The notes under the pieces are model-generated. The model was given only the letters and a program-made list of their open reading frames with translations, was not told the DNA's origin and did not search any database. A stretch of 58,324 nucleotides of DNA, from IMG/VR virus record IMGVR_UViG_3300043602_000067, positions 1 to 58,324 of that record, one strand, 5' to 3'. The translations under genes were made by a program, and so were the position numbers. Positions 1 to 58,324 of the stretch are shown in pieces (positions within the stretch are counted from its first letter, which is position 1; every line of letters begins with the position of its first letter). The stretch comes from a virus.

Positions 1-405
1 CAGCCACAGCGCCTGCCAGTGATCCACCGTCTCGGTGACGCTCTCCAGTTGGCGCACGTCGGCCGTGCCTTCTCGGATGATCTGCCTGTGCAACCCCCCC
101 TGGGTAGTTTTCCAGGCTACGCTCGGGAGGAGGCGGCATTTACGCGGGTCCGCCTCGTCCAGATCCGCCCACAGCACGTGGGTGGGCAGCGCGTACTCGC
201 TCTGCCGCCGCGGTTCGCTGAACACGAGCGGGCAGAAGTAGTTGTCCACACCCCCTTCAGGCCGTACGAAAATAGCCTTCTGGTGTTGGGGCCACCTGAA
301 CGCCGCGCTCTCGCTCCACCCGCGCGCGGTCTTCGCCGGGAGAAAGACGTACCCCTCTGTGCCCTGCCATATCTCGGCCAGAACACGACCAACGCGATCG
401 TCCAT
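1..405 (-). CDS. Primase-polymerase (AEP type), N-terminal fragment
   Basis: The first 135 codons are visible; the frame runs off position 1. Residues 78-86 read LWADLDEAD, the hydrophobic-W-x-D-x-D metal-binding signature of the archaeo-eukaryotic primase/prim-pol superfamily used by phages and plasmids for replication priming. HWQALWL (129-135) resembles the xWQALW segment that follows it in many actinophage members. Known relatives keep these two motifs about 30 residues apart; here they are about 45 apart, with a polar stretch between. The ATG at 405 lies 4 bases past the stop of the HTH gene, so both are probably co-transcribed leftward. The rest of the protein cannot be seen. Confidence 0.7.
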   Translation of the reverse strand, partial: MDDRVGRVLAEIWQGTEGYVFLPAKTARGWSESAAFRWPQHQKAIFVRPEGGVDNYFCPLVFSEPRRQSEYALPTHVLWADLDEADPRKCRLLPSVAWKTTQGGLHRQIIREGTADVRQLESVTETVDHWQALWL

Positions 406-409
406 CAGC

Positions 410-610
410 CTATGCCGCAGCCCTCGCTTGGATGGCCTTGTACCAGTCGGTCTTGGGCACCCGCTCCAGCTCGCTCTCGGGGATGATCCATGATCGGCCG
501 ACGCGCTCGTTCTTGATGTGGCCCTTGCGGCAGCGGTAGATCATCTGGTCGCGCCGCAGCCCGAGTGCTTCTCGGGCCTCGGTGGCGCTGATGTACGTCA
601 TTTTTGGCAT
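410..610 (-). CDS. Excisionase-like helix-turn-helix DNA-binding protein
   Basis: This 66-residue protein opens with an HTH of the MerR/excisionase class (HTH_17-like): ISATEAREALGL, then an IYRCRKGHIKN turn and the WIIPESEL strand typical of the small wing. Proteins of this fold act as excisionases or as small transcription regulators. No integrase is visible, so a regulator of the divergent control region just upstream is the more economical reading. It is the first gene of the leftward transcript that starts near 650. Start ATG at 610 has a good AAAGGAGAG ribosome site (minus strand). Confidence 0.75.
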   Translation of the reverse strand: MPKMTYISATEAREALGLRRDQMIYRCRKGHIKNERVGRSWIIPESELERVPKTDWYKAIQARAAA

Positions 611-640
611 TCGCTCTCCTTTTGCTCAGGATGGGAATTC

Positions 641-679
641 CCTAAGAGCGACCACAGAGTAGCCTAAGAGCATAAGAGG
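641..679. promoter_or_regulatory. CCTAAGAG operator-like repeats around the leftward promoter
   Basis: CCTAAGAG occurs at 641-648 and 663-670, with a partial third copy ATAAGAGG at 672-679. One copy lies inside the 18-bp spacer and one just downstream of the -10 of the leftward promoter, where a repressor would block initiation. The same octamer recurs in tandem at 7064-7083. Binding protein unknown; the adjacent HTH protein is a candidate. Confidence 0.5.
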
Positions 680-685
680 CGTCAA
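656..685 (-). promoter_or_regulatory. Leftward early promoter
   Basis: On the minus strand TTGACG (685-680), an 18-bp spacer and TACTCT (661-656) form a sigma-70/SigA type promoter pointing at the HTH gene. The predicted start is about 650, giving a leader of about 40 bases before the ATG at 610. It is the only good leftward promoter near the left edge and may drive the entire leftward operon if the map is circular. Confidence 0.6.
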
Positions 686-716
686 CCACGGCGTGGGCGA
701 GGTCGAGCTTGGAAAC

Positions 717-727
717 TTGTCAGACAA
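717..727. promoter_or_regulatory. TTGTCAGACAA palindrome
   Basis: Perfect 11-base palindrome (TTGTC-A-GACAA) between the two divergent promoters. The first ten bases recur at 7167-7176 in the second control region, in the same order relative to the other shared motifs. This suggests a protein binding site. The rest of 686-789 shows no gene. Confidence 0.4.
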
Positions 728-789
728 CCTTGCTACCTGACCCTCGCGCGCGTTCCATATACGCGGGGAGCGCTGACCGAGGCTGCCCC

Positions 790-848
790 GTCAACCGTCT
801 AGGTGGGCGAAATAGACAGTTGACATGGCTACGCCGTAGTGCTACCGT
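790..848 (+). promoter_or_regulatory. Rightward promoter overlapped by an inverted-repeat operator (copy 1)
   Basis: GTCAACCGTC (790-799) and GACAGTTGAC (815-824) are inverted arms with one mismatch and a 15-bp centre. The right arm contains the -35 TTGACA (820-825); after 17 bp comes TACCGT (843-848), a weak -10. A repressor on the arms would cover the -35. A closely similar module, with the same arms, lies at 7258-7318. It drives the methyltransferase block starting at 890. Confidence 0.6.
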
Positions 849-889
849 TCGGTCAACGAATTCACTCCATAGCCGAAAGGAAGGTGCAC

Positions 890-1693
890 ATGACCGAGAC
901 ATTGGAAGAGCAGGCAGGCAAGGAAACGATCGACAGCCGCGAGTTGTACGACCGCCTGAACGAGTTGGAGGACATTGCCAACTCAGCTCGTCCTCCTCAT
1001 CGTCATCCCACGTGCGCTCGTTCGCCTCTACCGCTGATGAGGCTGCTCGACCTGTTCTGTGGTGGTGGTGGTGGGGCCGCAATGGGCTACCACCGCGCAG
1101 GCTGGGAGGTTGTCGGCGTGGACAACCAGAAGCAAGGTAACTACCCGTTCACGTTCGTCCGAGGTGACGCCTTGCAGTACCTCGCGGAGCACGGCCACGA
1201 GTACGACGCCATCCACGCAAGCCCACCCTGTCAGCTCTATACCCGCAAGGATGCCAATTGGGGCAGGAAGCGCACGCACTGGCTAGAGCACCCCGACTTG
1301 ATCGGACCGACCCGCGAAGGACTGGAAGAGACTGGCCTGCCCTACGTCATCGAGAACGTGCCCGGTGCGCCGATACGGACCGACTTGATGCTGTGCGGCA
1401 CTATGTTCGATGAAACGAATATCAAGAAGCACCGGCTATTCGAGGCCAACTGGCAACTGCCCCGAGCGCCACGTCCGTGCGGCGATCACTCGCAGTGCTA
1501 CAACCCGTGGTCGAGGCCGGGTCGTAACGCGGCAAAACTGCGCGCCGCGATGGGTATCGGCTGGTTGCCGATCAGCGGCGGAGCGTCACGCAAGGCTGGC
1601 TACACCGGGGACCTATTTAACGCCATCCCACCGGCCTACACCAACTACATCGGGCGAGCACTACTGGAAACGCTACGAAAGGAAGGTGACTGA
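890..1693 (+). CDS. DNA cytosine-5 methyltransferase (Dcm-like) with N-terminal extension
   Basis: From residue 50 the protein has the full small-Dcm motif set: LLDLFCGGGGG (motif I, SAM binding), ASPPCQ (IV, catalytic Cys), ENV (VI), KKHR (VIII) and NAIPPAYTNYIG (X). It methylates cytosine C5 in DNA, probably protecting phage DNA from host restriction; no partner endonuclease is present. The start at 890 is chosen for its AGGAAGG ribosome site. It adds 49 residues, acidic and helical at first and then low-complexity, that are not part of the enzyme fold. An internal ATG at 1037 would give a normal 218-residue enzyme. Its stop overlaps the next start (TGATG). Confidence 0.88.
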   Translation: MTETLEEQAGKETIDSRELYDRLNELEDIANSARPPHRHPTCARSPLPLMRLLDLFCGGGGGAAMGYHRAGWEVVGVDNQKQGNYPFTFVRGDALQYLAEHGHEYDAIHASPPCQLYTRKDANWGRKRTHWLEHPDLIGPTREGLEETGLPYVIENVPGAPIRTDLMLCGTMFDETNIKKHRLFEANWQLPRAPRPCGDHSQCYNPWSRPGRNAAKLRAAMGIGWLPISGGASRKAGYTGDLFNAIPPAYTNYIGRALLETLRKEGD

Positions 1694-2160
1694 TGACCGA
1701 TATGACCGAGATTTACGAGGAAGGCAACGGCCCGCCGCGCTACGTCGCACGGCTGTCCCGTACCGCGCAGGGAGTGCGCACGTTCACCGTGGGCATGAGC
1801 CTGAACGGGGACGCCATCAGTGACGAGGCTGTGGGGCGACTGTTCGCTTTGGAGAATGCGATCACCAGGCAGATCGACGGCCCGCGCAAGAGCGCCAAGC
1901 TGTCGGGCCAGAGCGTCACCGCCCAGCTTCGCAAGAGCCTGGTGGTGGAACTGCTGCGCAAGCTATCGACGGCTGGAAAGCGTAGCGGCCAGTTTGTACC
2001 GCGCGAGTTGACCACGCAGGAGTTGCTAGCTGGCCTGCCCAATACCACGCGTAGCCAACTCGTGGCCGACCTGAGCGCACTGGTCCGCGAGGGCGTGCTG
2101 GATGTCGAGCAGAGCAAGGGTCGCAACCCGAGCAAGTACCGACTGGCGGCAGGCAAGTGA
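1693..2160 (+). CDS. Hypothetical protein, winged-helix-like C-terminus
   Basis: 155 residues, translationally coupled to the methyltransferase. The C-terminal half (about 90-152) alternates helices ending in LVADLSALVREGVLDVEQSKGR-like text, the shape of a winged helix whose wing is followed by basic residues, so DNA binding is plausible. The N-terminus is acidic and unrecognised. No family assignment is possible from the sequence alone. Confidence 0.7.
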   Translation: MTDMTEIYEEGNGPPRYVARLSRTAQGVRTFTVGMSLNGDAISDEAVGRLFALENAITRQIDGPRKSAKLSGQSVTAQLRKSLVVELLRKLSTAGKRSGQFVPRELTTQELLAGLPNTTRSQLVADLSALVREGVLDVEQSKGRNPSKYRLAAGK

Positions 2161-2426
2161 AGGTCTATCAATCGATTGGTGACAAGCTGATCGAGCATGA
2201 GCTTTCCGAGATCCTAGGCAGCAGCCGCACCGTATGCGACCTGCTGGTGGAGAACGCGTACACGCCCGAGACAACCGAGGGGATTGCCAACGAGGTATGG
2301 CACGCGGACTACCAGGCTCCCGCTGAGGTCATTCCTTGCCGCTTCTGCGAAAACCCTACCGAACACCCCTCGTACGGACCTACGTTCTTTGACGAGGACG
2401 AGATCCGCCGAGTGAACGAGCTATGA
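2157..2426 (+). CDS. Hypothetical protein, 89 aa
   Basis: GTG start overlaps the previous stop by four bases. The protein is acidic and contains a single CRFC pair near residue 60, too little for a zinc ribbon. No recognisable domain. Its tight overlap with both neighbours supports it as a real gene of the early operon. Confidence 0.65.
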   Translation: MKVYQSIGDKLIEHELSEILGSSRTVCDLLVENAYTPETTEGIANEVWHADYQAPAEVIPCRFCENPTEHPSYGPTFFDEDEIRRVNEL

Positions 2427-2641
2427 CCGACGAGTACATCAGTCCCTACCCCGACGATCGCATCAGCCGCGACGAGCTGGAGCGCTTGCTGCGGGGCAAC
2501 GTCTACATGCGTCGCCTGACGCTGGCGAAGCTCATCGCGGCCAACGCCACCGATAGAGCCGTGAAGGAAGCCGAGAACGCCCTGGCCGCTGCTGAGCAGC
2601 GAGCACGGGAGGAGGGAGTTGCACCATGGGCATCCAAGTAA
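2423..2641 (+). CDS. Hypothetical protein, 72 aa
   Basis: ATGA overlap with the preceding gene. The protein is almost entirely helical and charged, with an alanine-rich stretch (residues 50-65) that could form a short coiled coil. No known family recognised. The next gene starts inside its last codons, in another frame. Confidence 0.65.
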   Translation: MTDEYISPYPDDRISRDELERLLRGNVYMRRLTLAKLIAANATDRAVKEAENALAAAEQRAREEGVAPWASK

Positions 2642-3021
2642 CTGACGAGCGCAACGTGGCGCTGTTCGACTCCGTGACCGGCGTCGCGTTCGGCCCGGTG
2701 TTCGATGACGTGCCCGAGGCCGAGGCTTTCGTGAGGTGGTGGAACGATCGTCATGTAGCCACTCAGCAAGTGGACTGGCTGAGCGGCATGAACGCCGACG
2801 CAATCACTCAGCGAGCAATCACCAGCGAGTGGCGTACCCACCTCACGGACCACGCGCAGGACGATTGCCCATGGGACCGCGACGTTGACTCGTACGGTCA
2901 GGGGTTCACAGGCGACAGCGACAAGAGCCACGGCGACTACACGGCGGCAACGCCGGACTCGTGCAGTTGTGAGTGCCACAAGCGGCCAGGCGGCGCATTC
3001 GTCGCAGAAGGGAGGCGGTAA
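2626..3021 (+). CDS. Hypothetical protein, 131 aa
   Basis: ATG at 2626 follows a strong GGAGGGAG site located within the preceding gene. Residues 1-45 look like a compact beta-alpha unit (VALFDSVTG, then EAEAFVRWW), a pattern shared by small phage proteins of unknown function. The tail is rich in D and S and ends with a CSCECH cluster. No function assigned. Confidence 0.65.
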   Translation: MGIQVTDERNVALFDSVTGVAFGPVFDDVPEAEAFVRWWNDRHVATQQVDWLSGMNADAITQRAITSEWRTHLTDHAQDDCPWDRDVDSYGQGFTGDSDKSHGDYTAATPDSCSCECHKRPGGAFVAEGRR

Positions 3022-3452
3022 TGGACATACAGGTTCACGGCGTCAAGTACCACCGCAACGGCGTGAGCGGGCAGGGGTTTTTCCTCGTCGGCTTCACGTG
3101 GGTGCAAACCGATGTGTACGGACAGGAGCCGTACTCGCACGAGATGGTCGGGTGGGTCTACTCGCCGCTCACCGTGGGCGGCACCGACGAGCCGAACCCG
3201 ATCGACTGGCGGAGCCTGAAACTCGATATGGCCTACGGCGTGATCGACTTGGCCGAGCCGTGGAACACGTGGCGAGGCGATCATTTCTTCCCTGATCTGT
3301 GCGCGGCTATCGAGCAAGCCGACATCGACGGCTCGTCATTCAGCGAGCGCGGCACGTCATGGGATGACAAGCTCACACCGGGCGTGCCCCGACTCGTGCT
3401 GGAACCTGAGACTCGGCTGGTCGGTGAGGGCGTACGGATGGGTCGCATATGA
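3021..3452 (+). CDS. Hypothetical protein, 143 aa
   Basis: The start at 3021 shares a base with the previous stop (TAATG) and has GGGAGGCGG just upstream, preferred over an upstream in-frame start at 2973 that would overlap more. The N-terminal half is beta-rich (QVHGVKYHRNGVSGQGFFLVGF) and aromatic; the C-terminus is basic. Not recognised. Confidence 0.65.
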   Translation: MDIQVHGVKYHRNGVSGQGFFLVGFTWVQTDVYGQEPYSHEMVGWVYSPLTVGGTDEPNPIDWRSLKLDMAYGVIDLAEPWNTWRGDHFFPDLCAAIEQADIDGSSFSERGTSWDDKLTPGVPRLVLEPETRLVGEGVRMGRI

Positions 3453-4243
3453 CCACCGTGGTAGCCGACCCGCTGAGGCCCGCGTCACTCGATGACGTTA
3501 TCGGCCAGAGCGATGTGGTGGACGCCCTGCGCATCGCGCTCAACGGCGCTGCTGCCCGAGGCGAGCTGCCGGGGCATGTGCTGCTGGGAGGCCCGGCAGG
3601 CACCGGCAAGACCACGCTGGCACTGTGCATCGCAGCGGCGGTAGGCGGTCGCCTGGTGTCGCTCATAGGTCCCTCTGTGCGCCGACCCAGCGACCTGCTG
3701 AGTACGCTGATGGTGGCGCAGGACAGGGACGTGATCTTCATCGATGAGATACACCGCATGTGGCGCCCGGCACAGGAGTTTCTCTTTCCGGTCATGGAGG
3801 ACGGCAAGCTGACATTCGAGAACACGGGCAGGACGGTGGAGATGCCACCGCTGCTGTTCATAGGCGCCACCACGGAGCCTGAGCGGTTGCTGACGCCGAT
3901 GCTTGACCGCTTCGCCACGATCCTGAAGCTGAGGCTGTACCGCGTCGATGAGCTGATGCTCATTGCCGATCGAGCGGCAGGCAAGCTGGGCTGCGCGCTG
4001 GGCGCAGGCGCATCTCGGGCGATAGCCGAGGCTGCCGCTGGCGTCCCTCGCGTGACCATCCGCCTGGTGAAAGCGGCACGCGACTACGCGTACGCGGACA
4101 TCGACCCTGTGAGTGTGAAGCTCTACAAGGCAGTGGTGCCACCCGAGCAACAGCGAGCCATTCGCATCGATGCCGAGGACGTGCGCGAAGTGCTGGCGTC
4201 ACCGGCCTACCAGTGGCGCATGGAAGGGAGAGAGGCAGGGTGA
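3449..4243 (+). CDS. RuvB-like AAA+ ATPase
   Basis: 264 residues with the RuvB core: DDVIGQSDVVDALRIAL, Walker A GPAGTGKTT (48-56), Walker B FIDEIHR (97-103) and sensor-1 segment IGATTEPERLLTPMLDR with the arginine finger. RuvB drives Holliday-junction branch migration. Here the order of motifs matches, but the protein is shorter than cellular RuvB (about 330-350) and its C-terminal winged-helix domain is not recognisable. It may load or remodel a replication or recombination complex with the nearby RepA-like helicase. ATGA overlap with the upstream gene. Confidence 0.85.
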   Translation: MTTVVADPLRPASLDDVIGQSDVVDALRIALNGAAARGELPGHVLLGGPAGTGKTTLALCIAAAVGGRLVSLIGPSVRRPSDLLSTLMVAQDRDVIFIDEIHRMWRPAQEFLFPVMEDGKLTFENTGRTVEMPPLLFIGATTEPERLLTPMLDRFATILKLRLYRVDELMLIADRAAGKLGCALGAGASRAIAEAAAGVPRVTIRLVKAARDYAYADIDPVSVKLYKAVVPPEQQRAIRIDAEDVREVLASPAYQWRMEGREAG

Positions 4244-4464
4244 TAACCGTATATATCGGTCATACGATCATCGACGATCTGTACCGCCACGTGCGCGATG
4301 GACACGGCCTACCGCTCTCAGGGGAGTGGACGCTGGACTCGCTGCTGGATACGCACCGGACGCTGCACAGCGTGAACGGCGGGCTGCAACAGTGCATCCA
4401 CGCGCCCGCCCACACGAGCGTGTGGCAGTGCGACCAGTACGTCTATACGGACATGAAAACGTGA
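4240..4464 (+). CDS. Hypothetical protein, 74 aa
   Basis: GTG start overlaps the stop of the RuvB-like gene. The sequence begins with a hydrophobic beta strand (ITVYIGHTII) and carries two cysteines and several histidines (CIHAPAHTSVWQC), so metal binding is possible but unproven. No family recognised. Confidence 0.6.
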   Translation: MITVYIGHTIIDDLYRHVRDGHGLPLSGEWTLDSLLDTHRTLHSVNGGLQQCIHAPAHTSVWQCDQYVYTDMKT

Positions 4465-4550
4465 CTTACAATCGACCGACGCGAGAGGCGGGTGGCTCTC
4501 CAGGCGCCCGCCTCCGCTACTTGGAGAGAGGACGCCACGATGATCCATGA
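4461..4550 (+). CDS. Possible 29-aa peptide, coupled at both ends
   Basis: A GTG at 4461 overlaps the previous stop and the frame ends in a TGA that overlaps the next ATG at 4547. The product is basic (R and G rich) with no recognisable domain. The two overlaps fit the operon pattern; the text is short enough that it may only serve translational coupling to the helicase gene. Confidence 0.4.
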   Translation: MTYNRPTREAGGSPGARLRYLERGRHDDP

Positions 4551-5797
4551 GTAGCCAACCCGCTCCCGACTACGAGGATGACCACGGCCCTGAGCCGCAG
4601 GCACCGCCAGATGATGTGCTCACCGCCGCTGCCGAGCGCATAGCGGCGCAACGAGAGGAACAGGACGCCGACCACCGGGCGTACGTGGACTGGCAGGCAG
4701 AGCGCTGGGTACGCGCCATGGAGGTGGTACCCGACGAGGACGCGGATGCGCTCAACGAGGTCATGCTCGATTTCACCAACGTACCCCCGCGCGAGCTGCG
4801 CCCCGACCTGGCGGCGATCATGGATCGTTACGGCATCACCGGGGAAATGGATGCCGCCGACCTGCTGGACCTGCACATAGATCCACCGCGCACGATCGTC
4901 GAGGGCATCATCGCCGCAGGCACCACCGTGCTCGCCTCGCTGCCCAAGCTGGGCAAGAGCTGGATGTGTCTCCAACTGGCCATAGAGTGCGTGCTGGGGG
5001 GCACTTTCCTTGATCGCGACGTGGAGCAGGGTGACGTGCTGTACCTGCCCTTGGAGGACGGCCGCGGCAGGACGCAGAGCCGCATGGTCAAGGTGCTGGA
5101 TGGCAGGACGCTGCCACGCGGCAAGCTGACGGTGCGCTGGGATGCACCCCCACTGGGCGATGGCATGGAGGGCTTGATCGAGGAATGGCTAGATGCCCAC
5201 CCCGACGCGGCGATGGTCATCGTTGACACGCTGGGCCGGGTACGCACGCCGGGCGATGGCAGGCGCAATGCCTACCAGGTGGACGTACAGGACGTGGGTC
5301 GTCTGCAAAGCCTCGTGCGGGACAGGGCCGTGGCGCTCATCCTTGTGCACCACACCAAGAAGGGCAAGGAGGACGATTTCGTTGCCCAGGTGAGCGGCAC
5401 GCTGGGCATCGCAGGCAGCGCCGACACGATCCTCATCGTCAACCGCAAGCGGCTGGTCGAGGTGGGCACAGTGGACATCACCTCGCGCGAGCTGCCAGAG
5501 GCAGAGGTAGCGGTGCGCTTCGCTGACTCCATATGGCATAGCGCGCCCGATGCGCTACCCGGCGCAAGCGCCGCGAAAATGGCCGTTTACGACACGATCT
5601 CACTCCATGGACCACTCTGGCCGGTGGGCATCGGAAGGTTTCTGAGGAGTGAGAGGACCGCTGTGCAGCATCACTGCTCCTCACTCTTGCAGGACGGTGC
5701 GATAGTGCGCACAGCGGCCGGTTACGTCACTGCGGAGAGCATTGGAATGCAGGCTGGCAGCGTGGATGAGGACGGAAATCCTCACTCCATTCACTGA
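4547..5797 (+). CDS. RepA-like replicative helicase ATPase
   Basis: 416 residues of the hexameric RecA-fold RepA/AAA_25 group. A charged 110-residue N-terminus precedes Walker A SLPKLGKSW (131-139), Walker B MVIVDTLGRVR (about 221-231) and the motif ILVHHTKKGK that ends the ATPase core. The C-terminal 100 residues look like a winged helix that may contact DNA. Such enzymes unwind the origin during plasmid and phage replication. The gene end and the bases just after it are dense in AGTGAG/CTCACT motifs, as expected if the origin lies here. Confidence 0.85.
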   Translation: MSSQPAPDYEDDHGPEPQAPPDDVLTAAAERIAAQREEQDADHRAYVDWQAERWVRAMEVVPDEDADALNEVMLDFTNVPPRELRPDLAAIMDRYGITGEMDAADLLDLHIDPPRTIVEGIIAAGTTVLASLPKLGKSWMCLQLAIECVLGGTFLDRDVEQGDVLYLPLEDGRGRTQSRMVKVLDGRTLPRGKLTVRWDAPPLGDGMEGLIEEWLDAHPDAAMVIVDTLGRVRTPGDGRRNAYQVDVQDVGRLQSLVRDRAVALILVHHTKKGKEDDFVAQVSGTLGIAGSADTILIVNRKRLVEVGTVDITSRELPEAEVAVRFADSIWHSAPDALPGASAAKMAVYDTISLHGPLWPVGIGRFLRSERTAVQHHCSSLLQDGAIVRTAAGYVTAESIGMQAGSVDEDGNPHSIH

Positions 5798-5928
5798 TCT
5801 CACTGTGAGTGAGCAGAGTGAGCGTAGTGAGAAAATGCCCATAAATGGGCTTGTGTGTGTATCTCTCACTGCCTCTGTCAAAAGGAAGGTCCATGGGGTG
5901 TGTATATGGCTGTCTTTATATGAGTGAG
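5599..5928. repeat. AGTGAG/CTCACT iteron-like cluster (candidate origin)
   Basis: AGTGAG or its complement occurs at 5599, 5648, 5680, 5781, 5799, 5808, 5817, 5826, 5865 and 5923. The copies at 5808, 5817 and 5826 are exactly 9 bp apart and follow an inverted copy, forming CTCACTGTGAG. The cluster straddles the end of the helicase gene and the following gap. Tandem iterons beside an initiator or helicase gene are typical of replication origins; a regulator array is the alternative. Confidence 0.5.
5837..5850. terminator. Small hairpin GCCCAT-AA-ATGGGC
   Basis: Six-base perfect stem with a two-base spacer, followed by a TG-rich run rather than a clean T tract. It may be a weak terminator or part of the origin-like region. 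Confidence 0.25.
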
Positions 5929-6234
5929 GAGAGAGAGGGGTACCCGCGTACGCGCGTACGCGCGCGCGAGGCGACGGATGAGCTGAACGATCTGGCCTTG
6001 TCAGCGCCACGCGTCAAGAGTCGCCAGGTAAAGCGTTGGCGGGTGGTAGGGATGCCGCGTATCGGTGGCGTGCTGGTACGTCATCGACAAAGCGGTGAGG
6101 TCGTGCTGGTTGACCCGCGATCAGAGCAAAGGCGTACGCCCGGCTATTGCGTGGCGCCTGACGAGCATCGGGTCAACGCCTGGTACACACGTAATGGCTG
6201 GACCGAGTGCAGCACGTGCGTGGGGCACCCATGA
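5920..6234 (+). CDS. Hypothetical protein, 104 aa
   Basis: The ATG at 5920 is chosen because codons before it fall in the AGTGAG repeat region and look non-coding. The product is basic and contains RQVKRWRVVGMPRIGG and a C-terminal CSTC pair. Bases 5945-5968 inside it are a strictly alternating purine-pyrimidine run (CGCGTA units), unusual in coding DNA and prone to Z-form. No family recognised. Confidence 0.55.
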   Translation: MSEEREGYPRTRVRAREATDELNDLALSAPRVKSRQVKRWRVVGMPRIGGVLVRHRQSGEVVLVDPRSEQRRTPGYCVAPDEHRVNAWYTRNGWTECSTCVGHP

Positions 6235-6461
6235 CCTGCTCAGTCTGCGCAACGCCCATCGACAGTTCTCTCCAATACGCCTCGTGTGCGATCGAGGGCA
6301 CGTGCCTGGCGCACTGCTCCGATTTCGTTGGTCACTGCTCACCGGTACCCGAGCAGGAGCGCGAGGACGCGGCGCGAGCGCTGGACCTGGAAAGGCAGAT
6401 GCGAGAGCTAGATGCGTTCGGTGATGGCTGGGCAGGCATGGATGACGGCGATGGTGGCTGA
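6231..6461 (+). CDS. Small cysteine-rich protein, 76 aa
   Basis: ATGA overlap with the preceding gene. The N-terminal half has CSVC near residue 3 and then CAIEGTCLAHC, four to five spaced cysteines resembling a zinc-binding knuckle. The C-terminus is an acidic helix. Probably a small zinc protein; function unknown. Confidence 0.6.
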   Translation: MTCSVCATPIDSSLQYASCAIEGTCLAHCSDFVGHCSPVPEQEREDAARALDLERQMRELDAFGDGWAGMDDGDGG

Positions 6462-6540
6462 CTGCGCTCCCATCTGCGGATGTGAACGCCAATACCCCCT
6501 GGGTACCCCCCTGGTTGATTTTCAGGACGTGGACGAATGA
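6451..6540 (+). CDS. Possible 29-aa cysteine-containing peptide
   Basis: ATG 6451 (or GTG 6454, which would overlap the previous stop) opens a frame ending in TGA that overlaps the next gene's ATG at 6537. The product contains CAPICGC near its start. Perfect packing between two genes supports expression; the shortness keeps confidence moderate. Confidence 0.45.
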   Translation: MVADCAPICGCERQYPLGTPLVDFQDVDE

Positions 6541-7040
6541 GGCAGGGAATTACGACGCGGCAGGCGATCGTGGTCATCAGTGAAGCTCTCGGCTGGCCGG
6601 TGTCCATAGGCAAGCTGCAACGGGTCATGGGCGAGTTGGACAAGGACGGCAGGCTGTCTGACGATCACGCGAATACGGGCATGCTGTACCCCGAGGATGT
6701 GGATGAGCTGTCTGGTGAGCTGTGGAGGATGCGTGCGGGCTGGTACCAGCGCAGGAATGTGAAAGGGGATATGTCGGCGTGGGTCATGGCCAAGCTGGGC
6801 GTGTGGCGCCTGCTGCGCATCCCGTACGCACGCACGTGGCTGAGCCAGGCAGAGCGGGAGAAGGATGAGCTACCGGACGAGGTGGTGGTTTATGCCTGGC
6901 CTACAGGGGAGCCGGTGGGCAAGCTGCTGCGGGTAGAGGATCGAGATGGCGTGCTGGCCTACGTGGACGCAGCCCTCTACACGAGATCCAAGCTGAGGCT
7001 GCATCGGGCGGTAGAAAGTCCAGCGGCCGACGAAAACTAA
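6537..7040 (+). CDS. Hypothetical HTH-like protein, 167 aa
   Basis: The first 60 residues (TTRQAIVVISEALGWPVSIGKLQRVMGEL...) have the helix pattern of an HTH with a conserved G-W turn, suggesting DNA binding. The middle has a tryptophan-rich segment. This is the last gene before the second control region; it may be a regulator of that region, but no family is recognised. Confidence 0.6.
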   Translation: MRQGITTRQAIVVISEALGWPVSIGKLQRVMGELDKDGRLSDDHANTGMLYPEDVDELSGELWRMRAGWYQRRNVKGDMSAWVMAKLGVWRLLRIPYARTWLSQAEREKDELPDEVVVYAWPTGEPVGKLLRVEDRDGVLAYVDAALYTRSKLRLHRAVESPAADEN

Positions 7041-7061
7041 TAGGCGAGCTTGTAAAGGAAA

Positions 7062-7085
7062 GCCCTAAGAGGCGCCCTAAGAGCC
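7062..7085. promoter_or_regulatory. Tandem CCTAAGAG operator copies (second control region)
   Basis: GCCCTAAGAG(G/C)C is repeated head to tail with a 12-bp period (7062-7073, 7074-7085). It contains the same CCTAAGAG octamer that flanks the leftward promoter at 641-670. No strong promoter overlaps it here, so it could act as a roadblock or silencer site. Confidence 0.5.
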
Positions 7086-7166
7086 ACCCCTGGCCGATGT
7101 AAGAAACCCATGTCCATGGGAATGGTAGGGATTGTTGTCTGGTTGGTAACTACCCTGGTTATCAGG

Positions 7167-7176
7167 TTGTCAGACA
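7167..7176. promoter_or_regulatory. TTGTCAGACA site (copy 2)
   Basis: Ten bases identical to the palindrome at 717-727, in the same position between the CCTAAGAG repeats and the GTCAAC/GTTGAC operator. The surrounding 7086-7257 contains no gene. Confidence 0.4.
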
Positions 7177-7257
7177 GATCGGCGCGTAGGCTCCGCCCTT
7201 GCGAGTTCGGCGGGTAGGCCGGGTCCGTTCGGCACAGTAGGCGCCGTCCTGGTAGAT

Positions 7258-7318
7258 GTCAACCGTCTAGGCGCCACAATCTGGACAGTTGACAGGCTAC
7301 GGTGTAGGGGTTTACAGT
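7258..7318 (+). promoter_or_regulatory. Rightward promoter with inverted-repeat operator (copy 2)
   Basis: GTCAACCGTC (7258-7267) and GACAGTTGAC (7284-7293) repeat the arms seen at 790-824. The -35 TTGACA (7289-7294) is inside the right arm; TACAGT (7313-7318) follows after 18 bp. It should drive the gene run starting at 7376 under the same repressor as the copy at 790. Confidence 0.6.
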
Positions 7319-7375
7319 CCGCCTAGCAGCTCGGCCGAACGTGCCGGGCGCCCCGTACACCGGAGGTTACATAGG

Positions 7376-7633
7376 ATGTCACGGACCCACCACAATGCGC
7401 GAGATGCGCGACGCTCAGAACGGGCATTAGCTCGCCAGCGTCGCTATGCCGCAACGGAAACGGCCGAACGGATTATCTCGGCCGAGAGTCACACCGATGC
7501 GCGGTATCTCCCCTACTACGCGGCCGATGGCCGAGAATTACCCGTTATCGTGGCCGAAGATGCCGAGGGTATCCACGTCCGTTACGCATCGGGCGCAACG
7601 GCGATCGTGGCCGGAATTGGCGGCGCAAAGTGA
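7376..7633 (+). CDS. Hypothetical protein, 85 aa
   Basis: ATG at 7376 is preceded by CGGAGG at suitable distance. The first 30 residues are strongly basic and H-rich; the rest is a small beta unit (RELPVIVAEDAEGIHVRYASG). This gene opens a cassette with codon choice unlike the neighbouring blocks (more GCG, GAT, TAT, frequent CGGCCG and GGCGCC). Not recognised. Confidence 0.65.
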   Translation: MSRTHHNARDARRSERALARQRRYAATETAERIISAESHTDARYLPYYAADGRELPVIVAEDAEGIHVRYASGATAIVAGIGGAK

Positions 7634-8541
7634 GTGAGGCGATAGAAACCCGTTTCTATGATGCAACGGGCACGTTACTGTCCGATGATGCGGCGCCCGC
7701 CATACGGATAACGGGTAGCGCACCGGATGCCGCACGGTATCGGGTAGAGATCCTGCCCGACTACTATCCCGAAAGTCCGCGCGATATGACGGATGTAGCG
7801 CTAACGGAAATTGTGACCTGGCGCCACGATCGGCACGGCCTAGGCGATCGCGGACTAACGGATGGGGAGTCGGCCGCGCTAGAGCATGGTGGATGGGAAG
7901 CGTTGCGGAAGCATCTACAGCGCGCTACGGACGGCCTAGCGCTATTGCTTCCCATCTCGGGTATAGATCACTCGGGTATCTCACTGTGGATTGCATCCGG
8001 CCTAAACGAGACATCGCCTATGGATACGGCCGGATGGGATAGCGGCCAATGGGGTTTTCTACTCGTCACGGCCGAGCGTGCCCGCGAAGTAGGTCTGGAC
8101 CCGGCCGGGTATGGCGCGGAAACGGCTGAGTCTCCCGTAAATGTACGCCTAGGGTTCAGCTCAGTACCCGTGACAGTCTCGCGCATTGAGGCTAGCGCAC
8201 GTGCCGAGTTTGCCGAGTATGCCGCCTATGTCGGCGGCGATGTATACGGGTACTCGATTGAGAAGTTAGAAACCTGGACAAAATCGCCATTTCCTTTGGG
8301 TACCCAATGGCGCGAAACGGAAACCCGTACGGAATGGGAAACCGTAGGCGGATGCTCGGGTTTCTACGGGTCAGAAACTGCGAACCTGGCCTATGTATGG
8401 GAGTCGGCCGAGAGTGAGCTACTCGGCATCATCTCGGCCGAGAATGCGCCGCCTATTGCCGCGCACGATCACATAGGCGGCATCTACCCGAACTATTGCC
8501 GCGTATGCGGCGCGAATTTCACGCCGGAACTAGTCCGATGA
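7630..8541 (+). CDS. Conserved phage protein of unknown function (DHSG / WDSGQ type)
   Basis: GTG start overlaps the previous stop. Residues about 105-150 contain GIDHSGISL and GWDSGQWGFLLV; later VGGDVYGYSIEKLE and GGCSGFYGSE follow. This order (Y/DHSG, WDSGQ-G, GDVYGY, C-GFyG) is a signature of a protein common in actinobacteriophages and related plasmids, with no known role. C-terminal CRVCG may bind metal. Same compositional block as its neighbours. Confidence 0.75.
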   Translation: MSEAIETRFYDATGTLLSDDAAPAIRITGSAPDAARYRVEILPDYYPESPRDMTDVALTEIVTWRHDRHGLGDRGLTDGESAALEHGGWEALRKHLQRATDGLALLLPISGIDHSGISLWIASGLNETSPMDTAGWDSGQWGFLLVTAERAREVGLDPAGYGAETAESPVNVRLGFSSVPVTVSRIEASARAEFAEYAAYVGGDVYGYSIEKLETWTKSPFPLGTQWRETETRTEWETVGGCSGFYGSETANLAYVWESAESELLGIISAENAPPIAAHDHIGGIYPNYCRVCGANFTPELVR

Positions 8542-8852
8542 CTACGCGCGATCGATTGGAGTATCTCCGCGCGGAGATCCGCGCCGAGCGTATTAGCTAT
8601 GGCGAGATTGCTGAACTGTCTGACCTGGCGGAATACATAAACCCGAGTGATACCGAACTATTGGAGTGGGCCGGTGTGCCCGAATTCGGACCCGAGCGCG
8701 AAGCACAGGCGGAAGCGTACGCGCGACATAGCGGCGCAGTGACAATCGAATTCGCGCGAGATGACACCGGAAATCTGCGGCCAGTGGATTTTAGTTCGGA
8801 TGGGGTCGCATGGCCAGATAGCGGCGCCAGCGCGCCAGAAAGTGAGGTTTAG
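8538..8852 (+). CDS. Conserved small phage protein (ISYGEIAEL type)
   Basis: 104 residues, ATGA overlap. The text RISYGEIAELSDLAEYINPSDTELLEWAGVPE is close to a short helical unit repeatedly found in actinobacteriophage and mobile-element hypothetical proteins. Function unknown. It lies inside a run of such conserved proteins, possibly a host-interaction set. Confidence 0.7.
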   Translation: MTTRDRLEYLRAEIRAERISYGEIAELSDLAEYINPSDTELLEWAGVPEFGPEREAQAEAYARHSGAVTIEFARDDTGNLRPVDFSSDGVAWPDSGASAPESEV

Positions 8853-8855
8853 ATA

Positions 8856-9134
8856 ATGGCGGCATTGAGGGGCACAATCGAGGGTGATAGGACCCGTGCA
8901 AACAGTGACGCGGTTTCTACGCGTCTAGCAGATAGGCGCCTAACGGCTCGCGCTGACACATGGCGCACGTTTGCCACAATCGAACTGAACCGTGACGGTA
9001 GCGGCGCAGTGACAGTGAAACAGAATGGCGCGACGATATTGCATGCCGAGTTCAGCTCGGAAACGGCCGAGATGCCGCACGTAGCGGTGCGCACGGTGGG
9101 CGATCCTGATATGGCGCCCGGAGTGATCGAGTGA
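8856..9134 (+). CDS. Conserved small phage protein, 92 aa
   Basis: ATG at 8856 after a GAGG site. The centre (ETWRT-like segment, then TIELNRDGSGAVTVKQNG) forms a beta hairpin pattern shared by small actinobacteriophage proteins of unknown role. Ends in a GTGA overlap with the next gene. Confidence 0.65.
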   Translation: MAALRGTIEGDRTRANSDAVSTRLADRRLTARADTWRTFATIELNRDGSGAVTVKQNGATILHAEFSSETAEMPHVAVRTVGDPDMAPGVIE

Positions 9135-9292
9135 ACCGCTGTCGCGCCTATTTCTACGGCCGTGGGATTATCCAATATCGGCACGGGCACCGTTGCGAGC
9201 TATCGGCCGGGCACGCCGGTCAGCATCGTGCAATGGGTCACTTTCTGGACCCTAGAGCCGAGCACGTATGGGGCCGGGAGGTGCGCAAGTGA
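9131..9292 (+). CDS. Small H/R-rich protein, 53 aa
   Basis: GTG at 9131 overlaps the previous stop; the TGA overlaps the next GTG at 9289. The product is rich in H, R and G with two cysteines (NRCRAYFYGRG, then HRCELSAGHAGQH), the C-x2-H-like spacing of a minimal zinc site. Packing on both sides supports it. Confidence 0.6.
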   Translation: MNRCRAYFYGRGIIQYRHGHRCELSAGHAGQHRAMGHFLDPRAEHVWGREVRK

Positions 9293-9774
9293 CGTTAGAG
9301 CCTATGCCCGAACTGCGCGGTTCAGCGGCGCATAGCTTCGCCTACTACGGAAACCGTGAGGGTTGGCTTATAGCGCTATCAGTAAACCGTGACAGTGACG
9401 CGCTGGCGCGATCGAATTGGAGCGTCATCACTGCGGACCTATTCGGCCGCTATGGGGAGGGACCCGAAACAGAGCATGCCGAGGATATGGCCATTGAGCG
9501 CATGCACCATTGGGCGTGTGGGTGGGTGGATTATCTGTTAGTCCGTCCTGGTAGTGAGGCAGCACAGGCGGCTAACGTATGGCGCGAGAAGCTAGACGAG
9601 TACCCGGTCGCGGATGAGGCTAGCTTCTCAGAATTGGAGTTCAGCGAAGAATGGTGTACCCGTTGCGATCGGGGCACGCGTGCCGAGCATCCGTTGCACG
9701 GTTGCCCGTTCCGTTCGGCGGATGAGGCGGACGAGATTAGGTATCGCTGGACTCACCGGGAGGTGAGCGCGTGA
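9289..9774 (+). CDS. Conserved phage protein (FAYYGNREGW type), 161 aa
   Basis: GTG start by overlap. The N-terminus SFAYYGNREGWLIALSVNRDSDALARSNW and VDYLLVRPGS match a conserved actinobacteriophage protein of unknown function. The C-terminus adds CTRCDRGTRAEHPLHGCPF, a probable zinc-binding motif. The coupled order with its neighbours repeats in related phages as far as I recall; that is memory, not a search. Confidence 0.7.
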   Translation: MTLEPMPELRGSAAHSFAYYGNREGWLIALSVNRDSDALARSNWSVITADLFGRYGEGPETEHAEDMAIERMHHWACGWVDYLLVRPGSEAAQAANVWREKLDEYPVADEASFSELEFSEEWCTRCDRGTRAEHPLHGCPFRSADEADEIRYRWTHREVSA

Positions 9775-10055
9775 CGGCCGTACGCTACGCGCGAGATGCG
9801 CAAGGGTTGGACACAGGGGCGAGTGACGCCACGCCCATAGACACCACTGTGACCAAACCGTCTAGCAACCAATTCCTGACGGTTGCGCGTATCGTAGGCG
9901 CCGTGCTGGACGCGTTGAGCGCTGGTGCGCGCAGTGCTGCACACGGGGATACTAGCGGCCTCACGTACGCTGATGGATGGACTAGCGCAGCTACCCTGGC
10001 GCGACTGGTGTCCGCCGACACCATGGCCGAGATCATCTCGCCCCGCGAGGTTTAG
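9771..10055 (+). CDS. Hypothetical protein, 94 aa
   Basis: GTG start overlapping the previous stop. Alanine-rich, with a helical centre (LTVARIVGAVLDALSAGARSA). Last gene of the 7376-10055 cassette. No family recognised. Confidence 0.6.
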   Translation: MTAVRYARDAQGLDTGASDATPIDTTVTKPSSNQFLTVARIVGAVLDALSAGARSAAHGDTSGLTYADGWTSAATLARLVSADTMAEIISPREV

Positions 10056-10173
10056 CCCCTCGGCAATTAGCCCCTGGACCGTTTCGAGAGAAATGGCCAG
10101 GATGTAAGGGGGCCTTCCTCACACGTTTGATGGCCTCCGCGGGAGTTGCCCACGTCGTAGCCTCCGTAGTCGC

Positions 10174-10202
10174 TTGACGCCCTCCGCGGCACCGGCTACA
10201 CT
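10174..10202 (+). promoter_or_regulatory. Rightward promoter
   Basis: TTGACG (10174-10179), a 17-bp spacer and TACACT (10197-10202) make a strong SigA-type promoter. The predicted start near 10209 falls right at the foot of an inverted repeat. Upstream, 10056-10173 holds no gene; it has a direct repeat of TTAGCCCCT (about 10053 and 10067). Confidence 0.7.
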
Positions 10203-10210
10203 GTGGTCAA

Positions 10211-10264
10211 TGCCAGCGGGGAAGGTTTGCTAGGTCGTCTAGAGCACGTGCACATCCGCTGGCA
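10211..10264 (+). promoter_or_regulatory. Structured 5' leader
   Basis: TGCCAGCGG (10211-10219) pairs perfectly with CCGCTGGCA (10256-10264). The enclosed 36 bases contain CTAG-GTCGT-CTAG and the palindrome GCACGTGC. The structure begins at the predicted transcript start and ends about 30 bases before the first ATG, so it may stabilise the mRNA or regulate it. No known riboswitch class is recognised. Confidence 0.45.
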
Positions 10265-10293
10265 GTAAATACGCCGCGCAGGAGGGCCACGCC

Positions 10294-10416
10294 ATGGACA
10301 ACATCTGGAAATGGGTCAGCGTCTGGTTGAAGAACGTCGATCCTTGGCCCGGCTCATGGGACTGCCCACCGCGGCCGCACTCGCACATCGTTGGGCCGAA
10401 GGCGGTCAAGCGATGA
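10294..10416 (+). CDS. Small protein, 40 aa
   Basis: ATG at 10294 has GGAGG nine bases upstream and is the first start after the leader. The product is tryptophan-rich (WKWVSVWLKNVDPWPGSW), so it may be membrane-associated. Its TGA overlaps the next ATG. Confidence 0.55.
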   Translation: MDNIWKWVSVWLKNVDPWPGSWDCPPRPHSHIVGPKAVKR

Positions 10417-10766
10417 GCAACTGGCACCCACAGCCCCGCATCCGCTTCAGGCTAGGTCGTGCCTGGCGCGTGGTGCGCGAGAAGATGCGCGACATGGAGC
10501 GCGCCGGTAAACCATTCCCGCCTAATGGTGGCACTCCGTTGTGGTTCATGGAGGTCAGCGGGCCGACCGGTAACCCACCACAGTGGGATGCCAAGGTGTG
10601 GCGGCACAAGCAGAAGACCTTCGATACGAACAACCCCACGATCGTGACCCTGCGTAGCAAGCATCGTTGGCCGCAGCCCACCAGCGAGGCCGAGGCGCTG
10701 GAGTCGCTGATCGAGGTCATCGACGAGTACGTGGCAGCGCGCAAGGCGAAGGGGAAGAAGCCATGA
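10413..10766 (+). CDS. Hypothetical protein, 117 aa
   Basis: The start at 10413 uses an ATGA overlap. The protein is basic with a tryptophan-rich N-terminus (WHPQPRIRFRLGRAWRVVREKM) and a helical C-terminus. Not recognised. Confidence 0.65.
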   Translation: MSNWHPQPRIRFRLGRAWRVVREKMRDMERAGKPFPPNGGTPLWFMEVSGPTGNPPQWDAKVWRHKQKTFDTNNPTIVTLRSKHRWPQPTSEAEALESLIEVIDEYVAARKAKGKKP

Positions 10767-11092
10767 GCAACCTGCGCGACCTGGAGAGAGCTGCGACACC
10801 TGCGCCGTGGTTTGCCGAGGATAAGCATCCCTACGGCGATGCTTTACGACCCAACACCATTGTCACGGAGACCGGTGGCGCGATCGCTGGTGTCTACTGG
10901 CGCGTTCGTGATGCAGGAGAGCCAGACGCCAGCTTCATCGCAGCCCTCCGCAACGCTGCGCCGCTGCTGCTGGATGTGGTGGACGCTGCGCGACCTGTCG
11001 AAGAAACGCTATCCCGCAAGGGCAGCGTTCAGATCGACCAATGGCGTCGGCTCCGTGATGCCCTCGCGGTACTGAATGAGGCCATGAAATGA
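10763..11092 (+). CDS. Conserved small phage protein, 109 aa
   Basis: ATGA overlap. The pattern LERAATPAPWFAED ... DASFIAALRNAAPLLLDVV is shared by widespread phage proteins of the Ead/Ea22-like kind, whose role is unknown. The match is by pattern memory only. Confidence 0.65.
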   Translation: MSNLRDLERAATPAPWFAEDKHPYGDALRPNTIVTETGGAIAGVYWRVRDAGEPDASFIAALRNAAPLLLDVVDAARPVEETLSRKGSVQIDQWRRLRDALAVLNEAMK

Positions 11093-11325
11093 CCGATCTG
11101 CTGCAGCGCCTCTACCACCACTTGGTCCACCGAGCCCCACTGCTGACCTGTAAGAAGTGCGATCGGGTGTGGGCCGCGTTGCTTGCCGACGATGGCTTTC
11201 GAGAGCGCCTCGATAAGAGCATCAAGGATGTGGACGAGGGCCGCTGGTACCACTACGACCGAGGTGTGATGACGCCCAACCCGGACTGGCCCGAGGACGG
11301 CGAGCAGCCTAGGGAGCCAAAGTGA
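11089..11325 (+). CDS. Hypothetical protein, 78 aa
   Basis: ATGA overlap. Contains one CKKC pair near residue 22, after a histidine-rich helix (YHHLVHRAPLLT), perhaps a partial zinc knuckle. Acidic C-terminus. No family recognised. Confidence 0.6.
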   Translation: MTDLLQRLYHHLVHRAPLLTCKKCDRVWAALLADDGFRERLDKSIKDVDEGRWYHYDRGVMTPNPDWPEDGEQPREPK

Positions 11326-11585
11326 CCGGCGACGAGCGGCATGCGGAGACGTGTGGCTGCTGGGAATGCGAGGGCCGCGAGCCTGACGCGCGCAACGTGT
11401 ACGTGGATCTGCGCCAGTACTGCTCCTGCGCCCACTGTGGCAAGCGTGAACAGTTTGGCTTCGGTGACGTGTGGACGGTGCTGGCCGACCCCTACCCGCG
11501 CACTCCCGCGATGGCTGCGGGGATCAGCGATCATGTCTGGACATGCGCAATGGAGAAGGAGGTCGGAGGCGGGTCTGGCAGTTAA
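11322..11585 (+). CDS. Cysteine-rich zinc-ribbon-like protein, 87 aa
   Basis: GTG start overlapping the previous stop. Cysteines CGCWEC near residue 11 and CSCAHC near residue 34 are two CxxC-type knuckles, consistent with one zinc site. Phage zinc ribbons often bind DNA or mediate protein contacts; nothing more specific is visible. Confidence 0.6.
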   Translation: MTGDERHAETCGCWECEGREPDARNVYVDLRQYCSCAHCGKREQFGFGDVWTVLADPYPRTPAMAAGISDHVWTCAMEKEVGGGSGS

Positions 11586-11597
11586 CCGGAAATGAAC

Positions 11598-11636
11598 GAC
11601 GGCCGGGGGAGAGTTTGGCAACCAGCCCCGGCCGTC
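11598..11636 (+). terminator. Strong GC hairpin
   Basis: GACGGCCGGGG (11598-11608) and CCCCGGCCGTC (11626-11636) form a perfect 11-bp stem with a 17-base loop just after the last gene of the block. There is no T tract, so termination would need another factor, as is common in actinobacteria. The next 225 bases (11637-11862) hold no gene, only a short repeat of GGCCGATTC near 11744 and 11754. Confidence 0.5.
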
Positions 11637-11862
11637 AATTCGTCCGTCAGTGGGGCGCGACGTAGGTCCCCGTGTCCGTTGAGAGGTTCCCGGGATGGGG
11701 GCGGATCCCATGTGCTCCACCAACTCCGCACTTGAATTATGGCCGATTCAGGCCGATTCGTCAAGATGAAACTGATTCCTATGCTTGACACAACGGCCGT
11801 ACTCAACCCGAGGGTGCTATCTGGGAGTTCTGCGCGAAATGCTTGGAGGCCGAGTCCGCCTC

Positions 11863-11891
11863 TTGACACCTCTCCGTAGGCACACTACTCT
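11863..11891 (+). promoter_or_regulatory. Rightward promoter for the sulfatase block
   Basis: TTGACA (11863-11868), 17 bp, TACTCT (11886-11891). The -10 sits inside ACTAC-TCT-GTAGT, a small inverted repeat. This is the best-matching promoter in the window and leads into the gene at 11952 and the sulfatase operon. Confidence 0.75.
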
Positions 11892-11951
11892 GTAGTCGGT
11901 GTACACGTCCGCAGACGGGGGCACATTCACAGCACATAAGGAGGAACCATC

Positions 11952-12206
11952 ATGCGCGTTGTAGTTGACGGCACCACCCACCCCATTCACGACGACTCGC
12001 CCAGCCTGGGTGCTGTTGCCCGTGACCCCGAGGGACATCTGACCGAGGTGCAGGTGGCGGATCTGGGCAACGGCGAGTTGAACATCATCGTTTTCGGTAA
12101 CACCCGCGTGGACCACGACCACCGGGGAAACCTGCGCATCCACGTCGTCTCTACGGCCGTGATCCCCACCGCAGGCAAGCAGTGGCCATTTCCGAAGGAG
12201 CGCTGA
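11952..12206 (+). CDS. Hypothetical protein, 84 aa
   Basis: ATG preceded by AAGGAGGAACC, one of the strongest ribosome sites in the window. The protein is a beta-rich unit (MRVVVDGTTH, LTEVQVADLGNGELNIIVFGNTRVDHDHRG), similar in feel to other small actinobacteriophage beta proteins. First gene after a strong promoter, so probably abundant. Role unknown. Confidence 0.65.
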   Translation: MRVVVDGTTHPIHDDSPSLGAVARDPEGHLTEVQVADLGNGELNIIVFGNTRVDHDHRGNLRIHVVSTAVIPTAGKQWPFPKER

Positions 12207-12207
12207 C

Positions 12208-12384
12208 GTGGACGTAAACGGCAACGCCCAGGTTGGCACGGACGAGGAGTTCATGGCCGAGGTGCGCGACGCGCGTGAGAACGGCTACGACGTGCTGTGC
12301 GCCGAGTGCGGCACTGGCATGGCAGGCGACGGCATGGAGATGCACGTTCGCGGCTGCTCGCAGTTCGTGGAGCCGCGCTCATGA
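12208..12384 (+). CDS. Small zinc-finger-like protein, 58 aa
   Basis: GTG at 12208 has GAAGGAG upstream. The acidic N-terminus is followed by CAEC, then H and C in MHVRGC, a C2HC zinc-knuckle spacing. The TGA overlaps the sulfatase start (ATGA). Function unknown. Confidence 0.6.
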   Translation: MDVNGNAQVGTDEEFMAEVRDARENGYDVLCAECGTGMAGDGMEMHVRGCSQFVEPRS

Positions 12385-13775
12385 GGAAGATACTGCTCCT
12401 GCTGATCCTCGCCTCGCTGGCGGCAGCTCTTGCGCCCGTGGGGGTCGATGCACGTAAAAGAGGAGTACACGTCGTGACAACTGCACCAGCCGACGCGCCG
12501 GACATCGTGGTCGTCATGGCCGACGACCTGGGCGCGCAGCCGATGGCCACGCGGTTGATGCCGCGCTTGGCCAACATGAACGACCTGTTCGTCCAGAACG
12601 GGCTGTGGCTGGCCGGTGCCTACAGCGAGACGCCGTTGTGCTGCCCCGGTAGGGCCAGCTTCCTGTCGGGACAGCACACGCGCAGGCACGGCATCGTGGA
12701 CAACCTCCATCCGGGCGTGTTCGACCCCAGCAACACGATCGCTACCGCGCTCCATGACGGCGGCTACCGGACGGCGCTCATCGGCAAGTACCTGAACCAC
12801 GCCGAGAAGCTGTATGACAAGACGCCTCCGGGCTGGGATCGAGTGGTCATGCACGCCGGGACGAATGCCGGATCGGGTGGCTACTGGTACGTCGATGGGG
12901 TGCGCGTCGAGAGCGCACAGATGGGCTATGCCGACCGCGCTACGGCCAACGAGAGCCAGGCTTTCGTCCAAGGCGCGCCGCTCGACAAGCCGCTCTTCCT
13001 GTATGCCAACCCACACGCTGGGCACGCCGACAGCGGTATGTCCAAGGCCGGTACGCCGTGGCTGCCCGCGGTCGAGCCGCAGTACGCCAACGACCCGCGC
13101 TGCGCCGGTATCGAGCCGTGGAAGATGCCCGGCTACGACTACGACGTGCGCCCTGATGGCTTCCCGCTCGACGCCATCTGCCGCTCGCTGCTGACGGTCG
13201 ATGACATGGTGGGCCAGCTCAGGACGGCCATGGCCATCCGCGAGCTGCAGACGGGACGACAGACGGTGTGGCTTTTCATGGCCGACAACGGCATGTCGTG
13301 GGGCGCCGACGGGGTGTCCGGCAAGGGCGTTCCACAGGCGGGGAAGCTGCCCCTCTGGTTCGCCTCCACGAGCGCCAGCGGAACGCCGCTGGTGATGCGC
13401 GGCAGCGCGGCCAACCTGATCAGCAACATCGACCTCGCGCCGACGCTGGCGGCACTGGCGGGAACGACCATGCCCCGCGCCGATGGCGTGTCGTTCGCTC
13501 CGATGCTGAACGGATCGTGCGCCGATGGTGGCGCGGGCTGCGGTCGTGAGTGGATGCTGGAGGACTTCCCTGTGCCCTTCATCACCAGCGGCCCGTGGGC
13601 GGGCGTGGCGTGGTGGGGCGTGCGTAAGCCCATCTGGCACCTCGTCCAGCGCGTGGGTCAGTCAGCACTGCTGTACGACCTGCGCGTGGACCCGTGGGAG
13701 CAGAACGACGTTCATGCCAGCCATCCGAACGTGACCAGGAACATGAAGGCCCTGGCCGACCCGTTGCTGCCATGA
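12381..13775 (+). CDS. Secreted sulfatase (formylglycine-dependent, S1 type)
   Basis: 464 residues beginning with a classic signal peptide (MRKI, then a 16-residue hydrophobic core rich in L and A, then AxA-like sites near 17-24). The sulfatase core follows: metal-binding ADD (47-49), the formylglycine box C87-C-P-G-R91 in PLCCPGRASFLSG, K136 in LIGKYLNH, the ADNG metal pair D302-N303, and K315 in GKG. The usual CxPSR has Gly for Ser. Such enzymes hydrolyse sulfate esters after a host enzyme converts the Cys to formylglycine. A sulfatase in a phage is rare. It probably acts outside the membrane on sulfated host glycans or lipids, but the substrate cannot be read. ATGA overlap upstream; overlap downstream. 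Confidence 0.9.
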   Translation: MRKILLLLILASLAAALAPVGVDARKRGVHVVTTAPADAPDIVVVMADDLGAQPMATRLMPRLANMNDLFVQNGLWLAGAYSETPLCCPGRASFLSGQHTRRHGIVDNLHPGVFDPSNTIATALHDGGYRTALIGKYLNHAEKLYDKTPPGWDRVVMHAGTNAGSGGYWYVDGVRVESAQMGYADRATANESQAFVQGAPLDKPLFLYANPHAGHADSGMSKAGTPWLPAVEPQYANDPRCAGIEPWKMPGYDYDVRPDGFPLDAICRSLLTVDDMVGQLRTAMAIRELQTGRQTVWLFMADNGMSWGADGVSGKGVPQAGKLPLWFASTSASGTPLVMRGSAANLISNIDLAPTLAALAGTTMPRADGVSFAPMLNGSCADGGAGCGREWMLEDFPVPFITSGPWAGVAWWGVRKPIWHLVQRVGQSALLYDLRVDPWEQNDVHASHPNVTRNMKALADPLLP

Positions 13776-13903
13776 ACGATGATAAGTTCGGCCGCTCCTG
13801 CCCGGTGTGCGCCAAGCGCTTCGAGCCGACGTTCCTGCGCCGCCACGTAGGGCTGAAACACCCCACATTCGACCTGAAGCTACTAAAGGAGGTAGGGAAA
13901 TGA
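13772..13903 (+). CDS. C2H2 zinc-finger mini-protein, 43 aa
   Basis: The start at 13772 overlaps the sulfatase stop (ATGA). CPVC-x11-H-x4-H fits the C2H2 zinc-finger pattern, and basic residues in the helix (FLRRHVGLKH) suit nucleic-acid binding. Such single-finger proteins occur in phages without assigned roles. Confidence 0.6.
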   Translation: MNDDKFGRSCPVCAKRFEPTFLRRHVGLKHPTFDLKLLKEVGK

Positions 13904-14172
13904 CAGAGAAGCACAATCCTTGGCGAGACGCCGCGGAAATGGCCAAGCCCATCGAGGAGATCGAGGCGCCCGGGCGGATAGAGCCTGACTACCAGGTATC
14001 CAAGGTCAGGCTGGTGCAGCACAAGACTGAGGCCCCCATGAGGGACACCTTCGAGCTGTGGGTCAACGACGTGCCGGTGATGACCTCGGGCGGTGTTGAC
14101 GTGGAGTTTCGGAAGGGCCAGCGCACCGTGGTGGTCGCCCGGCTGATCGTGGAAGACCTGGTGATCGAATGA
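13900..14172 (+). CDS. Hypothetical protein, 90 aa
   Basis: ATG 13900 follows AAAGGAGGTAGGGAA. Beta-rich C-terminal half (RDTFELWVNDVPVMTSGGVDVEFRKG). No family recognised. Coupled to the membrane protein that follows (ATGA). Confidence 0.6.
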   Translation: MTEKHNPWRDAAEMAKPIEEIEAPGRIEPDYQVSKVRLVQHKTEAPMRDTFELWVNDVPVMTSGGVDVEFRKGQRTVVVARLIVEDLVIE

Positions 14173-14552
14173 CTGCTGACGAGATCCTGCGACTACTCGA
14201 CGAGCTGGGTGCGCGGCTGGAGGGACCGGGGCGCTACGTATTCGACCTGACTGTGCGCCAAGTCGTCGTTGGCGGCATCCTCGGGCTGGTGGTGGGCATC
14301 GCCCTGTGGGTGGTCGTACTGGCGATGGTCGTGATGATCATCGTTCTGATCCGCCGCTATGAGGAGACGGAAAATAAGAAGAGCTACTACGACTCCGACA
14401 ATGACGGGATAGCCGCTTCGCTGCTCGTGGTACTGGCGCTGGTGGTTGCCTTATTCGCCACGGCAGTCACGTTCACCTCGCTCATGTCGCTGCTCAACCC
14501 TGAGTACACGGCGCTTGCCAACTTGGTGAGCCTCATCCGAGGTCCGAAGTGA
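14169..14552 (+). CDS. Membrane protein, 127 aa
   Basis: A 30-residue amphipathic N-terminus precedes a long hydrophobic segment (about 30-60, one or two helices) and, after a polar loop with YEETENKKS, a second hydrophobic stretch (about 82-110). It is probably in the host inner membrane. No family recognised; holin-like or superinfection roles are possible but unsupported. Confidence 0.65.
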   Translation: MTADEILRLLDELGARLEGPGRYVFDLTVRQVVVGGILGLVVGIALWVVVLAMVVMIIVLIRRYEETENKKSYYDSDNDGIAASLLVVLALVVALFATAVTFTSLMSLLNPEYTALANLVSLIRGPK

Positions 14553-14755
14553 GTGCCTCGCATTCGACGCTATGGACCTGTGACCGTTGTGGGACTGAGA
14601 TACGGATGCCCGAGCGCGAGCAGCCCGTCCAGTGGACCCGCCTCACTAAGACATCACCGCCCCTCGCTAGTCCGCTGGAGGGTAAGAAGGACGGCGACTG
14701 GCAACTCTGTCGAGAGTGTTCCGAGGGTGTCCACGATTGGATGATCTCGAAGTGA
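14549..14755 (+). CDS. Zinc-ribbon protein, 68 aa
   Basis: GTG start by overlap. CDRC near residue 10 and CREC near residue 57 are the two knuckles of a zinc ribbon separated by a long basic loop. Ends overlapping the next gene. Confidence 0.6.
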   Translation: MSASHSTLWTCDRCGTEIRMPEREQPVQWTRLTKTSPPLASPLEGKKDGDWQLCRECSEGVHDWMISK

Positions 14756-15222
14756 ACATCGTGGAGCTGCCGCGGAGAGGCGGCAAGACGACTGCGGCGC
14801 TGAAGTGGCTGCACGAGCAGGGCCATGGGGCGCTGATGGTCGTGTCGGGCTACGACACGGCGCCCATGGTGTGGACGCTGGCTCAGCGACTGGAATTGAC
14901 CGAGCAGCGCAAGGAGGACGGCACGATCACGCGCGAGGGCATCCAGCGACGGCAGATCGTCTCCACGTTCGACGCTCAGAACAATCGGATCGTTCTGCAG
15001 GGCGCCACGGGCATCGTCATCGACGACGCCGAGCAGGTGCTGTACGACTTCTTCCACGCGCCAGTGCACATGATGACGGTGACGGCGGATCACGTGGGCG
15101 GGTCGCTAACGGGGTTCCCCGACGAGATGACTGTACCGGATGCACCTGACATATACGGTCCCTACGTCGGACAGACAGACGAGGTGATCGTGGGCACCGA
15201 CGAGAAGGTCGAGCCGCTGTAA
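14752..15222 (+). CDS. Small P-loop NTPase-like protein
   Basis: GTG at 14752 by overlap. The first residues NIVELPRRGGKTTAALKWL are a Walker A of the type seen at the start of terminase ATPase domains, and GIVIDDAEQVL (about 90-100) is a Walker B. At 156 residues it holds only one compact P-loop domain without a nuclease. It could be a regulator of packaging, a relic of a terminase, or an independent ATPase. It lies about 1.6 kb upstream of the real terminase. Confidence 0.65.
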   Translation: MNIVELPRRGGKTTAALKWLHEQGHGALMVVSGYDTAPMVWTLAQRLELTEQRKEDGTITREGIQRRQIVSTFDAQNNRIVLQGATGIVIDDAEQVLYDFFHAPVHMMTVTADHVGGSLTGFPDEMTVPDAPDIYGPYVGQTDEVIVGTDEKVEPL

Positions 15223-15335
15223 TGGGCGACTGGCTGATGAACAACGTAGTGCCGCTTCTAGTAGTTATCGCCTTGGGGCTTGTTCTTCTTCTGCTAGCCC
15301 AACTCGTCCTGAAGTCGTACGGACTCTGGGTATGA
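15222..15335 (+). CDS. Single-helix membrane peptide, 37 aa
   Basis: TAATG overlap at the start and ATGA overlap at the end. MGDWLMNN precedes a 22-residue hydrophobic helix of L, V, I and A and a short basic tail. Small phage membrane peptides can inhibit host functions or aid lysis, but no role can be assigned. Confidence 0.6.
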   Translation: MGDWLMNNVVPLLVVIALGLVLLLLAQLVLKSYGLWV

Positions 15336-15733
15336 GCGTCCTTGAAGAGATCCGCGCCAGGGACGCCGAGGTACACCGCTGCCTGACGTGCGGCGGCTAC
15401 CCAGGTGGCGCCCACGACTCCACGGTGGAGGAGTGCGAGGCGAACCTGATAGCGCAATCCGAAGCCAACGGCAGCGACTGGCACAAGCGCCAGTACGTGT
15501 TCTACCCCGTGCAATCAACCGAGGAGATGGCAGAGCGTGCCAAGACCCTCGGTCCGAAGTGGCTGTGCTGGGGCGCGGAGGATCACCACCCGTACGTCGA
15601 GGACGTGGAGCTGAAGACCGTGTACGAGGACGCCGAGCGCGATCGCCGCACGCTGTTGCGCATCATTGATAGGTTCTTCACCTCGCACAACCTGCCGAGG
15701 TCGTCTTTCCAAGTGCCAGAGGAGGAGCTGTGA
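15332..15733 (+). CDS. Hypothetical protein, 133 aa
   Basis: ATGA overlap. The N-terminus has CLTCGGYPGGAHDSTVEEC, a probable zinc knuckle; the rest is acidic and helical (DAERDRRTLLRIIDRFF). No family recognised. Confidence 0.6.
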   Translation: MSVLEEIRARDAEVHRCLTCGGYPGGAHDSTVEECEANLIAQSEANGSDWHKRQYVFYPVQSTEEMAERAKTLGPKWLCWGAEDHHPYVEDVELKTVYEDAERDRRTLLRIIDRFFTSHNLPRSSFQVPEEEL

Positions 15734-15900
15734 GCACCATCGACCACCCAGACCCGATATGCGGTCACTGCCAGCAACCCGTCCTCAATAGCCAAGGCCG
15801 TAGGAACAAGGACGGCACCATGTGCCACATCTCGTGCCACGACGGGCGACTGCCGTACTACCCACGCACGCCCCTCCCTGTGCCCAAGGCTCAGCCATGA
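15730..15900 (+). CDS. Zinc-ribbon-like protein, 56 aa
   Basis: GTG start overlaps the previous stop; the stop overlaps the next ATG. CGHC and CHISCH provide four or more metal ligands in 30 residues. One of several tiny zinc proteins in this block. Confidence 0.55.
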   Translation: MSTIDHPDPICGHCQQPVLNSQGRRNKDGTMCHISCHDGRLPYYPRTPLPVPKAQP

Positions 15901-15983
15901 TGGATGAAGTCAACAACCGCCTGTTGCTCATCGCAGCGATCGTGATCCTGATCGTGCTGGCGATCGTGTACGTGCCCAAGTGA
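15897..15983 (+). CDS. Single-helix membrane peptide, 28 aa
   Basis: ATGATGG overlap at the start and GTG overlap at the end. After MMDEVNNR comes a hydrophobic helix of L, I, A and V ending at YVPK. It is too short to be found by usual gene callers. Its placement between overlapping genes supports translation. Confidence 0.55.
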   Translation: MMDEVNNRLLLIAAIVILIVLAIVYVPK

Positions 15984-16402
15984 GTTACGCCCGCCTGTAC
16001 TTCAAGCTCGGCTACTACGTCGTTTCGACGTTCATCATCGCCTATACGGCATGGAGTGTTGCCTGGTTGGCCGTCGAGGGCTGGCATGGCGACATCGGCA
16101 CCTCGATGCAGCTCATTTTGGCTGTCGGAGCGCTGGTTTTGTTCATGCTACGACTGATCAACGACGGGGTGCTGAAGTACGTCGATAAGATCCGCTTGAA
16201 GCGAGTTCTGGACAAAATATCGGCTGCACCGACCTCGCTGGCAGCGGAGTGGGGCTATATGGACATCAGTCGGTGGCGTCAACGCATGGATGAGGTCGAT
16301 TACGACGAGCTACGACTACGAGCGCTGGAAAGTGCCGCTGTAGCGGCTAAGATTGCCCGTGATGAGCGCCAATCCCACCCGAGCGATCTATCGACCCGGT
16401 AA
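15980..16402 (+). CDS. Membrane protein with cytoplasmic helical tail, 140 aa
   Basis: GTG start by overlap. Two hydrophobic helices (about 8-32 and 42-62) are followed by a charged helical tail (VDKIRLKRVLDKI). The next gene starts within its last 41 bases. No family recognised. Confidence 0.6.
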   Translation: MSYARLYFKLGYYVVSTFIIAYTAWSVAWLAVEGWHGDIGTSMQLILAVGALVLFMLRLINDGVLKYVDKIRLKRVLDKISAAPTSLAAEWGYMDISRWRQRMDEVDYDELRLRALESAAVAAKIARDERQSHPSDLSTR

Positions 16403-17186
16403 GCGCGCCAAGAAGGTCCTCCAGCCGAGGAGCGCGCGACACCTTGGCCATCCGCACCTCGTGGCTGGGGCAAAGGACCTCCACCGCCATCCGATGCCCG
16501 AAACCGACGCTACAAGGCAGCCGCGGCCGTCTCATATCACCAAAGAGCACGATGCGATGGTCCAGCGGAACCTAGAGATCCTGGCAGCCGAAAATCCGGC
16601 TTCCGTGCGCTCCGAAGTCGAGATTTACAAGGAAAAGCTGGCCGAGACGCCGCCATCGAGCAAGCGCGAGCAGTACGCCGCTCTGGCGACGCACAGGGAG
16701 ATGGCCACGACCATTCTTGCCGCGGGAGGCACTTTCGACGAGGCTGCCGACTGGGCAGGCGTAACCCGTAGCACGGTGTCGGGCTGGTACGCCGACGCGG
16801 ACTTCCGCAAGCGCGTAGAAGAGCAGCGCTCGGTTGTGCAGTCCAAGATCCGGGGTAGGATTGAGTCATGGATGGACAGGCGCACAGCCGACCCGCAGGC
16901 GCTCGACAACGCCGACCCGCGCACCACGCTGGCCATCTATGACCGCATCAGCGGACCTTCTGGCGGACGAGCTGGACAGGGCACTCAGCAGCCGGTCACT
17001 GTCAACGTCGCTCTCTCATACAGCGAACTCATGGAACGAGCTATTAGCACTGCCGGATCGGCAGAAACCGCGAAGCGTGTGGATGACGCCAGCCAGGAAG
17101 GCAGCGATTTTCCGCTCCTTGAACGAGAAACTGCCGGAGGGCTTCCTGGTCCTACCGTGGCAGGCGGAGGCCCATCGAGCGACTGA
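16362..17186 (+). CDS. terS: Terminase small subunit
   Basis: The protein contains the helix-turn-helix expected of a small terminase: GTFDEAADWAGVTRSTVSGWYADADFRKRVEEQ (about 125-160), followed by a helical oligomerisation region. It recognises the packaging site and stimulates the large subunit. The start is uncertain: ATG 16362 (used here) or ATG 16494, since residues 1-45 are basic and low in complexity. Its last 248 bases overlap the large-subunit frame. Confidence 0.75.
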   Translation: MSANPTRAIYRPGKRAKKVLQPRSARHLGHPHLVAGAKDLHRHPMPETDATRQPRPSHITKEHDAMVQRNLEILAAENPASVRSEVEIYKEKLAETPPSSKREQYAALATHREMATTILAAGGTFDEAADWAGVTRSTVSGWYADADFRKRVEEQRSVVQSKIRGRIESWMDRRTADPQALDNADPRTTLAIYDRISGPSGGRAGQGTQQPVTVNVALSYSELMERAISTAGSAETAKRVDDASQEGSDFPLLERETAGGLPGPTVAGGGPSSD

Positions 17187-18564
17187 CCGCTTCCAAGTCT
17201 GGAATTGCGGCAGGCGTGTAGGTAAGACGACAGCAGGCGGGCGCGAGGCGTTCCTGCAGTGCATGGTTCCCGAGAGCTACGTGTGGATCGTGGCGCCCGA
17301 GATGAACCTGGCCGAGAAGGAATTCCGCATCGTCTGGAACTTGGCCGTGCGCAAGGGCCTGATCCCGGTCACAGGGAAGAGCAAGCGCGAGCGCTGGATC
17401 GAGTTCGAGAACGGCAGCAAGATCGAGTGTCGCTCGGCCGAGAACCCGGACCAGCTCATCGGTGAGGGCGTTGACCTGATGATCATTGCCGAGGCTGCGC
17501 GCCTGTCCCCGGCCATCTGGGAGGAGCTGCTGCGACCGACCCTTGCCGACCGTCCGGGGCGGGCCATCATGTCGTCCACGCCACGCGGCAAGAACTGGTT
17601 CTTCAATCGCTTCAACGATGGGCTGATCCACCTCGACGACGAGTGGACGGCGTTCCATGTTCCCAGCTCTGCTAATCCCCTGATTTTGAGGAGTGAGATC
17701 GAGCGCATCGATCGGCTGATCGAGCAGGACCCCATTGCCAACGCGGTGCTCGACCAGGAGTGGCGGGCCAACTTCATCACCTACAAGGGCGTCGTCTTCC
17801 CCGAGTTCCAGCGCGAGGTGCACGTGCGCCGCGAGCCATATATCCCCGGTCAGAAGACGATGCTCTGGGTGGACCCCGGCTCGACCAACCCGTACGCCTG
17901 CCTGCTGGTGCAGATCACCGGTGACGAGACGGTGCGCGTGATCAGCGAGATCTACCGCACCCAGAAGATCACCGACGAGATCATCAAGCTGGCGCAGGCT
18001 GCGTGGCCGTACGCCATGTTCGACGGTGGCGTGCCGGGCAACCCACCCAACCCCGAGCTGGAGGTCGTGGTGGACGAGGCCGCGGCCGAGGCAATCGCCG
18101 CGTGGCGCCTCGCCGGTTACCGTGCCTGGGGAGCTAAGCCCCCCTTGAAGACGGGCATCGACGTGTACCACCGCATGCTGCGCGACCCATTCCGCGTGGC
18201 CGACAAGACGCACGAGAACCCAGTGGGCATCTGGCCGCGCATCACGTTCGACCCGAGCTGCGAATACTCGATCCTCGAACACAACCTGTATCACTACCCC
18301 GATGAGGCCCGCCAGCGCTCGGAAGGCGGTCCGACCGAGGTACCGGTGGACGCTGACAACCACTCGATCAGCGCCATTCGCTACGGCCTGTACGCGCTGT
18401 GGCCCGAGCTGTTCAACGAATACCACCCACAAACCGAGATGGTGGTCACGACGCTGGAGGAGATGGGTATCGAGGAGCAACTCGACCGCATGCGCATCGA
18501 GGCGGGCTACGCCCCGCGTGAGTACGCCAGTTCGGACGACCAGTGGAGCCTGGGAGATTACTAG
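16939..18564 (+). CDS. terL: Terminase large subunit
   Basis: Walker A NCGRRVGKTT (90-99) and Walker B DLMIIAEAARL (about 179-189), where the usual Asp before Glu is Ala (A184-E185). The RNase H-like nuclease domain has LWVDPGSTNPYA (first catalytic Asp), VVVDEAAAEAI, and DNHSISAIRYGL (last Asp). It cuts and pumps DNA into the capsid. The ATG at 16939 gives 541 residues but overlaps the small subunit by 248 bases; ATG 17083 would give 493. Both frames read like protein around 17000-17190, so an unusual overlap is real whichever start is used. Confidence 0.9.
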   Translation: MTASADLLADELDRALSSRSLSTSLSHTANSWNELLALPDRQKPRSVWMTPARKAAIFRSLNEKLPEGFLVLPWQAEAHRATDRFQVWNCGRRVGKTTAGGREAFLQCMVPESYVWIVAPEMNLAEKEFRIVWNLAVRKGLIPVTGKSKRERWIEFENGSKIECRSAENPDQLIGEGVDLMIIAEAARLSPAIWEELLRPTLADRPGRAIMSSTPRGKNWFFNRFNDGLIHLDDEWTAFHVPSSANPLILRSEIERIDRLIEQDPIANAVLDQEWRANFITYKGVVFPEFQREVHVRREPYIPGQKTMLWVDPGSTNPYACLLVQITGDETVRVISEIYRTQKITDEIIKLAQAAWPYAMFDGGVPGNPPNPELEVVVDEAAAEAIAAWRLAGYRAWGAKPPLKTGIDVYHRMLRDPFRVADKTHENPVGIWPRITFDPSCEYSILEHNLYHYPDEARQRSEGGPTEVPVDADNHSISAIRYGLYALWPELFNEYHPQTEMVVTTLEEMGIEEQLDRMRIEAGYAPREYASSDDQWSLGDY

Positions 18565-18604
18565 GAAGGGGGTGATGCCCATGCCACCGTTGGTGGAACC
18601 CTTC
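18565..18604 (+). other. Hairpin after terL
   Basis: GAAGGG (18565-18570) pairs with CCCTTC (18599-18604); inside lies CCACC-GTT-GGTGG (18584-18596). No T tract. It could be a processing or termination structure at the end of the terminase mRNA, and opens the 650-bp non-coding region. Confidence 0.4.
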
Positions 18605-18613
18605 ATAAGAGAA

Positions 18614-18718
18614 CGCCTGCCCGCTTATCGGACCTCGCCGGGATACCGAGTCGAACGGACTCCCCGCCACATAAGCCCTGTGAGCGAGTTGTGCTCCGCT
18701 GCACTCAGCGGGCAGGCG
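18614..18718. repeat. 12-bp perfect inverted repeat with 81-bp interior
   Basis: CGCCTGCCCGCT (18614-18625) and AGCGGGCAGGCG (18707-18718) are exact complements. The interior contains several further short stems (GTGC/GCAC, CCACA/TGTGG with a 7-base loop, GAGTC/GACTC), giving a cloverleaf-like outline on either strand, but the conserved tRNA bases are absent. It may be an RNA domain or a DNA site such as a packaging signal next to terminase. Confidence 0.5.
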
Positions 18719-18731
18719 CAGAAATTGTACC

Positions 18732-18761
18732 TTGACACCCCCACGGCGTAGCGTTTAGAGT
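18732..18761 (+). promoter_or_regulatory. Promoter for the non-coding region
   Basis: TTGACA (18732-18737) with TAGAGT (18756-18761) after 18 bp, or TTAGAG after 17. The predicted start near 18768 precedes no credible gene for over 350 bases, which suggests the transcript itself is the product or a long leader for the head genes. Confidence 0.65.
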
Positions 18762-18767
18762 CGGCGC

Positions 18768-19096
18768 CTGTCCTGCTGCGGAAGTGGTCGGCATGCAACG
18801 GCCCGCAGTACACCGAGGATGTTCGTCGCGAGAACACTGATCGGTGGGAGGCAGACTTAGACCGGAGGAGCCGCCTTTCAGGTCATGCCGTACTGTTCGA
18901 TCGGCAGCATTCGGGTAGGCACGGGGCGGCTTCTTGGTCCACTAGATGAACCGCTGGCGGATGTTTCCCATACTCCCAGCCCAGCGGCGAAATTGAATAC
19001 CCGGACCCTCGGTAGCAATTTTCAGTTAGCTGAACTCGCTCGCGCGAGCTTTGGCCCTGGCGATCGCCGTATCAGATCGAGGGTCCGGTCTTTTTG
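18768..19096 (+). ncRNA. Candidate large structured non-coding RNA
   Basis: Between a promoter and a T-tailed hairpin lie at least seven inverted repeats: CTGCGG/CCGCAG (18776, 18803), CACCGA/TCGGTG (18811, 18841) enclosing TGTTC/GAACA with a 7-base loop, AGCCGCC/GGCGGCT (18869, 18925) enclosing TGCCG/CGGCA (18886, 18902), CCGCTGG/CCAGCGG (18951, 18981), and the terminal stem with three inner hairpins. The order is properly nested, as expected for RNA rather than chance. No known class is assigned; large phage RNAs such as GOLLD or ROOL are comparisons to test. An open frame at 18885-19130 has no good ribosome site and odd composition. Confidence 0.5.
19001..19095 (+). terminator. Long-armed terminator-like stem with T tract
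   Basis: CCGGACCCTCG (19001-19011) and CGAGGGTCCGG (19078-19088) form a perfect 11-bp stem followed by TCTTTTT (to 19095). The interior carries three hairpins: TTCAG/CTGAA (19021-19034), GCTCGCGCGAGC (19038-19049) and GGCGATCGCC (19059-19068). It is a plausible 3' end for the structured RNA. Confidence 0.55.
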
Positions 19097-19135
19097 TTAC
19101 TCTGATCCCGCTACGAAACGAGACAGGTGAAGGAG

Positions 19136-19222
19136 GCCCAATGAACTGGACCATCTAGGGACGCACTGCGAGGACGCAGATGCCGTCCGTAGCCGCGTCC
19201 CGAAAGGGACAGTTCATTGGGC
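19136..19222 (+). promoter_or_regulatory. Structured translational leader
   Basis: GCCCAATGAACTG (19136-19148) and CAGTTCATTGGGC (19210-19222) are perfect 13-bp complements. Inside, GGGACGC/GCGTCCC (19158-19164, 19195-19201) encloses a CTGCG-AGGA-CGCAG hairpin, while GTCCC-GAAA-GGGAC (19197-19210) is a GNRA-loop hairpin that competes with both. The left arm holds the ATG of a five-codon peptide and the right arm the TTG start of the next gene, so each start codon is masked by the other. Confidence 0.6.
19141..19158 (+). CDS. Five-codon leader peptide
   Basis: AAGGAGG at 19130-19136, then ATG four bases later and a TAG at 19156: the peptide is MNWTI. Such an excellent ribosome site before a minimal frame suggests a translational leader. 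A ribosome here would open the left arm of the 13-bp stem and could free the start at 19217. Confidence 0.45.
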   Translation: MNWTI

Positions 19223-19393
19223 AAGGGTGCAAACCGCGCGAGCGGTAATCCAGAGCACCGTCATAAGACGCACAAGCGCGGCGTGATGAAGCACGGGCGC
19301 AACTACCGCTGGGGCGGAACGACGCACAGCGTTACCAAGTACCGCAGCCGACATAACCTGCCGCCAGGCAAGCACGGCGGGAAAGGTGGCTGA
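19217..19393 (+). CDS. Very basic small protein, 58 aa
   Basis: TTG start at 19217 with AAGGGA eight bases upstream, inside the right arm of the leader stem; a TAG closes the frame just upstream. The product is extremely rich in K, R, H and G (RHKTHKRGVMKHGRN, PPGKHGGKGG), like RNA- or DNA-binding tails. No family recognised. Codon use is consistent with coding, but the non-ATG start and shortness keep confidence modest. Confidence 0.5.
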   Translation: MGKGANRASGNPEHRHKTHKRGVMKHGRNYRWGGTTHSVTKYRSRHNLPPGKHGGKGG

Positions 19394-19420
19394 TACCCTG
19401 ACAGGCGTCGGGATTTTCAT

Positions 19421-19456
19421 GTGGCGCCGTGTTCCACAGTCTTACCGCGGCGCCAC
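19421..19456 (+). other. GC hairpin before portal
   Basis: GTGGCGCCG (19421-19429) and CGGCGCCAC (19448-19456) form a perfect 9-bp stem with an 18-base loop in the 107-bp gap before the portal gene. No T tract follows; possible mRNA-processing or stability element. Confidence 0.4.
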
Positions 19457-19500
19457 GCCCGGCTTCCCCTGTGCCCGACCGATGGAGTAGAGTCCCGCTG

Positions 19501-21240
19501 ATGGCTCGAACCCCGATGCGCGATCAGATCGCGGCGCAGGAAGCTCAGATACAGGAACTGCTCAAGGCCAACGAGCAGGTCTACTCCGAGTACACGCTGC
19601 TCAGTCGGCGCGTCGAAGAGCTGGCCTACATCGACCTCAACAACATCACCGGGGCTGAGGAGGACATCCTCCCGCAAGCCAAGCGCGTGCAGACGATCCA
19701 GCGCATCCGTCGTCTGCGCAGCGAGAACCCGATGGCCAAGCAGGCGATCAAGCTGGCCCTGCGCTTTGTGCTTGGCAAGGGCGTCACCTACGAGATCCGC
19801 GACTCCAACACGAAACGGATCATCGACGACTTCTGGAACGATCCGGTCAACCAGGGCGTGTGGACGAGCCACTTCAACCAGGTTCTCAACTTCGACGACA
19901 ACCTGACCGATGGTGAGCAGTTCGTGGCCCTCTTCACGACGCCTGGTGAGTCGCCCTACGTGCGCCTCGGCATCGTGCCCATGGAAGAGATCACCAACAT
20001 CCTGTACGACCCCGACAACGGGCGCATGCCGATCTGGTACCGGCGCGTGTATCGGGTCAAGAAGTGGGACGCCAAGCTCAATAACAACGAGGGTGGCTGG
20101 GCGCCTGACGTAGCCACCAAGCCGATCGTCAGGTATTACCGCGACTTCCGCGTCAGCGACGAGTACCTGGCCGACGTAGAAGAGCGCGGGTTGAAGATCC
20201 CCGCGGACCTACAGGCCGAGGGCAAGATCAAGCACCGCATGGTCAACCCGGTGCGCATGCGCTCGGGCCTGCGCGGCATCAGCGAGCTGTTCGCCAGCCG
20301 CGAGTGGTTCCGCGTGATCAAGGAGTTCATGGAGGACCGCGGCGCGGTCAACGCACAGGCCAACGCGTTGACCATGCAGCGCAAGGTCACCGGTGGGCCG
20401 ATCGCCGTGGCAGGCATGTCGGGCAAGATCGGCGGCATCCAGATGGGCGTCAACGACCAGCCGCTGTTGCCCAGCACGTTCGGTCGTAGGCCACTGGCTG
20501 GCTCGATGCTCGATACCAACCAGAACGTCGAGTACAAGGGCATCCGCGCCGATACCGGAGCACCGAGCGCCGACAAGGACGCCGAGCGGCTGATGACCAT
20601 CGCAGGCTCGGGTACGGCTACGCCTAACCACTACTTCGGTGGCACCAATGCGGCTCTGGCCGGTGCTCAGTCGGTCGAGGTGGCGGTCATCAAGGCGTTC
20701 GAGGACTTCCAGACCTACCTGCGCAACGACGACCGCGAGCTGGCCGAATTCGTGATCGCTATGGCGCTCGATAAGCCGGTGGCCGAGGTCGAGGCCGACG
20801 AGAAGGAGATCGTCTGGAACTTCCCACCGATTATGACCCAGGACATCGTGAAGTGGGTGACCGGCTTCGCCCAGTGGGCACAGCAGGTGGCGCCCAAGAA
20901 CCGCGTCGTCCGACGCGAGGCCATCCGCCTCGTGGCTGGTGTACTCGGCGTGCACAACATCGAGATGATCTGGGACGAGGTGGAGGCCGAGGAAACGCGC
21001 TTGGCCAAGGAAGAGGACGAGACGCGCAAGATGCAGATGGAGCAGCAGCAGAAGGCGCTCGATGCGCCGACTGTCATCGCTGGTGGTCCTCCAAGCGCGA
21101 ACGGAAATGGTGCCAAACCACCTGGTCAGAAGGCTACAACCGGGCCTACCGCACAGGGCCAAAGCCCGCAGATCTCGCGCCTCCAGGCGGGTCGTCCGCC
21201 CAATGAAGGTGCGACTGGACCACGCACCCACCGACAATGA
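19501..21240 (+). CDS. Portal protein
   Basis: 579 residues at the canonical place after terminase. The sequence is typical of large portal proteins: charged helical N-terminus, RIRRLRSENPMAKQAIKLALRFVLGKG, RGISELFASREWFRVIKEFMEDR (wing/stem helix), and TIAGSGTATPNHYFGG, ending in a Q/E-rich coiled region and a disordered tail. Twelve copies form the DNA entry ring. ATG 19501 is preferred to GTG 19429, whose extra codons do not look coding. Confidence 0.88.
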   Translation: MARTPMRDQIAAQEAQIQELLKANEQVYSEYTLLSRRVEELAYIDLNNITGAEEDILPQAKRVQTIQRIRRLRSENPMAKQAIKLALRFVLGKGVTYEIRDSNTKRIIDDFWNDPVNQGVWTSHFNQVLNFDDNLTDGEQFVALFTTPGESPYVRLGIVPMEEITNILYDPDNGRMPIWYRRVYRVKKWDAKLNNNEGGWAPDVATKPIVRYYRDFRVSDEYLADVEERGLKIPADLQAEGKIKHRMVNPVRMRSGLRGISELFASREWFRVIKEFMEDRGAVNAQANALTMQRKVTGGPIAVAGMSGKIGGIQMGVNDQPLLPSTFGRRPLAGSMLDTNQNVEYKGIRADTGAPSADKDAERLMTIAGSGTATPNHYFGGTNAALAGAQSVEVAVIKAFEDFQTYLRNDDRELAEFVIAMALDKPVAEVEADEKEIVWNFPPIMTQDIVKWVTGFAQWAQQVAPKNRVVRREAIRLVAGVLGVHNIEMIWDEVEAEETRLAKEEDETRKMQMEQQQKALDAPTVIAGGPPSANGNGAKPPGQKATTGPTAQGQSPQISRLQAGRPPNEGATGPRTHRQ

Positions 21241-21299
21241 CGTTGTATCTTGTATGACAACCTTGCGAGGGACGCCCTCTTCACCACCGATAGGAGCAC

Positions 21300-21638
21300 A
21301 TGAAAATGGCTGAAGACGAGAAGACTCAGGAAGAGAAGGACGCCGAGGCAGAGGCAGCGAAGCAGCCGAAGGCCAAGCCAGCAGCCAAGGCCAAGACGAC
21401 GCCCCCGGCCGTAGATGCCAAGGCTGGCGCTGGCGACAGCACCAAGGCCAAGATGCTGAAGGCAATTGGCGCCAAGGCCGAGGACGTGCTGGCCTACAAC
21501 GCAGAGGCCAAGATCCTCGTCACCAAGCAGGGCGGCAAGTACCAGCTCACTGCCGATGGCAATAAGCTGAAGCACCTGGCCGGTCCCGCGCCGACCGGTG
21601 GCAAGAAGGCGGCTGCAGACGAGGACGACGAGGAATAA
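21300..21638 (+). CDS. Small K/A/E-rich head-region protein, 112 aa
   Basis: ATG 21300 has AGGAG just upstream; a second ATG follows at 21306. The first 50 residues are a low-complexity K, A, E, P segment; residues 50-95 form a small domain (MLKAIGAKAEDVLAYNAEAKILVTKQGGKYQ). It may be a scaffold-associated or minor head protein. No family recognised. Confidence 0.65.
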   Translation: MKMAEDEKTQEEKDAEAEAAKQPKAKPAAKAKTTPPAVDAKAGAGDSTKAKMLKAIGAKAEDVLAYNAEAKILVTKQGGKYQLTADGNKLKHLAGPAPTGGKKAAADEDDEE

Positions 21639-21642
21639 CCCC

Positions 21643-22815
21643 ATGAAGAACCAGAAGCCCGAAGCACCACAGGACATCAAGACCGTCGTTCAGGAAAGCC
21701 TGGGCGCGGTTGAGGCCGTGTGGGCGGAGAACGCCGAAGGTCTACCGCAGGCGGACGTGGTGATCATCCGGCCGGGCGAGAGCATGAACCGGCGCGAGTA
21801 CCCGCGCGAGGCCATCGAGGCGGCAGTCAAGTCGGGCTTCTGGGACGACACCCCGATGTTCGTCAATCACGGCGATGCGAAGATGCCGCGCAAGCGCGAC
21901 GTGCGCGATCTACGGGCGCGGATCGACAAGGGTTCGACCTATATCGGTACTGAAGGCGAAGCGCGCGGGAAGGTGACGTTCATCGATCCCGAGTTCGCAA
22001 AGTTCGCCAAGAATGCTGGTCCAAGCATCGGTTTGAGCGCGGTGCACGAATTTCAGGGCCAGCGCTACCGCGGTAATGACGGGCACTATCACGAGCGCGT
22101 GAACCAGTTCCTTGTCAACCACACCGTGGATTTTGTAGCATTCCCAGCGGCGGGCGGTGGGATCGCTCAGTTCCTACCGGCACAGGAAAGTGAGGACGAC
22201 GTGGATTACAACAGCCCGCTGCTGACGCTCGAAGCGCTCAAGCAGCACCGGCCGGATCTCATCGACGCGCTCGCCGCAGAGGCGGACGACGGCGGTGATG
22301 ACGGCGACGACAAGGACAAGAAGCCCGAGGTGCCGTTACCGGCCCCTGTGCCCCAGCCGACGCCAGAGCCTCCCGAGGGCTTCGTGACGCTGGCGCAGGC
22401 GAAGGCGTTCGCAGAGGAGTCGGCGCAGCGCGTGGTCGAGTCCTTCCAGACGACCGAGAAGAAGAAGGCCGAGGCGAAGGCTTCGATCTCCGCGCACATG
22501 GCCAAGTCGGGTCTTCCTGACAAGACCAAGATGCGTCTGCTCTCGGCTTTCGAGGGCCAGGAGGAGTACGACCAGAAGGCCGTGCAGGAGGCCATCGAGG
22601 TCGCTGCCGAGGAGCTGAAGGAGACCGGTTGGCATGGGCCGCGGGTCATCGGCCTCGGTGACTCGTCTGCGCGCGAGGGCGAGGACAAGGGCGCCGATCC
22701 TGTTACGCTCGGTAAGCTCTACCCGACCATGACGGCCGTGGAAGAGCAACTGGCGTTCCGACCGGGGTCCGGCCGCAAGCTGGCCCAGGACGCTGAAGCA
22801 GGAAAGGCGAACTAG
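21643..22815 (+). CDS. Prohead protease fused to scaffolding domain
   Basis: 390 residues. The first 190 carry the herpesvirus-like maturation protease pattern: PGESMNRREYPREAIEAAV, PMFVNHG (likely His), SIGLSAVHEF (likely nucleophile Ser) and NHTVDFVAFPAAGGGI. An acidic and proline-rich linker (about 205-265) leads to a helical C-terminal region typical of scaffolds. The protease cleaves the scaffold and capsid delta regions during maturation. ATG 21643 follows the previous stop by four bases. Confidence 0.85.
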   Translation: MKNQKPEAPQDIKTVVQESLGAVEAVWAENAEGLPQADVVIIRPGESMNRREYPREAIEAAVKSGFWDDTPMFVNHGDAKMPRKRDVRDLRARIDKGSTYIGTEGEARGKVTFIDPEFAKFAKNAGPSIGLSAVHEFQGQRYRGNDGHYHERVNQFLVNHTVDFVAFPAAGGGIAQFLPAQESEDDVDYNSPLLTLEALKQHRPDLIDALAAEADDGGDDGDDKDKKPEVPLPAPVPQPTPEPPEGFVTLAQAKAFAEESAQRVVESFQTTEKKKAEAKASISAHMAKSGLPDKTKMRLLSAFEGQEEYDQKAVQEAIEVAAEELKETGWHGPRVIGLGDSSAREGEDKGADPVTLGKLYPTMTAVEEQLAFRPGSGRKLAQDAEAGKAN

Positions 22816-22818
22816 GCC

Positions 22819-23208
22819 ATGAGTTCCAACATCGTTCACCAGCACGGCACCGATCACATGAAGATCGCTGCCGCGGTTGCTGCTCACCGGGCTGGTGATC
22901 TCGTCTGCGAGCAGGGTTATTTCGGAACGGTGCAGGATGACGTGGCCGCGGGTGACCCGTTCACGCTCTTGCTCAACCCGACCGTCAACTTCCCCCGTGT
23001 CCCATCGACGCTGGCATCGGGCGTGGTCGTGGCTGCACCGGCAACGGCGCAGGCAACGACACTGCCCATCGGCGCGGCATCGCCAACGATTGGCTTCCTG
23101 GCCACGGCTGGCTGGTTCCCCTTCGGCAAGACGATTGCCACGGGGACGGCGAGCACGGCCAAGATCCAGCTCATCCATCCCAACCTCACACGCGTGATCA
23201 TGCCGTAA
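22819..23208 (+). CDS. Capsid decoration / head-stabilising protein (DUF2190-like)
   Basis: 129 residues, beta-rich and Gly/Ala/Thr-rich: RAGDLVCEQGYFGTVQDDVAAGDPFTLLL matches the start of DUF2190-type decoration proteins, and its place between scaffold and capsid genes fits. It would trimerise on the capsid surface. Confidence 0.75.
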   Translation: MSSNIVHQHGTDHMKIAAAVAAHRAGDLVCEQGYFGTVQDDVAAGDPFTLLLNPTVNFPRVPSTLASGVVVAAPATAQATTLPIGAASPTIGFLATAGWFPFGKTIATGTASTAKIQLIHPNLTRVIMP

Positions 23209-23229
23209 GGCACTAACCAAGGGCACTAG

Positions 23230-23243
23230 CCTCTCGTAAGAGG
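23230..23243 (+). other. Small hairpin before capsid gene
   Basis: CCTCT-CGTA-AGAGG in the 65-bp gap before the major capsid gene, close to the GAGGAG ribosome site. It may stabilise the capsid mRNA. Approximate coordinates. Confidence 0.3.
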
Positions 23244-23273
23244 GGGCCGAGACACATAGAGGAGAACGAGAAG

Positions 23274-24338
23274 ATGGACTACCCACAAGGGTCGTTCGGA
23301 GCTGACCTTGGCGGTCGGCGCATTCGTCTCCTCGATGCGTTCGCAGAGAAGCAACGTGCTGCGGCTGAGTCGCAGCTAAGTGCCGAGGAAGCGATGTCGG
23401 TGGATGACTTCCCCACCTACATCCTGAGCTTCTCTCGGACGACATTTCTCGGCACGTACGAGGAGATCCAGGGCAACTGGCCCGCTTACACCCACGAGAT
23501 GCGCCTCGAAGATTTCGAGGACTACACCTCGTTCCGGTGGGGCCGCTTCCCCAACTGGCCAGAGCGCCCGCTGAATGCGGACGTTGAGCAGGCCGCGATC
23601 CGAGAGTTCCCCGGCCCAGCCGTCAAGCTGAAGGAATGGGCCTTGGGCTACTCGGTTACTCGCCAGCTCATCCTGGCCGACCGACTGAACAAGATCACCG
23701 AGCTTCCAGCCGCGCTGGGTGCTGCAGGTGCGCGAACCGTCTCGACGCGAGCGGTCTCTCGGCTGGAAGCCAACCCGGTGATGTTCGATAGCAACGCGCT
23801 CTTCAGCGCCGCGCACAACAACATCGGCTCTACCGCTCTCACCGCCGATCAGGCAGGGGCGAACGCGTTGAAGGCAGCCTTCGATGCGATCGATCTGCAG
23901 ACCGACGACGAGGGCTACAAGCTCGCCGTGGCCGGTGGCACGTACGTGCTCATCGTCCCGCGACAGCTTCGGTACATCGCTCGCGCTCTGCGCGATCGAA
24001 CCGAGCTGCCGGTGAGCAGCGGTGCGACCGACCTGTCTCGCCCCAACGAGGTGGCAGGCATGTTCGAGATCGCTGAGGAGCGTTTCCTCACCGACGCGAC
24101 GAACTGGTATCTGGCGCTCAACCCGACAGGTCCGCAGGGCTTCCTCGCGGCGCTGAACCTGAATGGCAACACGCAGCCCTACCTCGGCCAGAAGGATGAC
24201 AAGAAGATTGGCATCCTCGGTCGCGGCGAGGACCCGTACACCTTCCGGTTCGATGAGTTGGAGTACATGGGTCGCCATGACTTCGACTTCTCGCCAACGG
24301 AATTCCGTTCGGTCTTCGGAGCGATCGTCGCAGGCTAA
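23274..24338 (+). CDS. Major capsid protein
   Basis: 354 residues in the expected place, followed by the strongest terminator of the window. Segments TFLGTYEEIQGNWPAYTHEM, KEWALGYSVTRQLILADRL and NALFSAAHNN resemble major heads of the Mu gpT-like branch of the HK97 fold. No long N-terminal delta domain is evident beyond about 45 residues. ATG 23274 follows GAGGAGAACGAGAAG. Confidence 0.88.
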   Translation: MDYPQGSFGADLGGRRIRLLDAFAEKQRAAAESQLSAEEAMSVDDFPTYILSFSRTTFLGTYEEIQGNWPAYTHEMRLEDFEDYTSFRWGRFPNWPERPLNADVEQAAIREFPGPAVKLKEWALGYSVTRQLILADRLNKITELPAALGAAGARTVSTRAVSRLEANPVMFDSNALFSAAHNNIGSTALTADQAGANALKAAFDAIDLQTDDEGYKLAVAGGTYVLIVPRQLRYIARALRDRTELPVSSGATDLSRPNEVAGMFEIAEERFLTDATNWYLALNPTGPQGFLAALNLNGNTQPYLGQKDDKKIGILGRGEDPYTFRFDELEYMGRHDFDFSPTEFRSVFGAIVAG

Positions 24339-24362
24339 GCACACCTCCTCCCTAGCGCCGGG

Positions 24363-24402
24363 AAAGCCGTCTGGAGACTCCCCTCTGCCAGACGGCTTTT
24401 CC
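24363..24402 (+). terminator. Rho-independent terminator after capsid gene
   Basis: AAAGCCGTCTGG (24363-24374) pairs with CCAGACGGCTTT (24388-24399) around a 13-base loop, followed by TCC. A textbook intrinsic terminator that would set capsid expression apart from downstream genes. Confidence 0.85.
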
Positions 24403-24421
24403 TTGCCCCTATGCTGTAGCC

Positions 24422-24479
24422 AGCAGCCGCTAGGGACTATTGGGATGCGGGTTCCTTTTACAACCCCCTAACGGCTGCT
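24422..24479 (+). repeat. 14-bp inverted repeat before glycosyltransferase gene
   Basis: AGCAGCCGCTAGGG (24422-24435) and CCCTAACGGCTGCT (24466-24479) pair with one mismatch around a 30-base loop. Between it and the ATG at 24627 lie smaller hairpins (CGGG-CGA-CCCG; GTCGT...ACGAC). It could be a second terminator or a regulatory leader for the large enzyme gene. No promoter is obvious. Confidence 0.5.
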
Positions 24480-24626
24480 ACGATGTAGGTAAGTCGTACC
24501 GGCGAAATCCGGGCGACCCGAAAGTTGGCACGACGAGCCTTGCGCTCGCGACGTGGGTTAGTCCAGAAGCCCGAGCTTCAATCACACCCTGACGAGCCGA
24601 CTACCCAAACTGAAGAAAGGCGGCAC

Positions 24627-27600
24627 ATGGCGGCAAAGATCACCCTCGGTATCATCGCGCGCAATGCAGCGGCGACACTCGACCAGTGTCTGACCAGCGC
24701 AGCGCCCTACGTGGACGAGATCATCGTCGGGCTGGGCGGCGAGTCCACCGACGAGACCGAGGAGATGGCCAAGGACTTCCTCGGGGAGTGGGCTGAAATG
24801 GCCCGAGTAGGGGAGCGTACCTGGGCGGTGTTCCCCATCGATTGGCGAGATGACTTTTCCTACGCCCGCAACGAGGTTTTGACTCAGGCCACCGGCGAGT
24901 GGTTCCTGTGGCTCGACGCCGATGACATCCTGCTCGGTGGTGAGCACATGCAGGAGTGGATAGCCCGCGTACCAGAGGGCAACTGCTTCTGGGCGCCCTA
25001 CCGCTACGACGCCGACGAGCATGGCAACGTGTCCACGACGCTATGGCGCGAGCGCTTGGTCAAGAACCCGAGTGAGTGGCACTGGGAAGATCCCATCCAT
25101 GAGTTCCTGATGCTCGATCCCGAGGTGCCCCTAGCCCTCGTCCAGATGGACGACGTGGCGGTGGTGCACAACCCCAAGCGCAACAAGGTCAAGGGCACGC
25201 GCAACCTGGAGATCCTGTACCGCGAGCTGGCGCGCACCGAGCCTGAGCCGACGCAGCGGACGCTGTTCTACCTGTTCCGCGAGAACGCCTCACGAGGCAA
25301 TCTGCACGAGGCGCTGCTGCACGCCAATCGCTACATCAGCCGCGCCCAGTTCAACGACGAGGCGTACCAGATGGCTATCGGCGTGTCCAACACGCTGCGC
25401 GTACAGGGTCGCTTGGACGAGGCTCGGGTGGCCGCGCACAAGGCGATCGAGATGGACGCCACGTGGCCCGACGCGTACTTCCTCTTGGCGCGCATCGCGT
25501 ACGAGCAGGGCCAGTTCGTCGAGGCCATCGAGTGGACCAAGAACGGGGCCACCAAGCAGCCACCGCAGACGAGCGTAATCATCGAGCCACGTATCTACGA
25601 CTACTGGCCGTACTACATCCTTGGGCTGGCCTACCGCGGCCTGAACGACTGGGAGATGGCGCTGCCCAACTTCCAGCGCGCCGCGTCGGTGGTGCCTGAC
25701 CCACAGCTCATGGCGCTGATGGAAGAGGCTTCTCGGGCACAGGAGGGCAAGAAGGTGCTCGACGCCTTCCTGACGCTGCACGAGCACTTGGGCCGCAACG
25801 ACGAGTGGCTCAAGGCGCGGCGCATCTTCACGTACATTCCGAAGCTGATCGAGCAGCATCCCGAGGTACGCCGCCGTCACATCAACACGCGGCTGTCCAC
25901 GGCGCACGTGGATGACCCCCAGATCATGGTGGACTTCTACCGCAACAACCCCGGCTGGGCGCCCATGGACGAGGAGATGATCTGGTCGCAGGGCTGGCGC
26001 GAGCACCCGCGCATGGCCTTCGCTCGTAAGAGCGTCACCTGTGATCCACCGGCGACGATCCTCGACATCGGCTCCAGCGACGGCTTCATCAGCCTGCCGC
26101 TGGCCAAGGAAGGCCATATCGTCGAGGGCTACGACCTGGACCCGCGGTGTGTTGACCTGGCCAACGAGAGGGCGGCAAAATGGGACCTGCGGGCGCATTA
26201 CAACGTCGGCTCGATAGACGATGCAAAGGGGAAGTACGATGTGGCGTTTGCGTTCGAGATACTCGAACATCTCGTTGATCCGAGCGCGTTCCTCGACAAG
26301 ATCGACGAGCACGCGCGCAAGGTCGTCATCACGACGCCATTCCTGGCTTGGGAGGGTGGTCGTGTTGCTGACTGGCAGAAGGTCGAGCCGAAAGGCCACC
26401 TCCGTGTCTTCGACCTCACCGACATGGAGCACGAAATCGCTCATCGAGGACGGGTTTTTGACCTCCACCGAGAACCGCACGGCTCTACTGCGTGGATATT
26501 CGCCTCCTACCGACCCCGCCAAACCTACGCCGGAACCGTCGAGTTCCTCGCCCCAAACACTCTCGAAGAGTGGTCGCCTCGGAAACTACAGGCAGAGGGC
26601 CTGGGCGGCTCGGAAACGGCGCTCATCCGACTAGCCGAGGAGTTGTTCTATGCAGGAGGAGACGACACCCAAAGCCGACTCTGTACGGTCTATGGGCGGA
26701 TCGACGACCCTGGCTACTACAACGGTGTCCGCTATCGGACAATGCAGTCTTTCGACCCTCGCGTTGGTAGCGACGTGCTCGTTGCATGGCGCTACCCGGA
26801 GGCTGCGGATCTACCCGTCAGGGCTGGTCGAATGGTCCTGTGGATGCACGATACTGATGCAGGAGAACGACTTACTCCCGTTCGAGCTGCCCGCTTCGAT
26901 GCGATCGTTGTTCTCTCGGAGTGGCATAAGAGCCACATGCTGAAGACCTACCCGTGGCTCGATGTTGAGAAGCTCGTGGTCATCGGCAACGGCGTGGATC
27001 GAGAGAGGTTCGCGCTTCGGAAAGATACCCCGTCGGGACGGGCTGCAGTTCGTGAAAACGCGCCCAAGCGTGAACCTCTGCGGGTAGCGTACACGTCTAG
27101 TCCAGACCGCGGTCTCGATGTCGTGCTCGAACACGTCTGGCCCAAGGTGATCGAGCAGGTGCCTGACGCCGAGCTGCACGTCTACTACGGCTGGAACAAC
27201 TTCGATGCGCTGGGTGCTGCCTACCCACACCTGGCCGAGTTCAGGCAGAAAGTAGCAACATTGCTTATTGACACCAAGAACGTGGTTCAGCACGGTCGAG
27301 TCGCGCCGGACCAACTGGCTACCGAGCTGCTGAAGTCATCCGTTTGGCTCTACCCATCGCATAACTTCGATGAGACCTATTGCATCAGCGCCGTGGAGGC
27401 TCAACTGGCAGGTGCCATCCCTGTGACCACCACTCGCGGTGCGCTGGCCGAGACGGTTGCTGGTGGAGTCTTTATTGAAGGTACGATTGGTGATGAAGGC
27501 GTGGCCGAGCAGTATGCAAAGGCGGTGGTTGACCTGCTCACTATTGATGCCAAAGACATCGGTACCATGCGCAAAATGATCAAGAAGGCGGCTCCAGCAG

Positions 27601-27656
27601 TGGGGTGGCCCGAGGTGGCCGCTCGATGGTCAGAGGTACTACAAGGAGATCAGTAA
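24627..27656 (+). CDS. GT2 glycosyltransferase - TPR - SAM methyltransferase - GT4 glycosyltransferase fusion
   Basis: 1009 residues. Residues 5-210: GT2 fold with GIIARNAAATLDQCL and the metal-binding LDADD (96-100). About 225-400: helical repeats resembling TPRs. About 475-600: class I methyltransferase, ILDIGSSDGF (motif I), VEGYDLDPRCVDLA (acidic ribose ligand) and FEILEHL. About 640-1005: GT-B/GT4-like enzyme with GLGGSETALIRLAEEL, VIGNGVDRERF and ETYCISAVEAQLAGAIPV (E-x7-E). It could build and methylate a sugar on virion proteins, being encoded within the head-tail block. ATG 24627 has AAAGGCGG upstream. Codon use shifts after about 26100, hinting at a joined origin. Confidence 0.88.
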   Translation: MAAKITLGIIARNAAATLDQCLTSAAPYVDEIIVGLGGESTDETEEMAKDFLGEWAEMARVGERTWAVFPIDWRDDFSYARNEVLTQATGEWFLWLDADDILLGGEHMQEWIARVPEGNCFWAPYRYDADEHGNVSTTLWRERLVKNPSEWHWEDPIHEFLMLDPEVPLALVQMDDVAVVHNPKRNKVKGTRNLEILYRELARTEPEPTQRTLFYLFRENASRGNLHEALLHANRYISRAQFNDEAYQMAIGVSNTLRVQGRLDEARVAAHKAIEMDATWPDAYFLLARIAYEQGQFVEAIEWTKNGATKQPPQTSVIIEPRIYDYWPYYILGLAYRGLNDWEMALPNFQRAASVVPDPQLMALMEEASRAQEGKKVLDAFLTLHEHLGRNDEWLKARRIFTYIPKLIEQHPEVRRRHINTRLSTAHVDDPQIMVDFYRNNPGWAPMDEEMIWSQGWREHPRMAFARKSVTCDPPATILDIGSSDGFISLPLAKEGHIVEGYDLDPRCVDLANERAAKWDLRAHYNVGSIDDAKGKYDVAFAFEILEHLVDPSAFLDKIDEHARKVVITTPFLAWEGGRVADWQKVEPKGHLRVFDLTDMEHEIAHRGRVFDLHREPHGSTAWIFASYRPRQTYAGTVEFLAPNTLEEWSPRKLQAEGLGGSETALIRLAEELFYAGGDDTQSRLCTVYGRIDDPGYYNGVRYRTMQSFDPRVGSDVLVAWRYPEAADLPVRAGRMVLWMHDTDAGERLTPVRAARFDAIVVLSEWHKSHMLKTYPWLDVEKLVVIGNGVDRERFALRKDTPSGRAAVRENAPKREPLRVAYTSSPDRGLDVVLEHVWPKVIEQVPDAELHVYYGWNNFDALGAAYPHLAEFRQKVATLLIDTKNVVQHGRVAPDQLATELLKSSVWLYPSHNFDETYCISAVEAQLAGAIPVTTTRGALAETVAGGVFIEGTIGDEGVAEQYAKAVVDLLTIDAKDIGTMRKMIKKAAPAVGWPEVAARWSEVLQGDQ

Positions 27657-28325
27657 GTGGCTGAAGGTGCTGGCCCCGAGGCATTAGCTAAAACTCTCCC
27701 CGCCAATGGCGGTTCGCGCCCCGTTCCTGACCCCACCGAACTCACCGATCGGGCCATTGCCCGGCTTGAGAAGTCGCTGACGATATTCATCGAAGGCAAG
27801 ATCGAGGTGGTTGAACAGCGACTCGAAGGTATGGACACGGCGGTCAAACTCGCCCAAGGCGGCGTGGAGCGGATGCCTGCCCGCGTCGATGAAAAGAGCA
27901 GTTCGCTCAAAGAGTTGCTTATCACCAAGATTGATGCGCTCAATGAGTTGTCGGAGGAACGGTTCGCGGCTGCTGAACGCCAGCGAGTTGAGCAGAAGTC
28001 CGACACCAAGGCGGCGGTTGACGCTGCCCTCTCCGCTGCGAAGGAGGCCGTGAAGGAGCAGACCACGGCCAGTGAGCGGTCGATCGATAAGAGTGAGAAG
28101 GCGACCGGCGAGACGATCAAGACCAACCAGGAACTGAACCAATCCAAGACGGATGCGCTGACCAAGGAAATCGACGGTGTGAAGGAACGTATCGGGCGCA
28201 TCGAGAACATCAAGGTCGGAGCGACCGAGAACCGTACAGGCACGTACGCCGTCATCGGCGCGATTAGCACCATTCTTGGGATATTGCTCACGGCAGCGGC
28301 GATCCTTGCACTAGTGAGGCCGTAA
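27657..28325 (+). CDS. Coiled-coil protein with C-terminal membrane helix
   Basis: GTG start immediately after the previous stop. 222 residues, mostly long charged helices (EERFAAAERQRVEQKSDTKAAVDAALSAAKEAVKEQT) and one C-terminal hydrophobic helix (last 28 residues). This architecture is common in phage proteins sitting near head genes or lysis genes (XhlA-like); the role is unknown, and a holin-related or virion anchor function are both possible. Confidence 0.7.
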   Translation: MAEGAGPEALAKTLPANGGSRPVPDPTELTDRAIARLEKSLTIFIEGKIEVVEQRLEGMDTAVKLAQGGVERMPARVDEKSSSLKELLITKIDALNELSEERFAAAERQRVEQKSDTKAAVDAALSAAKEAVKEQTTASERSIDKSEKATGETIKTNQELNQSKTDALTKEIDGVKERIGRIENIKVGATENRTGTYAVIGAISTILGILLTAAAILALVRP

Positions 28326-28375
28326 GCCTTACTCGAACGTGTAGTATCGAGCCGACGCGGCCCTACGAGGATGAC

Positions 28376-28696
28376 ATGAGCAGAAAAGTAGCCTTCCGTT
28401 GTAAGAACTGTGGCTTTCTGGAGTCGCCGGGCAACGCGGGCGAGAGCGACGTTCCCCACGCTTGTCGAGCGTGCGGTCACGGCGTGCGCTTCGATCCGAT
28501 CACGGGCGTCAAGAGCCTGGACGTGGAGAACTGGGAAGTCCTCGCTGAAGCGTCCGCCAGTCGCCTCGATGAACTCGGCATCGAGAAGAGTGATGTCGTC
28601 AAGCACAAGCCGACACCAGCGGAAGATCCCGATCGTCAGCCCAAAGTCTATGAGCGCAGCGTGGTCGATACGCTGACCTTGGAGGATCACGCATGA
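28376..28696 (+). CDS. Zinc-ribbon protein, 106 aa
   Basis: CKNCG (9-13) and CRACG (about 30-34) are two knuckles of a zinc ribbon. The remainder is helical and acidic. Commonly found near head genes of actinobacteriophages with no proven role. ATGA overlap with the next gene. Confidence 0.65.
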   Translation: MSRKVAFRCKNCGFLESPGNAGESDVPHACRACGHGVRFDPITGVKSLDVENWEVLAEASASRLDELGIEKSDVVKHKPTPAEDPDRQPKVYERSVVDTLTLEDHA

Positions 28697-29490
28697 GCCA
28701 ACTGTGGACGCCCACGCGGGCAGCCCTCTCAGGTATGCCGCGTGACCAGCTTGAAGCAATCCTCCGCGAGAACGCCACCCGTGAAGCCGAGAAGATCGGC
28801 CACAACGTGGCGCACATCCTCGTCCAGCGGGCCAACGGCAAGGTAGAGGATCTCGGCTACCACCCCAACCTGTTGACCAACACGGGCCGCGACCTGATCG
28901 CTGCTGCCCAGGGACACGCGACGGGCAAGGGCGGCGCCCTCACGGCCAGCTCGGCAACGTCAGCCACGCCATCGGGCGGCGGTATGACGACCGACCAGTA
29001 CAAGGGCTGGCGTGTCTACTGCCCGATCACGGGCATCACCACCGAGCCTGTCTACGGCAACATCGGCTCGAACAGCACCACTGTGCTGACTGTTGACCAG
29101 TGGTGGAACGCCATTGACGGTTCACCAGGCACGCCTGCCGCGACAAACGGCTACAGCATTCTGCCCGCGGCCGACTTCCGTTTCATGGCGCTGACTACCG
29201 ACGCTGGTGCGGCTTCCGCAGCAGATGCCACCCTTACCTCTGAGATCACCACCAACGGTGGCTCACGAGCGCTGGCGACCTACGCCCATACGGGCGGCAC
29301 CAACACCTACACGCTGGTCAAGGCGTTCTCGTTCACGGGCACGCTGACCTCGATCCAGAAGATCGGCCTGTTCAACGTGCTGACACTGACGGCTGCTGGT
29401 GTGATGGGCTACGAGGTTGTCTTCACGCCCGTGCTGACAGTCGGCAACGGCGACACTGGCACGATCACCTGGACCGGCACCCTAGCGTAA
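28693..29490 (+). CDS. Virion protein, fibre-like, 265 aa
   Basis: After a helical N-terminus, LLTNTGRDLIAAAQGHATGKG begins a pattern seen in several phage virion proteins, followed by Gly/Thr-rich beta strands. Similar LxNxGxxRL text recurs in the fibre protein at 43512. Probably a head- or tail-attached fibre or decoration. Unassigned family. Confidence 0.65.
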   Translation: MSQLWTPTRAALSGMPRDQLEAILRENATREAEKIGHNVAHILVQRANGKVEDLGYHPNLLTNTGRDLIAAAQGHATGKGGALTASSATSATPSGGGMTTDQYKGWRVYCPITGITTEPVYGNIGSNSTTVLTVDQWWNAIDGSPGTPAATNGYSILPAADFRFMALTTDAGAASAADATLTSEITTNGGSRALATYAHTGGTNTYTLVKAFSFTGTLTSIQKIGLFNVLTLTAAGVMGYEVVFTPVLTVGNGDTGTITWTGTLA

Positions 29491-29507
29491 TCCGGTAGGA
29501 CGACTAC

Positions 29508-29852
29508 ATGGCCTACACCCGAGAGCCGCTGTCGGGCTCAACGCACGGACGCGGCATCAAGGTTGCTGCTACTGCTACGCCAGGAACGACGATCCACACC
29601 GGGCAGGCGTCCACGACGCTGACCGACGTGGTGACGCTCTACGCCTGCAACACGGATACCGTGACGCGCCGCCTCACGCTTGAATGGGGCGGCACCACGG
29701 CGGTCGATGACAACCTGATCTATGACCTGCCGCCGAAGACCGTTGTGCCCATCGTGCCCGATCTCATCATCCGCAACTCGCTGATAATCAAGGCGTTCGC
29801 GGATGCCGCCAACGTCGTGTCGATCTTCGGCTTCGTCAACGTCGAGGCGTAG
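29508..29852 (+). CDS. Beta-sandwich virion protein, 114 aa
   Basis: Text such as VVTLYACNTDTVTRRLTLEWGGTT and AFADAANVVSIFGFVNVEA is typical of small beta-sandwich proteins found beside capsid and fibre genes in actinobacteriophages. It may decorate the head. No catalytic residues visible. Confidence 0.65.
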   Translation: MAYTREPLSGSTHGRGIKVAATATPGTTIHTGQASTTLTDVVTLYACNTDTVTRRLTLEWGGTTAVDDNLIYDLPPKTVVPIVPDLIIRNSLIIKAFADAANVVSIFGFVNVEA

Positions 29853-30440
29853 ATGCCTTCGACCGTGATCCGCCACGGCCTCGGGCAGACGCCGATGGTG
29901 AGCTACCGTTCGGCGTCAGGATTTCCGCAGGAGACCATCATCGCTCCTACGTCGCTTTGCGCGGTGGGAGTGGATTTAGTTGCGGCGGCCAGCGGTAACT
30001 TCGTATCTGCAACGTATCCAGCTACGAACCGAGCGCTTGGCTTCATGTTCTGCTTGGGCGACTACTTCCTCGTTCGCAAGGTCTGGTGGTCCAACGGGAC
30101 CACGGCCACAACTGACAACGCCGACGTGGCTGTCTACACCGAGGATGGCGCGACTCGACTAGTGGCGGCTGGCGCGACGCTCATTGCCACGGCCAATGTT
30201 CTCCAGGAAGTGGACGTTACCGACACCCTGCTTGCGCCCGGTCGCTACTGGTGCGTCTACAACCAGAACGGCGTAACGGCCACTCCAATCATGTCACCCG
30301 CCGTAGCGGCCACCCTGCGCGCTATCGGTTGCGCGCAGTTTGCCGGAGCTGTGCCGTTGGGTACAGCGTTCACTCCCGCTGCGGTCGCAGCCGCCAACTT
30401 CCCATATTTCGGCATCGCGTCGCGGACACAGGTGGCGTAG
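29853..30440 (+). CDS. Fibre-like protein A (paralogue of next gene)
   Basis: 195 residues, beta-rich. It shares a frame of conserved spots with the following protein: TLLAPGRYWC, IGCAQFAGAVPLGTAFTPAAVAAANFPYFGI against TTLPAGLYYA, FGCWKQAAAGPGSFPTTATPADLTNVAFPLFGL. The pair probably arose by duplication and are virion surface proteins. Confidence 0.65.
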   Translation: MPSTVIRHGLGQTPMVSYRSASGFPQETIIAPTSLCAVGVDLVAAASGNFVSATYPATNRALGFMFCLGDYFLVRKVWWSNGTTATTDNADVAVYTEDGATRLVAAGATLIATANVLQEVDVTDTLLAPGRYWCVYNQNGVTATPIMSPAVAATLRAIGCAQFAGAVPLGTAFTPAAVAAANFPYFGIASRTQVA

Positions 30441-31006
30441 TGGCCCGTCCACAGGGTTTCGCATGGCCCTCGCCACCAACGATCACCTTCATGTCGCGCT
30501 GCGCCATAGGCATTAAAAAATGTGCCCTTAAAGCATCTATTACCACGGTCACGGGCGCGAGCCCCTGGTCTGACGCGGCTAACACCTTGCTCGCGTTCCC
30601 GTTCGTGATTGAGGCGCAAACGACCTTTTACAAGGGCTTCGCCGTAACCGGGACCTCGCCGGGTTCCAACTTCGAGGTCGGCATCCTCGATGAGAACTAC
30701 AACAAGATCGTGTCATCGGGCACGATCTCAGGCGGCGCGGTTGCCAGCGTTCCGGTCATGGCTGACTTTACCGACACGACGCTGCCGGCCGGTCTGTACT
30801 ACGCGGGGATGTCCTGCGATGCCACCACGACCGGCAGATGGTTTCGGTGCTCGCTGACGAACGCTGCGGACTTTCAGTCGTTTGGCTGTTGGAAGCAAGC
30901 TGCTGCCGGTCCCGGTTCGTTCCCTACAACCGCCACGCCCGCCGACCTGACCAACGTCGCCTTCCCGCTGTTCGGTCTGATAACCCGCTCTGTCTTTGAC
31001 GTGTAG
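30440..31006 (+). CDS. Fibre-like protein B (paralogue of previous gene)
   Basis: GTG at 30440 overlaps the previous TAG. 188 residues, same fold outline as protein A. Its first 30 codons include an A-rich patch (about 30507-30541, with an A6 run) unlike the GC-rich surroundings, perhaps a recombination scar. Confidence 0.65.
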   Translation: MARPQGFAWPSPPTITFMSRCAIGIKKCALKASITTVTGASPWSDAANTLLAFPFVIEAQTTFYKGFAVTGTSPGSNFEVGILDENYNKIVSSGTISGGAVASVPVMADFTDTTLPAGLYYAGMSCDATTTGRWFRCSLTNAADFQSFGCWKQAAAGPGSFPTTATPADLTNVAFPLFGLITRSVFDV

Positions 31007-31014
31007 GTAGCCCA

Positions 31015-32250
31015 ATGGCTACTGACCTCGATCTCGACCTACAGATCGTAGATGACGGCGCCGTTGCCTTCGACGACCTAGACAACCCATCCTCTGGTGG
31101 TGGTCCACAGAACTACAACCGTTCTGCTGGCGATACGCTCACCCTGACCGACTCGGCAGCACGAGCACTTACTGCTACGCGAGTCGCCGCCGACACGACG
31201 ACTAGGACTGACGCAGGCTCGCGCACTGGCGCATTCGTCCGATCGAACGCCGACACGATCACTGACACCGATGCTGCCGTCTCGCTGAAATCGGCTAATC
31301 GCGCTGCTGCGGACATCATCACTGATACGGATGCGGCCAGTCGTCAGCTCATCGGCGTGAGAGCGGCAGCCGACTCGACGACCAGGACTGACGCAGCCAG
31401 CAGGACTACCGCTGCTCAACGCATTGCGGCCGACACCACCACTCGTACCGATGTCGCCAGCCGGTTGCTGGCTGCCCTGCGAGCAGCAGCGGACACGATC
31501 ACTGATACCGACGCGGCGAGTAGGCTGCTCTCCTCTGTGCGCAGCGCCTCGAACACACTGACCGAGACTGACTCGGCTACGCGTCAACTGGCCGCTGTAC
31601 GTGGTGCCGCGGATACGATCACCGACACCGACAGCGCGGTATCGAGCGGTGGCGGCAGCAACAACCGCTCGGCAGCCGACACATTGACTCTCACGGATGC
31701 CGCTAGCCGTGTCCTTGCGGCGTTACGCTCCGCAGTGGATACCGTGACCCGTACAGACTCAGCGACCCGTACAGCGGCTCAGAGCCGCTCTGTAGCCGAT
31801 ACCACGACACGTACGGACGCTGCCAGCAGGCTTCTAGCGGCCGTACGCGCTGTGACTGACACATTGACCCTCACCGATGCAGCGTCACGCGTGGGCGCCT
31901 TCCTGCGTGCCGTAGCGGACACGGTGACCCGTACCGATACGGGAGCGGCAACCAAGACAGCAACGCGCGCAGCGGCCGACACGACTACTCGAACCGACGC
32001 TGCCGTGCGCCAACTGGCAGCCGTGCGCAGTGCGCTGAATACGATCACTTGGACTGATACCGCTACGCGTGGTGGAGTGTTCCTGCGTGGAGCACAGGAC
32101 ACGATCACTTGGACTGATAGCGCAGCGAGCGTTATGACCGCTTTCCGCACGATCACCCTGCTGGGCGAAACTATTCCCGCTGACAACACCGGGCAGAGTA
32201 TTCTTGGGTCTGCCCGCAGAGAAGTGGGGCGTACTAGGAGACTTCTGTGA
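31015..32250 (+). CDS. Repeat protein with 17 copies of a 20-residue unit
   Basis: After a 35-residue acidic head, residues 36-377 are 17 repeats with consensus R-x-A-A-D-T-x-T-x-T-D-A-A-S-R-x-L-A-A-V; all are 20 residues except the ninth, which is 22 with an SSGGG insert. The last 34 residues are different and basic. The rigid period suggests a beta-solenoid or trimeric fibre shaft; alternating D-T and T-D could bind cations. It sits just before the neck genes, so it may be a head fibre or whisker. Function unknown. Confidence 0.75.
   Translation: MATDLDLDLQIVDDGAVAFDDLDNPSSGGGPQNYNRSAGDTLTLTDSAARALTATRVAADTTTRTDAGSRTGAFVRSNADTITDTDAAVSLKSANRAAADIITDTDAASRQLIGVRAAADSTTRTDAASRTTAAQRIAADTTTRTDVASRLLAALRAAADTITDTDAASRLLSSVRSASNTLTETDSATRQLAAVRGAADTITDTDSAVSSGGGSNNRSAADTLTLTDAASRVLAALRSAVDTVTRTDSATRTAAQSRSVADTTTRTDAASRLLAAVRAVTDTLTLTDAASRVGAFLRAVADTVTRTDTGAATKTATRAAADTTTRTDAAVRQLAAVRSALNTITWTDTATRGGVFLRGAQDTITWTDSAASVMTAFRTITLLGETIPADNTGQSILGSARREVGRTRRLL
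31120..32145 (+). repeat. 60-bp coding repeats (17 copies)
   Basis: The DNA behind the 20-residue units. Copies are diverged in sequence (synonymous and conservative changes) while the period is held, showing old repeats under selection rather than fresh amplification. Confidence 0.8.
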
Positions 32251-32837
32251 GCCTGACCGACACACAGGCCGTGCGACTCAAGGCGTCCGACCAGCCCATG
32301 TTCCACCGTGAGGGTTGGACGGGCGATGGCATCACGTCAGATGTGAAGCTGGAGTTCTACCCGATCCTCAGTACGCCCACGCCGAAGGTCTATAAGAACG
32401 ACACGCTGCTCGTGTCCCCAATCAACTACACGATCGATCTCGACAACGGCATCGTCGCGTTTACTGTTATGCCCGTGCTCGACGACGATGTGGTCTTCGA
32501 GTATTCCAGCATCGTCTTTACGGACGAGGAGATCGACTGGTTCCTGACCAACGCGGGTAGCGTCACGCTGGCTACGGTGAACCTCCTGCTGGCATGGTCA
32601 GCCGACGCGGCTAAGGGTGCGCGCAAAGAGTCTCTGGCGGGTGGCGGTGGCATGGGCAGCATGACCATCTCGACCGACATGCGCTCGCGCGAGCTGCGCG
32701 AGACGGCCAAGGCGTACTTCACCCAGTATCAGGCAGCCGAGAACCTGGGCGTGGCTGCCGAGTACATCACCGAGATCGCGTGGAATGACTTCATGGCTGA
32801 GCGTGCCATCTACAACGGCCTGATCGAGAACCTGTAG
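32247..32837 (+). CDS. Head-tail connector protein (adaptor-like)
   Basis: GTG start overlaps the repeat-protein stop. An N-terminal beta domain (KLEFYPILSTPTPKVYKNDTLL) is followed by a helical region (DEEIDWFLTNAGSVTLATVNLLLAWSADAAKGARKE) typical of adaptor proteins of the neck. 196 residues, correct position before the tail-terminator genes. Confidence 0.65.
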   Translation: MSLTDTQAVRLKASDQPMFHREGWTGDGITSDVKLEFYPILSTPTPKVYKNDTLLVSPINYTIDLDNGIVAFTVMPVLDDDVVFEYSSIVFTDEEIDWFLTNAGSVTLATVNLLLAWSADAAKGARKESLAGGGGMGSMTISTDMRSRELRETAKAYFTQYQAAENLGVAAEYITEIAWNDFMAERAIYNGLIENL

Positions 32838-33026
32838 GTGGGCGTCTATATGTGCTCAACCGGTAAGCACATTGCCTTCATCAGCGTGTCTCCGATGCAA
32901 GCGTTCAAGTGCGACTGCCCACCTCGCCCAGCGGTTGAACGGGATGCGGTTGGATACCGCCCAGCCTTAGTGCGAAGTGCGGCGGCTCCGTCAACTCGGG
33001 GCCGCAAGCCCTCTCAGACACGCTAG
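32838..33026 (+). CDS. Hypothetical protein, 62 aa
   Basis: GTG directly after the previous stop, and its own stop abuts the next ATG. C-terminus basic; one CDC motif. No family recognised; the exact fit between two genes is the main support. Confidence 0.45.
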   Translation: MGVYMCSTGKHIAFISVSPMQAFKCDCPPRPAVERDAVGYRPALVRSAAAPSTRGRKPSQTR

Positions 33027-33587
33027 ATGTACTACCGCCTCGTGGCTACGACTACGCGTGATCACATGCGCGAGCACTTGGTCGAATATCTGGAGCGTGC
33101 CGAGGCCGACATGGACTCGGACATCGTGCTGCCCAAGCCGAAGATGTTCGAGGTGGCCTCGTTCGTTGGTGGCGTAGTCGGTCTCAAGGGCAAGACGGAC
33201 TTCCCAGCGTTGTCGATTGACGCCTACAACAAGATCCAGTCACCGAGCAACAAGGGACTGTACGAGTTTCGCTACGACGGCCATGTAACGGGTATGGTGG
33301 CGGGTACCAATCCGAAGGTCGTCGAGCAGCAGGCCAAGGGCTATGGCGCCGCGATAGAGATGTTCATCAAGGAGCACACCTACCAGCCCTACGACGACAG
33401 CTTCGATGCCTCTGGCCTGCCGTTCGCGTTCCTAGAGTTCGGGTTCATCCGATCGGAGTTCTTCGGTGCGGCCAATACCGAGGTGGGTGACCAGAAAGGT
33501 CGGCCTACCCAGTTGTGGGTGGATGGCTTCAGGATCGAGATCGCGTGGATCACCAGTGAGGCTGGTCCGGGGCAGCCGCACGGATGA
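33027..33587 (+). CDS. Neck protein, possible stopper or tail terminator
   Basis: 186 residues with alpha-beta content: HLVEYLERAEADM, then beta strands YEFRYDGHVTGMVAG and a helix AAIEMFIKEHTYQPYDDSF. By order, between adaptor and gp10-like protein, it should close the head-tail junction. Family not recognised from sequence. Confidence 0.55.
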   Translation: MYYRLVATTTRDHMREHLVEYLERAEADMDSDIVLPKPKMFEVASFVGGVVGLKGKTDFPALSIDAYNKIQSPSNKGLYEFRYDGHVTGMVAGTNPKVVEQQAKGYGAAIEMFIKEHTYQPYDDSFDASGLPFAFLEFGFIRSEFFGAANTEVGDQKGRPTQLWVDGFRIEIAWITSEAGPGQPHG

Positions 33588-34192
33588 TTAACTTCGGTGG
33601 ATCGCTCGGACGTTGGGAGGTGCTGGCGCCCCCCGGCTTGACCGACACCGGTCGCATCAGGCGCTTTCAGGACCGCACGGTGGCCCGCCTGAAGGCCACG
33701 GCCGAACAGATCAGCGATGACACCCTGCAGTCGTTGCTACAGGGCATCGCGGCTACGTACCGTGAGGGCGAGGGCACACTGCTTAGAACCGTCCAGAAGC
33801 GGGTCATCGCGGGTCGCGATGGCGTGAGCGTGGAGTTCTTGGCGGGGGGACGGCACCTCGTCTACCTGACCGCTCTGGCCGGTGAACCGTTCCCCTCGCC
33901 GGGCCATTTCATTCCTCACAACGGTAGGTCGCGCTTCTACTGGAAGCATCCACTGCACGGTCTGCCACCTGGTATGTATTCATTCAACGCTCAAAAGCCA
34001 GCATTCTGGAAGACTCGCCAAGGTCGTGACGTGATCGCAGAGCGCCTGGGGGCTGGCGCGCAGCAGTTCACAAACGCTATGATCAGAGAACATGAGGCGG
34101 CATTGGTGGAGTTTGTACAGAATGACCTGGCACCAGTCACGAGGTCACCGAGGGTGAACGTGGCATCGGGAAGCGGCATAGCACCGCAGTAG
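33584..34192 (+). CDS. HK97 gp10-like tail completion protein
   Basis: ATGA overlap. N-terminal helices with RLKATAEQISDDTLQSLLQGIA, a basic middle, and AERLGAGAQQFTNAMIREHEAALVEFVQ near the end are the helical outline of gp10/tail-completion proteins. 202 residues, directly before the tail tube gene. Confidence 0.6.
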   Translation: MINFGGSLGRWEVLAPPGLTDTGRIRRFQDRTVARLKATAEQISDDTLQSLLQGIAATYREGEGTLLRTVQKRVIAGRDGVSVEFLAGGRHLVYLTALAGEPFPSPGHFIPHNGRSRFYWKHPLHGLPPGMYSFNAQKPAFWKTRQGRDVIAERLGAGAQQFTNAMIREHEAALVEFVQNDLAPVTRSPRVNVASGSGIAPQ

Positions 34193-34204
34193 GAGTAAGA
34201 GACG

Positions 34205-34840
34205 ATGGCACAGCGGAACATCCTCGAAAACAACCTCAACCTGTTGAACCAGATGAGAGGGCCAGCGAAGATCCTCCTCAGCGTCGTACCGGCACCTTCC
34301 CTGCCGATGCCGGTGAACATCGGGCAGGTGCTCGATGTGACCGGTGGCGCTCCAGCATCAGGCTGGTTCTCATACGGCATTACGCGTGGCGGCATCAACG
34401 TCACCAAGCGCATCGACAAGCAGGTCTATGACGACATCGACCAGCTCGTGGGCGAGTGGGGCCAGAGGACCACCAACCGTGGCTACCGCATCACCACGCA
34501 GGTCGGTGAGGTACTCAGCCCCACTCAGATGGCGCAGGTCATGGAGACCGGCACGCCGACGTTCGTGTCCACTCAGGCACCGACGCAGGTGATGATCCCG
34601 CTCGATGCGGGTTCGTATCAGGCGGTTGCCCGACGTGCAGCAGTGGTGTTCCCCAAGGATACGGATGGCAAGGTCTTCGCCTTCGTATTCCGCAGCGTCG
34701 AGCCAGCGGGCGGCGATCGCACGTGGCGCTTCGACAAGAGCGACCCCGTTTCTCCAGGGCTGGAGCTGGTGGCCTTCCCCGAGATCGCAACCAGCATCCC
34801 GACCGAGGATGCCTACGGACGGTCGTTCGACATCGTTTAG
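34205..34840 (+). CDS. Major tail tube protein
   Basis: 211 residues between neck genes and the chaperone pair, which is the invariant place of the tail tube gene. Beta-rich sequence with GWFSYGITRGGINVTKRIDKQVYDDIDQLVGEWG and TQVGEVLSPTQMAQVME matches the style of siphovirus tube proteins. Followed by a strong hairpin. Confidence 0.8.
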   Translation: MAQRNILENNLNLLNQMRGPAKILLSVVPAPSLPMPVNIGQVLDVTGGAPASGWFSYGITRGGINVTKRIDKQVYDDIDQLVGEWGQRTTNRGYRITTQVGEVLSPTQMAQVMETGTPTFVSTQAPTQVMIPLDAGSYQAVARRAAVVFPKDTDGKVFAFVFRSVEPAGGDRTWRFDKSDPVSPGLELVAFPEIATSIPTEDAYGRSFDIV

Positions 34841-34858
34841 CACTCACCCTACGGCAGG

Positions 34859-34902
34859 CTATGTGGCCGAGGTCCAGGGCAAGCGCCTCGGTCACATAGT
34901 TT
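34859..34902 (+). terminator. Long hairpin after tail tube gene
   Basis: CTATGTGGCCGAGG (34859-34872) pairs with CCTCGGTCACATAG (34886-34899), 14 bp including one G-T, with a 13-base loop and then TTT. Likely a terminator or processing site that limits expression of downstream genes relative to the tube. Confidence 0.7.
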
Positions 34903-34932
34903 CGACAGACTCGTAATCGAAAGGCGGCAGTA

Positions 34933-35478
34933 ATGGCGGCAACAGAAGAGGCGCGCGAGCGCCGGGTGACGCGGCGCGAGCCGATAACGGTCACCGTCGA
35001 GCTGAACAACGGCAAGGAAGCCGTCTTCGAGGCCAAACCTCTCCCATGGCGCAAGCGCCTCGATCTGGGCGACATGCTGGCGAAGATGTATACGGCAGGC
35101 TTCACTGCCGAGTTGCAGCCACTGCGTGATCCAGAGAGCGGTGCCTTCCTCGGTGTGACCGGTGGTCTGTTCGAGGCGGCGATGGACTACCCCGCGTTAT
35201 TCGAGATCTGCTACACCGAGTGGGAGATCACCGACGACGGTGAGATCGTTGTCAAGAACCCACCAGCTAAGGACGTACAGCGCAACTTCAATAGCCTCGA
35301 CTTCGATCAGATCGTCGAGGTGCTCAGCGCCAACCTGGTCGTCAACGGTCTCGATCGCATCATCCACCTCCTCGATCCAGACCGAAAAACGCCCCCGCTG
35401 ACTGGGGCCAGCGCGTCAGCGAACGAGGAGACGACAAACGCTGGCGAGAAGACGGACTCAGCTACCGACTCTGGTTAG
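34933..35478 (+). CDS. Tail assembly chaperone, short form
   Basis: 181 residues. Upstream of the tape measure and in the right size range for the G-type chaperone: an N-terminal beta unit (TVTVELNNGKEAVFEAKPLPWRKRL) then helices. Ends at TAG 35476-35478 in a low-complexity tail (SANEETTNAGEKTDSATDSG). The start ATG 34933 follows AAAGGCGGC. Confidence 0.8.
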   Translation: MAATEEARERRVTRREPITVTVELNNGKEAVFEAKPLPWRKRLDLGDMLAKMYTAGFTAELQPLRDPESGAFLGVTGGLFEAAMDYPALFEICYTEWEITDDGEIVVKNPPAKDVQRNFNSLDFDQIVEVLSANLVVNGLDRIIHLLDPDRKTPPLTGASASANEETTNAGEKTDSATDSG

Positions 35479-35708
35479 CGCTCACCGGCTGGACACAGAG
35501 GCAGATAGAAGGACTAACCTATTACGAGGTGGTCGGCGTACTCAACGAGTACGAGTGGCAGGAACAGGACCAAAGGAACTGGGCCTACGCTCTGAGTCGG
35601 ACCGGCGAGCCGTTCGAGACGTATCGTGAAATACGAGAGCGGTTAGAGGACGCCATGGCGCCAGCCGAACCTATCAGCCCAGAACGTCGCCCGTGGTACC
35701 AGAGCTGA
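34933..35708 (+). CDS. Tail assembly chaperone, frameshifted long form
   Basis: A -1 shift near 35383-35396 would join the short form to a second open frame that reads DWGQRVSERGDDKRW..., with LWLALTGWTQRQIEGLTYYEVVGVLNEYEW and ending at TGA 35706-35708, two bases before the tape measure ATG. This gene pair and -1 shift are nearly universal in long-tailed phages. The second frame has no start of its own. Confidence 0.8.
35383..35396 (+). other. Programmed -1 frameshift region
   Basis: CGAAAAACGCCCCCG contains an A5 and a C5 run just where the -1 frame opens. It is not a perfect X-XXY-YYZ heptamer; AAA to AAA slippage in the A run is the most likely event. The exact slip codon is inferred. 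Confidence 0.5.
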
Positions 35709-35709
35709 C

Positions 35710-38613
35710 ATGAGCTTCCACGGCACCCTGACGCCGCCGACCAACAACAGCAGCATCGTCGTTGGTGCTGCTGGTGGGCCTAGAGGCTTCGCCGCTGGCG
35801 TCACTCAGGTACTCGTCAACTTCCTGCTCAACTACGAGCGTGGCAACCTGGAGCGGATGTCCTCGGACATCAAGAAGTTCGAGCAGGAACGTGCAGAGGC
35901 CAATCAAGCCCTAGTCCAACAGAACAACAAGCTGGTTGCGCTCGACCAGCGCGTCACCGCGGCACAGAAGGCCAAGAGCGACCTGGGCAAAGGTCAGGTC
36001 GCAACGCTCAACGCCATCGCCGCCAGTCAGACGCGCATCAACTCGCTGACCCAACTGGCGGCGCGCAATCAGGCACAGTACGGCGCCGCCCTGACGCGCG
36101 AGAAGGGCATACGCGATCGGTTGATCGCCAACGCATCTGCTGCCAGTGGCCTGTCCTCCAAGCAGGTACGTGACGCAGCCAACCTGGCTTCGCTGGAGCG
36201 TCAGCTCCTAGGCACAACGCTGGACCGCAAGGCAGCAGCGGAGGCGCTCGCTATCGCGGAAAACAAGGTTGCCGCTGCCCAGAGGGCGCAGGCCGCGACC
36301 TCACAGTTCGGCTCTAAGGCAGCCGGGCGCCTGAGCGGCTTGGCTCTCGGCCTGATCGGCGGCACTATCGGCGGGCTGGCTGTCTCCGCGTTGATCACGC
36401 CGGTACAGGACGCCATCACCAACATTGGTGAGCAGCTCAGCGACTTGGCTAACCCGGCTAACAAGGCCAAGGAAGCGGCCGATGGCGTAGCCGAGGCCAT
36501 CGCGCAGATCGGCAGCCAGCAGAACCTGAGCGGGTTGCAGGCCGCAGCCACACTGTTGAAGCAACTCAATTTCCCGCAGGAGCAGGCGGGCGCACTGCTC
36601 CGCGCATCAGACGTGCAGGTAGCCCAGGACTTCCTCACCAAGCAGCAGCAGGTCACCGACTTCCTCCGCGGCGAGCAGCAACTGCGTTCGCAGATAGGCG
36701 CCCAGCTCAACTTCAACAACCGCCTCAACGCCATCAACGTGGAGTTGACACGAAAGGGCGCCGACAACGTAGAGGCGTCGCTCAGCGCAATCAACTTCCT
36801 GCAGCAGATCGGTGCCATCCCTGTCTTCGACCAGTTGGCGCATCTGGCGGGTGGGCCAGGCTTTGCTGACATCTTAGGGTTGAATGAGGAGAACGCTGCC
36901 GCCGCCTATGACGCTGCAGTAACCGAGGGTCGTGCCGCCGACGCAGCAGCCATCCTCGCCTCCAACCTGGAAAACGCCAGGGCGGCAGCGTCCAGTTTGG
37001 CCGACGAGCTTGCCGAGGCTGCTGTCGAGGCCATCAGCGCGGCCAACATCAGTAATCTCGAAGCCGGTCTTAAGAACACGGTCGATGGCATCAACAGGAT
37101 CACCTCCACGGCCATCGACAACATACGCGCTCGGGCTGACAGAGCCTCGGAGTCCGTTAGCAACTCGGCTGAACGGCGCATCAATGCCCTGCAGAAGCAG
37201 ATCCAAGGGTTGGACTCGGGGCCGTCCAACCGCACACAGGCACTACAGCGCCAGCTCGAAGCGCTGAAGGATGTCGGTCCTTCGCGTCAGACCAAGGCGC
37301 TGGCTGACCAGATCGAGCGCCTCAACAAGCTGCAGGATCAGGCTGCCTACCGCCAGTCCCTGCAGGACGTGGCCGAACAGCGTCACGCGGTGCTGCTGGC
37401 CGAGCGGTTGCGTCTGACCAAGCACCAGATCGATCTCGACGACTACCACGGCAAGGATCGGCTCATCGCCATCGATGCCCTGCTGGCCAAGCAGCAGAAG
37501 GCCAACGAGGCACAGGACCGCTTCAACAAGCTGCTCGACATCCAGTACCAGATCCAGCAGGGCGTCCACCGCGAGCAGGGCGAGACGATCCAAGACTTCA
37601 TCCAGCGCCGTGCGCAGTATTACCGCGGGCTGCTGCAGCAGGCAGCAGAACTCAATCGCACCGGCCCACAGGCAGAGCTTGAAGCCGAGCGCGCTCGTGT
37701 GGAGGCGTCGGTCCAACTCAAGGACCTGGAGGAGAAGCGGCGCAAGCTCATCGAGGACCGCGCCCGAGAGCTGCACATGCGCTCGCTGCAGGCGCAGCTA
37801 CAGGCCAGCCAGGAACGCGATCGCAAGGAGCTGGAGTCTCGCAAGGAGGCTCTCCAGAAGCAGATCGAAGCCTCGCGCAAGGCCGATCAGGCTGCCCTCG
37901 AAAGCCGCCGCCAGGCACTGCAGGCGCAGATCGAGGCCGTCCGTAAGAACAGCCAGCAGCAGATAGAGAGCATCCAGAAGCAGCGTGACGCTGACATCGC
38001 GGCGCGTGAGTTGGCGCGCGACAAGGCCATAGCCGCCGTGCAGCGAGTCACTGAGATGGCTATCGCCTCCGAGAAGAAGCGCGCCGAGGACATCAAGCGT
38101 ATAGCCAGCCAGTCCGAGACAGCACGACTCGTGCAAGCATTCCAAGGCGCCCAAAGCCTGGCTCAACTGCAGTTGTTCGCGGGGCAGCTCTCAGGCTCCC
38201 TGTACGCCGTGGGTTACCTCCAGCAGACGGGTCAGTATCTCGGCCTAGATATAGCCACCCGCAATCAGATTGCCGCCAATGCTGCACAAGCGGTGCTGGC
38301 GTACACGAGGAAGTTGAACGAGTTCTACCGCAACACCAGAACGACGACGCCCGCCTTTGCCGAGGGCGGTGTCTTCCGCCTCAACAACATGAACACCCCG
38401 CTCGGCAAGGACGTACGCTGGGGCGATGGCCAAGGCGACGAGATCGGCGTGGTGCTCAGCAACAAGGTCACCCAGGCGTTGCGCGACAACGGCGGTGCCG
38501 GTGGTGGCCCGCTCATCGGTGGTGACGTGATCTTCCAGGCACAGGACCCATGGCGCGACAGCTATCGTTTCAGGCGCATGGCTCGTGACGTGCAGCGCGA
38601 CGAGTTCAACTGA
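35710..38613 (+). CDS. Tape measure protein
   Basis: 967 residues directly after the chaperone. Long helical stretches with heptad character (about 45-110 and 640-830, e.g. ESRKEALQKQIEASRKADQ), a hydrophobic Gly-rich segment near 205-240 that could cross the host membrane on ejection, and a C-terminal globular part. At about 0.15 nm per residue, a tail around 145 nm is expected. No peptidoglycan hydrolase domain is evident. Confidence 0.9.
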   Translation: MSFHGTLTPPTNNSSIVVGAAGGPRGFAAGVTQVLVNFLLNYERGNLERMSSDIKKFEQERAEANQALVQQNNKLVALDQRVTAAQKAKSDLGKGQVATLNAIAASQTRINSLTQLAARNQAQYGAALTREKGIRDRLIANASAASGLSSKQVRDAANLASLERQLLGTTLDRKAAAEALAIAENKVAAAQRAQAATSQFGSKAAGRLSGLALGLIGGTIGGLAVSALITPVQDAITNIGEQLSDLANPANKAKEAADGVAEAIAQIGSQQNLSGLQAAATLLKQLNFPQEQAGALLRASDVQVAQDFLTKQQQVTDFLRGEQQLRSQIGAQLNFNNRLNAINVELTRKGADNVEASLSAINFLQQIGAIPVFDQLAHLAGGPGFADILGLNEENAAAAYDAAVTEGRAADAAAILASNLENARAAASSLADELAEAAVEAISAANISNLEAGLKNTVDGINRITSTAIDNIRARADRASESVSNSAERRINALQKQIQGLDSGPSNRTQALQRQLEALKDVGPSRQTKALADQIERLNKLQDQAAYRQSLQDVAEQRHAVLLAERLRLTKHQIDLDDYHGKDRLIAIDALLAKQQKANEAQDRFNKLLDIQYQIQQGVHREQGETIQDFIQRRAQYYRGLLQQAAELNRTGPQAELEAERARVEASVQLKDLEEKRRKLIEDRARELHMRSLQAQLQASQERDRKELESRKEALQKQIEASRKADQAALESRRQALQAQIEAVRKNSQQQIESIQKQRDADIAARELARDKAIAAVQRVTEMAIASEKKRAEDIKRIASQSETARLVQAFQGAQSLAQLQLFAGQLSGSLYAVGYLQQTGQYLGLDIATRNQIAANAAQAVLAYTRKLNEFYRNTRTTTPAFAEGGVFRLNNMNTPLGKDVRWGDGQGDEIGVVLSNKVTQALRDNGGAGGGPLIGGDVIFQAQDPWRDSYRFRRMARDVQRDEFN

Positions 38614-39068
38614 TGGCCCAGCGCATCCCGTTGATCCTCTCTGTGCCCACCTCAGCAGGTGGCGATACGGCCGCTGCCACGTTCGCCTTCTTCTCGGGCG
38701 ACTACAGACCGCCTCGGCAGGGGCGCTCGACAGCCTCGGACACCGTGCACAACCAGAACGGCCTCTTCAAGTACCGCTACGACAACGGGCCGAACGTATT
38801 CGAGTGGCAGACCTTCCGCATCATCGTCAGTGATCGCTTTATGAATGACGGCGTAGGCAATACGGCCATCGGTTCGGCTACCCAGCAACTGTCGCACCTG
38901 GACTTCCTGTGGAACTACGTGGAGGGGCCACTGGGCTTCGCTGCGCCCGAGGGCGTATACAGCGTTGATTGGGCAGAGGCGCCGCTGGAGAAGGTGTTCC
39001 GCGGCTTCCCAGGTGCTGCCGGTGACAAGATCGATTGGGACGTGAGCATCAACTTCGAGGAAGGCTGA
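38613..39068 (+). CDS. Minor tail protein, 151 aa (distal tail position)
   Basis: TGATG overlap with the tape measure. Aromatic beta-rich sequence (FEWQTFRIIVSDRFMND, LDFLWNYVEGPLGF). The position after the tape measure suggests the distal tail protein, but the family is not recognised and the protein is shorter than most. Confidence 0.55.
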   Translation: MAQRIPLILSVPTSAGGDTAAATFAFFSGDYRPPRQGRSTASDTVHNQNGLFKYRYDNGPNVFEWQTFRIIVSDRFMNDGVGNTAIGSATQQLSHLDFLWNYVEGPLGFAAPEGVYSVDWAEAPLEKVFRGFPGAAGDKIDWDVSINFEEG

Positions 39069-41234
39069 GTGGTCAGCAGCACCACGCGAAGGACGGGCAC
39101 GATCGTCCGCGTCCACAACGACAACCTGAACGCGTGGCAGGATTACGCTGGTACCGACATCAACATCGACGTGGCTTATCAGTTCCTTGGTGCTATCCAC
39201 GAGGATTACGAGAAGGAACATTGGCAATACCGTGGCCAGGCAGCGATGTGCGCGGATGGTGACGACAGCAAGATCACCAGGTTGCGCATCGGTGATGGCA
39301 CATCCGCGGATCGCAAGATCTACAGCCAGACGATCACCGACCCCGAGGACCCCACCCAGTGGGAGAGCTGGTCGGTCCTGTATACCGGCGACCACTATGC
39401 AGTGGCGATCGAGCCGATAACCGGTGGCGGGCACCGCGTCTACAGTGCCAAGGCCGATGGCATCTACGTGGACAACGTGCTGAAGGTAGCGGCCACCAAC
39501 GTGGTGCGCATCAAGCCTGTCGCGTTCGACCAGAAGCGGCTGTACGTGCAGACGGTAGAGCAGGACACGGACGGCAACCGCGAGCTGCTGTGGTGGTTCG
39601 TGCCCGACGTGCTGGCGGGCGGGGCGGTGCTCATCGAGGACTGCGCCAGCTATCGCTGGTACCGCCACGACATGGTGGCGCTGAAGGGACCCTCGACCTT
39701 CTACTACCGCTTCCGCGCTATGGCTCACGAGGCTGCCTCGCGCAACGCCAAGGCCAGCCAGATCCTGACCTGCGAGACGGCCAACAACCTGTCCAACGAT
39801 GAGTTCAACGAGTGGGACACGATCCGCTACCTGAAAGGCCCGTCCGAGCAGGCTGGCTTCAAGGCCATCGACAACATGTACGTCACCGCGCTCAGCTCTG
39901 CTCGCTGGCCAGGTGGCGCCTACTTCCTGTTCTACAACGAACGCCACTTCGACGATAACGGCAACGTGCTGTCGAACCTCAAGAACCCATTGTTCTGGCA
40001 GCGCAGCGTTGGCTTCCCGTACTACCTCTCTGCCCCTGTGCCCGTGGGCTTCTCTATCTGGGGCTTTGCCGGTGCGGTCCAGTGGGAGGACTACATCTGG
40101 GCGGCGGGTAACGGACGCGTCCTGCGCAGGCCGCAGATGGAAACGACCTTGGAGTTGACCGATTACGTTATCGAGGGCAACTACGAGACCCCGCGTGACA
40201 ACCAGAAGAGCACCGGCACCATGGTCTGCGCCAACGCAGGTAACGCTGTGGGGGCCATGCTTGGCCTCGCTGACACGGATGAGGCGGGGTACACAGAGAG
40301 GCGTGTTGACCTAGCTATCGGCCAGAAGGGCGCATCCGACGAGGACTACACGTGGAAGGTTGACGACTCGTGGTGGATCAGCCGTCTACGCAAGGTCAAG
40401 GGCGAGGATGGGCGCGAGCAGGTGATGGTCAGCATCGGTAACTTCTGGCATCGTCTGGAGGTTCCCTTCCGCGACACGATCATGCTGCCTGGCCACTTCG
40501 AGTGGAGCGACTGGCAACCCGACTCCCCCAACCAGCTCTTCAACTATACGAACGCTTACGACGAGTTCGTGAGCTACAACCCGGTGGGCGCCGACCCCCA
40601 GTACGTGCCACGCCTGAAGACGGTCATCTCGGGCAACCCCGACGTTCCCGCGGGTCTGGATACGATCACTCTCTTTGCAGGTTGGCGTGGCGAGAACGGG
40701 ATGGTGCGCGCCCTGCTATGGGCAGATGGTGGCTTGGTCTTCCGCTACCAGGACGCCGATAACTTCTTCGTGGCGCAGGCAACCTCGTCAGGCACACTCA
40801 CCTTGAAGCGTTTTCAGGATGGCGTGGTCTCAACACTGGCTTCGGTAGCACTGGGGGCAGGGGTTGCGTTCTGGCTGACCGTTGACTATCGCTGGGCGCG
40901 TATCCGTATCGATGTGAACTTCGACGATCTGGTGTTGGAGCACACGCTCGTTGACCCCACACCATTCAGTGGCTTCGTTGGCACGACCAGTCGGGAGATC
41001 AGCAACTTCGAGGTCAGCGACTGGAACGCGGACCTGCGTACCAAGGAACTGCTGCGCATCCTGCTGTCGCATGCGGACGAGCACGAGGTGGAGTTGGAGA
41101 TAGATGAGGAGACTGCCTCGGCTGGCCAGCTAGACCTGCTCTATGGCCCGCAGTCGGATCTCGACGCCCCAGAAAAGGCTTTCCGGCAGGTACTCGAAGC
41201 GAGTAACCTGCAGACTGTTTTCTTGGAGGATTAG
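39069..41234 (+). CDS. Minor tail protein, large, with lectin-like C-terminal region
   Basis: 721 residues, GTG start directly after the previous stop. Likely a tail-tip or baseplate protein: many beta strands with repeated tryptophans, and around 560-655 a concanavalin/LamG-like sandwich (FRYQDADNFFVAQATSSGTLTLKRF, FWLTVDYRWARIRIDVN). That region suggests carbohydrate binding. The last 60 residues are acidic helices. Confidence 0.65.
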   Translation: MVSSTTRRTGTIVRVHNDNLNAWQDYAGTDINIDVAYQFLGAIHEDYEKEHWQYRGQAAMCADGDDSKITRLRIGDGTSADRKIYSQTITDPEDPTQWESWSVLYTGDHYAVAIEPITGGGHRVYSAKADGIYVDNVLKVAATNVVRIKPVAFDQKRLYVQTVEQDTDGNRELLWWFVPDVLAGGAVLIEDCASYRWYRHDMVALKGPSTFYYRFRAMAHEAASRNAKASQILTCETANNLSNDEFNEWDTIRYLKGPSEQAGFKAIDNMYVTALSSARWPGGAYFLFYNERHFDDNGNVLSNLKNPLFWQRSVGFPYYLSAPVPVGFSIWGFAGAVQWEDYIWAAGNGRVLRRPQMETTLELTDYVIEGNYETPRDNQKSTGTMVCANAGNAVGAMLGLADTDEAGYTERRVDLAIGQKGASDEDYTWKVDDSWWISRLRKVKGEDGREQVMVSIGNFWHRLEVPFRDTIMLPGHFEWSDWQPDSPNQLFNYTNAYDEFVSYNPVGADPQYVPRLKTVISGNPDVPAGLDTITLFAGWRGENGMVRALLWADGGLVFRYQDADNFFVAQATSSGTLTLKRFQDGVVSTLASVALGAGVAFWLTVDYRWARIRIDVNFDDLVLEHTLVDPTPFSGFVGTTSREISNFEVSDWNADLRTKELLRILLSHADEHEVELEIDEETASAGQLDLLYGPQSDLDAPEKAFRQVLEASNLQTVFLED

Positions 41235-42203
41235 ATGGGTATCAAGCACGCCCACCAGACGGTCATCGTTGATGATCCGCTGGCTGACGTAAGCGCCGAC
41301 GAGTGGAATGCAGCGCACTCTATCGACGCGCCTATTGCTGTCGCTGATGGTGGGACAGGAGCCGCCACTGCTGCTGCCGCGGCTACTGCTTTGGGAGTGG
41401 GCACCGGTGACTCGCCGCAGCACGCCGGGATAAACCTGGGGCATGCGTCTGACACGACGCTGGGGCGCACCAGTGCGGGGGTGATGAACGTCGAAGGCAA
41501 AGACGTTTACATGGTTGGCGGCGCTGACGTAGCTGTTGCAGACGGTGGAACAGGTGCTGGTACTGCAGGTGGAGCAGCGACCAATCTTGGCCTCGGTACC
41601 GGTGACACGCCGACCTTTACTGGCGTCAATGTAGGCAACGCAGATACCACGGTTACTCGTCTCGCTGCTGGCAGCCTCGCAGTGGAGGGTGTGCCTATCA
41701 AACTCGGCTCGATGTTCGTCCCTGCGGCAGCTATGACGCCCTCGACGACCAGCGGCTGCAAGGCGCCGACACTCCATGAGTCAGCGACCAACAAGCAGAA
41801 CAAGTGGTTCCTTGACTTCATCGACGGCTCGACCACCTTTGCCGAGTGGCTGTCGGCTATGCCTGCCGACTACGACGGTGGCACATTCACCGCGGTGTTC
41901 TACTGGAGCAACGCCAATACCACCGGCAACGTGGTGCGCTGGCAGATAGAGGCCCGCTCGTACGGTGACTTGGAGACCTACGACCAGGCGTTCGGCACCG
42001 CTCAGACCGTTGACGACACCTACAGCACTACGGCCCACCAGGTGGCCATCAGCGCAGCCACAGGAGCCTGTACGCCCTCGGGTACCCCTGCCGCCAATGA
42101 GTTGATGCACTTTCGAGCAGCTCGCGTTGGAGGCAACGCCGCAGACACGCTAACGACCGACGCTCGGCTGATCGGCGTGCGCATCAACTACACGAGAACC
42201 TAG
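41235..42203 (+). CDS. Tail fibre protein with VADGGTG repeats
   Basis: 322 residues. The N-terminal half has two VADGGTGA(A/G) units and related Gly/Ala/Thr-rich turns (LGxGTGDxPxxxGxNxG twice), a shaft pattern common in phage fibres. The C-terminal 150 residues form a beta-rich head (FTAVFYWSNANTTGNVVRWQIEARSYG), probably the receptor-facing part. Confidence 0.75.
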   Translation: MGIKHAHQTVIVDDPLADVSADEWNAAHSIDAPIAVADGGTGAATAAAAATALGVGTGDSPQHAGINLGHASDTTLGRTSAGVMNVEGKDVYMVGGADVAVADGGTGAGTAGGAATNLGLGTGDTPTFTGVNVGNADTTVTRLAAGSLAVEGVPIKLGSMFVPAAAMTPSTTSGCKAPTLHESATNKQNKWFLDFIDGSTTFAEWLSAMPADYDGGTFTAVFYWSNANTTGNVVRWQIEARSYGDLETYDQAFGTAQTVDDTYSTTAHQVAISAATGACTPSGTPAANELMHFRAARVGGNAADTLTTDARLIGVRINYTRT

Positions 42204-42871
42204 TGCCTGCCGAGCGGTTCTTCCTACCGGACGTTGCCAACACGATAACGCCTATCTCCCCTGCCTTTGCGGCCTGGGACGTAACCACCTCGGCCACCCG
42301 TGGGCCTGGCCTAGCTGCCAAGGAAGCGGGGGGCACGTCCACTATCCTGGCGGGGACGGGCACGGCCAACCAGAACCGACTGCACCGCCAGATCATCCTG
42401 GGTCCGTTCGCAGCACAGGACGTTAACGTTCTGTTCAAGGGCATTATCCGTACGCGCGAGGACAACGCCTTAGTCGATGCCCGCGCCCAGTGCGTACTGC
42501 GCGCTATCGCCCTAGACGGGAGTACCGTGCTAGCGACGCCAATTAACTTCGATAACAGCGCACTAGCCCAAGAGTTCGGGATAGCCTTCGCGGTACACCG
42601 CTTCCCGCTCGCCTATCCGAGTGGCGGTGCAGCGGTAGTGGCATCCCTTAAACAGCCGTTCTACTGGGCAATCGAGTTAGGCCACCGTAACCACGCCACC
42701 GATGTGAATACCGTGCGCTTGGTATGGCAGGGCGGCATCGGTACGGACCTCTCAGAGACTGAAGGAGATGTAACTGCCGGTGACGGCTGGTTAGAGTTCA
42801 GCGAGACGCTGCCGCGTTACTCTCCCAAGGTCAAGCCCATCCACATGGATGTGGGGATAGGTCTCGCATGA
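42203..42871 (+). CDS. Fibre or tail-tip structural protein, 222 aa
   Basis: GTG start overlapping the previous stop. Beta-rich sequence (FKGIIRTREDNALVDARAQCVLRAIALDGS), with conserved-looking EFSETLPRYSP near the end. Such proteins are common in fibre blocks of actinobacteriophages; role not resolved. Confidence 0.6.
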   Translation: MPAERFFLPDVANTITPISPAFAAWDVTTSATRGPGLAAKEAGGTSTILAGTGTANQNRLHRQIILGPFAAQDVNVLFKGIIRTREDNALVDARAQCVLRAIALDGSTVLATPINFDNSALAQEFGIAFAVHRFPLAYPSGGAAVVASLKQPFYWAIELGHRNHATDVNTVRLVWQGGIGTDLSETEGDVTAGDGWLEFSETLPRYSPKVKPIHMDVGIGLA

Positions 42872-43515
42872 CTCGACTCTTCGACCCAGCCATCTTCGAC
42901 CCGGCGATCTTCGACACGTCCGCCGCAGTCGAGCCTGTCGTATTGCCTACCGGTCACCTGCACATCGGCAAGTTCATCACCGCCGTGCCGCTCTACACGC
43001 TGGAGAACGAGATCATCAATCAGGATGAGATCGACGACGGCAGGCTGCGCGCCAACGTGGTGGTGGTCGATGGACTGCAAGACTCGTGGACGGAGTACGA
43101 CCGCGACGACCTGATAGCTCGCGATACAGCGATCACGGCTTATCTGGACCTACCCGAGCTGAAGACTCCTGGCGACGTGCGTCAGCGTGCGGTGGAGGAG
43201 GTCCAGACTGCGCGTGGGGTGACCAGTCCTGGTGGTGATGTAGCAGGCCCGGTGGTGCTGAGCATCACGCGCATGGACCCGATCTTCTGGATCGATGAGC
43301 ACGGTAACAAGTACCAGACGCGTATCGAGGGTAAGTCGGTAGAGTGGAACCAGAGCCTGACACCTTTCCAACGCGCCTCTATCGATACGGGAGCCATCAT
43401 CTTCTGCCCACCCGAGGGCGATGAGTTGACCTATATTGCTCGTGACCTGTTCGACCGTGACACGGCCATCGGTCTGGGCAGCGCACTGACCGGAGGAGAC
43501 TGGGTAATCACATGA
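42868..43515 (+). CDS. Structural protein, 215 aa
   Basis: Opens with a small repeat (FDPAIFDPAIFD). Contains LHIGKFITAVPLYTLENEIINQDEI and helices with VRQRAVEEVQTARG. Lies in the fibre block with ATGA overlaps on both sides. Function unknown; perhaps an attachment or chaperone protein. Confidence 0.6.
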   Translation: MTRLFDPAIFDPAIFDTSAAVEPVVLPTGHLHIGKFITAVPLYTLENEIINQDEIDDGRLRANVVVVDGLQDSWTEYDRDDLIARDTAITAYLDLPELKTPGDVRQRAVEEVQTARGVTSPGGDVAGPVVLSITRMDPIFWIDEHGNKYQTRIEGKSVEWNQSLTPFQRASIDTGAIIFCPPEGDELTYIARDLFDRDTAIGLGSALTGGDWVIT

Positions 43516-44198
43516 TCGATCGCATCATCGACCTGCTGCGCTCCAAGGGCATCCTCCATCACGAGGTGGACCTGTGCGTTGACTGCCCGCCAAAGGAGCA
43601 GAAGTTCATCATCTCCCATCAACCAAGTGAGTTCACTGAGAACGATCCACACGTAACCGACCAGATAGTCGAGGACGTACCGAAGCCCGGTAACTGGGGT
43701 GTCGAGACGATCGTCGAAAAGTACGACGGTGACTACACGGCCGAGGAGATCCAGCGGCTGGGGATCAAGCCGGTGGAGGTCGTACGTTCCACGGGAAACC
43801 TTTTGATGAACGCCGGTGCCCAACGGCTCATCGACCAGCTCATCGGCGCCACCACGTTGCCCTTCGATAACACTCACGCCCGCCTCGGGGTGGGTAACTC
43901 ATCGACTGCCGCAGTAGCTACCCACACCGACCTGCAGGCAGCCGCAGGAGCCGGTAATCGCCAGTTCAAGATGGTGGATGCCACCTTCCCGTCACGAGCC
44001 AGCCAGACCGTCACCTTCAAGGCCACCTTCGCTGCCGGTGAGGCACAGTTCGCCTGGTTGGAGTGGTGCATAGATCGCGGTACCGCGGATGGCACGACGG
44101 TCACTGCGCCGATGTTCAACCGCAAGGTGCCGGTCGGCGGGCTGGGCACCAAGGGCGCCGTCTCCTGGGCTTTGACGGTAACGATCACCCCGGCCTGA
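43512..44198 (+). CDS. Fibre-like virion protein, 228 aa
   Basis: Residues 95-130 read LLMNAGAQRLIDQLIG ... ARLGVGNSSTAAVATHTDLQAA, a pattern widespread in phage virion proteins of unknown structure and recalling the protein at 28693. The C-terminus is beta-rich (AQFAWLEWCIDRG). Probably a surface fibre or baseplate component. Confidence 0.65.
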   Translation: MIDRIIDLLRSKGILHHEVDLCVDCPPKEQKFIISHQPSEFTENDPHVTDQIVEDVPKPGNWGVETIVEKYDGDYTAEEIQRLGIKPVEVVRSTGNLLMNAGAQRLIDQLIGATTLPFDNTHARLGVGNSSTAAVATHTDLQAAAGAGNRQFKMVDATFPSRASQTVTFKATFAAGEAQFAWLEWCIDRGTADGTTVTAPMFNRKVPVGGLGTKGAVSWALTVTITPA

Positions 44199-44199
44199 C

Positions 44200-45537
44200 A
44201 TGGCCGATCAAGTAGTCTCCAAGGACGCCTACCTAGTCCAGAAGATAGGCGGCAGCACCAAGTACGGCAACGGCGATGGGACCCTGACCATCGTCGGCCG
44301 CGTGCCCTCTGGTGATGGCACCAACGACTGGAAGACGCGCAGCGTCTACGAGATCCCATTGCGCGGTGGTGGAGTGGGCATCCTCGATGGCCTGTCCACG
44401 GTAAGCGCATCCGACTTCGAGTTGACGGTAGCTGGTGCAACCTGCCTGATAGGTGGTCGCGGAGCGCAGTTCTACGCCTTCCTCGAAGAGATCACCACCG
44501 ACTTCGTTGAGAAGGCAGCAGCCGGTGACTGTGCCTTCGGCTCGGGCACAGGGAACGGTGTGTGGGGCGCCGACTCGGGTGCCATCACGACCAATCGGGT
44601 GTTCAAGTCGTCGCCTGGCCTGAATACTGGCGACAAGGTTTCGTTCAACAACACGGCCATGATGCAGGCGTGGTTGGCGGACACCAGCAAGACGGTCGCC
44701 CGAGTGCGCGTCATCTTCGCCAACAGCGCGGGTACAACCTACGACGAGACGGCCGGGGCCGTGCGTGGCACAGCGTTCTACTCGCTCCAACATGCGACGG
44801 CAGGCAACCGCCCTGTGCAGCACGTCACAGGCTCTGGTGGCGCAGTGGCCAAGGGCGACAGCGACACGATCACCATCGACGAGCAGCAAACCAAGACCGA
44901 GTTGTCCACCACGCCCTCGGACAGCGACACGATCACCATCATTGAGTCCGAGGCCGCTGGCCCTGTGCCCACGTGGTACACCGAAGCTGATGAGACCGGT
45001 GCTGGTGTAGGGAAGGTAGTGCTCCCGGCGTCCAACCTATTCACCTCGGCGTTGCTCACTGGGGTGAGCGAGGAGGACGTGGTGATCCAATCCAAGTTCT
45101 CGATCAACAAGATCCCATCCACGCAGAGCGTTATCTGGTGGCACGTCGCTCGCGTGCAGGAACCAACGCTCAGTAACTTCTACGGCCTGCTGGCCTCGTG
45201 CAAGAACATCGGCGGCAACGCTGGCATATCGATCAACATGGTCAAAGAGGTGGGCGGGATCATCACCATCATCGGTACCATCATCAGCCTGCGGGCGCTA
45301 CTGGTGGGCACCGACTACTGGTTGAAGTTCATCGTCTTCGGCACCTCCCCGACCACCATCGCAGGCAAGCTGTGGCGCGACGATGAGAACGAACCGGATG
45401 GCTATCAGGTTACCGGGCAGGACTCCGAGGCTGTGTTGCAGGTCGCTGGGCAGGTAGGATTGCGAGCGTCCACGGCTAACGTGGGCAATCTACCCATCAC
45501 GTTCACCTTCGACGACTTCACGGTGGTAGCACCATGA
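44200..45537 (+). CDS. Receptor-binding or fibre protein, 445 aa
   Basis: The middle carries two SDTITI units (GDSDTITIDEQQ, SDSDTITIIESE), echoing the D-T-x-T repeats of the 31015 protein. The last 190 residues look like a lectin-type beta sandwich (VVIQSKFSINKIPSTQSVIWWHVAR, DYWLKFIVFGTSPTTIAGKLW, FTFDDFTVV), as found in carbohydrate-binding tail proteins. Confidence 0.65.
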   Translation: MADQVVSKDAYLVQKIGGSTKYGNGDGTLTIVGRVPSGDGTNDWKTRSVYEIPLRGGGVGILDGLSTVSASDFELTVAGATCLIGGRGAQFYAFLEEITTDFVEKAAAGDCAFGSGTGNGVWGADSGAITTNRVFKSSPGLNTGDKVSFNNTAMMQAWLADTSKTVARVRVIFANSAGTTYDETAGAVRGTAFYSLQHATAGNRPVQHVTGSGGAVAKGDSDTITIDEQQTKTELSTTPSDSDTITIIESEAAGPVPTWYTEADETGAGVGKVVLPASNLFTSALLTGVSEEDVVIQSKFSINKIPSTQSVIWWHVARVQEPTLSNFYGLLASCKNIGGNAGISINMVKEVGGIITIIGTIISLRALLVGTDYWLKFIVFGTSPTTIAGKLWRDDENEPDGYQVTGQDSEAVLQVAGQVGLRASTANVGNLPITFTFDDFTVVAP

Positions 45538-45866
45538 GAGACGGGCAGCGCTACGGGCCTACCAAGCGCACCAGCAACTCCAGCCTGCGCCAGTTGCGCA
45601 CGGTCGAGACCAACGTGCGCCGTACGGCCAACCAGCGCCCGCAGCCCAAGACGCGTACGGCCTTCCTGCTCGATACCTACTCGGGCTATGCCCTGCAGGC
45701 TCTGGTGCAGCTCAGCGACCCACGTACGTCGGTGCGGGGAACGATCATCCGCGCCTCCATCCGGCCAGGCATCGGGTTGCCCAACGCGGTGGCCGCTGGC
45801 ACCCCTGTGACCATCGTCATCCGCCACGGACAGGTCGAGATCATCGGCCTCTCGTCGAGCTTGTAG
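45534..45866 (+). CDS. Small basic structural protein, 110 aa
   Basis: ATGA overlap. N-terminal half is basic and disordered (TKRTSNSSLRQLRTVETNVRRTANQRPQPKTR), C-terminal half beta-rich. Short proteins like this often plug or cap fibre genes. Unrecognised. Confidence 0.6.
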   Translation: MRDGQRYGPTKRTSNSSLRQLRTVETNVRRTANQRPQPKTRTAFLLDTYSGYALQALVQLSDPRTSVRGTIIRASIRPGIGLPNAVAAGTPVTIVIRHGQVEIIGLSSSL

Positions 45867-47041
45867 TGGCCTGCAACGAGGGCGTTGACCCTGCTGACTT
45901 CGCGCCTGGAGCGATAGATCCGGTTGACGATCCGACTACGCCGGACCCGGAGGTATCGATCCTCGACGGTGAGGTGATCGTCAGCGGTGGCAGCCGCACC
46001 GCCAAGTTCGTAGTCGAGATGAGCAACGTCAACGCTATAGACGTGTCGATGCGTTACGACACATCGAACGGTGCGGCACAGGCAGGCATCCACTACACCG
46101 CCAAGATCAATCAGACGCTCATCATCAGCGCGGGTAACACGCGCGGCATCATCACCGTCAATATCCTCGAACCGAGCAACTACATCGGCAACTACAACTT
46201 CCGCGTTACCCTGTCAGCACCGGTTGACTGCACGATCGACGATGCGCTTGGCGACATCTTCGTCCACTTTCCCTACGGTGATGGTGGTGATCCGCCGCCA
46301 CCGCCGCCACCGCCGCCAGACGACAGCTCGTTCACCGGCTTCCAGAAGCCCGGTACGGTGTATGACCAGTTCGTGGGCTGCGACTACACCTATTCCTGTA
46401 CAGCGGCGGCGACCGGAGCGGCAATGTCCGGCCTGGTCCAGAAGGCCACTGGGCGAGACATCGCCTTCGATTGGAAGAAGCTCTATCGAGATGCTGGTGG
46501 CTGCCTCTCGTGCGGGCACTCGTGCAACGGCGAGAACTGGCTGACTATGCTGCGTCACCTGAAGAACACCGGCATCAAGGAGGAGGACAGCTCGACCTTC
46601 CGCAAGATCGCATCGTTCTCGGAGTTGAACCGGTCACAAGGTAAGTCGGGGCTGATCGCGGACATCAAACAGGCCATCAAAGCACACGGTGTCGTGTACC
46701 TCGCCTCGCCGTGGTACTCGGACCTGTCGGCGGGGCAACCTGGCTGGAACCGCTGCTACTCGTGCAACGACTTCGTGCTCCAGAACCCGGACGCCAACGG
46801 GCCATACGGCAAGAACACCTCGCCGCGCTGCCTGAACATGAAAGGCATGACCGCGGCCGCGTTCGGCCACGCCTGGATATTGACCGGTTGGAACAACAAC
46901 AAGGCCAACGGGGCATTCGAGATCCAATCGAGCCACGGTCGTGATTGGGGCAACGACGGCCGCGGTTGGATGCCATACTCGTACCTGGGGATCACCGGGA
47001 AGTGGCATTACTTCAAGGTGATCTACGGCGGCGTAGTTTAG
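45866..47041 (+). CDS. Calx-beta domain + papain-like cysteine peptidase
   Basis: 391 residues. About 32-128 is a Calx-beta-like sandwich (SGGSRTAKFVVEMSN, YDTSNGAAQAGIHYTAK, FRVTLSAPVDCTIDDALGDIFV). A run of nine prolines follows at about 140-150. Residues 155-391 resemble family C1 (papain): likely nucleophile C178 in YSCTAAATG, H335 in GHAWILTGWN, and SSHGRDWGNDGRGW where papain has NSWGxxWG, so the Asn is replaced by Ser. Several extra cysteines suggest disulfides. It may be a virion protease acting on the cell surface, or part of lysis. Confidence 0.8.
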   Translation: MACNEGVDPADFAPGAIDPVDDPTTPDPEVSILDGEVIVSGGSRTAKFVVEMSNVNAIDVSMRYDTSNGAAQAGIHYTAKINQTLIISAGNTRGIITVNILEPSNYIGNYNFRVTLSAPVDCTIDDALGDIFVHFPYGDGGDPPPPPPPPPDDSSFTGFQKPGTVYDQFVGCDYTYSCTAAATGAAMSGLVQKATGRDIAFDWKKLYRDAGGCLSCGHSCNGENWLTMLRHLKNTGIKEEDSSTFRKIASFSELNRSQGKSGLIADIKQAIKAHGVVYLASPWYSDLSAGQPGWNRCYSCNDFVLQNPDANGPYGKNTSPRCLNMKGMTAAAFGHAWILTGWNNNKANGAFEIQSSHGRDWGNDGRGWMPYSYLGITGKWHYFKVIYGGVV

Positions 47042-47055
47042 GAAAGGCGGCAAAA

Positions 47056-47805
47056 ATGGTAGCGACACCGGTTAGCCCTGAGTTATCGGTCGAGGTTGTG
47101 GCGGGTGAGGCGACCACACCCATTCTCTACACCGAGCAGATGCTGCGCAGCTTCGACTCGGACGTGACCATCACCGACATCGTGAAAGGCCACTGGCTGC
47201 ACAGCTTCCAGCCGGTGGGCAACGTACCGGGAACCAACTCCCCGGCCTTCGGCTTCTTCCTGGCCAAGCAGAAGGAGCTGCAGATCCGCCATGGCATGAA
47301 CGTGAGCACCGGCCCATGGCCGAGGGCGCGCGATCTCTCCAAGAAGGAGACCCAGTACACAGAGGTTCACGAGTGGGGTGGACACGGTAGTGACTACACC
47401 ACCCTGACCAACGTCAAGCGCGAGAAGATCCTGCACGAGATGGGCCTGGACGCCGCTATCGCGGCACAGGAGCTGGTCAACGGCGGCGACCACGACAAGG
47501 CGATCATCTACGTCTGGAACCGCGGCGACTTCGTTGGCCCGGCCAGCCGCGTGAAGTATTGGAACCGGCCGTACGAGGCGTACGCGGACATGCTGGTGAG
47601 CGCTATCACGAGCCTGCCGTCGATCTTCGAGTCACGCTACATCTGGGACATCGGAGCCGACAAGTTGAAGGAGATCGTCCTCTCGACCGATCCGGTGCTC
47701 CCTGTGCCCGGACCAACTCCTGAGCCACTGCCTGAGCCGATCCCTCCGCAGATCATCATGCTGGAGCACGGCCAGTCAGTGCTGGTATCGATCAAGGAAG
47801 CCTAG
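47056..47805 (+). CDS. HExxH zinc metallopeptidase-like protein
   Basis: 249 residues. The motif H105-E-W-G-G-H109 in EVHEWGGHG is a zincin signature; E174 in NRPYEAYADML is a fit for the third ligand, as in anthrax lethal-factor-like zincins. A proline-rich linker and a short beta tail end the protein. No signal peptide. It lies between the cysteine peptidase and the holin. ATG 47056 after AAAGGCGG. Substrate unknown. Confidence 0.7.
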   Translation: MVATPVSPELSVEVVAGEATTPILYTEQMLRSFDSDVTITDIVKGHWLHSFQPVGNVPGTNSPAFGFFLAKQKELQIRHGMNVSTGPWPRARDLSKKETQYTEVHEWGGHGSDYTTLTNVKREKILHEMGLDAAIAAQELVNGGDHDKAIIYVWNRGDFVGPASRVKYWNRPYEAYADMLVSAITSLPSIFESRYIWDIGADKLKEIVLSTDPVLPVPGPTPEPLPEPIPPQIIMLEHGQSVLVSIKEA

Positions 47806-47864
47806 AAAGTACGTCCATGACCATGCAAGAATGGTATTGGCGGCTCAGAACAAGGAGAATGACC

Positions 47865-48062
47865 GTGAGTGAGGAACTGGAGATCGAGCAGGGTCCAGCG
47901 GTGAAGCCACCGGACGAGAACCTGCAGATTGTCCCGGCACCGGATGCGCCACGCGGGCCGTTGGTTGGCTCAGTGCTGCCAACGCCCAACCCAGGGCGTG
48001 TGTTCAACGTCCCAGAAGAGGACATCGAGGCCGCGCGCAAGCTCGACCCGAACGGCGAATAA
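47865..48062 (+). CDS. Hypothetical protein, 65 aa
   Basis: GTG 47865 is chosen because AAGGAG lies seven bases upstream; ATG 47817 or 47859 are alternatives. The product is acidic and proline-rich with no hydrophobic segment. Unrecognised. Confidence 0.5.
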   Translation: MSEELEIEQGPAVKPPDENLQIVPAPDAPRGPLVGSVLPTPNPGRVFNVPEEDIEAARKLDPNGE

Positions 48063-48065
48063 GCA

Positions 48066-48136
48066 ACCCGCTACCTGAATAGGCGCGGCGGGTAACAGGC
48101 TCGGTCGGAGCATGCTTGTGGCGGGCGGCTCCGACC
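48066..48136 (+). other. Two adjacent hairpins before the holin gene
   Basis: ACCCGC/GCGGGT (48066-48071, 48088-48093) and GGTCGGAGC/GCTCCGACC (48103-48111, 48128-48136), a perfect 9-bp stem. They fill the only gap in this region and end about 12 bases before AAGGAG. They may delay or limit holin translation. Confidence 0.45.
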
Positions 48137-48159
48137 AGCCGCACACATAAGGAGATGAG

Positions 48160-48525
48160 ATGACCTTTACCGACTCGATAGCGGCGTTCTTCAGCGCCCC
48201 TGCCGGTCAGGCTGCGTTGGCAGTGCTGATCGTCGCAATCGTCGATCTAGTGCTGGGGGTAGCCGCAGCGTTCCGCGACGACACCTTCCAGCTCGACAGC
48301 GTGGGCGCATGGCTGCGCAAGCACATCGCAGGACGGGTGATCCCCATCTGGGTGTTGCTCTTCGTCGGGCACTTTACTGCTGGGATCTCGTTCGGAGACG
48401 TGCCCGTGCTACTCGGCGTAGGACTTGCCGCGGCTGGCCTGTACGTGGCCGAAACCATCGGCTCGATCATGTCCTTGTGGGGACCCGCCAAGAACCGCGA
48501 AGTGCAGGCCGTCCCACAGGACTAG
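48160..48525 (+). CDS. Holin-like membrane protein
   Basis: 121 residues with hydrophobic helices near 15-37, 60-80 and 83-105. AALAVLIVAIVDLVLGVAAAFRDDTFQLDSVGAWLRKH resembles holins of the phage_holin_4 / toxin-secretion group, in which a first helix with an acidic residue is followed by a basic loop. Last gene of the rightward block, consistent with lysis timing. ATG preceded by AAGGAGATGAG. Confidence 0.75.
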   Translation: MTFTDSIAAFFSAPAGQAALAVLIVAIVDLVLGVAAAFRDDTFQLDSVGAWLRKHIAGRVIPIWVLLFVGHFTAGISFGDVPVLLGVGLAAAGLYVAETIGSIMSLWGPAKNREVQAVPQD

Positions 48526-48541
48526 AGGAGCGCGCAAGCGC

Positions 48542-48889
48542 TTACGCATCGAGCAAGGCTTCGGCCTCCTCGTAAGAGGTGATCACACCGGCTACGCCGC
48601 CTGCACGGATGATCTGCTTGATCGTGTGGGCCTGGGATGGAGATACCTGCCCATCAGGCATCTTCACTTCCAGGCCCACGTACCGCCCTTGATAGCAGCC
48701 TAGGATGTCCGGTAGCCCACGCCTCTGCATGGAGCTACCGTGGATCACCTCCCAGAAACCAGAACGCTCCTCTCGTAGCCGCTTGATGATGCGGGTACGG
48801 AGGAGCGTTTCGGCTTTGCTAGGCAGGGCGCCTTGCCCGTGTGAGTGCTCTGCTAGCGCGTCGGCGCTGTCGAGCGCGGTTCTTCTCAC
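48542..48889 (-). CDS. VRR-NUC domain nuclease
   Basis: The core SSMQRRGLPDILGCYQGRYVGLEVKMPDGQVSPSQ contains the PD ... E-x-K nuclease signature of the VRR-NUC family, used by phages for junction or flap cleavage. The last gene of the leftward block, converging on the holin with a 16-bp gap. The start is uncertain: GTG 48889 overlaps the next gene by 71 bases. Confidence 0.8.
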   Translation of the reverse strand: MRRTALDSADALAEHSHGQGALPSKAETLLRTRIIKRLREERSGFWEVIHGSSMQRRGLPDILGCYQGRYVGLEVKMPDGQVSPSQAHTIKQIIRAGGVAGVITSYEEAEALLDA

Positions 48890-48989
48890 GCACCTTACGC
48901 GAGCGTAGTTTCAAGGACCCGCGGCTCTGCCGACCTTGCGCCAGCAGAACGCCACGGATGATGTCATCGAGAGAGCCTACGAGGCCCAT
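48819..48989 (-). CDS. Small basic protein, 56 aa
   Basis: ATG 48989, after the single-strand-binding gene. Acidic start (MGLVGSLDDIIRGVLL) followed by a strongly basic tail (SLKLRSRKVREKNRARQRRR) that could bind nucleic acid. Overlaps the VRR-NUC frame. Confidence 0.45.
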   Translation of the reverse strand: MGLVGSLDDIIRGVLLAQGRQSRGSLKLRSRKVREKNRARQRRRASRALTRARRPA

Positions 48990-48991
48990 AG

Positions 48992-49654
48992 CTAGATGTT
49001 CTCCAGCTCCTCGACTTCGATCTCGTCCTCGTCGTCCGACGACGCGACCTCTTCCGCTGCCGCTTCGACAGCCTTCTTGGCAGCACGCCCGTTGCTTGCG
49101 GCCTTCGGCGCTGGTGCCTCTTCCTCCTCCGAGTCGTCCTCAGCGGCGCCACCCTCTGCTGGGTTGTAGCCGATGAAGCGCGAGGCCGGGAACGTGCCCT
49201 TGATCTCGGAGCGAACCTGCTCTTCGTAGTTCTTGTCGGTGTACGGCTTGCCGTCCGCCAACGTCCCACCGATGAGCATCCCGATCTTGTCATCGAGACG
49301 CAGGGCGAACGCCTTGCCGGTCGTCTCCTTCCCCGTCAGGTCATCCACGAAGTTGCGGGTGAACCACAGGCCACCGCTGTCGGGCATGATCTGCAGGTTC
49401 TGGTAGACGGTTTCTCCCATACCGGCCTTCGCTGCGGCAAAGTTGGGCGTGCCAACGATGCGTAGCTGAGCTGCGATCTGACGACGCCCTGCCTGGTTGT
49501 TGATCGGCACGTTCTTGGCTGCCGTCAACTGGAGCAGGTAGTCGCCTGCAGGTACCTGCGCGGCTTTCCCGCCGCCTCGTGGATCGAGCTTGGTGAAGTC
49601 GAGGTTGACGACGTTCTCGTCTGTACCTGGACCCTTCTTGACCGCTGTTGGCAC
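48992..49654 (-). CDS. Single-strand DNA-binding-like protein
   Basis: 220 residues: OB-like beta text in the first 150 (DYLLQLTAAKNVPINNQAGRRQIAAQLRIVG, LWFTRNFVDDLTG) and an acidic C-terminal tail ending DDEDEIEVEELENI, the property that lets SSBs contact partner proteins. The gene beside the Sak4-like ATPase fits phage single-strand annealing modules. Assignment by composition and context. Confidence 0.7.
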   Translation of the reverse strand: MPTAVKKGPGTDENVVNLDFTKLDPRGGGKAAQVPAGDYLLQLTAAKNVPINNQAGRRQIAAQLRIVGTPNFAAAKAGMGETVYQNLQIMPDSGGLWFTRNFVDDLTGKETTGKAFALRLDDKIGMLIGGTLADGKPYTDKNYEEQVRSEIKGTFPASRFIGYNPAEGGAAEDDSEEEEAPAPKAASNGRAAKKAVEAAAEEVASSDDEDEIEVEELENI

Positions 49655-49671
49655 TGACTTCCTCCTTAGCG

Positions 49672-50571
49672 CTAGATGGTTTCGAGGACCATGCCGCCTT
49701 CTTCGGCGGTGTCCTCCTCATCCTCGTCCACTGCCGTGGCGGCAAACAGATCGAGGTCTTCCGGTGGCAGCTCACCCGTCTTGGCTCGTATGTCCATGAT
49801 CGCGGCGAGCGTCGGATTAGCCATTATCGCAGGCAAACCACGCACGCGTGTGCCTACGGCGTAACGCGGATTGTCCCGCAGGTGCATCCGCCGTTGCTTC
49901 ACTTTTGATCCGTCAGGCATCACCTCCGTGTGGTCTGGATCTGCGTATAGATGGCCGATCGTTCCCACGGCGCCCTGCAGGACACCGAGCGACGATGGGT
50001 TGAGGTCAGCAACGATCTGGTTCTCGCCAGTCTTGTTGCCGTCGTCGTCGCGCACCTGGACAGTGCGCTCCTGTGCCGTGAACACGACATTGATGGGTAG
50101 GTTGACCCAGCGCAGGATCTCGTTGTTGAAAATCTGCGCCCGCTTCTGCTGGTGATCCATGGTCGGCATGAGCGGATCGAGCCTGTGCTCCTGGCCCATC
50201 ACGTAGCGCAGGCACAGGTTGGTCCACATGGTGGCCGTATCGATCACGACCATCTCGTGCGGGTGATCCTGCGTAGCCAAGAACCAGAACAACCCTTCGG
50301 TCTGCTCCCAACGAGTCAACGGGAACACCGTGATGTCCTTATGGCCACGACCTGCCAGCACCTCTGTACCCGCGGGGTCGATCGATACGATAAGTGTGTT
50401 CAGGCCACTGGACGCACCTAGTGTGGTCTTACCGATCTTCTGACGAGCGAAGAACAGACCACGGAAGGGTCCGAGTGTCTCGTCGAGTGGCTTGATCAAC
50501 TTGACTACCTCGGCCATCGCGGTCTGACGCTCCTTTACGTCAGGTTGGTCCTGTTTGATTGGTGTAGCCAT
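49672..50571 (-). CDS. Sak4-like RecA-fold ATPase
   Basis: 299 residues, Walker A FARQKIGKTTLG (about 41-52) and Walker B MVVIDTATM (about 107-115), with VVFTAQERTV after it; the AAA_24/Sak4 arrangement. Sak4 proteins stimulate strand annealing together with an SSB. Acidic C-terminal tail. Co-transcribed with the SSB-like gene, separated by 17 bases. Confidence 0.8.
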   Translation of the reverse strand: MATPIKQDQPDVKERQTAMAEVVKLIKPLDETLGPFRGLFFARQKIGKTTLGASSGLNTLIVSIDPAGTEVLAGRGHKDITVFPLTRWEQTEGLFWFLATQDHPHEMVVIDTATMWTNLCLRYVMGQEHRLDPLMPTMDHQQKRAQIFNNEILRWVNLPINVVFTAQERTVQVRDDDGNKTGENQIVADLNPSSLGVLQGAVGTIGHLYADPDHTEVMPDGSKVKQRRMHLRDNPRYAVGTRVRGLPAIMANPTLAAIMDIRAKTGELPPEDLDLFAATAVDEDEEDTAEEGGMVLETI

Positions 50572-50590
50572 CGCTCCTCCTATATGACCT

Positions 50591-51145
50591 CTAACTCTTC
50601 CTCGATTTCAATAGCCGTCTCGGCTGGCGCTTCATCACCCCACGAGTCCCAGCCTTCGCGGCACGCCGGGCGAACAACTCGATGCGTGGCGCTGGGCTGA
50701 CCTTCTCGGCTATCTCGTAGAGCACGTCGGGCTTGATCGAGTGCCCGGTCTTCTTAGCCTCGAACCAGTTACGCACTCGATCGGCGGGTGGGATAGGCGC
50801 CTTGCCTTTGACGCCAAACATGACGTGCTCGGTGTCACCCCGGAAGTAGTAGCCAAGGCCCAACGTGCCCAGTTTGCGCCAAGTCAACATGGTGACGTAG
50901 CGGAAGCCCCATGCGTCCATCAGGTCTATGCCGTAGGGGATCATTGGGTTGGTGATCCACAGATACAGATGGGCGTCTGCTGCTGACAGTTCACGGATAC
51001 CGCGCAACGACTGGATCTCACTCGGGGAGAGTGTTGGGTATTGCTTGATCGCAGCGGGCAGCGTGTGTGGTTTATTGCTAGTCGAGGTGGGCTTGTCCGT
51101 CTTATATGCCCACGGCGGATCAGCAACGATGGTGCCGTACTTCAT
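50591..51145 (-). CDS. MT-A70-type DNA adenine N6-methyltransferase
   Basis: The catalytic DPPW motif (residues 9-12 in IVADPPWAYKT) and the LYLWITNPMIPYGIDLMDAWGFRYVTMLTWRK segment place it in the MT-A70 family. It probably modifies adenines in phage DNA. It is the second methyltransferase in the window, with no restriction partner. Coupled to the RecB-like gene. Confidence 0.85.
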   Translation of the reverse strand: MKYGTIVADPPWAYKTDKPTSTSNKPHTLPAAIKQYPTLSPSEIQSLRGIRELSAADAHLYLWITNPMIPYGIDLMDAWGFRYVTMLTWRKLGTLGLGYYFRGDTEHVMFGVKGKAPIPPADRVRNWFEAKKTGHSIKPDVLYEIAEKVSPAPRIELFARRAAKAGTRGVMKRQPRRLLKSRKS

Positions 51146-52149
51146 GCCGCTCTCTTCGGGCGTTTGCCCTCGATCGTGAAATTGTTTTCACGCAGGTATG
51201 CCATGTCGAGGCCGAACAGCTCGCCCCGACAGAGCTGCTGGTAGGGGCACCAGTCGCAGTCCCTGGTGATGTTGCGCACGTTGGTGTTGAGAGTGCTATT
51301 GAATATCTCGCGCGCCGTCCTGTCGGCGTCCTCCATGATCTTCTCAACCACGCCCTCCGAGCGCGGCAGTCGGTACTTGCGGAGGAACGGGCTGGACGCT
51401 GCCAGCGGCGCGAGCGTGTCCCTGTACTCCTTCGGGTCGAAGCCGTTCTTCTTCAGGAAGGTGAACACGGTCGGGTAGTCGGTACTGATCTCCTGCTTGC
51501 TGATGCTGCCATCCTTGTTGAGCTTGGGCAGCGTGGGCGCGACCGACTTGATGTAGCTGTACTCGATGCCAGCCGCCTCGATGCCCATGGCTTCCTTGGC
51601 GCCATGGATGTAGATCGTGAGTTGCGGGTCCATGGTGTGGAACGCGCCCTCGTTGGGGATCTCGCCCCACACCTTGTGGTCGCGTATCCAGATCAGGCCG
51701 TCCTCATCCTCGTACACCAGGTCGAGCACGCCGACGAGGATGTACTCCAGCCCGTCCTCATCCACGACCCTCAGCTCGAAGCGCACCTCGACGCCGAGCA
51801 CCTTGATCTTCTCGTTGCGGTAGTACCACAGGTACGACGCCATGATCCGCTCTACCTGCTTGGGCAGCGGCTCCAGGTCATCGTCACTCTTCTTCTTGCT
51901 GGTGCCCCGATCGAGCTGGCGCTGCTCCTCGTCGAAGAGCTTGTTGTACTGCTTGACGTACGACGCGTGGGCCGTCTTCCAGTCCTTACCCTCGTAGTGC
52001 GCCTGCAGGCAGGAGTGCACCCAGCTACCGAGGTGCAGTGGCCTCTCCAGCCGCTTGGGCACCAGCCGCTGCGTATAGCGGTAGCCGTAGCGCTGCTGAC
52101 ACTGCCGCCACAGGCTGATCTGGGAGTGGCTGACTTTAGGCAGGGTCAT
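51142..52149 (-). CDS. RecB/Cas4-like nuclease (PD-(D/E)XK) with iron-sulfur cysteines
   Basis: 335 residues. HSQISLWRQCQQRYGYRY (N-terminal Cys), LGSWVHSCLQAHYEG, VGVLDLVYEDEDGLIWIRDHKV (D and DxK-like active site), and C-terminal CDWCPYQQLC give the RecB/AddB/Cas4 order with four Cys for a 4Fe-4S cluster. It processes DNA ends. ATG 52149 overlaps the HNH stop. Confidence 0.85.
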   Translation of the reverse strand: MTLPKVSHSQISLWRQCQQRYGYRYTQRLVPKRLERPLHLGSWVHSCLQAHYEGKDWKTAHASYVKQYNKLFDEEQRQLDRGTSKKKSDDDLEPLPKQVERIMASYLWYYRNEKIKVLGVEVRFELRVVDEDGLEYILVGVLDLVYEDEDGLIWIRDHKVWGEIPNEGAFHTMDPQLTIYIHGAKEAMGIEAAGIEYSYIKSVAPTLPKLNKDGSISKQEISTDYPTVFTFLKKNGFDPKEYRDTLAPLAASSPFLRKYRLPRSEGVVEKIMEDADRTAREIFNSTLNTNVRNITRDCDWCPYQQLCRGELFGLDMAYLRENNFTIEGKRPKRAA

Positions 52150-52589
52150 TCCCCACCCCAATGCTTGACGAGGTATGACGCAGCCTCAGCCAGCAAAGTA
52201 GGATCGTCCTTGAACCAGCCAAGGCCACTATTGCAGTGTTGGCACAGAACACCTCTCACCAAACCAGTTGAGTGGTCATGGTCTACATAGCCCGTCGTCG
52301 CAGTCAAAGGGCTAGAACAGATTGCACAAACACCGTGCTGGCGTTCAAGTAAAGCAGCAACCTGCGCCTCATCGACACCATACTTCCGTATCCGGTGGCT
52401 AATCCTGGCGCACGTGGGGCAGAACCCGTAACCATCGCGCCTAAGAGTTTTGAGATGGCCGTACTTACAAGTGGTTGTGCGTGGACGCGAGTAGTAGCAC
52501 TGACGAGATGAGTAACGACGCCAACGCTGACCCCTATGCCTAGACCGACTAACTGATCGCCCACAACCACACGCGCACACCGGAGACAC
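52146..52589 (-). CDS. Endonuclease VII-like HNH nuclease
   Basis: GTG start. CAIC, VDHDHSTGLVRGVLCQHCNSGLGWFKDDPTLLAEAASYLVKHW is the endonuclease VII/HNH signature (C-x2-C ... HDH ... C-x2-C), a resolvase family from T4. The basic N-terminus has an additional CACGCG cluster. It may resolve branched DNA or be a free-standing homing nuclease. Sits between polymerase and RecB-like genes. Confidence 0.85.
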   Translation of the reverse strand: MSPVCACGCGRSVSRSRHRGQRWRRYSSRQCYYSRPRTTTCKYGHLKTLRRDGYGFCPTCARISHRIRKYGVDEAQVAALLERQHGVCAICSSPLTATTGYVDHDHSTGLVRGVLCQHCNSGLGWFKDDPTLLAEAASYLVKHWGGE

Positions 52590-52590
52590 G

Positions 52591-55020
52591 CTACTTACCT
52601 CCCCACCAGCGAGTCAGAGTAACGTCCGCGATAATGGGCACAGGAGGGTCGAAGCCGAACATCTCCTCGATCGGTAGGCTCTCCATGACGCTTTTGATGT
52701 GCTCGGAGGATTGCTCAGCCGTGTCCTCGGGGGACTCGAACAGGATGCTGTCGTGGACCTGGCCGATCATCTCGGTACCTTGGCGGGATAGGAACTCGTC
52801 GTGTTCCAGCGCCACCATGGCCATCAGCGTCAGGTCGCTGGCGAAGCCCTGCACTGGTGAGTTGATCGCCTGGCGCTCCGCCATCTCACGCATCTCCTTG
52901 TCGCCTGAGCGCACGGCTGGTAGCCGACGACGCCTGCCGATGGGTGAGTCCACGTAGCCCAGCACCTGTACCTGGCGGCGCTGGCTGGCGTGCCAGTTCA
53001 CGAGTTGCGGGAAGCGCAGGAAGAACGAGGCGCGATAGTGCTGGGCCTCCTCATCACTGACGTTGATGCCGAAGGTCTTGCGGGCGTAGGGGATGAACCC
53101 GCGCCAGCCCATGCCGTAGATGAAACCGAAGCTCACAGGCTTGGCCCTGCTGCGCTCCTCCTTCGTTACGTACTGCGCAGGCTTGCCGGTGATCGAGCTG
53201 GCCATCTCCATGTGCAGGTCGAGACCATCCTGATAGACCTTCATCATCGCCGGGTCGTGGCTGACCATGGCAGCGATGCGCAGCTCGATCTGGCTGAAGT
53301 CCGCCTCGATCAGCATGTAGCCCGGTGGCGCCGTGATGATGCCGCGGATGAAGTGGTCGCGTGGCACCTGCTGGAGATTGCTCGACAGCCTGCCGGTGAC
53401 GGTGCCGGTCACGTTGTAGTTCGGATAGATGCGCCGCTCTCGCGTGACCAGTATCTGGTCCTTCCAGTTGCGGGTGTACGTGCCCTCCTGCTTGACCAGT
53501 CCCCTGTGCTCCAACAGCAGGGGCACCATGGGATGCTTATCCCACAGGTCGAGCAGCACCTCCTCGTCAACAGCCGCGTCCTTCCAAGCCACCTCGCCCT
53601 TGGCTTTGGGCGTCTCCTTGACGATGGGCAGGCCGAGCGTCTCGAACATGAACTGCAGCAGGAAGTGCGAGCGGTTCCAGTTGGCATGGACCTGCTTGTC
53701 AGCAGGGACATACGACAGCATCTGCTCTTCGAGCGCGGCCATCTGCTGCTTCAACGCCACGTGTCGGTCGCGCAGGCGTCGGATGGACACCGGAAAGCCG
53801 CGCAGTTCCACGTCCACCAGCAGGTTCTGGGCAGGCATCGTGATGTGCTTGTAGATGCGCGCCAACCGCGGCTGCTTGATCAGCTTCTCGCGGAAGATGT
53901 GGTAGAGCTGCAGCGTGTAGTCCGCGTCCTTGGCGTTGTAGAGGGCCAGCTTGTCGAGGGGATCATGGCCGTCGTGCTTCAGCCCCTCGGCCCACGGTGT
54001 TGCACCCAAGTACTGCACCGCCAGTGGCTTCAGCTTTTTGCTCAGCGTGTTCTCGTTGAGCAGGTGGATCATCAGCAGCGTATCGAAGAACGCCTGCAGC
54101 GGGCCTGAGCCACGCACACGCAGGCCCTGCAGGTCGAACTTGACGTTGTGCCCGCCGAGCTTCTTACCCTGCAGAGCCTCGTGCATCCCCTTGTAGAACG
54201 AACCGATTGATCGTTCGAGCACCGAGTCTGGCGCCCACTCCGCCTCCCGATGCTCTAGTGGCACCACCCACGCCGTGCCGGGTTCCCATGAGAAGCCGAT
54301 AGTCTCCACTTTGTAGTCCGGTGCCCACGGCTGCAATCCGGCCCCCTCGCGATCGTCGGTAGGCGCCGTCTCGATGTCGAACGCGATAGGTGTATCGACG
54401 CGTCGTAGCTCACGCAGGAACTCGAACCTAAGACCATCGTTATCGACGAGGTTCATCTGCGTCTCGGGCGGGCCGGTGGTATTGCCGTCGAGGAAGCGCT
54501 TGGCTACCTGCAGGCCGGTGCGGAACGAGTCGGTGTGTCCAGGATCACGCAGCACGTAGGCGGGGTGCAGGATAGGCAGCACGGTGCGGCCGTCCTTCTC
54601 GTAGATGGCGTTGGCCTTGCTGGTGATGCCGCTCGTCTTCAGCACGCCCTGCATGGCGGTGTTGCCCATGACGATGACCAGCTCAGGGGCAACCAGCTTC
54701 AACTCCGCGTCGAGGTACGGGCGACACGCCTCCATCTCCTTGCGCGTGGGCTGTCGATCGTCTGGCGGGTAGCACTTCGCCGTGTTGGTGACGAACACTG
54801 TTTCACGTGGAATGCCTGCGCGCTCCAGCTCCTCATCGAGTAGCTGACCAGCCTTGCCAACGAACGGGATGCCCTGCTGGTCCTCGTTGTAGCCGGGCGC
54901 CTGACCGATGATCATCACCCGCGCATCCGTAGGTCCGTTGCCCATGATGCACACCTCAGTGGCGTTCTCGTGGAGCGGGCACAGCGTGCAGGACTCATTG
55001 CGTATCTCGGCAAGGGTCAT
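52591..55020 (-). CDS. Uracil-DNA glycosylase (family 4) - DNA polymerase I fusion
   Basis: 809 residues. Residues 1-175 are a family-4 UDG: C11, C14, C83, C99 (4Fe-4S), GQAPG (39-43) and HPA (152-154). The 3'-5' exonuclease follows (AFDIET 213-218, GHNVKFDL, YNAKDADYT), then the family A polymerase with motif A DFSQIELRIA (about 573), motif B RSRAKPVSFGFIYG and motif C VHDSILFE (about 753). It combines replication with uracil detection or removal. ATG 55020 gives an ATGA overlap with the upstream gene; the longer frame from 55155 is not needed. Confidence 0.92.
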   Translation of the reverse strand: MTLAEIRNESCTLCPLHENATEVCIMGNGPTDARVMIIGQAPGYNEDQQGIPFVGKAGQLLDEELERAGIPRETVFVTNTAKCYPPDDRQPTRKEMEACRPYLDAELKLVAPELVIVMGNTAMQGVLKTSGITSKANAIYEKDGRTVLPILHPAYVLRDPGHTDSFRTGLQVAKRFLDGNTTGPPETQMNLVDNDGLRFEFLRELRRVDTPIAFDIETAPTDDREGAGLQPWAPDYKVETIGFSWEPGTAWVVPLEHREAEWAPDSVLERSIGSFYKGMHEALQGKKLGGHNVKFDLQGLRVRGSGPLQAFFDTLLMIHLLNENTLSKKLKPLAVQYLGATPWAEGLKHDGHDPLDKLALYNAKDADYTLQLYHIFREKLIKQPRLARIYKHITMPAQNLLVDVELRGFPVSIRRLRDRHVALKQQMAALEEQMLSYVPADKQVHANWNRSHFLLQFMFETLGLPIVKETPKAKGEVAWKDAAVDEEVLLDLWDKHPMVPLLLEHRGLVKQEGTYTRNWKDQILVTRERRIYPNYNVTGTVTGRLSSNLQQVPRDHFIRGIITAPPGYMLIEADFSQIELRIAAMVSHDPAMMKVYQDGLDLHMEMASSITGKPAQYVTKEERSRAKPVSFGFIYGMGWRGFIPYARKTFGINVSDEEAQHYRASFFLRFPQLVNWHASQRRQVQVLGYVDSPIGRRRRLPAVRSGDKEMREMAERQAINSPVQGFASDLTLMAMVALEHDEFLSRQGTEMIGQVHDSILFESPEDTAEQSSEHIKSVMESLPIEEMFGFDPPVPIIADVTLTRWWGGK

Positions 55021-55283
55021 ACGGCTCGGCGCTTGTACCACTCGCCCACTTTCAAGCAGAGCCAGCCGAACCCACAGATAGGTATCCAGAGGGGGGCTAG
55101 CAGAATGACCAACGCGCTGCCCAACGCGACACCCATCCCAACCAATCCGTACCACATCAACCGATCGACGATGTTGTCCTCGTCTCCCAACGTACCGATC
55201 AGGTCGGGGTCATACTCGGGGATCGTTGGCCTACGATTGGGTTCCGGGGGTGGGGGCTGGTACGTGTCGCCGCCTGTAACCAT
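55017..55283 (-). CDS. Small membrane protein, 88 aa
   Basis: GTG or ATG start at 55283. A proline-rich N-terminus and a hydrophobic C-terminal half (LMWYGLVGMGVALGSALVILLAPLWIPICGFGWLCL) predict one or two membrane helices. No known role beside the polymerase gene. Confidence 0.65.
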   Translation of the reverse strand: MVTGGDTYQPPPPEPNRRPTIPEYDPDLIGTLGDEDNIVDRLMWYGLVGMGVALGSALVILLAPLWIPICGFGWLCLKVGEWYKRRAV

Positions 55284-55537
55284 CAGGTAGTCCCCGAGAA
55301 CTTGCCGGTACGTGACGGTGACATCTGATCGAGGTCGGCGGGATCAGTATGCACGTAGCCTGCGAGTTTATTAGCAACCTCGAAGTCGAGCGTCTTGACG
55401 GTGACCCAAAAGGTCATGTCGTCGTACTTCTGGAGAAGCCAAACACCATCTCTACTCTGCTCGAAGTCGAGAGGCCCATGAACTATTGGGTTAGGCGCAA
55501 GCAATCGCGCTAGCCGCCACCGCAGTCGTCTAATCAT
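55283..55537 (-). CDS. Hypothetical protein, 84 aa
   Basis: Basic arginine-rich start (MIRRLRWRLARLL) and a beta-rich middle (VWLLQKYDDMTFWVTVKTLDF). Overlaps neighbours by one base on each side. Not recognised. Confidence 0.6.
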   Translation of the reverse strand: MIRRLRWRLARLLAPNPIVHGPLDFEQSRDGVWLLQKYDDMTFWVTVKTLDFEVANKLAGYVHTDPADLDQMSPSRTGKFSGTT

Positions 55538-55761
55538 CAGTCGCGGAACCCCGCGGCGACCTTGCGGATGTCGTCCTCGGCACGCAGTGCTGCCTCGACC
55601 TTCTCGAAGAACTCGTCCTTGGACATGCCCGTGGCAGCCAGCATCAGCCCGACCAGCGTGTCGAATTCCATCTGGCGGGCGAGCGGTGGGCCGTACTCGT
55701 TGTAGTACGCCTGGCGCCTGTTCTTGATACGTGGTTGTGGAAGTACGAGGTCGTCCATCAC
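55537..55761 (-). CDS. Hypothetical protein, 74 aa
   Basis: Helical protein with FDTLVGLMLAATGMSKDEFFEKVEAALRAEDD. Start ATG at 55761 or 55758; ATGA overlap with the upstream gene. Not recognised. Confidence 0.6.
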   Translation of the reverse strand: MMDDLVLPQPRIKNRRQAYYNEYGPPLARQMEFDTLVGLMLAATGMSKDEFFEKVEAALRAEDDIRKVAAGFRD

Positions 55762-56012
55762 TCCTCTTTCTGGGAGATCATCTTCTCGTTCAACCAGTCC
55801 CGCAGCAGGCAGGCCGTGTAGTTGTCGAGGACGGTCTTCTTGCCGTTGATGCTTATCTGCAGGCGGTGGTACGGGTGTTCCGTCAGGATGCCTATTGGCT
55901 GCAGCTCTAACTTGATCTCCGGGTATCCGTTCTCGCGGTCGATCATCGCCCCTTCGAGGTCCAGATGCTCGGTCGTGTATGAGATACCGGCATCTGCTGT
56001 TGGAATGGTCAT
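55758..56012 (-). CDS. Hypothetical protein, 84 aa
   Basis: The start at ATG 56012 is favoured since AAAGGAGG lies seven bases upstream; an ATG at 56018 would be only one base from the site. Beta-rich, with a helix LLRDWLNEKMI at the end. Not recognised. Confidence 0.6.
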   Translation of the reverse strand: MTIPTADAGISYTTEHLDLEGAMIDRENGYPEIKLELQPIGILTEHPYHRLQISINGKKTVLDNYTACLLRDWLNEKMISQKEE

Positions 56013-56068
56013 AGGCATACCTCCTTTCACCTGATCTGAGTGGCGCTCAGAACCTACAGTGTAGCGCT

Positions 56069-57640
56069 TCAGTCGGTGGCGTCAAGTAGCGATCTGGGGT
56101 TGTGGATGATGGCCTCGGCCATCTCGCTGCGCTCGTCCATGACGCGCCGCTGGATGATGTCGATCGTCCTCGTGGCGAGTAACCGGTAGATGCCCAGTGG
56201 CCGATGCAGCCGCGGGTTCAGGGTGCGCTCGCATGCTTGGATGTACTCGGCCCAGTTGTATCCCAGCGAGTAGAAGATGGACAGTCGAGCTGCACTGAGA
56301 TCGATGCCCAGCGAGCCGCTCTGCATCTGGGCGATGAACACGGGCACAGAGGGGGAGGTCTGGAACCGGGCGATGTTCGCCGTCCTGTCCTTGGGCTTCG
56401 TCTCGCCGGTTAGCATGGCGTGGTCTAGCTTGCGCGTAGCCAGCGCCTCACTCAGCCGGTGGTAGTCGTGGACGAAACGACAGAACAGCACGACCTTCTC
56501 GTCCTGCTCGACGATGTTCTCGATCAACTCCATGCACGCCCGCAGCTTGCTGTCGTCAATGTCTACCTCGACGCCCAGCTCATCCTTGATGAAGCCGCTG
56601 GTGATCTGGCTGAGGCGCACCAGCTTGGTGAGCACGTTGGTTGCCAGCGCTGTCTTGGTGCCGCTCAGGTGCTCGAACTCGACGATCAGCTCCTTCGCCA
56701 TCTCGTCATAGATACGCCTGGCTTTGGGGGATAGCGTGACCTTGATGTCCTGCGGCGGCATGCGCTCGGGCAGGTCGGGGAACGCATCCGCGAGGGTGAT
56801 GGCGTACGAGTGGGCACGTATGCGCTCGGTCAGCTCGGGCATGTTCCTGTAGTGGCTGACCTCGTACAAATCCGGTGCGTGTCTCGACGGCACCCACGTG
56901 GCGTAGTGGTCAGCGAAGCCCTCACACGTCTCGTCGTGCTCGTGGATGCGCCCGGTGCCTGAGTCCTTCTTCCAGCAGCGCCACTTGGTCTGCTCGAATA
57001 CCTCGCTGTCAGCGAAGCGGAACAGGCCGTAGGCATCTAGCGGCCACTTGGTTATCGGCGTGCCGGTCAGTGCCAGCCGCATCGGTGCTGCCTTGCCCAG
57101 CCTGTTCAGTGCCATGCTCTGGCGGCTGGTGTACTGCTTGATCTTGTGCGCCTCGTCGGCCACCACCAGGTCCGGCTTCCAGTGGGCGATGATCTCGTCG
57201 AGTGGCACCTTGCGCTCGCCACCTCGTGGACCATGCTCCACGACCGGGCGCCACACCATCTCGTAGTTGACCAGCACCCAGTGGATGCCCTCGCCGGGAA
57301 AGCTATCATCCTGACCAGCTTCCACCATCTCGCGCATGAACTCCGCGTTCTTCACCGTGGAGTTACGCAACTGGCTGACCACGTAAGAGACAGGTGAGTG
57401 CTTGCCTATCTCGCTCTGCCACACGTCGAGCGCCACTATCGGCGCGACGATCAGCACTCGGCGCAGGCCAAGGTTGTGGTAGGCGATGCCTGCCCAGTCC
57501 ACGATCACCTTCGTCTTGCCGGTGCGCATGGGCATGAACAGCCCACCCTTGCCACCGAGCTTGGCCAACTTCCCGAGCGCTCGCTTCTGGTGGCTGTACG
57601 GCTCCGTCTTGTACGTGTAGCGGAGCGGGCTACTCGTCAC
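56069..57640 (-). CDS. SNF2-family DNA helicase/translocase
   Basis: 523 residues. Motif I MPMRTGKTK (36-44), motif II VVADEAHK, motif III LALTGTP, and in the second RecA domain motifs V/VI AQMQSGSLGIDLSAARLSIF and QACERTLNPRLHR. An inserted cysteine pair (RCWKKDSGTGRIHEHDETC) may bind zinc. SNF2 proteins translocate on duplex DNA and are frequent in phage replication modules. GTG start at 57640 overlaps the HTH gene by 11 bases. Confidence 0.88.
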   Translation of the reverse strand: MTSSPLRYTYKTEPYSHQKRALGKLAKLGGKGGLFMPMRTGKTKVIVDWAGIAYHNLGLRRVLIVAPIVALDVWQSEIGKHSPVSYVVSQLRNSTVKNAEFMREMVEAGQDDSFPGEGIHWVLVNYEMVWRPVVEHGPRGGERKVPLDEIIAHWKPDLVVADEAHKIKQYTSRQSMALNRLGKAAPMRLALTGTPITKWPLDAYGLFRFADSEVFEQTKWRCWKKDSGTGRIHEHDETCEGFADHYATWVPSRHAPDLYEVSHYRNMPELTERIRAHSYAITLADAFPDLPERMPPQDIKVTLSPKARRIYDEMAKELIVEFEHLSGTKTALATNVLTKLVRLSQITSGFIKDELGVEVDIDDSKLRACMELIENIVEQDEKVVLFCRFVHDYHRLSEALATRKLDHAMLTGETKPKDRTANIARFQTSPSVPVFIAQMQSGSLGIDLSAARLSIFYSLGYNWAEYIQACERTLNPRLHRPLGIYRLLATRTIDIIQRRVMDERSEMAEAIIHNPRSLLDATD

Positions 57641-57929
57641 CCAGCATCTCCTCTATCTCCCTCGCCTTCCACCACTGCTGGCCGTCAGGCTCGTGCGTGC
57701 GCTCAGTCCAGCGCTCCCTCTTGGCGATGAGCCGAATGGCCTCGGGCGTCACGTTGTACTGCTCGGCCAGCTCCGCTGTCGTCCAAGGCACCGTCATGGA
57801 GTCCACGCGGCGCCGTATCTCCTTGATCTGATCGTCGGTCAGCTTGCGTGTATGCGGCAGCCTGCCCTGCGTCTGTTCGATCAGCTCCCGCTCGCGCGGT
57901 GTCCAGTCTCTAGGCAGGCGCGATACCAA
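57630..57929 (-). CDS. Helix-turn-helix protein, 99 aa
   Basis: LTDDQIKEIRRRV ... WTTAELAEQYNVTPEAIRLIAKRERW is a clear homeodomain-like HTH. The C-terminus is acidic with WWKAREIEEML. It may regulate transcription or act as a small DNA-binding accessory of the helicase. The start is uncertain: TTG 57929 (used) or GTG 57989, which would overlap the upstream gene by 80 bases. Confidence 0.65.
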   Translation of the reverse strand: MVSRLPRDWTPRERELIEQTQGRLPHTRKLTDDQIKEIRRRVDSMTVPWTTAELAEQYNVTPEAIRLIAKRERWTERTHEPDGQQWWKAREIEEMLGDE

Positions 57930-58324
57930 GGACTGCGCGCTCCAATGGGGTGAGATCCCAGACCGCCAGCACTGCGTACAGGTCACCACCGAGAGGCTTC
58001 AGCAAGGCCGGATCACCAACTCGCCGGGTAGTGCGTGGCTGGCGCCACGTTGCCTCGAAGAGCGTGGCGTAGTTAGACAGGTCGTGCCCCGGTCGGAGGT
58101 GGGCGGGCACAGAGGGCACGTCTGCGATCAGCCCAGTCCAGTCCTGCTCGATCCTTGTGCGCGCCCAGCCGTTCGGTCCACGTACGGTAAACCGCTTCGA
58201 CGCAGCGCGATTGTTGTCGCGCCAGTTGCCTTCGGGGCCGTAGACAGCCTGTGCGCCTTCCCATGTGATGTGCACCAGCGTCTGGTCGGCGCGTGCAACG
58301 GCCAGTCGCGGTTGTCGATCGACG
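57910..58324 (-). CDS. C-terminal part of an unknown leftward gene
   Basis: The frame is open from the right edge to the TAG at 57910; at least 137 residues are visible. It contains WEGAQAVYGPEGNWRDNN, then PAHLRPGHDLSNYATLFEATWRQ, and ends in helices (YAVLAVWDLTPLERAVLGIAPA). No family recognised. By position it could be the end of a replication gene entering from outside the window; it does not continue the left-edge primase in frame. Confidence 0.55.
   Translation of the reverse strand, partial: VDRQPRLAVARADQTLVHITWEGAQAVYGPEGNWRDNNRAASKRFTVRGPNGWARTRIEQDWTGLIADVPSVPAHLRPGHDLSNYATLFEATWRQPRTTRRVGDPALLKPLGGDLYAVLAVWDLTPLERAVLGIAPA

Follow-up and report, generated by a model that had tools for sequence, protein, structure and literature searches.

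The window, i.e. the whole stretch of DNA analysed here, comprises the 58,324 bases of an IMG/VR record, shows no exact terminal repeats and encodes a protein of the S1 sulfatase family within a compact operon (Table 1). The sulfatase ORF runs from an ATG at position 12381 through 464 codons to a TGA stop at positions 13773-13775 and is transcribed in the direction of the late region. The initial annotation had placed this gene in an operon, and the ATGA-type start/stop overlaps at positions 12381, 13772, 13900 and 14169, together with an AGGAGG before position 11952, bear this out. Its further statement that the operon is led by the best promoter in the genome goes too far, as the promoter-like site is one of five TTGACA-N16-18-TANNNT sites found in the window (0.34 expected; positions 820-848, 7289-7318, 11863-11891 and 18732-18761 on the forward strand and 7234-7262 on the reverse strand) and is absent from the list returned by a sigma-70 scan of the window. 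In three of the five sites, the spacer contains an inverted repeat resembling CTACGnCGTAG. The spacer motif in the promoter of a relative phage, CCGCATTGTGGTAC, differs from that of the window, and the pattern TTGACA-N8-CGNNGTAG, tried as a common promoter form, found no match because the spacers differ.

Table 1. Features of the sulfatase gene and its surroundings in the window.
Feature	Coordinates	Strand	Remarks
Accessory segment, ~4.1 kb	10056..14168	+	Absent from relative L003
Promoter-like site TTGACA-17-TACTCT	11863..11891	+	Before the sulfatase operon; one of five TTGACA-N16-18-TANNNT sites
84-aa ORF	11952..12206	+	First gene of the operon; strong AAGGAGG ribosome site
58-aa ORF	12208..12384	+	CxxC...HxxxC pattern, no Pfam match; stop overlaps sulfatase start
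S1 sulfatase, 464 aa	12381..13775	+	PF00884 90.4 bits; AlphaFold pTM 0.84
Predicted signal peptide, residues 1-24	12381..12452	+	Hydropathy; cleavage after VDA-24 by eye and -3/-1 rule
Metal ligands D48 D49	12522..12527	+	43/43 relatives
Formylglycine box C87-C-P-G-R91	12639..12653	+	C87 and R91 in 43/43 relatives
Catalytic K136 (GKYLN motif)	12786..12788	+	42/43 relatives
Catalytic H215	13023..13025	+	43/43 relatives
Metal ligands D302 N303	13284..13289	+	42/43 and 41/43 relatives
Catalytic K315	13323..13325	+	42/43 relatives
43-aa C2H2-zinc-finger-like ORF	13772..13903	+	Sequence CPVCAKRFEPTFLRRHVGLKH; weak zinc-finger Pfam matches; start overlaps sulfatase stop
90-aa ORF	13900..14172	+	Start/stop overlaps on both sides
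127-aa membrane protein	14169..14552	+	39% conserved in the sulfatase-less relative

The Pfam Sulfatase model (PF00884) matches residues 40-361 of the protein (score against a cut-off of 25 bits; E-value 1.7e-25) and is covered from position 1 to 300 of its 301 positions, i.e. as a full-length domain; NCBIfam and PDB sequence searches again return sulfatases. The formylglycine box of the S1 family has the form C/S-x-P-x-R; its Cys is converted to formylglycine, and the attack of this residue on the sulfate ester is aided by calcium, lysines and a histidine. An alignment with 43 relatives reveals the complete set of catalytic and metal-binding residues (Asp48, Asp49, Cys87, Arg91, Lys136, His215, Asp302, Asn303 and Lys315), comprising the formylglycine box, the calcium ligands and the catalytic Lys, His and Lys. 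Each of these nine columns is kept in at least 41 of the 43 relatives while the overall identity is only ~30%, a conservation that, judged from the alignment, is not due to chance. Some family-typical residues are altered, for instance the His of G-E-H-R, which is Asp310 here. The N-terminus follows a Sec-type pattern, with MRK, a hydrophobic stretch (KD mean of 2.7) and a VDA-R junction. Thus, the Pfam match, the 43-relative alignment and the hydropathy sustain the earlier description of a full-length S1 sulfatase with signal peptide, C-C-P-G-R box, metal clusters and catalytic lysines. The protein is a real and complete sulfatase that is probably functional and predicted to be secreted; it matches no defence family of PADLOC.

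The AlphaFold model of the protein, for which 20 sequences were aligned, has a mean pLDDT of 77.6, with modest confidence in parts and a pLDDT below 50 at residues 308-313. Foldseek matched the model to 278 PDB chains at E ≤ 0.001, and the 50 best matches listed are all sulfatases, the best folds being those of BT3177 (S1_11), BT4656 (GlcNAc-6-sulfatase) and BuS1_11 (galactose-6-sulfatase). On this model, the window protein has an alkaline-phosphatase-like sulfatase fold. The best folds and the profile matches are to S1_11, and a phylogenetic tree groups the protein (support of 99/95) with the GNS-like 'CCPSR...GKYLN' sulfatases that Actinomycetota and Chloroflexota encode. Its branch is long, however, with 2.3-2.5 changes per site where the median is 0.7, and the protein is a candidate member of the S1_11/GNS-like 6-O-sulfatase subgroup. 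The best bacterial matches are concentrated in one actinomycetotal class, where 13 of 27 genomes have matches at E ≤ 1e-35, the best with 38% identity. Of two trees, one points to no particular donor and the second gives a moderate link to a Chloroflexota protein (87/89), which we do not claim as the origin.

The window also encodes a terminase (phrog_2), a portal protein, head proteases or capsid, tail-fibre-like proteins, a DNA polymerase I-like protein, a helicase, an exonuclease, Sak4 and methyltransferases, and its terminase, portal, capsid/head, tail-fibre-like and replication genes identify it as a tailed phage. The named phages closest to its terminase include actinophages, at only 27-30% identity, and matches to its DNA polymerase reach 39% identity and are led by a spring contig and Streptomyces phages. 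When 396 Actinomycetota genomes were searched for the terminase, just one weak match emerged. The TTGACA-N16-18-TANNNT promoters presumably fit an actinobacterial host, and the host is probably actinomycete-like, judging from these sequence clues. No integrase or repressor was found among the genes scanned (which comprise part of the small ORFs of a contig that may be incomplete), and lysogenic conversion therefore lacks positive support. Three other forward-strand genes of this genome are of note. A 264-aa RuvB-like Holliday-junction helicase motor (positions 3449-4243; RuvB_N 124.6 bits plus lid domain), unusual for a phage, is shorter than bacterial RuvB and 69% conserved in relative L003. 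Directly 3' of the capsid protease gene lies a gene for a 1043-aa fusion of a GT2 glycosyltransferase, TPR, a methyltransferase and GT1 (positions 24525-27656), a candidate for virion glycosylation. A 411-aa protein (positions 31015-32250) contains 20-residue-periodic repeats (D1/D2 repeat families, 60-bp spacing) and has no family match.

A search of 2.9 million viral contigs found only one close relative, a sulfatase-less fragment of 20 kb (L002/L003; 68% for the terminase and 72% for the portal). The genes that flank the accessory segment (positions 9771-10055 and 14169-14552) are ~4.1 kb apart in the window versus ~89 bp in L003, as measured between ORF limits. The L003 homologue of the membrane protein gene at position 14169 comes immediately after a similar promoter and a CACAGCACA...GGAGG leader, whereas in the window the same CACAGCACA leader precedes five extra genes including the sulfatase. 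It follows that the sulfatase cassette was either gained in the window phage or lost in L003, inside a standing phage transcription unit. As the closest relative lacks the 4.1-kb segment, we regard the sulfatase as accessory cargo; by sequence, it is a moron-like gene that is absent at a conserved place in the one relative compared. Its codon usage (score of 0.323 against 0.15-0.39 for core genes; GC3 of 0.854) is that of the portal, helicase and polymerase genes, and this phage-like usage argues for long residence as opposed to a recent transfer or an assembly error.

Sulfatases had been described in the initial annotation as very rare in phages, which holds for isolates and fails for uncultivated phages. 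Among 50,697 phage isolate records we found no credible S1 sulfatase, a statement that does not extend to the matches in the Acinetobacter phage MD-2021a contigs. One match proved to be a Salmonella contig filed as phage, and another, in the record of 'Campylobacter phage A11a', an E. coli-like yidJ on bacterial DNA. Unverified gut scaffolds account for most of the remainder; all of these were rejected, and a human-gut scaffold (L008), on which the sulfatase adjoins an anSME-like gene, was left uncounted. The 'Campylobacter phage A11a/A18a' records MG065691.1 (L137) and MG065686.1 each hold an apparent E. coli chromosomal stretch with a sulfatase that we take to be yidJ-like, and these deposits are likely contaminated. 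A search of the literature on phage-encoded sulfatases found FGE-domain proteins in phages and no sulfatases. A viral scan with the window protein as single sequence also returned nothing, and viral relatives appeared only with alignment-based queries, which recovered seven further GNS-like cases from IMG/VR (L128-L134), most of which, on inspection, show an export signal at the N-terminus. Other S1 types occur on at least 31 IMG/VR contigs, a minimum set by the reach of the peptide patterns used, and a coarse check for phage hallmarks was negative for most of these contigs.

Phage genes do stand near several of these sulfatases: terminase and portal in L129, L132 and L133, terminase in L134, a tail fibre and a minor head protein in L128, capsid in L010, tail collar and tape measure in L012, and terminase or portal on the other S1-type contigs L141, L160/L161, L165, L168 and L171. 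A terminase gene follows the sulfatase gene on the same strand, at a distance of ~1-6 kb, in the window and in L132, L133, L134, L160/L161, L168 and L171. Tail-fibre or CBM/adhesin genes are found beside the sulfatase in L128 and L130. In L130 (positions 1604-11635), the sulfatase gene lies shortly 3' of that for a 1779-aa adhesin-like protein with a CBM_4_9 domain, a pair that suggests a glycan-recognition plus desulfation module. The viral sulfatases scatter in the tree, requiring six changes of which at least three are forced by well-supported branches, and a single viral clade appears in none of 200 bootstrap trees; for this reason, phages probably captured such sulfatases several times.

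The explanation that we consider the best overall, and believe with somewhat more confidence than doubt, is that of a captured, exported and host-matured S1 sulfatase with which a tailed phage desulfates glycans outside the cytoplasm. We hypothesize that the phage acquired a GNS-like or S1_11-like sulfatase gene from a bacterium in the distant past and that selection has since maintained it as accessory cargo. The protein would be translated as part of the phage operon, its Cys87 would be oxidised to formylglycine by a host enzyme prior to export, and the Sec pathway would carry it outside the cytoplasm, where it would desulfate (probably at 6-O positions) glycans or glycolipids in the envelope of the host or in the matrix around it. 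The export signal and the carbohydrate 6-O-sulfatase neighbours suggest that the substrate is such a glycan or glycolipid, either extracellular or in the envelope. As to the most likely benefit, we offer tentatively that an altered sulfated surface or matrix might permit the release of progeny without re-adsorption to debris, or might make rival phages adsorb more poorly. The initial annotation had suggested superinfection exclusion, receptor change or sulfate scavenging as possible purposes.

Bacterial sulfatases are classically tied to sulfate supply, and this established link, along with the predicted export signal, would also suit an enzyme that frees extracellular ester sulfate for cysteine and methionine synthesis during infection. 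We consider such scavenging rather unlikely, given that the phage genes scanned include none for sulfate transport, PAPS or cysteine, that the product of a secreted enzyme goes to neighbours too, and that several viral copies adjoin tail or adhesin genes and not metabolic ones. The lack of sulfur-assimilation genes, the transcription towards the late region and the tail/adhesin neighbours lead us to favour local surface editing over scavenging, a preference that we hold loosely.

A hydrolase of the alkaline phosphatase superfamily might instead act on another ester, such as a phosphonate monoester or a phosphodiester. Phosphonate monoester hydrolases have the same formylglycine box and fold, and the family profile, when compared with the PDB, does match one of them (PDB identifier 2w8s) with 164 bits. 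Sulfatases score clearly higher, with the GlcNAc-6-sulfatase 5g2v at the top with 293 bits, and the uniformity of the best folds listed and the retained GNS-type GKYLN motif make this reading quite improbable.

Maturation of the sulfatase bears on whether the protein is active. An HMM search of the window phage for a formylglycine-generating enzyme (FGE) found none, and queries with Streptomyces FGE and anSME likewise returned nothing, so that maturation must come from a host enzyme. In the actinomycetotal class with the nearest homologues (that of genome G105), FGE (PF03781) and anSME (TIGR03942) are each found in one of the 27 genomes, and in the same one (G116). On these sequence counts, with 26 of the 27 genomes devoid of both, maturation is not assured. 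Across the 396 Actinomycetota genomes, a strong FGE match is present in 11 of 75 genomes with a P0001-like sulfatase versus 28 of 321 without one, where the E-value line dividing FGE from EgtB was set by us. Many Cys-type (CCPSR) S1 sulfatases are encoded in the class of G105 (loci L097-L109 and L121-L125) despite the near-absence of FGE and anSME. This scarcity possibly reflects incomplete genomes or another formylglycine route, and it bears on the activation of Cys-type sulfatases in the many Actinomycetota that carry them and have no recognisable FGE. Together with the very long branch of the window protein and the lack of an FGE in the phage, it would accord with a decaying or catalytically dead passenger, for example in a host unable to make formylglycine. 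Against this stand the nine catalytic positions, intact at ~70% divergence, the codon usage like that of core phage genes, and the intact ORF in a tight operon, and we consider a dead passenger no more probable than a hydrolase of another ester. An assembly chimera, or the erroneous binning of bacterial DNA with a viral contig, for which the yidJ and Salmonella records provide precedents, is barely credible here, as the codon usage and GC of the sulfatase fit the phage, small phage ORFs overlap it on either side, and the phage promoter and leader occur at the same place in L003.

The enzyme family itself has long been known, and what is new is its phage-borne and repeatedly captured form. A broader proposal seems to us distinctly unlikely: that S1 sulfatases for export form a class of phage cargo, captured again and again independently, which desulfates surface or matrix glycans of the host as a prokaryotic counterpart of viral receptor-destroying enzymes, in hosts that use an unknown formylglycine route. 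Repeated capture of exported sulfatases by unrelated phages would make sulfated glycans an overlooked layer of phage-bacterium contact.

Among known systems, the S1_11 carbohydrate 6-O-sulfatases (BT4656, PDB identifier 5g2v; BT3177, PDB identifier 7p24; BuS1_11, PDB identifiers 7lha and 7lj2) and the GNS group share with the window protein the fold, the formylglycine box, the metal ligands, the catalytic lysines and the histidine. The window protein differs from the S1_11 enzymes in being phage-encoded and shows 16-18% identity to them in structural alignments. The GNS-like sulfatases of Actinomycetota and Chloroflexota (for example, L097, L112 and L013) have the CCP[S/G]R and GKYLN motifs in common with it at ~30-38% identity, but they reside in bacterial genomes and on far shorter branches, and the phage copy groups firmly with none of them. 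Phage depolymerases and other exported or tail-borne glycan-editing enzymes are likewise exchangeable cargo directed at glycans outside the host cytoplasm, as the sulfatase would be. Depolymerases cut chains, whereas the sulfatase would remove sulfate. In a viral structure library, sulfatase folds come solely from giant eukaryotic viruses, and the sulfatase-annotated proteins of Satyrvirus, Yasminevirus and Tetraselmis virus 1, which are the only clear matches there, share 13-16% identity with the window protein and belong to viruses of eukaryotes that are unrelated to tailed phages.
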